Source of the DNA: a virus
IMG/VR virus record: IMGVR_UViG_3300008470_000308
Location: 1-22,751 of that record
Strand: one strand, 5' to 3'
Length of the DNA: 22,751 nt
Both the position numbers and the translations under genes were made by a program. A model generated the notes under the pieces. The model was not told the origin of the DNA. It saw only the letters and a program-made list of their open reading frames with translations, and did not search any database. Shown here one piece after another: positions 1-22,751 of the stretch; within the stretch, counting starts at the first letter, position 1, and the number at the start of each line of letters is the position of its first letter.

Positions 1-684
1 ACTGCGATAGCGAACGCCATTAAACAACATCCTGCGAAAGTAATTGTTTACATTGACGGGTTAGCGGCCTCGATAGCTTCAATCATAGCCTTGGCCGGAG
101 ACGAGGTTGTTATGGCCGAAAACGCTTTTTTCATGTTTCATGAAGCATGGACGATCATGATTGGGAACTCCGAAGATTTGAGAAAAGAGGCGGACTTGCT
201 TGACAAGATTGACGGCGCTCTTGCTCAGGCATACGTGAAGAAAACCGGCATGGAAGAAAAGGAAATCAAAGATCTTATGATGGCCGAAACGTGGCTTACT
301 GCTGAAGAAGCTCTCGAAATGGGGATGATTGACCGGATCGAAGATGGTGAGGAAGCAAATGCAACCATGTTTGATTTATCTGTTTTTGCAAATGTACCGG
401 ACAAACTGAAGGGAACGGAAGAAGGAGACAAAGAATTGAATCCGCGTGAGATAGAGCGTGTTCTGCGTGATGCTGGATACAGCCGAACTCAGGCGAAGGG
501 GATAGTGGCAAAGGGATTAGTCGAAGATCCTGTGCGTGATGCTCAGGAAGAAATCGATGAAGCGGAACGGGTTGCGCGTGATGCTCAAACTGACCCTCTG
601 CGTGATGCAGAACCAGCCGAGACGATGGACTATGTTACAAGTTTACTAACTCGGGGCGAAGGATTGCTCCAAAAAACTATTTAG
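1..684 (+). CDS. ClpP-like phage head maturation protease, 5' end missing
   Basis: This serine protease would cleave the N-terminal delta domain of the capsid protein in the prohead. The frame is open from base 1, so the true start lies upstream; the TTG at 91 falls inside the active-site region and is not a believable start. Visible residues 18-27 (IDGLAASIAS) match the ClpP nucleophile motif G-x-A-A-S, giving Ser24. His47 in FMFHEAW is the expected catalytic histidine. The stretch WLTAEEALEMGMIDRI matches the usual end of the ClpP-like domain. The last 70 or so residues form a charged tail with four (L/V/A)RDA(G/Q/E) segments. The next gene is the capsid protein, the classic order. The gene ends in TAG, which overlaps the SD of the capsid gene and lies in the same frame as it. 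The family call is firm; the role of the tail is unknown. Confidence 0.9.
   Translation, partial: TAIANAIKQHPAKVIVYIDGLAASIASIIALAGDEVVMAENAFFMFHEAWTIMIGNSEDLRKEADLLDKIDGALAQAYVKKTGMEEKEIKDLMMAETWLTAEEALEMGMIDRIEDGEEANATMFDLSVFANVPDKLKGTEEGDKELNPREIERVLRDAGYSRTQAKGIVAKGLVEDPVRDAQEEIDEAERVARDAQTDPLRDAEPAETMDYVTSLLTRGEGLLQKTI
465..608 (+). repeat. Four copies of GCGTGATGC in the protease C-terminal tail
   Basis: The 9-mer GCGTGATGC occurs at 465-473, 534-542, 576-584 and 600-608, all in the same reading frame. Each copy encodes RDA after a small hydrophobic residue. The copies are irregularly spaced within the charged, probably helical C-terminal tail. Confidence 0.8.
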
Positions 685-693
685 GAGGATATT

Positions 694-2019
694 GTGAAGA
701 CAATTAGTCAGTATAGAGAAGATATTGGGAACCTGATGAAATCTGCGGCTGATATTGATGCTCGATGTATCTCAGAGAATCGTGATCCGACCGATGAGGA
801 AACCAAATTCAAAAAGGACGTTTTGGACAAAGTTGTAAATCTGCGAGGAATCGTGGGCACGATGGAAAGACAGGATCAAATGTCAAGCGAACTGCTTGCG
901 CCAAAACCAGCAGAAACCAAACCTGCACCTTCCGGGATTACGATGGTAGAGGACAGGGCAGAGAAAGATAAGTTCCATTCCTTCGGACAGCAGTTGGCCG
1001 CGATTATGCAGGCTGGACTTCCCGGGGGAATTGTTGATCCTCGTCTGAGAAATACTCGGGCTGCTGCTTCTGGGTTGAATGAGACCACGCCTTCTGATGG
1101 TGGTTTTCTTGTTCAGACGGACTATGCCACCAAAATGCTTGAAGATGTTTTCGAGACTGGTATCCTTGCCGGAAGATGTGACAGGATCCCGATTTCTGCC
1201 AATTCTAACAGTATTAAGATCAACGGGATCGACGAAACGAGCAGGGCTTCTCACCGGTATGGCGGGATAGTGTCTTACTGGCTTGACGAAGCTGGCAACA
1301 AAACCGATCTTGGCTCCAAACCCAAATTCAGGCAGATTGAACTCTCCCTGAAGAAGATGATCGGGCTGTGCTATGCCACCGACGAAATGCTGGACGATTC
1401 CGCCGCGCTTGAGGGTATAATCCAGAAAGGCTTCAGGGGTGAGTTTGGTTTCCGGATTGACGATGCTCTGATCAATGGGACCGGCGCCGGAATGCCGCTT
1501 GGTATCCTGAATGCCGGAAGTCTGGTTTCAGTTGCGAAAGAAACCGGTCAGGACCCCGATACCATCGTTGCGGAAAATATTGTCAATATGTACTCCAGAC
1601 GATTTGCAGCGCAGACCTCAAATTATGCTTGGTTCTATAATCAGGATTGCGAACGACAGCTTTACACGATGTCTCTCGCGGTAGGTACGGGCGGGATTCC
1701 GCTTTATATGCCTCCGGGTGGATTGAGCGCTTCTCCTTATGCCACGATAATGGGACGTCCTGCAATCGCAATCGAGCAGTGTCAGACGGTTGGAACGGTT
1801 GGGGATATCTTCCTTGCCAATTTCAAAGATGGTTATGTGATCGGCGAAAAGGGCGGGATGAAAACGGATATGTCGATCCACGTTAGATTCCTATATGACG
1901 AGAGCGTGTTTCGCTTTGTCCTCAGAATTGACGGTCAGCCTGTACGGGCCAAGGCATTGACACCGGCTAAAGGCAGCAACACCCAAAACCATTTTATCGC
2001 CCTCGCTTCACGTGATTAG
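694..2019 (+). CDS. Major capsid protein, HK97 fold (gp5 family)
   Basis: This is the main shell subunit of the icosahedral head. The 441-residue length fits HK97 gp5-type proteins with a built-in scaffold. Residues 1-70 are charged and coiled-coil-like (delta domain). A Pro/Lys/Glu-rich linker follows, and GLNETTPSDGGFLVQTDYA at about 127-145 is the typical start of the mature N-arm. Later signatures include the E-loop region around SYWLDEAGNK, the LKKMIGLCYATDEMLDDS spine helix region and INGTGAGMPLGILN. The probable cleavage point lies between about residues 85 and 125, but the exact bond cannot be read. Start is GTG with AGGAGG at 683-688, five bases upstream. No separate scaffold gene is seen, which agrees with delta-domain scaffolding. 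It ends in TAG, with an in-frame TGA 18 bases later. Confidence 0.95.
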   Translation: MKTISQYREDIGNLMKSAADIDARCISENRDPTDEETKFKKDVLDKVVNLRGIVGTMERQDQMSSELLAPKPAETKPAPSGITMVEDRAEKDKFHSFGQQLAAIMQAGLPGGIVDPRLRNTRAAASGLNETTPSDGGFLVQTDYATKMLEDVFETGILAGRCDRIPISANSNSIKINGIDETSRASHRYGGIVSYWLDEAGNKTDLGSKPKFRQIELSLKKMIGLCYATDEMLDDSAALEGIIQKGFRGEFGFRIDDALINGTGAGMPLGILNAGSLVSVAKETGQDPDTIVAENIVNMYSRRFAAQTSNYAWFYNQDCERQLYTMSLAVGTGGIPLYMPPGGLSASPYATIMGRPAIAIEQCQTVGTVGDIFLANFKDGYVIGEKGGMKTDMSIHVRFLYDESVFRFVLRIDGQPVRAKALTPAKGSNTQNHFIALASRD

Positions 2020-2052
2020 GGACTAACGATTAACTGAGAGGAGGTTAATATC

Positions 2053-2547
2053 ATGATAAATGAAAATTATAAAATAGTACCGATCGGAAAAGAGATCGCT
2101 ATGGACACTGATACAAAATATTCAGATTCCATCAATATGAGGGGGTATCACAAAGCCACCTTTGTTATCACATTTAACACACTGGCTGATGAAAGCAATA
2201 AACTTACCGTTACAAGTGGGGCCACAGCCACAGCATACTCATCTGACCTATACTTTAATTATGCGTTAGGTGGTGCGGCGGTTGGAGCAGCGGTAGCCGG
2301 TTCAACGGCATCTTGCGACGTTCTTGCAGATTGGACGAATGCTGCAACTCTGACCCTGACACATGGAACGTATACCAATAAGATGTTGGTCGTTGAAGTA
2401 GATGCTGCATCAATGGATATTGCCAATGGAGAAGAATGGTTGGCTTTGGTTTTTACATATGTAGCATCCGCAACAGGTACTGCAAGTGTAATTGCAATCC
2501 TCGAACCCCGCTACAAGAGCAACCGTTCGGGAACTTGCCTGGCATAG
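2053..2547 (+). CDS. Structural protein of unknown function, copy A of a tandem pair
   Basis: This 164-residue protein follows the capsid gene with a strong SD (GAGGAGG). It is clearly paralogous to the next gene, also 164 residues: both share YKIVP near the start, a M-R-x-Y-H-K-A-T-F segment around residue 35, YA-GGAA-G-AVAGS in the middle, and ILEPRY near the end. The composition is rich in Ala, Thr, Ser and Val with few charges and no membrane segment, as in a beta-rich virion protein. Position right after the capsid gene suggests a head decoration or capsid-associated role. That is inference from location only, as no known family was recognised. Confidence 0.75.
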   Translation: MINENYKIVPIGKEIAMDTDTKYSDSINMRGYHKATFVITFNTLADESNKLTVTSGATATAYSSDLYFNYALGGAAVGAAVAGSTASCDVLADWTNAATLTLTHGTYTNKMLVVEVDAASMDIANGEEWLALVFTYVASATGTASVIAILEPRYKSNRSGTCLA

Positions 2548-2564
2548 CTTGAAAGGAGGCTATT

Positions 2565-3059
2565 ATGATAGCAGAACAATATAAAATAGTTCCGGTGATG
2601 AACTCGACGGACATTGGTGCGGGAACAGCTGGTGATTCTATCTGTATGAGGGATTATCACAAGGCAACCTTTATTATTACTATGGGAGCGGTTGCTGGTG
2701 CGAGTCTTGTGGTGCAGATATTCAGTGGGGCTGGCGATGGCGATAGAACCACGGCACTCGCTTTCGAGTACGCTTACGGTGGTGCAGCTATTGGAACAGC
2801 GGTAGCCGGAAGTGAAGCATCAAGCGATGTTCTGGCAGCATGGGCAACAGCTGCGACTACCGGTGTTGCTGTCGGCGATACGTCCTATGACAACTTTATG
2901 CTGGTGTGTGAAATCAATGCGTCTGCAATGGATACCGCGGACAATGAAGAGTGGTTGACAATATATCCGAATGGAGGAAGTTCGGGGGTTATGCACATTG
3001 TCGCTATTCTGGAACCGCGCTATCCAGAGAACAGGATTTACACTTGCTTGGCGTACTAA
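2565..3059 (+). CDS. Structural protein of unknown function, copy B of a tandem pair
   Basis: This is the second member of the pair beginning at 2053, with equal length and the same ordered motifs: YKIVP, MRDYHKATFIIT, YAYGGAAIGTAVAGS, EEWL and ILEPRYPENR. Divergence is greatest in residues 10-30 and 45-70, so the duplication is old enough for specialisation. Start ATG has AGGAGG ten bases upstream, and the 15 bases from SD to start (2554-2568) are repeated exactly at 4368-4382. The gene is followed by a stem-loop at 3068-3091. A decoration protein or its partner is the best guess. The two copies may form a heteromer or occupy different lattice sites. Confidence 0.75.
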   Translation: MIAEQYKIVPVMNSTDIGAGTAGDSICMRDYHKATFIITMGAVAGASLVVQIFSGAGDGDRTTALAFEYAYGGAAIGTAVAGSEASSDVLAAWATAATTGVAVGDTSYDNFMLVCEINASAMDTADNEEWLTIYPNGGSSGVMHIVAILEPRYPENRIYTCLAY

Positions 3060-3067
3060 CCTAATCT

Positions 3068-3091
3068 GGGTGTCTCTTAATTGAGGCACCC
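3068..3091 (+). other. Intergenic stem-loop after the first paralogue pair
   Basis: GGGTGTCTC (3068-3076) pairs with GAGGCACCC (3083-3091) over 9 bp, with one G-U wobble and a 6-base loop. No T-run follows, so this is not a classic intrinsic terminator. It sits between the stop at 3059 and the next SD at about 3096. It could be a 3'-end stabiliser, a processing site or a weak attenuator within the operon. Confidence 0.6.
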
Positions 3092-3107
3092 TATTAAGGA
3101 GTTTATC

Positions 3108-3302
3108 ATGTTTCAAGAAGACAAAGCTGAAGTCAAACAAATGATATCTGAGGCCATTGCTGGGATAAAAATACCGGAGGTGAAAGAGGTTCCTGTATTT
3201 GATGATTCTGGCCTGAAGAGAGAAATTGCCAAGTTGAAAGACGAAATAATTTCTCTTGATGCCAAAATCATAAAGGCAAAGCCTAAGAAGATAGGAGGCT
3301 AA
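3108..3302 (+). CDS. Small charged coiled-coil protein
   Basis: This 64-residue protein starts at ATG 3108, preceded by AAGGAG (3096-3101). An upstream in-frame TTG at 3081 lies inside the stem-loop and has no SD, so it is rejected. The sequence is highly charged. The second half (LKREIAKLKDEIISLDAKI) has heptad spacing of Leu/Ile and is likely a short coiled coil, and the C-terminus is Lys-rich. It lies between two pairs of duplicated structural genes. No family was recognised; an oligomerising accessory or minor head protein is possible. Confidence 0.6.
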   Translation: MFQEDKAEVKQMISEAIAGIKIPEVKEVPVFDDSGLKREIAKLKDEIISLDAKIIKAKPKKIGG

Positions 3303-3304
3303 TA

Positions 3305-3835
3305 ATGGGAAATTACAATCAATCAATGAGAAACAGTATCGGAGACGTTAACCGGGGCATTCTGGTTGAGACAGGCGACCTGCTTAGTACATCATACCAT
3401 ATTCAGGGGCAGGTCAATATCTTTACTGTTTACAATCGAATAATCGTCTATGGTCTTTGGGGTGAGGTGGTTCTCGCGGATCTTATTGGTGTTGGCTGTT
3501 TGCATCAATTCAACTGGACGTCCACAATTCCGGTGATTACAGTGCAACCTCTCTGTGCGGTTTCGACTGACATTACCGCGCTTGTGGTTGGCAACCGATT
3601 AACATTGCCGGGTGATGATTCCGGTACAGCATGCGCAATAACATATCTTGAGGGGATTTCATATTATGATCCCACACCGATGATTATCGGAAATTCTCGG
3701 TCATCTGCCGGTGTTGAAAGCTATGGAGTTATTGGTGAGTTGACCACAGTCGCAGACCTCACCGCTGGATCAATAAGATATTCAATCTTATACGTACCGC
3801 TTGACCACGATGCGTATGTTGAAGCGTTACTCTAA
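3305..3835 (+). CDS. Structural protein of unknown function, copy A of a second tandem pair
   Basis: This 176-residue beta-rich protein is paralogous to the following 171-residue protein. Shared features in order are a short charged N-terminus, (I/M)xVET at about 19-23, the FTVYNRI(I/L)V block at about 39-48, F-x-WTS with P-x-ITVQ at about 69-81, P-MI(I/M)GN at about 128-133, and a closing LYVPLD or LYIPID. Start ATG 3305 is two bases after the preceding TAA, with AGGAGG inside the end of the previous gene. No signal peptide or membrane span is seen. It is probably a virion component such as decoration or a small spike. No family was recognised. Confidence 0.72.
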   Translation: MGNYNQSMRNSIGDVNRGILVETGDLLSTSYHIQGQVNIFTVYNRIIVYGLWGEVVLADLIGVGCLHQFNWTSTIPVITVQPLCAVSTDITALVVGNRLTLPGDDSGTACAITYLEGISYYDPTPMIIGNSRSSAGVESYGVIGELTTVADLTAGSIRYSILYVPLDHDAYVEALL

Positions 3836-3853
3836 GAAAGGAGGACTGAAAAA

Positions 3854-4369
3854 ATGAACGAATCTACACGTACTATGATTAGAGACATGAAAGCTGGCAT
3901 GTTCGTTGAAACCAATGTCCTGCTTGGGACGGCGTATTTAGCAACGGCACAGGTCGAGCTTTTCACGGTTTACAATCGGATACTGGTTATGGGTCTGTTT
4001 TTTGAGGTCACTACATTGTGGGCCGGAGCGACGACCCTGAAATTTACATGGACATCTTCGGAACCAACAATAACGGTACAGGATATTTGCGCTTACGGCG
4101 GCAGCATGGATACTTTTGTTGCAGGGGCACGGTGTTATATGGTTGGCGACGCTTATGATACTGTTGCCAATGTTGAGGAAAGCGCCGGGATAACTCCTTT
4201 CGATGCTCTTCCTATGATGCTTGGAAATGCTCCGACTCTGGCAGGGGTGACGAGTGTGGGCACAATTGGTCAGGACAGCGGAGTTGCCGGAACTGGAGTT
4301 TCCGCCGGTAAATTCGGACTGCTTTATATTCCGATTGATCCAGGCTCTCGTGCCGTAGCACTCATGTAG
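3854..4369 (+). CDS. Structural protein of unknown function, copy B of a second tandem pair
   Basis: This 171-residue paralogue of the gene at 3305 shares FTVYNRILVMGL, FTWTSSEPTITVQDIC, PMMLGN and LLYIPID. Start ATG 3854 has AAAGGAGG upstream. The TAG stop (4367-4369) overlaps the SD of the next gene, and the downstream 62-residue gene is in the same frame. If this amber were read through, the two proteins would be fused. It is most likely a structural protein, with function unknown. Confidence 0.72.
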   Translation: MNESTRTMIRDMKAGMFVETNVLLGTAYLATAQVELFTVYNRILVMGLFFEVTTLWAGATTLKFTWTSSEPTITVQDICAYGGSMDTFVAGARCYMVGDAYDTVANVEESAGITPFDALPMMLGNAPTLAGVTSVGTIGQDSGVAGTGVSAGKFGLLYIPIDPGSRAVALM

Positions 4370-4378
4370 GAGGCTATT

Positions 4379-4567
4379 ATGACTGTACGATTAGTCACAA
4401 CTATACAACGCTGGATAGGCGAATCGGGTGATACAAAGCCGGAGAATCCCCCAGTAGGTTCAACCTTTTACGAACTCGATGTAGGTCAGTCTTTCATCTA
4501 CAACGGGTCTGAATGGGTTGAAGACATCTCAATGATTTACGCCATGACACAGGCGTTAGCAGAATAG
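4379..4567 (+). CDS. Small structural protein with a GSTFYE-type fibre motif
   Basis: This 62-residue protein contains PPVGSTFYELDVGQSFIYNG followed by SEWVE. The pattern Gly-Ser-Thr-aromatic-x-x-Asp, aromatic, Asn-Gly-x-x-Trp is common in small phage tail fibre or decoration proteins, where it forms a short beta-hairpin unit. Start ATG has an overlapping TAG/SD (TAGGAGG). It is in frame with the gene before it. Specific function is unknown; a small virion or fibre-attachment protein is likely. Confidence 0.6.
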   Translation: MTVRLVTTIQRWIGESGDTKPENPPVGSTFYELDVGQSFIYNGSEWVEDISMIYAMTQALAE

Positions 4568-4578
4568 GAGGTCTTAAA

Positions 4579-5196
4579 ATGAAAGCAGAAGGAAGAGTAG
4601 GGGCGATAAGCGGGAATTCTGGTTCCGTTAATCCGCTTAGAACCGATGCAAGGGGGCAGCTTGCAGTAGCCCTTAGTGGCGACTATAAAGACGCTACACT
4701 TGCCGGGAATCAGTATTTCGCATATTGTGGGGTACAGGATGTTGCATTGTACACAGCAACCTCAGCGATAGGGATGATTGTTTATAATCCTACTGGCAGT
4801 GGTGTCAATCTGGTCTGGAATAAATGGAATGTGATGGTTTCGATAACTTCAGCGGCAATGACCGGGATGGTGCTTGCTATTTCGGCGCAGGCTGCAACTC
4901 CGGGGACTACTACGGCGGCGACATTGACCGGAAAATCACTTTTGACCGGATCGACTGGGTTAAGTACTGGATCGGCGATAGCTTATTCCGTTGCGACGAT
5001 TACAACGGCTCCGGTAGTCTTTTGTCCATTGTTCCAAGATGCTGTCGCTGCTGCTTCTCTTGGTGGATTTGTTACCAATGGTGATCTTCAGGGAGCCTTC
5101 GCGTCTGCACCGGGGACTGTAACGGTAATGGGTGCGTTTGCTGCGGCTGGCGTTGATGTTGACATGACCCTTTGCTGGGAAGAGGTCCCAGTTTAG
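4579..5196 (+). CDS. Ala/Thr/Gly-rich virion-type protein
   Basis: This 205-residue protein starts at ATG 4579 with AGGAGG at about 4567. The N-terminal segment (RTDARGQLAVALSGDYKDATLAGNQYFAYCG) is followed by a long low-charge region rich in Ala, Thr, Gly and Ser with alternating hydrophobics, typical of a beta-sandwich structural protein. No enzyme motif, signal peptide or membrane helix was found. The gene ends TAG-TCC-TAA, a tandem stop, and is followed by a strong stem-loop. Its place in the head-adjacent cassette suggests decoration or fibre. Family not recognised. Confidence 0.65.
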   Translation: MKAEGRVGAISGNSGSVNPLRTDARGQLAVALSGDYKDATLAGNQYFAYCGVQDVALYTATSAIGMIVYNPTGSGVNLVWNKWNVMVSITSAAMTGMVLAISAQAATPGTTTAATLTGKSLLTGSTGLSTGSAIAYSVATITTAPVVFCPLFQDAVAAASLGGFVTNGDLQGAFASAPGTVTVMGAFAAAGVDVDMTLCWEEVPV

Positions 5197-5202
5197 TCCT
5201 AA

Positions 5203-5226
5203 TGGGGTGGGTTTAGGCTCACCCCA
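5203..5226 (+). other. Intergenic stem-loop, same design as the one at 3068
   Basis: TGGGGTGGG (5203-5211) pairs with CTCACCCCA (5218-5226) over 9 bp with one G-U wobble and the 6-base loop TTTAGG. The SD of the next gene (GGAGG) follows at once. There is no T-run. Geometry matches the 3068-3091 hairpin although the sequence differs. Confidence 0.65.
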
Positions 5227-5237
5227 CGGAGGAAATT

Positions 5238-6077
5238 ATGCCACACAAAGTTGACATGAGGTGGGTTGATAAGGACGGGTTTGAACATGGCTTTTATCGG
5301 GCTAATGGAAAGCCTCGTGTTTCGTCTACACCTTACTTATATGATATTGCAGAGGGTAATATTGAAGGCCGTTCACCGTGGACGAAGATTGGTTACAATT
5401 CAGAGATAAGCACAACCGAAGAATGTGTCTGGCCGGCTGGTGATGCGTATGTGTTTCCAACCGCTGAAGCGGGCATGGAGGTTGTGAGTACGAGTGTCGA
5501 AGACGACATTTTGACAGTTGCCCCAGCCCCAGGAACTGGCGTTCACAAGATAATGATCTACTACCTCAATGGGAACTATGAAGAGAAAACCACGGAAGTA
5601 ACTCTGAATGGACAAGCAGTAGTTGCCACAACCGCGACTGACATTTTCAGGATCAATGCTGTCCGGGTAATTGAGGCAGGAACTGGTGGTTGCGCTGCAG
5701 GTGCAATAAATGTCAGGAACTTAGCTGATACTCCAATTTATACCCAGATAGCAGCAGGCCACACGAGGGCAAGAGCATGTGTTTATACTGTTCCGATTAA
5801 CAAGACTCTGTACATTACCAGCCTATTTTTCTCCTCTACATCATCGGCAGGTAAAAACACTATCTTTACGACAAGGGCAAACCTAAACGACTTAACTGGC
5901 CAACAGGGAACTATTTTCTTTCCATTTCACGAGGTCGGGATAGAGGACGGGTCAACAAGGATCGAGCTTGAGATACCAACACGGCTGCCATCCATGACAG
6001 ATTTGCTCGTGGTTGGAAAGGGAACTGGAGTGGCAGTGTGTACGTGTGCATTAAGAGGATGGGAAGAGGCAGTCTAA
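5238..6077 (+). CDS. Virion structural protein, likely decoration or fibre type
   Basis: This 279-residue protein starts at ATG 5238 with CGGAGG upstream. Its pattern is one I associate with a widespread but uncharacterised phage structural protein: GYNSEISTTEECVWPAGDAYVFPTAEAGMEVVS, then IMIYYLNGNYEEKTTEVTLN, INAVRVIEAG, IYTQIAAGHTRARACVYTVP and NKTLYITSLFFS. Alternating hydrophobic residues suggest jelly-roll or beta-sandwich folds. There is no catalytic motif. It is followed by the most GC-rich stem-loop in the window. The virion role is inferred from context and composition. Confidence 0.65.
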   Translation: MPHKVDMRWVDKDGFEHGFYRANGKPRVSSTPYLYDIAEGNIEGRSPWTKIGYNSEISTTEECVWPAGDAYVFPTAEAGMEVVSTSVEDDILTVAPAPGTGVHKIMIYYLNGNYEEKTTEVTLNGQAVVATTATDIFRINAVRVIEAGTGGCAAGAINVRNLADTPIYTQIAAGHTRARACVYTVPINKTLYITSLFFSSTSSAGKNTIFTTRANLNDLTGQQGTIFFPFHEVGIEDGSTRIELEIPTRLPSMTDLLVVGKGTGVAVCTCALRGWEEAV

Positions 6078-6082
6078 TCCCC

Positions 6083-6120
6083 GGTGGAGGGGGGTTTTCC
6101 TCTCCTTCCCCCTCTCCACC
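6083..6120 (+). other. Long GC-rich intergenic stem-loop
   Basis: GGTGGAG (6083-6089) pairs with CTCCACC (6114-6120), and GGGGG (6090-6094) pairs with CCCCC (6108-6112). This gives 12 bp with a single bulged T at 6113 and a 13-base pyrimidine-rich loop. No T-run follows; the downstream sequence is ACACAAAAAA. It is the third hairpin found between structural genes in this cassette. Confidence 0.65.
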
Positions 6121-6145
6121 ACACAAAAAAGGCAAGGAGGCCAAA

Positions 6146-6514
6146 ATGAAGAAGCTAATTATACTTTTAATCGTACTTTTCGCAAGCATGTCTTATGCGG
6201 CAGATAAATCGGTAACATTGCAATGGGAACAGGAAGCCGCAGATCTTCCGTACATCACCGGTTGGGAGGTGAGCTACAGTGTTGACAATCAGGATACATG
6301 GACATCATTCCCGCCTATTCCCTATACTGATCAGCAGGATACATACCAGGCTGATGAGATGGTTATTGTCTCCGACACTGGATTCACGGAGGTGTTCTTC
6401 CGTGCAAGGACACTTGCTGAAAACAACAATCACAGTGATTACTGTGCTGCAATCGGCAAGGCTTTCGGCAAGGCGACAAAGGTAATTAATTTTAAATTTA
6501 AGGTGGTTGAATAG
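6146..6514 (+). CDS. Secreted Fn3-like domain protein
   Basis: This 122-residue protein starts at ATG 6146 with AAGGAGG seven bases upstream. An in-frame extension to 6038 crosses the hairpin and the previous gene and is rejected. Residues 1-18 (MKKLIILLIVLFASMSYA) form a textbook signal peptide: two Lys, a hydrophobic core, and a signal-peptidase-I-like S-Y-A before ADK. The mature part (SVTLQWEQ, GWEVSYSVDNQDTW, EVFFRARTLAENN) reads like one fibronectin type III or Ig-like beta-sandwich. A Sec signal is odd for a virion protein, which assembles in the cytoplasm. It might be an envelope-located exclusion or lysis factor. It overlaps the next gene by one base. Confidence 0.7.
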   Translation: MKKLIILLIVLFASMSYAADKSVTLQWEQEAADLPYITGWEVSYSVDNQDTWTSFPPIPYTDQQDTYQADEMVIVSDTGFTEVFFRARTLAENNNHSDYCAAIGKAFGKATKVINFKFKVVE

Positions 6515-6762
6515 TGGCAGAACAAAAAATGACAGGTGTACTCGATACTGATTGCCGATTTACCGTTTATTATGACGATGAGAAGAAAGTCGTTACTGGG
6601 TACAAAATCGAAAACAAGACGAAGCAGAGATGTATAGTTGAGTTTAAAGAGCCGTACAAGGAACTGTCAGAAGTAAAGGAATCAGTAATAACAACGAAAA
6701 CGATAGACTTAAAGATTCAGCCAGCATTTACCACATCAAGAGATGGAAGGTGTCAGTTTTAG
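6514..6762 (+). CDS. Small protein of unknown function
   Basis: This 82-residue protein begins at GTG 6514, sharing one base with the TAG stop of the secreted protein. That coupling suggests co-translation. Residues 5-60 form alternating charged and hydrophobic strands (GVLDTDCRFTVYYDDEKKVVTGYKIEN). There is no Sec signal or membrane helix. No family was recognised; it may partner the preceding Fn3-like protein. Confidence 0.5.
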   Translation: MAEQKMTGVLDTDCRFTVYYDDEKKVVTGYKIENKTKQRCIVEFKEPYKELSEVKESVITTKTIDLKIQPAFTTSRDGRCQF

Positions 6763-6781
6763 CATCTCACTGGGGAATTAA

Positions 6782-7486
6782 ATGGCAATAGCATTAAAAG
6801 ACGGTTTTCCTATTCACAAAGCTGCGTGGCACGCAACGGTGATAGCATCCGATGCTTTCGCTGTGACATCGGGAGAATTGATTGTTGTCGTTGCAAATGT
6901 GAATGCAGGGGATACGATTGCATCTATTGCTGATACGGAGGGAAACACCTATTCCACGCCGAGGCGGTATGGAAGCACATCCAAGGCTATTACCTTATGC
7001 TGGGCACAGTCTAAGGGAACTGAGGCAAATAATGTTGTTACAGTGACAATGGATGCCTCGGGAACCGCCGAATGGAAACTGCTCACTATATATGTTGCAA
7101 CGCCGGATTCGGGAGAAACACTGTCAGAAGATGGCTATGCAGGGGCATATGCAGCATGGCAAACATCACATTCATCCGGGAATTTCACCACAGCGGGAAC
7201 CGATGTTTTTTCTGTAGCCGGGGCAAGTCCGAATTCTGCTACTCCAACATGGTCATCTCAGGTTATCGGTGCGGATTCGGACGGTACAAGCCAAAATACA
7301 GGCGGCACACACATCGAAACATGGCACAAGATTTTCGCATCGGCTCAGACTGATATTGCAGCGGAAGCAACAAGCAGTGCAGGCTGCGATGCTGCCATTG
7401 CCGTTATTGCGGTAAAGTCTGTGGCAGCAGGTGGTGGTTTATTAATACCAGTAGCACAATATTACCATAACCAAGCGAGGACATAA
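6782..7486 (+). CDS. Fibre-type beta-rich protein
   Basis: This 234-residue protein starts at ATG 6782 with a weak purine-rich SD (GGGGA). Residues 10-115 look like an Ig-like or jelly-roll domain: repeated V-x-V-x-V strands, ITLCWAQSKGTEANNVVTVTM and WKLLTIYVATP. Residues 115-215 are rich in Ser, Thr, Gly and Ala. The end (GGGLLIPVAQYYHNQART) resembles the short hydrophobic/aromatic C-termini of phage fibre and decoration proteins. It overlaps the next gene by one base (TAATG). Virion surface or fibre protein is the likely role; exact function unknown. Confidence 0.6.
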   Translation: MAIALKDGFPIHKAAWHATVIASDAFAVTSGELIVVVANVNAGDTIASIADTEGNTYSTPRRYGSTSKAITLCWAQSKGTEANNVVTVTMDASGTAEWKLLTIYVATPDSGETLSEDGYAGAYAAWQTSHSSGNFTTAGTDVFSVAGASPNSATPTWSSQVIGADSDGTSQNTGGTHIETWHKIFASAQTDIAAEATSSAGCDAAIAVIAVKSVAAGGGLLIPVAQYYHNQART

Positions 7487-8481
7487 TGAGCTACGAACTG
7501 AAAACAAATACAGCGGTAAGGTTAGCAGTTGGGCCTTTAGTTGATCCTGGGGATGGGAAAACGGCGGAAACGTCCCTCACCGTTACTGCTCTGCTTGTCC
7601 AGATTTACCGCATTCAGAATGATGGTAATGCGGTTGTCAGGGCAGCATTCAATCCGACAACCGATAGCGGTGATAACGACATGGTGCTGGTTACATCATC
7701 AACTGACGGTATGTACGATTTAGAGATAACTGCCGCTCAGATCAACTGGCTTGGGAACGGACGAATTTCTTTTTATGACGTGGACGGGTTCTTAGTTCAT
7801 TACTTTGATATTCATGTGGTTTCAGCGGCATATTGGAATTGGAAGTACGCAACGACCATACCAGAGGTTAATGTTAAACAGTTATTAGGTACGGCATGGT
7901 TGGCTCCTGGAACAGCTGGAACGCCGGATGTCAATGCAAAACAGCTTGGTGGTACGGCACAAACGGGCAGAGATATTGGAGCGAGTGTTCTTCTTTCTAC
8001 TGGTTCAGGTGCGGGACAGCTTGACTTTACTTCGGGCGTGGTCAAATCCAACCTTGCACAGATACTTGGAACAGCATTGACTGAAACGGCTGGTTATATT
8101 GCGGCTGGATTCAAGAAACTGTTTAATGTTGAAACTCCGGTGCTTGTTGCTTCTGATGTTATGCGAGGAACGGATACTGGCCCCACGAAAGCAGAAATGG
8201 ATACAGCCCATGCACTATTAGCAACCCCGGCAAATGTAAATACACAGGTTCTTGATGTTCTAACCACGGATACATTTGCCGAACCTGGGACAGGCGCACC
8301 ACCCGCAACGGCAAGTATAGAAGAAAAGATAAGCTGGCTGTATGCTTTTCTCCGAAACAAGACACTAACTACTTCTAGTTTACTCACATTGAGAAATGAT
8401 GCGGATAATGCGGATATAGCGAAAGCTACGTTAAGTGATGATACAACCACTTTCAGTAAAGAGGAATTTGTGAGTGGCTAA
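7486..8481 (+). CDS. Multidomain tail/fibre-type structural protein
   Basis: This 331-residue protein opens with an all-beta domain (about residues 1-112). Its layout, AVGPLVDPGDGKTAETSLTV then GMYDLEITAAQINWLGNGRISFYD, is common in phage structural proteins. WNWKY (about 117-121) and low-complexity repeats containing VNVKQLLGTA and VNAKQLGGTA (about 128-160) follow. The C-terminal 75 residues contain EEKISWLYAFLRNKTLTTSSLLTLRNDADN and ATLSDDTTTFSKEEF, a module seen at the ends of fibre-like proteins, with a helix that may trimerise. It overlaps the next gene by 8 bases. A fibre or virion appendage role is likely. Confidence 0.65.
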   Translation: MSYELKTNTAVRLAVGPLVDPGDGKTAETSLTVTALLVQIYRIQNDGNAVVRAAFNPTTDSGDNDMVLVTSSTDGMYDLEITAAQINWLGNGRISFYDVDGFLVHYFDIHVVSAAYWNWKYATTIPEVNVKQLLGTAWLAPGTAGTPDVNAKQLGGTAQTGRDIGASVLLSTGSGAGQLDFTSGVVKSNLAQILGTALTETAGYIAAGFKKLFNVETPVLVASDVMRGTDTGPTKAEMDTAHALLATPANVNTQVLDVLTTDTFAEPGTGAPPATASIEEKISWLYAFLRNKTLTTSSLLTLRNDADNADIAKATLSDDTTTFSKEEFVSG

Positions 8482-9277
8482 CCTCGATTCAGAAAATAAA
8501 CGAAGGGCTGCTTTTAATTTACCGGGATATGTTATCAATCCTGTGGCAGATGGAACGATAGGGGATGCGGACAGAGTACAGGCATCGGGATGGTATAGCG
8601 GGATAGGCATAGGGGGGGCGGTATATGAAAAATCATTATCGGACACAATCAACCTATCCGATGCAATCGCACGGAGCATGGGTATCCCAAAATCTGACAC
8701 CATTAATTTATCAGATGGAATAGTTAAGGGTTTTGGGTTTCCACGGGCCGATTCTGTTTCCCTCTCCGATGCGATTGCAAAAGAATTTGGAGCTGTAAGG
8801 TCGGAGACAGTTACTCTATCAGACGGGGTTGCAAAGGCTCCGAACATAGCAAGATCGGATTCAATTACCTTATCTGATGGGATTGTTAAAACTGTGGGGA
8901 TGCCTAAAAGCGATACGATTACGCTTGCAGACAGTATCGTAAAGGCCATGAGTATAGATAAGGCAGATTCAATCACCTTATCTGATTTGCTTTCAAGGGA
9001 ATTCGGGTTGAATAAGGCCGATACTGTTTCAATGTCCGATGGAATTGCAAAAGGCTTTGGGTTGATCAGGTCTGATACGGTTACTTTGTCTGATTTGCTT
9101 TCAAAAGGTTTTGGTTTGAGCAAGACAGATATAGTTACCTTATCTGACAGTATTGCAAAAGAATTTGGCTTAACTAAATCTGATACGATTACCTTAACAG
9201 ATTCCAACGACATATCAGGAATAGTCGGATTCATAATTGAACAACTTGGACTTCATTCATTACAGAATATATTTTAG
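8474..9277 (+). CDS. Protein built of eleven 18-residue tandem repeats
   Basis: This 267-residue protein starts at GTG 8474 inside the end of the previous gene. Residues 1-54 are a non-repeated head containing RRAAFNLPGYVINPVADGTI, which may anchor it to the virion. Residues 55-234 are ten full 18-residue units with consensus (K/R)SD(T/S)(I/V)TLSDGIAKGFGL, plus half a unit at 235-243. A short hydrophobic tail (ISGIVGFIIEQLGLHSLQNI) follows. Regular SDTITLSD strands alternating with IAKGFG turns suggest a beta-solenoid or fibrous rod. Context argues for an adhesin, fibre shaft or spacer. Units differ enough to be an old array. Function not known from sequence. Confidence 0.75.
   Translation: MANLDSENKRRAAFNLPGYVINPVADGTIGDADRVQASGWYSGIGIGGAVYEKSLSDTINLSDAIARSMGIPKSDTINLSDGIVKGFGFPRADSVSLSDAIAKEFGAVRSETVTLSDGVAKAPNIARSDSITLSDGIVKTVGMPKSDTITLADSIVKAMSIDKADSITLSDLLSREFGLNKADTVSMSDGIAKGFGLIRSDTVTLSDLLSKGFGLSKTDIVTLSDSIAKEFGLTKSDTITLTDSNDISGIVGFIIEQLGLHSLQNIF
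8636..9202 (+). repeat. 54-bp coding tandem repeat array, ten units plus a partial one
   Basis: The unit is 18 codons. Units begin at 8636 and every 54 bases up to 9122, with a partial unit from 9176. Units are degenerate at DNA level, and best conserved in the segment for SD(T/S)(I/V)TLSD. Copies 9 and 10 and copies 7 and 8 look closest to one another. The array is wholly inside the repeat-protein gene. Confidence 0.85.
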
Positions 9278-9287
9278 GGAGGTTAAA

Positions 9288-9791
9288 ATGAAAGACGGAA
9301 TGAAAATTAAGGATAAAATAAGCCTTGGCCTTGGCAAAGGATTTATTGAAAAGATCGGATTGAGGGGGTTTTTCAGCGCTGACCTTTTTGACGAGTTCGG
9401 TAATTTAAAGGAACGCAGGGAAGGCGAAAACACAGTCACTACACTTGCCTTGGCGATGGTAGCTGATCAGTTTGACGATACTCCAGCCATTGCCAAGCCA
9501 GGATGGATGGAGGTTGGGACTGGTTCGGGACAAGGCGCGGGCGATTCAACTCTAGACGCCTATATAGTAGACTCAAGGACAGCGAACACCACGGCAACCA
9601 CCACCACTGATCACGTTGTTTATGTCTGTACCTTTGGCGCCGGCGTTGGAACCGGAGCAATTACTGAAGCTGGTTTATTCAATGTTGTTACGCAGAATAC
9701 AACGGATCTGATTTTGTATGATAGTTTTGACGTTGTTAATAAAGCGGCTGGAGACAGTTTAGTTGTGACATGGACACTGACTTTCGCTTAA
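9288..9791 (+). CDS. Structural protein of a widespread phage tail-type family
   Basis: This 167-residue protein starts at ATG 9288 with GGGAGG upstream; a longer in-frame extension to 9237 overlaps the repeat gene and lacks an SD. Signatures in order: a glycine-rich basic N-terminus, GFFSADLFDEFGNLKERREGENTVT, then WMEVGTGSGQGAGDSTLDAY, then EAGLFNVV, then DLILYDSFDVVNKAAGDSLVVTWTLTF. The GTG-S followed later by EAGLFN and a strand pair ending in TW-x-L is a pattern I recall from many phage virion proteins of unknown role. It is probably a fibre-base or decoration protein. Confidence 0.65.
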   Translation: MKDGMKIKDKISLGLGKGFIEKIGLRGFFSADLFDEFGNLKERREGENTVTTLALAMVADQFDDTPAIAKPGWMEVGTGSGQGAGDSTLDAYIVDSRTANTTATTTTDHVVYVCTFGAGVGTGAITEAGLFNVVTQNTTDLILYDSFDVVNKAAGDSLVVTWTLTFA

Positions 9792-9802
9792 AGGGTGTTT
9801 AA

Positions 9803-10405
9803 ATGAGTGAAAAATTACAAGGTGGAGTTTTAGCGGGTAGTGTTGATTTCTCAATACCCGTGATCCTGAGAAGCACCACGGACAATACCGGAGTGACCGG
9901 AAAAGCCTTTGGTGATGTGACAGCTTCGTATTTGAGGCAGGGTGGCATCCGGGTTGATATTCCGACTATCACACTCGCGGCGGTTAATTCTGCACATGCA
10001 GATGGTGGATTCAAAGAGATCGACTCAACCAATATGCCTGGAGCTTATCGCTTCGATCTTGTGGACGCTGCTATAGCAACAGGCGCTGATTGGGTTGTTA
10101 TCTCGATTAAGGTTGCCGGTTGCTATATGTTTTTTCAAATGTTTAATCTGACAGCCAATATTATCGACTTAGGAGCTGGGGCAATAACGTGGACATATAC
10201 TTTAACCGATTCAGCTACAGGGGCGGCGTTAGACGGAGCTTCTGTTTGGGTATCGTCTGATTCGGCGGGGTCAAATGTCATAGCATCCGGGGCGACTAAC
10301 AACTTAGGAATAGTCACATTTTATCTTGATGCTGGCGATTATTTTATCTGGCGCGCACTTGCTGGATACAATTTTGATAATCCGGATTCTGAAACTGTTT
10401 CGTAA
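9803..10405 (+). CDS. Two-domain fibre-type protein with carboxypeptidase-regulatory-like domain
   Basis: This 200-residue protein starts at ATG 9803. Residues 1-115 form an all-beta domain common among phage fibre proteins (VDFSIPVILRSTTDNTGVTG, GGFKEIDSTNMPGAYRFDL). Residues 125-195 (ITWTYTLTDSATGAALDGAS, then GATNNLGIVTFYLDAGDYFI, then LAGYNF) read as a transthyretin or carboxypeptidase-regulatory-like Ig fold. Such folds are used in bacterial and phage surface proteins for spacing or carbohydrate contact. It is the last gene of the accessory cassette before the connector. Virion surface protein is likely. Confidence 0.65.
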   Translation: MSEKLQGGVLAGSVDFSIPVILRSTTDNTGVTGKAFGDVTASYLRQGGIRVDIPTITLAAVNSAHADGGFKEIDSTNMPGAYRFDLVDAAIATGADWVVISIKVAGCYMFFQMFNLTANIIDLGAGAITWTYTLTDSATGAALDGASVWVSSDSAGSNVIASGATNNLGIVTFYLDAGDYFIWRALAGYNFDNPDSETVS

Positions 10406-10429
10406 GGGTTTTTATTTAGAGGTGAGCTG

Positions 10430-11428
10430 ATGGGTGGCACGGGCACTGGCACAGCAGCAACAGCAGCAGTAACTGGCGGCGGGTTAATAACCGCTCCGGC
10501 GATTGAACCAATATCATTGACGACCTTGAAACTTCATCTCAGATTAGACTCTGGGACGTTGGAGGACAATACTGATTCGACACAATGCTTGTCTTATGCT
10601 TCGCACGCTATCGCTGACAATTATACTACTCATGTTGGAACGGGCGTTGATGTACTTGGTAAGAGGGTACTGGTTGAACTCCATTGTGGAACAAATGCCG
10701 CTACAGGAACAAATGACACAAAGATTCAAGAGTCAGACGATAACACAAATTGGACGGACTGGACAGGGGGGGCATTTACTCAAGTCACTACGGCAAATGA
10801 TAACGCGGACTACAACATAGAATACACAGGAACGAAGCAATACATAAGGACAGCTTCAAAAGTTTTGCTGGCTGCTTGTATCTTCGGGACTTCGATTCTT
10901 GAGGTTGCACCGACATCGGCGGAGGATGATCAATTGACGCGTGACATTACAACCGCAAGGCAGGAAGTTGAAAACGACACAAGACGAGCGTTGATCACTC
11001 AAACATGGGATTATTGCCTTGATGCGTTTCCTGCGTCAGGAGCGTTCAAGCTTCCATTGGGGAACTTAAGCGATGTATCTTATATCAAGTACAGAGATTC
11101 GGCTGGGGACTATACTACCATGACCGTAACGACTGACTATTTGGTTGAAAAGAATGGTAACCAATGCGGGAGGATTCTTTTACCTTATGGGAAGAGCTGG
11201 CCTTCATTTACTGCGTACCCGTCAAAGCCTATCTCAGTTAGATATATTTGTGGATATGGGACAACGGCAGCTTCTGTTCCTGAAATTGCAAAATCAGCCA
11301 TAAAACATTTATGCGCTAAATATCATGAAAGCAGGGGCGAGGACATAATCGGGCAAAGTGTCTACGAGGATAAAACGTATAATCGTCTTATCTGGAAAAT
11401 ACCGAGATTGTTCGACGAATTCATATAA
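10430..11428 (+). CDS. Head-tail connector (gp6/phiE125 gp8-like) with inserted beta domain
   Basis: This 332-residue protein attaches to the portal ring to form the neck. The family signature is split: EPISLTTLKLHLRLDSGT (residues 26-43), then TSAEDDQLTRDITTARQEVE and NDTRRALITQTWDY (162-195), then KLPLGNLSDVSYIKYRD, RILLPYGKSWPS, ISVRYICGYG, VPEIAKSAIKHLCAKYHESR. Between residues about 44 and 162 sits an extra domain with ALIADN-like strands, GTNDTKIQESDDNTNWTDW and IEYTGTKQYIRTA. That pattern belongs to a separate small phage structural family usually encoded as its own gene near the neck or capsid. The flanks rejoin cleanly as LRLDSGT/SAEDDQL. Start ATG has GAGGTGA upstream. Confidence 0.8.
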   Translation: MGGTGTGTAATAAVTGGGLITAPAIEPISLTTLKLHLRLDSGTLEDNTDSTQCLSYASHAIADNYTTHVGTGVDVLGKRVLVELHCGTNAATGTNDTKIQESDDNTNWTDWTGGAFTQVTTANDNADYNIEYTGTKQYIRTASKVLLAACIFGTSILEVAPTSAEDDQLTRDITTARQEVENDTRRALITQTWDYCLDAFPASGAFKLPLGNLSDVSYIKYRDSAGDYTTMTVTTDYLVEKNGNQCGRILLPYGKSWPSFTAYPSKPISVRYICGYGTTAASVPEIAKSAIKHLCAKYHESRGEDIIGQSVYEDKTYNRLIWKIPRLFDEFI

Positions 11429-11441
11429 AGGGAGAGAGAGA

Positions 11442-11597
11442 ATGAATAATTTATCAGGATATTATTGTAGAAACGGCGCATGGCATGATGATCAATGTTG
11501 TGAAACGTGCTGGACAAAGCATCCTAATCCGCTGCTTCAACATGTAGACGGGAAACATTACAGAATTTCCCGGGAAGGAACTTGGACAAGAGCATGA
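11442..11597 (+). CDS. Small Cys/His-rich protein, possible zinc binder
   Basis: This 51-residue protein starts at ATG 11442 with GGGAGAGAGAG upstream; the longer frame from 11358 lies inside the connector gene. It has Cys9, Cys19, Cys20, Cys23, His15 and His27, enough for a small zinc site. Its stop overlaps the next start. Location between connector and adaptor is unusual for a regulatory protein, so an assembly-factor role is possible. No family recognised. Confidence 0.5.
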   Translation: MNNLSGYYCRNGAWHDDQCCETCWTKHPNPLLQHVDGKHYRISREGTWTRA

Positions 11598-11821
11598 AAA
11601 AAGGAAGAGTAAGAATAACAAATCATTTAATTGCAGAAGCGTTAGGGTTTCCGCCTGATTGGATAATAGAAGAGATAGTTCCGTCCATGGACAGGGAGTG
11701 GCAATCAGAAATGTTGATTTCGGGTTCCGCATTCCCCGAAACGAACAACCAAGGCGATGCCGAAGACTGCGAATTAATCGTTCATGCAGCAATGAAGACT
11801 TTTGAAGTAAAGAAACTATGA
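11594..11821 (+). CDS. Small phage protein of unknown function
   Basis: This 75-residue protein starts at ATG 11594, overlapping the previous stop in an ATGA arrangement. An upstream TTG at 11582 is too near the AAGGA motif to be preferred. The basic N-terminus (MKKGRVRITNHLIAEALGFP) followed by DWIIEEIV is a pattern I recall among small neck-region phage proteins of no known role. The C-terminal half is acidic. It ends in ATGA with the adaptor gene. Confidence 0.5.
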   Translation: MKKGRVRITNHLIAEALGFPPDWIIEEIVPSMDREWQSEMLISGSAFPETNNQGDAEDCELIVHAAMKTFEVKKL

Positions 11822-12135
11822 ACATCGGATCACTAAAACATAGGATAACTATCGAAGCTCCCACGAAAGTACCTGACAATATGGGGGGCGTCACGGTGAC
11901 GTGGAGTGAGCGAGATACGATATGGTGTGCAATTTGGCCCACGAGTGCGAAAGAGCGAATCCAACAAATGGGTGTTACGATGACTATTTCCAGTAGAATC
12001 AGAATACGCTATCGAAGTGACATAAGATCAAGCTGGCGGCTCAAATTTAAGAATCAGTATTTCGACATCGTAAGTCTCGTAAATCCGAACATGGAAAACA
12101 AGATTCTTGATTTGATGGTAAAGGAAGCGGCGTGA
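11818..12135 (+). CDS. Head-tail adaptor (stopper-like, head-tail joining family)
   Basis: This 105-residue protein fits the phage head-tail joining family that includes SPP1 gp16-like stoppers. Signatures: IGSLKHRITIEAPTKVPDNMGGVTVTWSE at the start, W-C-A-I-W-P near residue 37, ITISSRIRIRYRSDI, and a final strand region KNQYFDIVSLVNPNMENKILDLMVKEA. Length is typical. It would bind the connector ring and close the head after DNA packaging. It is translationally coupled on both sides (ATGA and TGATG). The call is good from motif order and place. Confidence 0.85.
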   Translation: MNIGSLKHRITIEAPTKVPDNMGGVTVTWSERDTIWCAIWPTSAKERIQQMGVTMTISSRIRIRYRSDIRSSWRLKFKNQYFDIVSLVNPNMENKILDLMVKEAA

Positions 12136-12359
12136 TGGCAGTATGTGGACATGATAATATTTGTGCGAAGATTGCAGAGGAATTAGGGATTAAACATTGC
12201 CGAAAACTTCATATAAAGATGGATGTTGACTCTATGGTAATCGTTGAAGCTGAATTCTTTCCAGAGGTTGACGGAGTAGAGCAGCTCGAACCGATTTTGA
12301 AAGAGTATTACTTAGCGGAAAAGGAAAATGAAGAACCTGACGAAAGCCCTATATACTAA
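12135..12359 (+). CDS. Small conserved-type phage protein of unknown function
   Basis: This 74-residue protein starts at ATG 12135 (a GTG one codon earlier is also possible). It contains two short cysteine-bearing segments and KLHIKMDVDSMVIVEAEFFPE, which resembles a class of small phage and prophage proteins with a D-V-D-S-x-V-x-V-x-x-E strand. The C-terminus is strongly acidic. The last 32 bases overlap the tail terminator gene. Role not known. Confidence 0.5.
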   Translation: MAVCGHDNICAKIAEELGIKHCRKLHIKMDVDSMVIVEAEFFPEVDGVEQLEPILKEYYLAEKENEEPDESPIY

Positions 12360-12738
12360 AGCCACAGGCTCTGCCTTTTTAACTTCAGTTGGTGGGCGGT
12401 TCTACGAGAACGAAGCCCCGGAAGGTGCAGAGTTCCCCTATTGCTGTTATCTGGTTGTCAGCGACGTGAAGGATTGGCAATTTACCGAAAGATTCCGGGA
12501 TATACTTTTACAGATATCGATCTTTTCAACAGCTTCGAGTTCGGGAGAGATCAAGGATATTTATACAGCCCTGCTTTCACTTTATGATGAGACTACTTTT
12601 TCAATAACCGGGAATCGATTGTTATGGTTCTGGAGAGACAATTTAACGACGATGAGGGATGAGGTAACGACACCGGCTGGGACGTTAGGGGTTTGGCATT
12701 ACGCAGTTGATTTTTCGGTATATTTGGAGGCTACATAA
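12328..12738 (+). CDS. Tail terminator / tail completion protein (DUF3168-like)
   Basis: This 136-residue protein caps the tail tube and docks it to the head. It shows the family layout: an N-terminal helix (LTKALYTKATGSAFL), VGGRFYENEAPEGAEFPYCCYLVV, then a long strand region with LLQISIFSTASSSGEIKDIYTALLSLYDE, and a closing beta-strand (WHYAVDFSVYLEA). Start ATG 12328 has AAGGA upstream and lies within the end of the previous gene. Its place after the adaptor and before the tube genes supports the call, though a glycosyltransferase block separates it from the tube. Confidence 0.8.
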   Translation: MKNLTKALYTKATGSAFLTSVGGRFYENEAPEGAEFPYCCYLVVSDVKDWQFTERFRDILLQISIFSTASSSGEIKDIYTALLSLYDETTFSITGNRLLWFWRDNLTTMRDEVTTPAGTLGVWHYAVDFSVYLEAT

Positions 12739-13034
12739 TGAATGAAGAGAGAGTTGACGAAATATGTGACCGATGCAAGGAACCAATTAATATCTTGGTA
12801 TCAGAATTTGAACGGGCAATGAAGGCCGGAGAACCGATTTTATGCCCTGATTGTTATTCTGAATATCTCGACGAAGAAACAGAGGAGTTACCACCGAATC
12901 GGTGCTTTGAATATAAGATAGAGGAGCTGGGCGGAATACAGCATCTTGCAGTATTAAATAAGGCCGGTTCAGAAGGATGGGAGCTTGTGTCAGTGGATGA
13001 TGGAAAAGCATACTTTAAGAGGAATAATCTATGA
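12738..13034 (+). CDS. Zinc-ribbon protein with C-terminal DUF4177-like domain
   Basis: In this 98-residue protein the first half has Cys10-x-x-Cys13 and Cys36-x-x-Cys39, a treble-clef or zinc-ribbon arrangement. Residues 57-95 (FEYKIEELGGIQHLAVLNKA, GSEGWELVSVDDGKAYFKR) match the short DUF4177 fold with the hallmark GWELVS. The combination in one chain is unusual. It is coupled to the tail terminator (TAATG) and to the glycosyltransferase-methyltransferase gene (ATGA). A role in that block is possible but not shown. Confidence 0.65.
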   Translation: MNEERVDEICDRCKEPINILVSEFERAMKAGEPILCPDCYSEYLDEETEELPPNRCFEYKIEELGGIQHLAVLNKAGSEGWELVSVDDGKAYFKRNNL

Positions 13035-14398
13035 TTTCTATAATAATCCCCGCCCTGAATCAGCTTGAAATGACGATGGGGTGCATGGAGGCAGTCGAAA
13101 AGACCACGGAGGACTACGAAATAATCATTGTTGACAATGGATCAAAGCCAGCCTTTGACAGCGTTCCATTCACGCCAAACGATAATGAGATACGCATTAT
13201 CCGGAATGAAGAAAACCTTGGTTTCCCAGTAGCAGTTAATCAGGGTATCAAAGCGGCAAAAGGGGACATTATTGTAATTATGAACAATGATGTGGTTTGT
13301 ACCCCTAACTGGCTTGAGACATTGCAAGGGCGGCTATCTGACGGGCTTGATATGGTAGGACCTGTCACTAATTCGATCTCCGGGCCCCAACAGGTATTGA
13401 TTGATAGTTACGACGATTTAACGGGCCTATATAAAGCCGCTGAAGACCATAAAAAGAAAAACGAGGGGCAATGGTCTCCTTTTCACAGGCTGGTTTTCTA
13501 CTGCGTGGCGATAAAAAGAGAAGTCATAGATAAGATCGGATTGCTTGACGAGATTTACACGCCGGGGAATTATGAGGATGACGATTACTGTATGAGGGCG
13601 ATTGATGCAGGTTTCAAATTAGGAGTTGCAAAAGATTGTTATGTTCATCATTTTGGGAGCGTAACACATAAGGCTATGGATATCGATTACAGGGAATTGC
13701 TTGCAAAAAATCAAAAGATATTCAACGAAAAATCGGCTGATAGATATAAGGAAATGATAAAGAAAAACAACCAGGATGGTAATGAGATTATTTTTACCGG
13801 TGAGCGGGCCATGCCTTTGGATTCCGGGACACCCCCTGATGTCATGGAAGAGCATTGGGCACGATATAAATATGCTATTCAGTTTGTGAAAGATAAGAAG
13901 GTTTTGGATGTGGCATGTGGGGCAGGATATGGAGCTGACCTGCTTTCTGAAACAGCCGAATCCGTAATAGGCGGGGATATCTCTCCCGAAACAATTGCTT
14001 ATTGTAGATTGCATTATCCGAACCCCGGCTTTTTCGTGTTTGATATTTGCGACATTCCATATCTTGAAAATTCATACGACATAATTGTTAGCTTTGAAAC
14101 TATCGAACATATTAAGGACGGGAGGTTGTTTCTCTCCGAGATTGTGCGGGTACTGAAAGAAGACGGGAAATTGATTATTTCTTGTCCTCTCGGCGGAAAC
14201 TGTGGCAACCCATATCATCTAATATATTACCAGAAGGGAACCTTTGAGCTTGTCTTGAAGAAATACTTTGATGGGGTAAAAATGCTCTACCAGAGAAAGG
14301 GGGAGTTTTTCGAGGATAGCATATCCCCTGAATATCACGAAACTTTTACAGGTGAATATGCGATGGCAATTTGCAGCAAACCAAAGGAGGTATCATGA
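13031..14398 (+). CDS. Glycosyltransferase family 2 fused to SAM-dependent methyltransferase
   Basis: This 455-residue bifunctional enzyme starts with a GT-A domain, about residues 1-240: SIIIPALNQ, IIIVDNGS (nucleotide site), NLGFPVAVNQGIKAAKGDII, NND at 85-87 as the metal-binding DxD equivalent, ED(D) at 183-185 as likely catalytic base, and HHFGSVT. After a lysine-rich linker (235-250), residues 285-400 form a class I methyltransferase: KVLDVACGAGYGADLL (motif I), GGDISPETIAYC, FDICDIPYLENSYDIIVSFETIEHI (motifs II/III) and a VLKEDGKLIISC strand. It would transfer a nucleotide sugar and methylate a sugar or partner substrate. Substrates cannot be read. Lying between terminator and tube genes, it may modify the virion. 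Confidence 0.88.
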   Translation: MISIIIPALNQLEMTMGCMEAVEKTTEDYEIIIVDNGSKPAFDSVPFTPNDNEIRIIRNEENLGFPVAVNQGIKAAKGDIIVIMNNDVVCTPNWLETLQGRLSDGLDMVGPVTNSISGPQQVLIDSYDDLTGLYKAAEDHKKKNEGQWSPFHRLVFYCVAIKREVIDKIGLLDEIYTPGNYEDDDYCMRAIDAGFKLGVAKDCYVHHFGSVTHKAMDIDYRELLAKNQKIFNEKSADRYKEMIKKNNQDGNEIIFTGERAMPLDSGTPPDVMEEHWARYKYAIQFVKDKKVLDVACGAGYGADLLSETAESVIGGDISPETIAYCRLHYPNPGFFVFDICDIPYLENSYDIIVSFETIEHIKDGRLFLSEIVRVLKEDGKLIISCPLGGNCGNPYHLIYYQKGTFELVLKKYFDGVKMLYQRKGEFFEDSISPEYHETFTGEYAMAICSKPKEVS

Positions 14399-14577
14399 AA
14401 ATAGAACTTTCAAAAGCAACCTATATCGAAACCGATGAATTGTCGGACAAAGAACTATCTCATTCTCACGCTTATTACTATCAGCTCGGGCGGAAAGATG
14501 TAGCCTTGGAATTAATAGAAGAAAAAGAAAAAAGACAAGCGAGACCGAAAGGAAAAAAGGAGACTGCGGGTGCTTAA
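14395..14577 (+). CDS. Small charged helical protein
   Basis: This 60-residue protein starts at ATG 14395 with AAAGGAGG upstream and overlaps the previous stop. It is highly charged: an acidic N-half (ETDELSDKELSHSHAYYYQL) and a Lys/Arg/Glu-rich C-terminus. It is probably a single helix hairpin. It sits between the two glycosyltransferase genes and overlaps the second by 8 bases. Family not recognised. Confidence 0.5.
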   Translation: MKIELSKATYIETDELSDKELSHSHAYYYQLGRKDVALELIEEKEKRQARPKGKKETAGA

Positions 14578-15223
14578 AATCACTAATAAAAAGTTGGCGA
14601 TTGGTTTTTGCTGCTCATGGCCGTTTGTTCCTTTCCCCTTTGTTCGTTCATTTGTCATGATGGAGCGACCGGACTTCACGCCTATCTTTGCAACTAACGG
14701 GCCGATTGATGGATTGAGAAGTAGCGTTGTTTCCCAAGCTAAAGCTATGGGGGCTTCTCATTTGCTTATGCCTGATCTTGACCAGACATATCCAGTGGAT
14801 ACAATACCAAAACTTTTGGCTCATAACCTTCCGATTGTCGGGGCAATGGTGCATAGACGTTATCCCCCGTTTGACCCATTAATGCTGAAGGGCGATATTA
14901 ATTCTTATACGCCTGTGGAAGATTGGGAAGATGGGGAATTGGTGGAAGTTGATGCAACTGGGTCTGGGTGCATACTGTATGACATGAAAGTGTTTCATGA
15001 CATGCCGGGGCCATGGTTTAAGTTTAGACCGAATCCAGACCCCGACCGTGAAGGAATAGTAGGGGAAGACATAGGGTTTTGTTCTGATTTGAGAAGGGCG
15101 GGATATCGGATCTATGTTGATACATCGATAAAGTGCGGCCACTTGTCCACAATGGAAGTAACACAAGAGACACATTGGCTTTACAAATCATTAAAAAAGA
15201 AACAACAGAAGACGGAGGTGTAA
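14570..15223 (+). CDS. Second glycosyltransferase, GT-A type, phage family
   Basis: This 217-residue protein starts at GTG 14570 with AAAAGGAG eight bases upstream. Features: an N-terminal strand (LAIGFCCSWPFVPFPFV), a region (DGLRSSVVSQAKAMGASHLL) followed by PDLDQTYP with Asp69-x-Asp71 as the DxD metal site, IVGAMVHRRYPP, GSGCILYDMKVF, and GEDIGFCSDLRRAGYRIYVD with a late histidine (CGHLS, His191). This ordered set is common in phage-encoded GT-A proteins. It is unrelated in detail to the upstream GT2 domain, so the pair could build a two-sugar or alternate decoration. Target unknown. It ends two bases before the first tail tube gene, coupling it to virion expression. Confidence 0.8.
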   Translation: MLKITNKKLAIGFCCSWPFVPFPFVRSFVMMERPDFTPIFATNGPIDGLRSSVVSQAKAMGASHLLMPDLDQTYPVDTIPKLLAHNLPIVGAMVHRRYPPFDPLMLKGDINSYTPVEDWEDGELVEVDATGSGCILYDMKVFHDMPGPWFKFRPNPDPDREGIVGEDIGFCSDLRRAGYRIYVDTSIKCGHLSTMEVTQETHWLYKSLKKKQQKTEV

Positions 15224-15711
15224 AATGTCAACCAAATCAGGAAGAATAGCAGGCGTTAAACTGGGAGCAACAGCAATCGCAGGTCAGGGTACGTGGTCCT
15301 TCGGGGGGTTCACCCGTGAGATAATTGAGGAAGATTCTTGGGATATCGATATCAAGAAGAAATACTTTGGTGTGGGTGATGCAGGAACGTTGTCATTTTC
15401 GGGTCTTTACGATGCCCAGGCTACCACGTTTACTACTGGACAGAATGCTATCAATTCGGCGTGTATTAACTCCTCAGCCTTTGAGGGCGGGAATGTTTCT
15501 ACAGCCACATTAAACTTCTTTATTGATAACACATCTTACTGGACTGCGACTACCGGTGGAGAGATTCTCATCACAAAATGCCAAGCTATTACTATGGATA
15601 AATCAGGGATGGGAACCATTGACTTTGAGGCAGTTATTTCCGGTGGCGTAATGATACTTATATAAAATCTAATGGAGGTGTAAAATGTCAACCAAATCAG
15701 GAAGAATAGCA
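15214..15711 (+). repeat. Direct repeats between the two tail tube genes, offset 460 bp
   Basis: A 38-base block at 15214-15251, covering SD, start and first codons, recurs exactly at 15674-15711. A second 40-base block at 15322-15361 recurs exactly at 15782-15821. Both have the same 460-base offset, so they mark one tandem duplication. Sequence between and after these blocks has diverged. Confidence 0.9.
15225..15665 (+). CDS. Major tail tube protein, copy A
   Basis: This 146-residue protein is likely a tail tube subunit of the siphophage type. It has the pattern GQGTWSFGGFTREIIEEDSWDI, GDAGTLSFSGLYDAQ, FIDNTSYW, ILITKCQAITMDKSGMGTIDFEA and an ending in GG-V-M-I-L. The start, with GGAGGTG nine bases upstream, is identical to that of copy B. 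Copy A differs from copy B in the loop after FSGLYD, where it has an added Thr-rich stretch. Two tube-type proteins in tandem may mean one forms the tube and the other a decorated or terminal ring. Confidence 0.8.
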   Translation: MSTKSGRIAGVKLGATAIAGQGTWSFGGFTREIIEEDSWDIDIKKKYFGVGDAGTLSFSGLYDAQATTFTTGQNAINSACINSSAFEGGNVSTATLNFFIDNTSYWTATTGGEILITKCQAITMDKSGMGTIDFEAVISGGVMILI

Positions 15712-16101
15712 AGCGTTTATCTTGGGGCTGCAAAAGTCGCAGGTCAGGGCACGTGGACCCTCGGGGGTTTTACCCGTGAAGTAATTGAGGAAGATTCTTG
15801 GGATATCGATATCAAGAAGAAGCATTTCAGCGTGGGTGATGCGGGGACATTGACTTTTTCAGGTCTTTACGATCCTGACGATGATGATGGGCAGACATTA
15901 TTGAACTCTGCATGTAACAATTCATCGGTGCTTATAAGTAATGTATTGAAGTTATACATTGATGCTGCATCATATTGGACTAACACGACAGGACACAGCA
16001 TCCTCATCACGAAATCTCAGAGTGTCATGATGGAAAAATCCGCAATGGGAACGATTGACTTTGAAGGAGTAGTGAGTGCAGGAGCGATGGTGCTTGTATA
16101 A
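15685..16101 (+). CDS. Major tail tube protein, copy B
   Basis: This 138-residue paralogue of the preceding gene has the same ordered motifs: GQGTWTLGGFTREVIEEDSW, DAGTLTFSGLYDPDDDDGQT, LYIDAASYW, ILITKSQSVMMEKSAMGTIDFEG, ending GAMVLV. The DNA around the start and around codons 33-46 is identical to copy A while the rest has diverged. That pattern suggests gene conversion or selection on those segments. The acidic DPDDDDGQ loop differs from copy A. Its position immediately before the assembly chaperones suggests it may be the main tube protein. Confidence 0.82.
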   Translation: MSTKSGRIASVYLGAAKVAGQGTWTLGGFTREVIEEDSWDIDIKKKHFSVGDAGTLTFSGLYDPDDDDGQTLLNSACNNSSVLISNVLKLYIDAASYWTNTTGHSILITKSQSVMMEKSAMGTIDFEGVVSAGAMVLV

Positions 16102-16113
16102 AAAGGAGGTTTT

Positions 16114-16521
16114 ATGACAGTTTTAAATCTTGAAGAAAAAGATGGTGCATGGTTTGAGATGGACGGCGGGGGAAGAGTTGAACTTAGAACTCTCTCATAT
16201 GATGCCTTGAAAACAATCAACAAGAAAAGCATTCGGAAAAAAGTTGATTTTAAAAAGGTCGAAGGAACTCCAGGGCGATTTGAATATGAAGAAGTCAACG
16301 AAGACCTCCAGAACGAATTGTTCTGGGATCACTGTATCGTAGCATGGGAGAATCTTTTTGATGCGAAAGAAAAGGAAATCCCTTGCACAACTGAAAACAA
16401 GGTTTTGTTGATGTCCAGGTCTGCACAGTTTTCAAGGTTCGTTTCGGATTCACTTCAAACTCTCTCAGAAGACGAAGTAGATCAAGACAAGGTAATTGAA
16501 AAAAACTCCGAGACATCATAG
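16114..16521 (+). CDS. Tail assembly chaperone G (short, zero-frame product)
   Basis: This 135-residue protein corresponds in position and design to lambda gpG. It is made in large amounts to bind the tape measure and help the tube assemble, and is not in the final virion. It is mostly charged and helical: LEEKDGAWFEMDGGGRVELR, then KTINKKSIRKKVDFKKVEG, then NELFWDHCIVAWENLFDAKE. Start ATG 16114 has AAAGGAGG upstream. Near its 3' end lies the slippery heptamer A AAA AAC. Ribosomes that do not slip stop at TAG 16519-16521. Confidence 0.82.
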   Translation: MTVLNLEEKDGAWFEMDGGGRVELRTLSYDALKTINKKSIRKKVDFKKVEGTPGRFEYEEVNEDLQNELFWDHCIVAWENLFDAKEKEIPCTTENKVLLMSRSAQFSRFVSDSLQTLSEDEVDQDKVIEKNSETS

Positions 16522-16547
16522 AGTTTAATGAGCTCGGCTCTAAACTT
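16500..16547 (+). promoter_or_regulatory. Programmed -1 ribosomal frameshift signal
   Basis: The slippery heptamer A AAA AAC (16500-16506) lies exactly in register with the G frame. In the -1 frame a TGA at 16497-16499 blocks any earlier entry, and the G frame ends at TAG 16519, so the switch must occur in about 20 bases. Downstream, GAGTTTA (16521-16527) pairs with TAAACTT (16541-16547), and GAGC (16530-16533) pairs with GCTC (16537-16540). This gives an 11-bp hairpin with an AT bulge, 14 bases from the slip site. Confidence 0.85.
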
Positions 16548-16847
16548 GGATTTACGCCAAAGGAATATTGTGATGGATGTAAAGAACTCTATGGTGCACG
16601 GAATCCTCCAGAAGAACCGCCATGCGATACATGCAGGCCAAAATATATAGAAGAAAACGCCGATGCGATTATGATCTTCTACAAAGTGCAAAGGCAATTC
16701 ATAATGGGATTTGACGGGCCGATTGACATATCCCACGAGGCGATACACAGAGAGATGGAACTTTATAACATAAGCGATAAACAAAGTTGTTTCGATAAGG
16801 TTTTAATAATGTCTCAAAGCTTTATCAACAGGATGAGGGAAAAATGA
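16506..16847 (+). CDS. T extension of the G-T tail chaperone, reached only by -1 frameshift
   Basis: Read in the -1 frame, this gives 113 residues after the slip site, making a G-T fusion of 244 residues. It opens with LRDIIEFNELGSKLGFTPKE and carries Cys22-x-x-Cys25 and Cys40-x-x-Cys43, a likely zinc ribbon. A helical region with IFYKVQRQFIMGF, ISHEAIHREMELYNI and LIMSQSFINRMREK follows. It has no believable start of its own in this frame. The end overlaps the next gene's ATG (ATGA). By analogy with lambda gpGT, the T part recruits tube subunits while G coats the tape measure. Confidence 0.85.
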   Translation, partial: LRDIIEFNELGSKLGFTPKEYCDGCKELYGARNPPEEPPCDTCRPKYIEENADAIMIFYKVQRQFIMGFDGPIDISHEAIHREMELYNISDKQSCFDKVLIMSQSFINRMREK

Positions 16848-17263
16848 GTCGAGTAGCTTTCTGGAATCCGAAGATAGCTGAAAAGGAAATTATGGGTAAT
16901 GCTATGGATCGTCTCATAGCCGCCGGTGAAGCCGTTGCTGAAAAGGCACGATCATTGTGCAAAGTTGGTACTATCTCAAGGCCGATGTATTCTAAAGGAA
17001 GATACGCGGGTCAATACTGGACAGCTAGGGATGCAGGGGCTTTAAAAAAGACTATCAGAGTTGTTACAAAGCATGGTGGAACCGGGCGCAATGTGTGGGT
17101 TATGGCTGGGACGAAAAAAGTTTACTACGCTCAGATCGTTGAATTTTATACGCCATTTTTAAGACCGGCACTAAACGGTTCAAAGGCTAAGATTAAAAGA
17201 ATTATACAGCAACCGACGATGGCCGGCGGCGGATCGTCTATTGCAATGGGAGGTAAATTCTAA
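16844..17263 (+). CDS. HK97 gp10-like minor tail/neck protein
   Basis: This 139-residue protein has a helical N-terminus (AMDRLIAAGEAVAEKARSL), then GTISRP, YWTARDAGALKKTIRVV, NVWVMAGTKKVYYAQIVEF and TPFLRPALNGSKAKIKRI. The Y-Y-A-x-I-V-E-F then PFLRPAL pattern is the HK97 gp10 signature. Such proteins are normally encoded before the tail terminator in the neck cluster, but here the gene lies after the chaperones, a displaced position. It overlaps the tape measure gene by one base (TAATG). Confidence 0.75.
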   Translation: MSRVAFWNPKIAEKEIMGNAMDRLIAAGEAVAEKARSLCKVGTISRPMYSKGRYAGQYWTARDAGALKKTIRVVTKHGGTGRNVWVMAGTKKVYYAQIVEFYTPFLRPALNGSKAKIKRIIQQPTMAGGGSSIAMGGKF

Positions 17264-18102
17264 TGGCAAAGAAGCCTGTTGGAAAAATCTTTGTCGAACT
17301 TGATCTTGATAAGACCAAGTATGAAGCCGGACTTGGAAAAGTAAAAGGCAAGGGCAAGAAGACCGCAACGGACATCGAAAAAGCTTGGAAGGTCATGGGC
17401 AAGAAGTCAGAGCAAACCTATGACCAAATGCGAGCCAATGTTAATAAGAATTATAATATAATCAAGAATCACGCCAAATCCACAGCCAATGATATTGTCA
17501 GAGCAGAGAGGGCAAAAGCTGCAAAGATCGCACGAATTAACGAGCAACAATTCGGGAAGCAAAAAAAACTAATAGACCAAGCCAAGCAACACTGGATGGC
17601 CTATGCCGCTGCTGTTGCTGGATTCATCATAGTGGGTAAAAAGATTCTCACGCTTTCAATGGAACAGGAGAAAGCACAGTGGGCTTTAAGGGCTGCACTT
17701 GTATCCAATAACGAATATACTAAAGAGACATTAAAAAGCTATACAGACTTTGCTTCTGCAATTCAAAAAGTAACGACCTTTGGCGATGAACAAGTCTTGA
17801 TGCTAATGGCTTTAATGAAAAACCTTGGTGTTCATAAAGACAAGCTAAAACTCGCAGCAGAACAGGCAATCGGTTTAGCTTCCGCAACAGGCAGAGGTGT
17901 AGAATCAATGGCTATGTATATTGCTCTTGCACATCAAGGGGAATTTACAATGCTCCGTAGATACATTCCGGCACTCAAAAAGACAACTGATGCTACTGAA
18001 CAGATGGCAATTATAACAGAGAAGACAGCACAGGGGTTTGTGTTTGCCAAGGAGATGGCCTTGACTTTTGGTGGTAGGCTAAAACAGCTTTCTAACTTGT
18101 AG
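17263..18102 (+). CDS. Tape measure protein, N-terminal part up to an in-frame TAG
   Basis: This 279-residue part of the tail length ruler begins MAKKPVGKIFVELDLDKTKY, a classic tape measure start (beta-strand then coiled coil). Residues 30-115 are highly charged and helical, a hydrophobic span follows at about 110-128 (WMAYAAAVAGFIIVGKKIL), then the typical helical region with FASAIQKVTTFGDEQVL and IGLASATGRGVESMAMYIALAHQGEF. The frame stops at TAG 18100-18102 after GGRLKQLSNL. Reading continues in the same frame with NDLHEGVGDAIVKNEAMVKL, which is how tape measures normally go on. So this is a broken or read-through gene, not a short protein. Confidence 0.85.
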   Translation: MAKKPVGKIFVELDLDKTKYEAGLGKVKGKGKKTATDIEKAWKVMGKKSEQTYDQMRANVNKNYNIIKNHAKSTANDIVRAERAKAAKIARINEQQFGKQKKLIDQAKQHWMAYAAAVAGFIIVGKKILTLSMEQEKAQWALRAALVSNNEYTKETLKSYTDFASAIQKVTTFGDEQVLMLMALMKNLGVHKDKLKLAAEQAIGLASATGRGVESMAMYIALAHQGEFTMLRRYIPALKKTTDATEQMAIITEKTAQGFVFAKEMALTFGGRLKQLSNL

Positions 18103-19329
18103 AATGATTTACATGAGGGGGTCGGTGATGCCATAGTCAAAAATGAAGCTATGGTAAAACTACTTGATGATGGCAAGAAGGTTATAACAGCATGGATTGA
18201 CCAGGTAGAACTATGGGTGAAACTCAATGATGAACTGATTGCTCAAAAAACTCATGAAGCAATAAACAAAATCAAATCATCATTAGAGGCAATTATAAAC
18301 ACATATAAAGCTTTGCCAGATGGTGTTATTGGCGCTGTTGGAACTGGAATACTCTTCAGGGTTTTAACTGGATCAACGCCAGTCGGGCGGGTTGTAACGA
18401 TATTAATGCTGGTCAACACGCAGCTTGAGAAAGCCGGCGTTAATATGAAAAAGATTGCTTCGGCCGCTGAAGTTGCTGTTAGTCCGTTAAGTCTTTTAAG
18501 GGGATTAATTCCCGAATCAGCTAAGCCGTCTTTCTTTCAAGGCGGGGTTCCCGGAACGATATCTGGCGCCGGAAGGGGGTTTCCAGCACTACCACCAAGG
18601 CCCGGAGTTCCAACAATGGCAGAACTGCCTGCTCCAGTCGAAGATCCCTCAGTTTTACGTCATAAAGAAATGGAAGATTTAAAACTTGGATACTTCATGG
18701 AGAATCAAAATTTAATACTTAAGGGTGTGGCTGATTATGAAACTTTAAAACTTCAAAAACAGAGAGATTCGCTTGCAAAAGAAAAGGCCATGCAACAGGC
18801 AAGAGTTGCAATGTACCAATCCGCCGCTGGTTCAATCGCAAATACCTTTCTTCGGATTGCACAAGCCGGAGGAAAGCAAAGTAAAAAGATGTTTGCAGTT
18901 TACAAAGCATTTGCGATGGTTGAGGCTGTCATTGCAGGGCACAGGGCTATTCTGCAAGCGATGGCGGCATACCCCCCGCCGTGGTCTTTTATCATGGCTG
19001 GGATAGCTGGCGCAGCGGCAGCGGTTCAGATTGCAATGATCTCCGCCGCCAAGCCACCTTCCTATGAAACTGGAACTGATTATGTCCCAGAAACGGGGTT
19101 AGCTTTATTGCATAAAGGGGAGAAGGTCACTCCGGCTGGAAGGAATAAAGGAGAGGGCAACACCTATATCACCGTCAAAATGGAAAATCCAGTCTTTCAG
19201 GATGTCGCAACACAGAGACAGGTTTTTGCACAGATCGCCGAGGTTATCGCTACACGGGTCGCACCCGGGGCAGTGGTTAATGATTATAGAAATGACGGAA
19301 TGACGAGACAGGTAATAGGGAGAGTATAA
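18103..19329 (+). CDS. Tape measure protein, C-terminal part after the in-frame TAG
   Basis: This is the same frame as the N-terminal part. The first Met codon is 18151, but no SD precedes it and NDLHEGVGDAIVKNE just upstream is evidently coding, so separate initiation is unlikely. The region contains charged helices, a proline-rich linker (PALPPRPGVPTMAELPAPVE), coiled-coil sequence (KLQKQRDSLAKEKAMQQARV), a hydrophobic segment (PWSFIMAGIAGAAAAVQIAM) and the typical tape measure ending ETGTDYVPETGLALLHKGEKV. The joined protein would be 688 codons; at the usual 1.5 angstrom per residue that means a tail near 100 nm. No lysozyme or peptidase domain was seen. Confidence 0.82.
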   Translation, partial: NDLHEGVGDAIVKNEAMVKLLDDGKKVITAWIDQVELWVKLNDELIAQKTHEAINKIKSSLEAIINTYKALPDGVIGAVGTGILFRVLTGSTPVGRVVTILMLVNTQLEKAGVNMKKIASAAEVAVSPLSLLRGLIPESAKPSFFQGGVPGTISGAGRGFPALPPRPGVPTMAELPAPVEDPSVLRHKEMEDLKLGYFMENQNLILKGVADYETLKLQKQRDSLAKEKAMQQARVAMYQSAAGSIANTFLRIAQAGGKQSKKMFAVYKAFAMVEAVIAGHRAILQAMAAYPPPWSFIMAGIAGAAAAVQIAMISAAKPPSYETGTDYVPETGLALLHKGEKVTPAGRNKGEGNTYITVKMENPVFQDVATQRQVFAQIAEVIATRVAPGAVVNDYRNDGMTRQVIGRV

Positions 19330-19685
19330 TGGCTGCCGATGATTTTACCATTGCGCCGAGTGAAGTTGTTGAAATAGTCCCCGTGTTCAACAATGTTGTG
19401 ACTGATTCCGAGTCAATGAAGCAGGAATATTTAAACCTTTCCACGACTTCAATTCAGCGGTATAAAATCAAATTCAACGCAAAGACGACCGCCGAAAAAG
19501 ACGCGGTACTGGCACACTATAATGGACGATACGCCGGATACGATGAGTTTATCTGGACTTCAGTTCCGGCTTATGTAAACTCTGGGGCGAACCTAACCGG
19601 CCGATGGGTGACTGGAAGCCTTCAATTTACGCCTATCGGATACAAGAGATGGAATATCTCGATAACTTTTCAAAAATCAAATTAA
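19329..19685 (+). CDS. Minor tail protein, gpM / distal-tail-like
   Basis: This 118-residue protein overlaps the tape measure stop by one base. The sequence (EIVPVFNNVVTDSESMKQEYLN, IQRYKIKFNAKTTAEKDAVLAHYNGRYAGYDEFIWTS, then GRWVTGSLQFTPIGYKRWNISITFQ) matches the lambda gpM type: an early strand, a basic strand, a helix ending in the G-Y-D-E-F-x-W motif, and a final barrel strand. Location between tape measure and the gpL-like gene gives the expected tail tip order. Good confidence in family type. Confidence 0.8.
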   Translation: MAADDFTIAPSEVVEIVPVFNNVVTDSESMKQEYLNLSTTSIQRYKIKFNAKTTAEKDAVLAHYNGRYAGYDEFIWTSVPAYVNSGANLTGRWVTGSLQFTPIGYKRWNISITFQKSN

Positions 19686-19694
19686 GGATTTGTA

Positions 19695-20144
19695 ATGCCA
19701 AAGAGCCTTGAAGCAGCAGTAATAACGGAAATGAATTTGGCGCAAAAAAGACCCTGTCTCTTGTTTGAGTTGGGCCTTTCTACTACTCTTCGATTTGCGG
19801 CCTATATGACTAATGTTACATTTCCTACTGGTGGTAAGGTCTACACCGCCAAGGCGATTACAGGCGCGGATGTAGCGCAGTCCATGGAAGGGCAAATCCA
19901 AAGAGTAACGGTTAATTTTGATAATGTCTCAAAGGATATTGCGGCGTATGCGGCTGCACAGGCCTTCCGTGGAGTATCGTTAGTTATTAAACGAGTCTAT
20001 CTTGACGCTCTGGGATCGGCAGACAATTACAATGAAGTCTTTAACGGTCATTTTGAAAAGCCAAAGTTCTCCCGCAAATGGATGACAGTTACGGCTACTT
20101 CGGGGAAAGGCCTTGATCGGAAGATACTTAACTTTCCCTACTAG
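19695..20144 (+). CDS. gpL-like / DUF2163 tail tip protein, N-terminal part up to an in-frame TAG
   Basis: This 149-residue part starts at ATG 19695 with AAGGA upstream. The layout (SLEAAVITEMNLAQKRPCLLFELGL, YTAKAITGADVAQSMEGQIQRVTVNFDN, VSLVIKRVYLD, VFNGHFEKPKFSRKWMTVTATSG) fits the gpL or DUF2163 barrel domain that sits at the tail tip. It ends FPY then TAG then RMCPLEFGGTEC in the same frame. In related proteins as I recall them this junction reads Y-Q-R-x-C, so the TAG replaces an expected glutamine. The gene is therefore interrupted by one codon only. Confidence 0.82.
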   Translation: MPKSLEAAVITEMNLAQKRPCLLFELGLSTTLRFAAYMTNVTFPTGGKVYTAKAITGADVAQSMEGQIQRVTVNFDNVSKDIAAYAAAQAFRGVSLVIKRVYLDALGSADNYNEVFNGHFEKPKFSRKWMTVTATSGKGLDRKILNFPY

Positions 20145-20552
20145 AGAATGTGTCCTTTGGAATTCGGGGGGACGGAATGTAACACAAATGGACTGGCAGA
20201 CTTAACTTCCCTCACGGCTGCCGGAACGGCGGACTCAGGTTCAACAACTACGCTGGTTGATAATGCCCTTACTCAAGTGGATGATTATTGGAATCACGGT
20301 AAAATTAAAATAACTAAGGCCACGGTCGATTACTGGAGGGTTGTCAAAGACTTTGTAGCCGGGACGGATACCGTAACTCTGGATGTGGCCATGCCATTTG
20401 CTATCGACACAGATTGTACTTATGTAATTTTTAAGGGTTGCGATAAAACTTGGGATGTGTGCGGTGGCGGAAGTGCGTGGGGGCCGAGTGGAAACAATCA
20501 GGCTAACTTTGGTGGATGTATTCATGTTAGCAAAAAGGCGGATGCGGGGTAG
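20145..20552 (+). CDS. gpL-like tail tip protein, C-terminal iron-sulfur domain after the in-frame TAG
   Basis: This is in the same frame as 19695. The first ATG (20148) has no SD. Counting from 19695 with the TAG as residue 150, Cys153 and Cys162 are 9 apart and Cys249 and Cys256 are 7 apart. These are the same spacings as the four cysteines that hold the [4Fe-4S] cluster in lambda gpL. Between the pairs is an 80-residue beta insert (STTTLVDNALTQVDDYWNHG to TYVIFKGCDK), longer than in lambda. The end GNNQANFGGCIHV is typical. Separation from the N-terminal half would leave the cluster domain without its barrel, arguing that both are made as one chain. Confidence 0.8.
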   Translation, partial: RMCPLEFGGTECNTNGLADLTSLTAAGTADSGSTTTLVDNALTQVDDYWNHGKIKITKATVDYWRVVKDFVAGTDTVTLDVAMPFAIDTDCTYVIFKGCDKTWDVCGGGSAWGPSGNNQANFGGCIHVSKKADAG

Positions 20553-20556
20553 ACTT

Positions 20557-20937
20557 ATGATAAAAAAAATGGAAGTAGAAGACATTGCGCAAATTTTGAA
20601 AATGGATGATCCGATTGAACAGGTTTTCCCGTGCGATAAAGGGGAATGGATTCAGTGGCTAATGCAATACGTGGATAATCCAGAAGTGTATATGATCGGC
20701 AATGTTGAAGAAAAGTTATTATCATATGCAGTTGCCGTGAATATGGTGACTCCTCCGTTAAGCAATACGGTTACTATTATATTCATGTCAGAATTGAACA
20801 GAGAGTTTATTGACGCAATAAAGATTTGGGGGAAAGAGAAAGGGGCAAAATCAATTATATTACAATCAAAAAATAAAGAAATATTAGAGACGTTAAATGT
20901 TGATGCAGTATCGTATGTAGGGAATTGGAGTATCTAA
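20557..20937 (+). CDS. GNAT-like protein in the tail tip cluster
   Basis: This 126-residue protein starts at ATG 20557; the frame is open earlier, but inside the gpL-like gene. The MIKKMEVEDIAQILKM start, KLLSYAVAV strand, IKIWGKEKGAKSIILQSKN helix-strand and LNVDAVSYVGNW ending resemble a small or reduced GNAT acetyltransferase fold. A clear acetyl-CoA loop (Q/R-x-x-G-x-G/A) is not visible, so it may be catalytically inactive. Phages often encode such proteins between gpL-like and gpJ-like genes. The role is unknown. The next gene starts directly after its stop. Confidence 0.55.
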   Translation: MIKKMEVEDIAQILKMDDPIEQVFPCDKGEWIQWLMQYVDNPEVYMIGNVEEKLLSYAVAVNMVTPPLSNTVTIIFMSELNREFIDAIKIWGKEKGAKSIILQSKNKEILETLNVDAVSYVGNWSI

Positions 20938-22751
20938 ATGGGTTTCTTTTCGGGCATAGTAGGCGGCGTAATAGGTTTTTTTGTTGGTGGTCCGGTAGGT
21001 GCCGCTGTTGGTTTTTATGTCGGATATGACATTTCGACTGAAGGCGGTTTAATTGATATCTATGAAGAAGATATTATTGAATCTTTTTTGTATGATATTC
21101 CAGAAATGGGAGACTCTCCAACCTACGCATCAAACCAAATGGGAGACTCTCCAACCTACGCATCAAACCAAATCGGTAACACTATTTCAGAGGGGATCTT
21201 CGCTTCACGATGTTACGGGCAATGTAAAATCGGAGGCAATAAATTAAGATTCAATGCTGCGGATGATACAGATTTAAGGCTGATTGTCTCTCATTGTTTG
21301 GGGCCGGCTGGAGGTATTACTGAATGGTATGCTAATGATATAGCGTGGGGGGATCTGACAGGGACCCACACAAAAACCGAATACACTGGGACATGGACAC
21401 AGACCGCCGACGCAAGGTTTTCTTCACGAGAATGTGCTTATCGGGGCCGGGCTTACACAGCTTTCACCTTTGAGAAAGATGATAAGCAGATAGGCCATGA
21501 TCCCAATATTACGATTATCATGCAGGGGCTTTTATGTAAGCCATTAGCGAGTGATACTCCTGCCTTCACACGTAATAATGCGGTTGCTTTGTACGACTTT
21601 TATCTTAATGTTGAAGGCAGGGCAGCCGGAGTTTTAGACCTCAATTCGTTTAAATCGTTAGAAGCGCTTTGTAACGAAGTCCCCGCCGGATCATCTTTAC
21701 CAAGATACAGGTTCGATTTCAACTTTGACACGAATATGACCATTAATGATGCCAAGAAGTTACTTTGGAAATCGTTTAACGGTCAGGTCATAATGTCCCA
21801 GGGGAAGTATAAGTGTGTCTGGGATTCATCACAGATGGCGGATGGATCCGGAGGGCTTACCACAAAGACCGTTTCACATGCCTTCGATGAGGACAATATT
21901 GTTAAAGGTTCTTTAACCTGGAGCCAGCCAGAGTCACCAAATATCGTAAGAATTCATTATGTTGATTCCGCAAACTCTTATCAGAAAACTTCCGTAGAAG
22001 TCAGAGATGAAAACGATATTGATATAAATGGTGAAATTCTCTATGAAGAGACCTGTTATTATATTACAGATGCTGAACTTGCCAGACGCAGGGCAAAGTT
22101 TAAATTTAACAAATTCAAATATGAAGATTATCATTGTCAGCTTCAGGGATTCTCGGATTCAGGAGACCTTGAAATTTTCGACCTTGTAACGGTAACCCAT
22201 ACCCTCCCGGGTTGGACAACAAAACAATTCTTGGTTGCTTCAAAAGCCGATACTCCCAATGGGCAGCCTAAATTCACCTTGAGGGCTTATTATTCCGGCG
22301 TTTACGATGACGCACAGGTTGGAACACAGCCGGGGTATGAATCAATTTTGCCGAACCCATATCAAGTTCCGGCGGCTTCAACTGGAATCTCCGCAGCAAT
22401 GACCGCAGTGGGGACGGCCTATGATTTTGATGCGGTCAGGGTTTCGTTTTCCCCTCCGGCTACCGATCCATTTTATTCTTATTCGGAAATTTATGCTTCC
22501 AATGATGATGCGACTTATTATTACGTTGGTAGGGACGGGACCGGGACCTTTACTTTTAACGCCCTTGGTGTAATCTATGAGCCGGGCGATACTTGTTATA
22601 TCAAGATCCGTTCTGTTTCGACAATGGCGATCCCGGAAGACTTGCCAGCGGTGGCGAGTACGTCCGTTCTTGTTTCCTCGACAATGCGATTGGGTGGGTT
22701 TTACGCAGGTTTAACTTTCTTTGGGGATAATGCTGTTGCCAATGATGCCAA
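20938..22751 (+). CDS. Tail hub / tip protein, gpJ-like, 3' end missing
   Basis: The frame runs open from ATG 20938 to the window end (604 codons). Residues 2-32 are glycine-rich and hydrophobic (GFFSGIVGGVIGFFVGGPVGAAVGFYVG), as at the start of many tip hub proteins. Residues 57-78 are two exact copies of MGDSPTYASNQ. The barrel-like body follows, with ASRCYGQCKIGGNKLRF, SLEALCNEVPAGSSLPRYRF and MTINDAKKLLWKSFNGQVIM. Then come the DEDNIVKGSLTWSQPESPNIVRIHY region, DLEIFDLVTVTHTLPGW and an Fn3-like repeat region from about residue 480. This is the receptor-side hub at the tail end, and its C-terminus should carry host specificity. No in-frame TAG occurs in the visible part. Confidence 0.85.
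   Translation, partial: MGFFSGIVGGVIGFFVGGPVGAAVGFYVGYDISTEGGLIDIYEEDIIESFLYDIPEMGDSPTYASNQMGDSPTYASNQIGNTISEGIFASRCYGQCKIGGNKLRFNAADDTDLRLIVSHCLGPAGGITEWYANDIAWGDLTGTHTKTEYTGTWTQTADARFSSRECAYRGRAYTAFTFEKDDKQIGHDPNITIIMQGLLCKPLASDTPAFTRNNAVALYDFYLNVEGRAAGVLDLNSFKSLEALCNEVPAGSSLPRYRFDFNFDTNMTINDAKKLLWKSFNGQVIMSQGKYKCVWDSSQMADGSGGLTTKTVSHAFDEDNIVKGSLTWSQPESPNIVRIHYVDSANSYQKTSVEVRDENDIDINGEILYEETCYYITDAELARRRAKFKFNKFKYEDYHCQLQGFSDSGDLEIFDLVTVTHTLPGWTTKQFLVASKADTPNGQPKFTLRAYYSGVYDDAQVGTQPGYESILPNPYQVPAASTGISAAMTAVGTAYDFDAVRVSFSPPATDPFYSYSEIYASNDDATYYYVGRDGTGTFTFNALGVIYEPGDTCYIKIRSVSTMAIPEDLPAVASTSVLVSSTMRLGGFYAGLTFFGDNAVANDA
21106..21171 (+). repeat. Perfect 33-bp tandem duplication in the hub gene
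   Basis: Bases 21106-21138 are repeated exactly at 21139-21171 and keep the frame, duplicating the 11 residues MGDSPTYASNQ. The lack of any mismatch implies a very recent event or an assembly artefact. Confidence 0.9.

Follow-up and report, generated by a model that had tools for sequence, protein, structure and literature searches.

How is the short open frame that overlaps the end of a small tail gene expressed in this viral record, when it has no start codon of its own? The window, which is the whole 22,751-nt stretch of IMGVR_UViG_3300008470_000308, carries on its plus strand a reading frame of 135 amino acids (G, 16114-16521) and, overlapping its 3' end, an open -1 frame (T, 16500-16847). 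An initial annotation, made from the letters of the window, had proposed that a frameshift joins the two into a G-T tail chaperone. We conclude, with a probability of about 93%, that the locus encodes the G and G-T tail assembly chaperones of a long-tailed phage, and that G-T arises through a -1 slip at the heptamer A AAA AAC.

The two frames meet at a slippery heptamer. The zero-frame codons at the site are GAA (16498-16500), AAA (16501-16503) and AAC (16504-16506), and A AAA AAC (16500-16506) is therefore in X XXY YYZ phase. A TGA of the -1 frame (16497-16499) lies immediately 5' of the heptamer and bounds T on that side; here the initial annotation was exact to the base, and it also placed the zero-frame stop of G correctly, at TAG 16519-16521. 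The T frame is open for 115 codons (16500-16844), 113 of them beyond the slip as annotated, and its stop (TGA, 16845-16847) overlaps the start codon of the gene that follows (ATG, 16844-16846). The claim that T lacks a start of its own stands as well. The first Met in the T frame of the window is residue 58, and because this lies beyond all four cysteines of the domain, T has no usable start. It is for want of a start that gene callers miss T.

G and T are homologous to phage tail chaperones. G matches phrog_313 ("Tail assembly chaperone") at E 3.5e-12, and 43/47 relatives have a G that does so at E≤0.01. The predicted structure of G (pLDDT 86.1) is close to tape measure and tail chaperones (best named match, E 1.3e-5); among solved structures its top match is HK97 2ob9, which is weak (Z 3.9, rmsd 5.1, 88 aligned). 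The T of the window matches DUF1799 at E 3e-4 and 21.3 bits, under the Pfam cutoff of 26, and also phrog_680, which is labeled "tape measure" and not chaperone. At E≤0.01, phrog_680 is found in 27/46 and DUF1799 in 20/46 T domains. The predicted T structure (pLDDT 89.7) lies nearest, among viral models, to the "Tape measure chaperone" of phage F20 (E 3.3e-4) and that of phage Solomon (E 3.4e-3). A fold search of the PDB with the T model gave nothing significant (best E 1.6), PDB sequence searches with G and T profiles gave no relevant match, and at E≤0.01 the phage collection yielded nothing for the T of L014 or the G of L019 and L066. These matches support the identification of G as a G-type tail assembly chaperone and of the -1 frame as a T-type (DUF1799-like) domain, in agreement with the annotated function.

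The G/T pair is placed between genes for the major tail protein and the tape measure. Directly 5' of G is the gene for a tail-tube (major tail) protein (15685-16101), which has a weak match to the phrog_158 major tail protein (E 0.034) and occupies the same place in relatives. It is preceded by a gene for a paralogous tail-tube-like protein (15225-15665), which is identical to it in 92/146 aligned columns and has no library match at E≤1. After T, one HK97-gp10-like tail completion gene (16844-17263; phrog_5, E 2.7e-7) intervenes before the tape measure gene (17263-19329), the 3' part of which matches phrog_1506 at E 1e-11. To judge from how far away their tape measure frame lies, some relatives have an insert at this place and others lack it. 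All of these genes lie on the plus strand, as do the heptamer, the elements flanking it and the cysteine codons. The tape measure gene contains one in-frame TAG (18100-18102), across which relatives L001 and L002 are uninterrupted; it may be a nonsense mutation, an error or a readthrough site. Reassignment of TAG, considered on account of this codon, was rejected: TAG terminates 13 of the 37 listed reading frames in the window, which has no tRNA gene. Rfam and tRNA scans across the window were empty.

Several further genes can be tentatively assigned by eye. Between the head/neck and tail genes lie a putative glycosyltransferase plus methyltransferase (13031-14398) and a second glycosyltransferase-like protein (14570-15223). 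Farther upstream, 8474-9277 encodes a protein with a repeated SDTITLSDG-type motif, and the antisense frame at 8431-9234 is likewise open, for 267 codons. Homing-endonuclease-like proteins lie beside G or T in some relatives (upstream of G in L037; downstream of T in L013, L027 and L043).

Relatives of the pair share the site at which the frames meet. We gathered them by protein similarity alone, ignoring the heptamer. After accounting for redundancy between searches (15/50 loci of one search were contigs already found in another), 57 distinct viral contigs were obtained, the window included. In 49/57, A AAA AAC is in phase and T lies in -1; in three more (L020, L035 and L036) the position is taken by A AAT TTA or A AAT TTG. 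The remaining 5/57 form one near-identical group of weak matches that lack a site of this kind, and T is in +1 in those that can be read; one of these contigs ends before G does. Thus, the heptamer, whose comparison among related phages the initial annotation had put forward as a check, is kept in distant relatives, and so are the cysteines and the -1 relation between the frames. Searches of genome contigs with T as query and with the G alignment found no relative, and consequently we assign no host.

Chance does not account for the heptamer. AAAAAAC occurs four times per strand in the window (eight on both), and the first-order Markov expectation is 4.2 per strand, or 1.8e-4 per base. About five in-phase places exist for it in the G/T overlap, which gives a chance of roughly 1e-3. 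A chance heptamer is excluded because 52/57 distinct contigs join G to T in -1 at an in-phase X XXY YYZ site. Dropping the near-identical L004, L025, L026, L029 and L036 from these 52 loci leaves a non-redundant set of 47, of which 45 carry A AAA AAC. At other positions in the G genes of these 45, AAA accounts for 262/557 Lys codons and AAC for 134/293 Asn codons. The frameshift interval had been described as tightly bounded. This is correct, although the bounds are not constant. The zero-frame stop comes four codons past the site in the window, directly after the site in 22/47 loci and one codon later in 12/47.

T domains carry a conserved cysteine motif. In the window, the cysteines are residues 24, 27, 42 and 45 of T, a CxxC-x14-CxxC arrangement at 16569-16634 (codons 16569-16571, 16578-16580, 16623-16625 and 16632-16634). 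We find CxxC-x(6-25)-CxxC in 41/46 T domains, window included, the count leaving out L017, whose contig ends. Four further T domains have altered spacing, and the T of L027 has no cysteine. The initial annotation had described a C-terminal zinc ribbon as a mark of a real protein. The cysteines are indeed present and conserved, but they lie in the N-terminal half of T and are C-terminal only relative to the fusion. Zinc binding is suggested by the paired CxxC motif, and the site is best called putative; zf-C2HC5 matches just 2/46 T domains.

Two elements flank the heptamer across the family. The first is a Shine-Dalgarno-like element, which in relatives lies about 7 nt upstream of the heptamer. 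A complement to the anti-Shine-Dalgarno of at least 4 nt at -16 to -6 from the site is present in 38/47 loci; the controls are 23% of 5034 in-phase positions and a mean of 29% after permuting the last 20 codons. The position range was picked after the first loci had been inspected, and the 26 later loci serve as a hold-out. Their mean match is 4.31, a value reached by 0/5000 permutations. The window has a weak example of the element, AAGG (16489-16492), which is just 4 nt long and lies 7 nt 5' of the heptamer.

The second element is a stem-loop, which begins about 5-8 nt past the heptamer across the family. Folding windows of 60 nt that start 0, 7 and 12 nt from the heptamer have mean z values of -2.00, -1.87 and -1.78, and the same folding at fifteen other offsets gives means of -0.55 to +0.14. 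In the window, the predicted stem is longer-range, with 13 uninterrupted pairs between 16514-16526 and 16584-16596 after a 7-nt spacer. Its z depends on the folded length (0.05 at 60 nt, -3.08 at 90 nt and -1.53 at 110 nt), six lengths having been tried and the longer span adopted after close relatives pointed to it. In the window and L002-L005, 53/55 cells are paired when 11 of the 13 pairs are counted, compared with at most 44% in slid controls. Covariation in the same five sequences is modest: two pairs are changed on both sides, in three double-change cells, and 15/500 shuffles reach the score.

The conserved signal also bears on other ways in which the frames might be fused. RNA polymerase could stutter on the A7 run (16499-16505) and change the A count of the transcript, which would fuse the frames without any ribosomal slip; A runs are slippage sites for polymerases, and the site in the window is a run of seven. 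Yet L013, L014, L016, L017 and L019 have only six A, and the A AAT TTA/G of L020 and L035/L036 is no homopolymer. Moreover, the C that closes the heptamer is kept, as is the codon phase, and the Shine-Dalgarno-like element and stem-loop flank the site at ribosomal spacing. We regard transcriptional slippage as quite improbable. Separate translation of T, by re-initiation or by coupled translation after the G stop, is even less probable. The weak Shine-Dalgarno-like element is close by, but 30/46 T frames, window included, have no ATG, GTG or TTG from the upstream -1 stop to the first cysteine, and separate translation would not explain a strictly kept heptamer. Least credible is a sequencing or assembly indel that splits what is truly one reading frame, or a pseudogene: although homopolymers are error-prone in sequencing and the A run is one, the same break in the same direction and at the same site in 52 distinct contigs (47 non-redundant), with the zero-frame stop 0-1 codons past the site in 34/47 loci, refutes it for the family and answers the worry in the initial annotation that reads might show a different A count.

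We therefore favor ribosomal slippage at A AAA AAC. The majority of ribosomes would translate G and terminate at TAG 16519. If the share resembles that in lambda, a few per cent would slip, with both tRNAs moving back one base on the heptamer; GAA AAA AAC would re-pair one base back, and reading would resume at CTC. Contact of the ribosome with the upstream Shine-Dalgarno-like element, together with the stem-loop starting 7 nt downstream, would aid the slip. Slipped ribosomes would read on through T to yield the G-T fusion. If assembly also proceeds as in lambda, G would coat the tape measure protein, rare G-T copies would bring the tail-tube protein via T, and both would depart as the tube assembles.

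Frameshifted G-T chaperones are already known in many tailed phages. The slippery site of lambda is G_GGA_AAG, whereas here it is A AAA AAC with a Shine-Dalgarno-like element and a stem-loop, and T has a Cys4 motif. As at the present locus, lambda gpG/gpGT comprises G and then a -1 T near the tail-tube and tape-measure genes; in lambda, a low-level -1 slip gives a G to G-T ratio of about 30:1 (PMC5009743, in part). The g-t site of haloarchaeal virus HCTV-2 is likewise A_AAA_AAC (PMC5009743, in part); that virus is archaeal, and the likeness is one of heptamer and gene type. Klebsiella phage Solomon (MT701592, T1-like) has the same gene order, with two tandem tail-tube genes, G, a -1 T and the tape measure gene. 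Its GenBank record annotates a joined "tape measure chaperone frameshift product", with the junction GCA AAA AAC TAA. The T of Solomon has no cysteine and its sequence similarity to the window is marginal (E 0.3-1), although its T fold is among the nearest. Among the papers listed in our searches on tail chaperones, we found neither a cysteine or zinc T domain nor a signal that combines a Shine-Dalgarno element with a stem-loop. What is added here is a family-wide signal, the apparent joint exchange of T and the tail tube gene, and a sister clade with T in +1.

To judge from its sequence, the G/T signal is dnaX-like in layout, and dnaX frameshifts at a high rate. The -1 signal of E. coli dnaX likewise has a Shine-Dalgarno-like element, an A6 heptamer and a downstream hairpin (PMC3711429, in part), but its heptamer is A AAA AAG and it serves a cellular replication gene, whereas A AAA AAC here serves a phage chaperone. 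In E. coli, A AAA AAC is reported to be far less prone to shifting than A AAA AAG (PMC5009743, in part). The lower slipperiness of A AAA AAC may be the reason that the helper elements are kept, or the host may simply be a different one.

G and T appear to have partly separate histories. Compared with the window, the G of L024 is 76% identical and its T just 26%, while in L001 it is T that is closer (60% identical) and G that is more distant (37%). The DNA identity of L002 and L024 is 68-82% through G, falls to about 50% through T and is 73-92% past T. L024 and L035 have in common an altered T and a long protein in the tail-tube position (316 and 297 aa).

We show that T similarity follows that of the major tail protein. 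Given G, the partial correlation between the two is 0.58 (0/2000 permutations; 44 loci). Given T, that between G and the major tail protein is 0.13 (139/2000; 44 loci), despite G being the physical neighbor. The 44 loci exclude L037 and L056, in which the chosen upstream frame is unlike a tail tube protein; with both included, the values are 0.52 and 0.07. Among short-tube loci only, the contrast is smaller (T given G, 0.30, 0/2000; G given T, 0.21, 17/2000). T also follows its downstream neighbor, with values for tape measure similarity of 0.35 for T given G and 0.22 for G given T. In lambda, T is reported to bind the major tail protein (PMC5009743, in part). The co-variation seen here fits a T domain that contacts the tail tube, as the lambda model predicts.

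A different arrangement is found in a sister clade, made up of relatives of the five exceptions. Their T lies in the +1 frame, and G ends with UC(C/G)_UUU_CGN, in phase, in 12/12 loci displayed (10 distinct site contexts). The loci read at the ends of G are L066 (3316-3324), L075, L076, L077, L079, L081, L083, L085, L087-L089, L093 and L094. TTT makes up just 16-54% of Phe codons in sister-clade loci, despite UUU at every displayed site. The motif resembles that of influenza A PA-X, where +1 slippage occurs on UCC_UUU_CGU (PMC3498833, in part), and UUU_Ynn is prone to +1 shifts in bacteria (PMC5009743, in part). A +1 frameshift at UC(C/G)_UUU_CGN is thus a candidate mechanism for this clade, and we offer it as a lead.

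We give slightly better than even odds to a broader proposal, in which G and T would be separately exchangeable cassettes joined at a recoding site. T would be an adaptor that needs to match the tail-tube protein and moves with the tube gene across G. The direction of the joint would also have changed in evolution, between the -1 clade (A AAA AAC with Shine-Dalgarno-like element and stem-loop) and its sister, which has a G of the same type but a +1 joint (UC(C/G)_UUU_CGN, a site of the PA-X type).

The locus supplies the full chaperone for a large group of uncultivated phages, together with a compact three-part frameshift signal. Because tube type is more closely associated with T than with G, the relatives make it testable whether T decides which tail tube is recruited. 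If true, the switch between -1 and +1 within one chaperone family would offer a natural setting in which to compare two recoding routes that lead to one protein ratio.

Follow-up and report, generated by a model that had tools for sequence, protein, structure and literature searches.

The window, meaning the whole stretch of DNA that was analysed, is the complete virus record of 22,751 bases. The record is a fragment, because the protease gene at its start and the J-like tail gene at its end are both cut off. Its gene order is head protease, HK97-type capsid, head-tail adaptor, tail terminator, chaperone pair, tape measure, hub and J-like protein. Positions 8474–9277 hold 18-residue repeats around SDTITLSD, with copies spaced 54 bases apart, and match phrog_12240, a protein of unassigned function. 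Between the tail terminator and the tail genes lies a gene (13031–14398) that fuses a glycosyltransferase-like part with a methyltransferase-like part; three relatives were found, all matching its first 240 residues only. The adjoining genes at 2053–3059, 3305–4369 and 15225–16101 are apparent tandem duplicates, as judged by eye from their translations. The tail chaperone gene (16114–16844) has a −1 frameshift site, A AAA AAC, ahead of a TAG stop, and the heptamer is present in seven of seven relatives; we take the gene to resemble the known G/GT type. That stop, at 16521, was considered as a lesion and rejected, being the zero-frame stop of the conserved −1 frameshift.

The tape measure gene begins at ATG 17263 on the plus strand and runs into an in-frame TAG at 18100–18102, at residue 280. 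Its 5′ part (17263–18102) is recognised as an ORF with flanking homology to single-ORF tape measure genes. The 3′ part (18103–19329) continues in the same frame to a TAA at 19329, has no start codon with a Shine-Dalgarno sequence, and is enough by itself to hit the PHROG profiles 1506, 3336 and 9483 for tape measures. The sequence reads GGRLKQLSNL before the stop and NDLHEGVGDA after it. Sixteen sense codons, with no ATG, GTG or TTG among them, separate the TAG from ATG 18151, and a GGAGG-like site is absent upstream of that ATG. In all these respects the original prediction of an in-frame TAG in the tape measure gene, with coding sequence on both sides and a poorly equipped downstream ATG, is borne out. 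A structure model of the tape measure has a mean pLDDT of 42.4.

What do the relatives have at this site? Three of them (L002, L003 and L004) align across the TAG as an unbroken ORF, with 58–65% identity in the best segments, and none of the eight aligned tape measure relatives has an internal stop, L004 being clipped by its contig end and L006 by its contig start. Two separate tape measure genes with a ribosome-binding site before the second, which the original prediction had named as evidence against itself, were sought in the relatives and not found. Nor was the second gene of a split pair, with its own start and ribosome-binding site, found here; 18151 has no Shine-Dalgarno sequence and the relatives are single ORFs. 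The suggestion that Gln fits well at 18100 fares worse: in the alignment of eight relatives (A3), the residue is Trp in two, Phe in two and Leu in one, with a gap in three. A tblastn alignment set CAA of L006 at the TAG, in a stretch that is gapped and poorly aligned. The sequence thus does contain this stop, in the true frame, and Gln is not the relatives’ residue.

A second, independent in-frame TAG, missed by the original prediction, lies 2 kb downstream on the same strand, in the hub gene (19695–20552), which is the next-but-one gene after the tape measure. This TAG (20142–20144) falls at hub residue 150. The 5′ part of the gene (19695–20144), ended by the TAG, contains the N-terminal attachment domain (phrog_778; alignment A2), and the 3′ part (20145–20552) contains a Phage_BR0599 domain (PF09356). 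The phrog_778 profile spans the TAG in one stretch, covering residues 12–287 of the read-through hub. The best PDB profile match is 8vjh_D (E 9.5e-12 over 13–277), a single chain of 272 residues, and Foldseek matches the hub model to 8rk3_O (E 6.0e-13). Judged by profile and predicted fold, which match both of its domains, the split gene is a DUF2163/BR0599-type baseplate hub. The TAG lies within a low-confidence stretch of the model (residues 138–161; mean pLDDT 70.9 overall) that links two folded parts, and an ATG at 20148 follows one codon past it (TAG-AGA-ATG-TGT). Among the 30 aligned relatives (30 of 79 loci), the residue at this site is Gln in 20, Glu in 3, Ser in 2 and something else in 5, and a stop in none. 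The Gln argument thus suits the second TAG and not the first. An exact-pattern search at the second TAG turned up no nearly identical record, although very close records were possibly excluded from the search. A third lesion, at the hub’s terminal TAG (20552), was considered and rejected: the hubs of two of four relatives end within ~2 residues of it, and the other two are ~12 residues longer.

Copies were removed from the samples before relatives were counted. For the in-frame-stop, invariant-column and terminator counts, 16 of 99 loci were dropped, and for the gene-end and heptamer comparisons 16 of 116; the 16 comprise five second copies of one contig and 11 presumed copies, by match statistics, of one 63.8 kb phage. 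Shadow frames overwhelmed a scan for stops in all six reading frames, and in-frame-stop sites were sorted by hand into real gene frames, with sites in the distant loci L088, L091–L093, L095 and L100 set aside. Eight window sites were listed; six of them rested on just one query ORF apiece, with two on the opposite strand and four upstream of the start of gene 19329, in its frame. In genes that can be compared with relatives, no TAA or TGA nonsense accompanies the two TAGs, and no in-frame stop was seen in near relatives at comparable genes.

Could TAG be a sense codon in this phage? Code 15, in which TAG encodes Gln, is used by some crAss-like phages, and phages that use it are expected to avoid TAG as a terminator. 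The presence of TAG in two structural genes, at one of which (the hub) Gln is the common residue, is what such a code would give. However, only two in-frame TAGs occur in ~7,300 codons (10 of the 37 query genes have no relative for comparison), and at 18100 the relatives have residues other than Gln. The terminators tell against it as well. TAG ends nine of the 26 window ORFs of at least 90 aa, a count that omits both nonsense TAGs, versus 22 of 180 in 20 relatives (drawn from the 83 loci kept; Fisher p 0.006, or 0.015 when the frameshift stop at 16521 is also omitted). With TAG as a sense codon, fewer TAG terminators would be expected, which is the opposite of the enrichment seen. For the TAG terminators at 684, 2019, 2547, 4369, 4567, 5196 and 20552, the protein of at least one relative ends within ~2 residues, with TAA or TAG. 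Some window TAGs also overlap the Shine-Dalgarno sequence of the next gene, as TAGGAGG. Coding density gains nothing if both TAGs are treated as sense, standing at 97.8% against 97.6% under table 11. Code 15 is rejected as extremely improbable, given that TAG ends seven genes normally and relatives end at about the same residue. More broadly, general recoding of TAG is contradicted by its normal role in termination, by a coding density that stays the same and by near relatives free of in-frame stops. The terminators and the coding density do not tell against weak suppression supplied by a host.

A host might instead sometimes decode UAG as an amino acid, by an amber suppressor tRNA or, in an anaerobic host, as pyrrolysine, with some full-length product made from both genes and TAG elsewhere still terminating well enough. 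In conserved genes, the two stops are TAG rather than TAA or TGA, each is directly followed by A, and conservation of the tail genes is otherwise good, all of which would suit such a host. The first of these points can be given a weight: the chance that two random stops are both TAG is 0.12–0.19 across the substitution biases tried, and 0.25 for C>T/G>A only, which is unsurprising; at most, the coincidence is some four to eight times likelier under suppression. Against leaky decoding, TAG is common as a terminator and not avoided, reading through the TAG at 684 would fuse the head protease in frame to the capsid gene, and near relatives have no in-frame TAG. There were no tRNA or Rfam matches in the window, and a suppressor tRNA in the same genome, a check proposed in the original prediction, is thus absent from this fragment of it. 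The 49 of 100 loci scanned contain a single Arg and a single Met tRNA and no suppressor; 12 whole relative records have one tRNA in total, again not a suppressor. A search for host clues among named phages, plasmids and genomes gave nothing useful, just four weak matches in genome contigs. Leaky decoding is unlikely, if worth keeping in view. The related idea that tail genes are drifting into TAG codons while TAG still terminates, as an early or host-imposed code ambiguity in late genes, is doubtful. Alternatively, both genes may work as two pieces, stopping at the TAG and restarting downstream. In the hub, TAG-AGA-ATG could yield the N-domain and C-domain as two chains able to assemble: the TAG lies between two folded parts, restart at ATG 20148 would retain all four invariant Cys (153, 162, 249 and 256), and a chain of the Sf11 tail, modelled with 152 residues, gives a match across 152 alignment columns. 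Yet neither 20148 nor 18151 has a Shine-Dalgarno sequence, the tape measure has no ATG, GTG or TTG in the 16 codons past its TAG, the aligned relatives are single ORFs, and the best PDB match of the hub is one chain, making a two-piece arrangement very unlikely. Programmed readthrough would predict a stop shared with relatives, and the stop is conserved in 0 of 30 hub rows and 0 of 8 tape measure rows (3 gapped at the site).

The two TAGs are probably lesions of this one consensus, by mutation or base error (probability ~0.6). All 30 aligned hubs and all eight aligned tape measure rows are free of internal stops, and at each site a single transition separates TAG from codons that occur in relatives. 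Of the explanations first offered for the tape measure stop (readthrough, recoding or a defective phage), a defect, or a sequence error, is best supported; general recoding fails, and suppression by the host is unlikely. The proposal is that two recent, unconnected nonsense changes occurred in two tail genes of one contig consensus. These may be real mutations in a defective copy, such as a prophage in decay or a variant of the sampled population that is not productive; or the metagenome assembly may carry base errors. A standard host would make a tape measure of 279 residues that lacks the C-terminal part, and a hub of 149 residues, perhaps with some restart at ATG 20148. With both proteins truncated, such a genome is not expected to build a tail by itself.

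Some observations count against the lesion reading, among them the absence of TAA or TGA nonsense beside the two TAGs in the genes compared. At assumed error rates of 1e-4 and 1e-3 per base, the probability of at least two nonsense changes in a 22.7 kb contig is ~0.004 and 0.24, respectively. An independent double base error is therefore unlikely at low rates, leaving a poor consensus, a truly defective copy or tolerance of TAG. Long decay of the tail module is also unlikely, since the window resembles its relatives at invariant columns: it departs from them at 0 of 35 in the hub, 2 of 79 in the capsid, 2 of 148 in the J-like protein and 2 of 26 in gene 19329, all within the relatives’ range. 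The exception is gene 14570, where the window departs at 21 of 141 invariant columns versus 2–8 for four others, two of which are 91–92% alike to their nearest neighbour. The test covered five of 16 proteins, the 11 with fewer than five distinct sequences being skipped, and has little power for some tens of recent missense changes. Both stops would appear to be recent and non-functional.

What follows from each reading? If the stops are lesions, they show that nonsense changes can pass for recoding when a single contig is scanned, and the relatives’ residues, terminator use and coding density are the checks that separate the two. If both TAGs belong to an active phage, they point to a host with ambiguous decoding of UAG and provide two ready sites at which to test it.

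Several known systems can be set beside this locus. Like the window, the code 15 phages described in PMC10607447 and PMC11210395 have TAG inside tape measure and other structural genes. For phAss-1, the account in PMC10607447 gives TAG in 41 ORFs, together with three suppressor tRNA genes, whereas the window has two TAGs, no tRNA and many TAG-ended genes. Figures from PMC11210395 put the coding capacity of predicted code 15 phages at 66.8–69.0%, rising to ~90% under the new code, a gain of at least 20 points; an amber suppressor tRNA is given there for 375 of 715 predicted cases, so that about half are without one. The hub is matched by both profile and fold to phage Chi gp27 (8vjh) and the JBD30 DUF2163 protein (8rk3), and likewise to the hubs or tail tips of the GTA (6tba), R4C (8gtc) and lambda (tail tip L, 8iyk). 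Unlike those proteins, the window’s hub is split by a TAG between its two domains. Ordinary nonsense (amber) mutations also occur in phage structural genes. The present case is unlike ordinary amber mutants in that two TAGs are in one contig and are known from sequence alone. It is like them in each gene taken singly: a single TAG in an essential tail gene, with intact relatives, one transition from a sense codon found in relatives.

Follow-up and report, generated by a model that had tools for sequence, protein, structure and literature searches.

We identified two in-frame TAG codons in tail genes of a lambda-like siphovirus, one in the gpL-like tail hub gene (positions 20142 to 20144) and one in the tape measure gene (18100 to 18102), each at a site where relatives encode an amino acid. 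We favor the reading that a phage using the standard code acquired amber mutations recently and that this copy of its genome is defective or a minority form, and we give it close to an even chance. Overall, recent loss or sequence error fits the observations somewhat better than does suppression of the stops.

Genome fragment and gene content

The window, by which we mean the whole stretch of DNA analyzed, is an IMG/VR virus record of 22751 bases and represents a fragment of a genome. It carries the structural genes of a lambda-like siphovirus. We find genes for a ClpP-type head protease, an HK97-type capsid protein, head-tail connectors, a tail terminator, a tail chaperone with a -1 frameshift site, a tape measure protein, a gpL-like hub and a gpJ-like fibre, as well as a distal-tail-like gene that was placed from gene order only. 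The succession of tape measure, distal tail protein, hub and central fibre is common to the window and lambda-type phages. An exact search that allowed any base at codon position 1 returned no near-identical contigs, and may have left out very near records. A scan of genome contigs gave four weak matches, none of which points to a host. Among isolate phages there was one weak partial match to the hub gene and one to the central fibre, and the capsid protein found distant matches only.

The interrupted hub gene

Read through its TAG, the hub gene occupies positions 19695 to 20552 (plus strand) and encodes a phrog_778 tail assembly protein with the hub fold of lambda gpL and of RcGTA. The TAG is codon 150. 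It shares the frame of the ATG at 19695, and this frame remains open on to the TAG at 20550-20552. The original prediction, which was made from the DNA alone, held that coding sense continues on both sides of the stop, and full-length relatives indeed align across it unbroken at 63-79% identity. It also expected glutamine here, within a motif Y-Q-R-x-C in relatives. Alignment of the homologues at codon 150 bears this out, as the codon is CAG or CAA in 17 of the 17 most similar loci (63-79% identity), a set that includes near-duplicates and thus fewer than 17 distinct phages. A change from CAG to TAG is a single transition, as had been pointed out. Scans of viral contigs yielded about 50 hub homologues; the more distant ones mostly have Gln at this codon and otherwise Glu, Ser, Thr, Gly, Lys or Asp, and none of the approximately 50 has a stop there. 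None of the close relatives is split into a protein that ends at this point and a separate downstream protein, the arrangement that the prediction had named as the contrary case. The in-frame ATG at 20148 starts three bases past the stop and corresponds to Met151, which is present in most close relatives; we found no properly spaced Shine-Dalgarno sequence for it, in agreement with the earlier reading that this ATG lacks a ribosome binding site. No RNA structure was found downstream of the hub TAG (z -0.26).

The open reading frame that ends at the TAG (19695 to 20144, plus strand) encodes 149 amino acids, and the downstream half (20145 to 20552, plus strand) carries the pattern of FeS ligands together with an inserted PF09356-like domain. 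As predicted, the two downstream cysteine pairs have gpL-like spacings of 9 (C153/C162) and 7 (C249/C256), and all four cysteines are invariant in 33 homologues. The FeS ligands of lambda gpL are Cys173, Cys182, Cys205 and Cys212, with the same pair spacings (PMC10721106). C153, C162, C249 and C256 correspond to these residues and are putative [4Fe-4S] ligands. The interval between the two pairs is unlike that of lambda, owing to the insertion of a PF09356-like beta domain some 70 residues long.

A structure model of the hub protein has a pLDDT of 67 overall and of 70-83 across most of residues 21-140, and Foldseek matched it to the hub proteins of JBD30, Chi, RcGTA, R4C and lambda. Whole-chain superpositions had an rmsd of about 20, with the two halves loosely placed, and we relied only on alignments of the first domain (rmsd about 3). 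VIA-align of lambda 8iyk_L with the model gave a Z of 13.4 over 135 residues, within residues 1-139. At the level of the predicted structure, these matches confirm the fold of the gpL-like hub N-terminal domain (HDI); the hub family profile had no matches among PDB sequences. Residues 139-155 form a low-confidence linker between this domain and the FeS half. The TAG falls in the linker, and the 149-residue frame therefore comprises the complete first domain. The window thus shares the first-domain fold and the FeS cysteine spacings of 9 and 7 with the phrog_778 hubs of lambda (gpL), RcGTA (gp13), JBD30 and Chi, but differs from lambda-type hubs in its interdomain TAG and in a longer FeS half with the PF09356-like insert.

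A second TAG in the tape measure gene

When all genes were translated with TAG as a sense codon, the in-frame TAG at 18100-18102 came to light, which the original prediction had missed. This TAG is codon 280 of a tape measure gene that, read through, has 688 codons (17263 to 19329, plus strand). The gene is contiguous in the related loci L002, L008 and L009, whose proteins continue through codon 280 uninterrupted (58-64% identity); the codon is TGG (Trp) in L008/L026 and L009, and TTT (Phe) in L002. The RNA structure score for this TAG is z -2.25, with a hairpin from about 24 nucleotides downstream. Termination at the TAG would leave 279 of 688 residues and remove 60% of the protein, including its C-terminal end. 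In lambda, the C-terminal helix of the tape measure protein sits in the tail tip (PMC10721106). Such a stop should be lethal.

Across the 7139 codons of the window, the hub and tape measure TAGs are the only internal stops; neither TAA nor TGA occurs internally. Neither TAG was found in any relative, and no convincing internal stop was found elsewhere in 102 related loci (about 326,000 aligned codons, many of them from near-duplicate loci). The underlying all-against-all count was filtered against antisense frames, and the remaining candidates were dismissed by eye as antisense frames, high-GC artefacts or gene boundaries. Two internal TAGs here, against none convincing in about 100 related loci, exceed chance, and the two probably share a cause or circumstance. 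In L021, what looked like a TAG within the capsid gene is the stop of an upstream frame. A possible third case in the window, the TAG at 16519-16521, proved to be where the gpG-like tail chaperone gene (16114 to 16521) normally terminates; this gene has a conserved continuation in the -1 frame (approximately 16515-16844). The slippery sequence AAAAAAC lies just ahead of this stop, at 16500-16506, and is the usual programmed frameshift site of this gene. Frameshifts were absent from those window genes that have homologues in the related loci.

Genetic code

We considered reassignment of TAG across the genome. TAG terminates 11 of the 33 window genes, one of them the major capsid gene (at 2017). 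Among close relatives it ends a smaller share of genes (12 of 113; p 0.005). At 682, 4367 and 4565, in the sequence TAGGAGG, the TAG stop overlaps or abuts the ribosome binding site of the next gene. With TAG read as sense, coding density goes from 0.955 to just 0.957; under code 4 or with TAA reassigned it drops, and both of these codes were rejected. A rise of 5-10% is the criterion used for calling recoded phages (PMC10879173). We found no tRNA genes in the window, itself a fragment, and none in four larger relatives of 28-47 kb that were covered whole or nearly so; in the other related loci scanned, tRNA genes were found only in L019 (Arg) and L021 (Met). The residue expected also differs between the sites, Gln in the hub and Trp or Phe in the tape measure protein. 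The usual test for genuine readthrough, as distinct from a pseudogene or an error, is whether different species share the stop (PMC1914089). Under this test for evolved readthrough or a stop-coded amino acid, the in-frame stops are unconserved among the relatives. Genome-wide TAG reassignment is disfavored because of the 11 TAG terminators, the flat coding density, the lack of any suppressor tRNA among the genes found, the absence of either TAG from relatives and the differing residues.

Reassignment of TAG to glutamine in the style of crAss-like phages (code 15) is accordingly highly improbable. The window resembles code 15 phages in that the TAGs lie in late structural genes, where such phages carry recoded TAGs (PMC9523058, PMC10879173), and in that Gln is expected at one site, the hub. 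It is unlike them in having two internal TAGs only, together with common TAG terminators, a density gain of 0.2 points, no suppressor tRNA seen and no recoded relative.

The TAG terminators are concentrated on the left of the window, where they end 9 of the 15 genes in positions 1-9277 as opposed to 2 of the 18 farther right (p 0.008). This cluster possibly marks a mosaic junction.

Selection on the hub gene and origin of the stops

Comparison with L002 downstream of the hub TAG gives 58 codons with synonymous differences only and 19 with non-synonymous differences. With L008 as the outgroup, the window and L002 each have six private amino acid changes in this half. Both halves of the gene were under purifying selection until recent times, with no sign of relaxation, and any untranslated period would, as a rough bound, be less than about 5-10% of the branch. 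It follows that the stop arose recently or that the downstream half continues to be translated. Given CAG and TGG ancestors, the hub and tape measure TAGs would each have arisen by one C:G to T:A transition. Such transitions are the commonest kind of nonsense mutation. The probability that two random nonsense changes both yield TAG is 0.12-0.25, and the restriction to TAG is therefore weak evidence for suppression.

Given these observations, we suggest that a lambda-like siphovirus using the standard bacterial code gained two recent ambers, at 18100 in the tape measure gene and at 20142 in the hub gene. Translation would end at both TAGs in this genome copy, leaving 279 of 688 residues of the tape measure protein and, as the first domain, 149 of 285 residues of the hub protein. 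The contig would then stem from a phage that is defective, makes up a minority or is rescued by complementation. Comparable genes in the rest of the window are intact. The window resembles classical phage amber mutants in its single transitions to TAG, in the essential tail genes affected and in an otherwise intact phage, but it is an uncultured contig with no known permissive host. Several observations speak against recent ambers. Two TAGs in adjacent late genes, with no break by frameshift, TAA or TGA, are not what a decaying prophage usually looks like, and the signature of such decay (frameshifts, deletions and mixed stop codons) is absent, the frameshift check being limited to genes with homologues in the related loci. 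In addition, broken genes are rare in records of this kind, as about 100 related loci have no convincing internal stop. A decaying prophage is also not specifically indicated, because the near relatives have no tyrosine integrase.

Alternatively, the ambers may be suppressed by a UAG-reading tRNA (a Gln- or Trp-type suppressor, or tRNA-Pyl) that comes from the host or from phage sequence outside the window, in which case partial readthrough would suffice. We regard this as possible, although well short of an even chance. Both internal stops are TAG, the comparable genes are otherwise intact and purifying selection persists downstream of the hub stop. In both genes the base after the TAG is A, and a following A is a context that favors amber suppression. 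Demand for the hub is also low, at three copies per virion in lambda and in Shigella phage Sf11 (PMC10721106, PMC12724387). On the other hand, strong suppression would act on the 11 genes that end in TAG, with products such as a fusion of head protease and capsid protein; no tRNA gene was seen in the window, the four larger relatives or most other related loci; and the two sites call for different residues. We consider it doubtful, although conceivable, that a Gram-negative host decodes UAG part-time, as a natural suppressor or a pyrrolysine user, so that sporadic ambers are tolerated in low-copy tail proteins while TAG serves as a terminator elsewhere. An error of sequencing or assembly, in which one or both TAGs are C:G to T:A miscalls in a low-depth contig, is unlikely. 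The data come from a single contig for which no near-identical record was found, and both differences are of the kind expected from a deaminated or damaged template, but approximately 35 genes show no frameshift or other break and two independent miscalls would both have had to yield TAG.

The original prediction offered suppression or recoding, or a recently killed gene. That frame was right, but its two halves are unequal, with genome-wide recoding disfavored, and it missed the option that the first domain functions by itself. Under this option, the 149-residue hub works and the FeS half is lost, or is reinitiated at the ATG at 20148. The stop indeed lies in the 139-155 linker after a complete first domain, and the ATG is near enough to it for reinitiation. 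There is also a natural precedent in Sf11, whose gp16 (hub-1) has 156 amino acids, is present in three copies per virion and was identified by mass spectrometry (PMC12724387). Its structure (9occ_F) matches residues 4-137 of our hub model with a Z of 12.2, and no FeS half follows the hub-1 gene in the Sf11 genome (MF158038). Thus gp16, like the 149-residue frame of the window, consists of the first domain alone and is of similar length. The existence of such a hub means that the hub TAG by itself need not kill the phage. However, the FeS half that is missing entirely from Sf11 is present in the window, in frame and conserved, still under purifying selection and with its four cysteines kept. 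Moreover, the hub genes of close relatives are never split, the ATG at 20148 is simply the Met151 codon of the relatives and has no ribosome binding site, and the tape measure TAG, with 60% of that protein lost, is left unexplained. We therefore judge functional truncation or gene fission to be very unlikely.

Should both TAGs be fixed in a viable phage, the window would exemplify natural, sporadic suppression of ambers in an uncultured phage and would point to a UAG-reading host. Otherwise it serves as a warning that recoding is not shown by a pair of in-frame TAGs in essential genes, even with a perfect match to Gln at one of them and with intact surroundings. The comparison with Sf11 indicates that a stop at this site of the hub need not be lethal and that the first domain can be the entire hub protein.

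Additional features of the window and of Sf11

Three pairs of similar neighboring structural genes are candidates for tandem duplication (2053-3059, 3305-4369 and 15225-16101); the related locus L016 also has two copies of the first two kinds. Inside the tail gene block, positions 13031-14398 encode a family 2 glycosyltransferase fused to a methyltransferase domain. The gene at 8474-9277 encodes a protein of repeats of the type (S/A)DSITLSD-G/A-I-AK-FGL-K, and its opposite strand is open over nearly the full length. A perfect 33-base tandem repeat lies in frame at 21104-21173, near the start of the gpJ-like gene, and encodes MGDSPTYASNQ twice. In the Sf11 genome (MF158038; L111:12934-13431, minus strand), we noted an unannotated open reading frame between the two hub genes, where the record has a small gp15 on the opposite strand. 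By eye, the product of this frame looks like a gpK-type NlpC/P60 protein.
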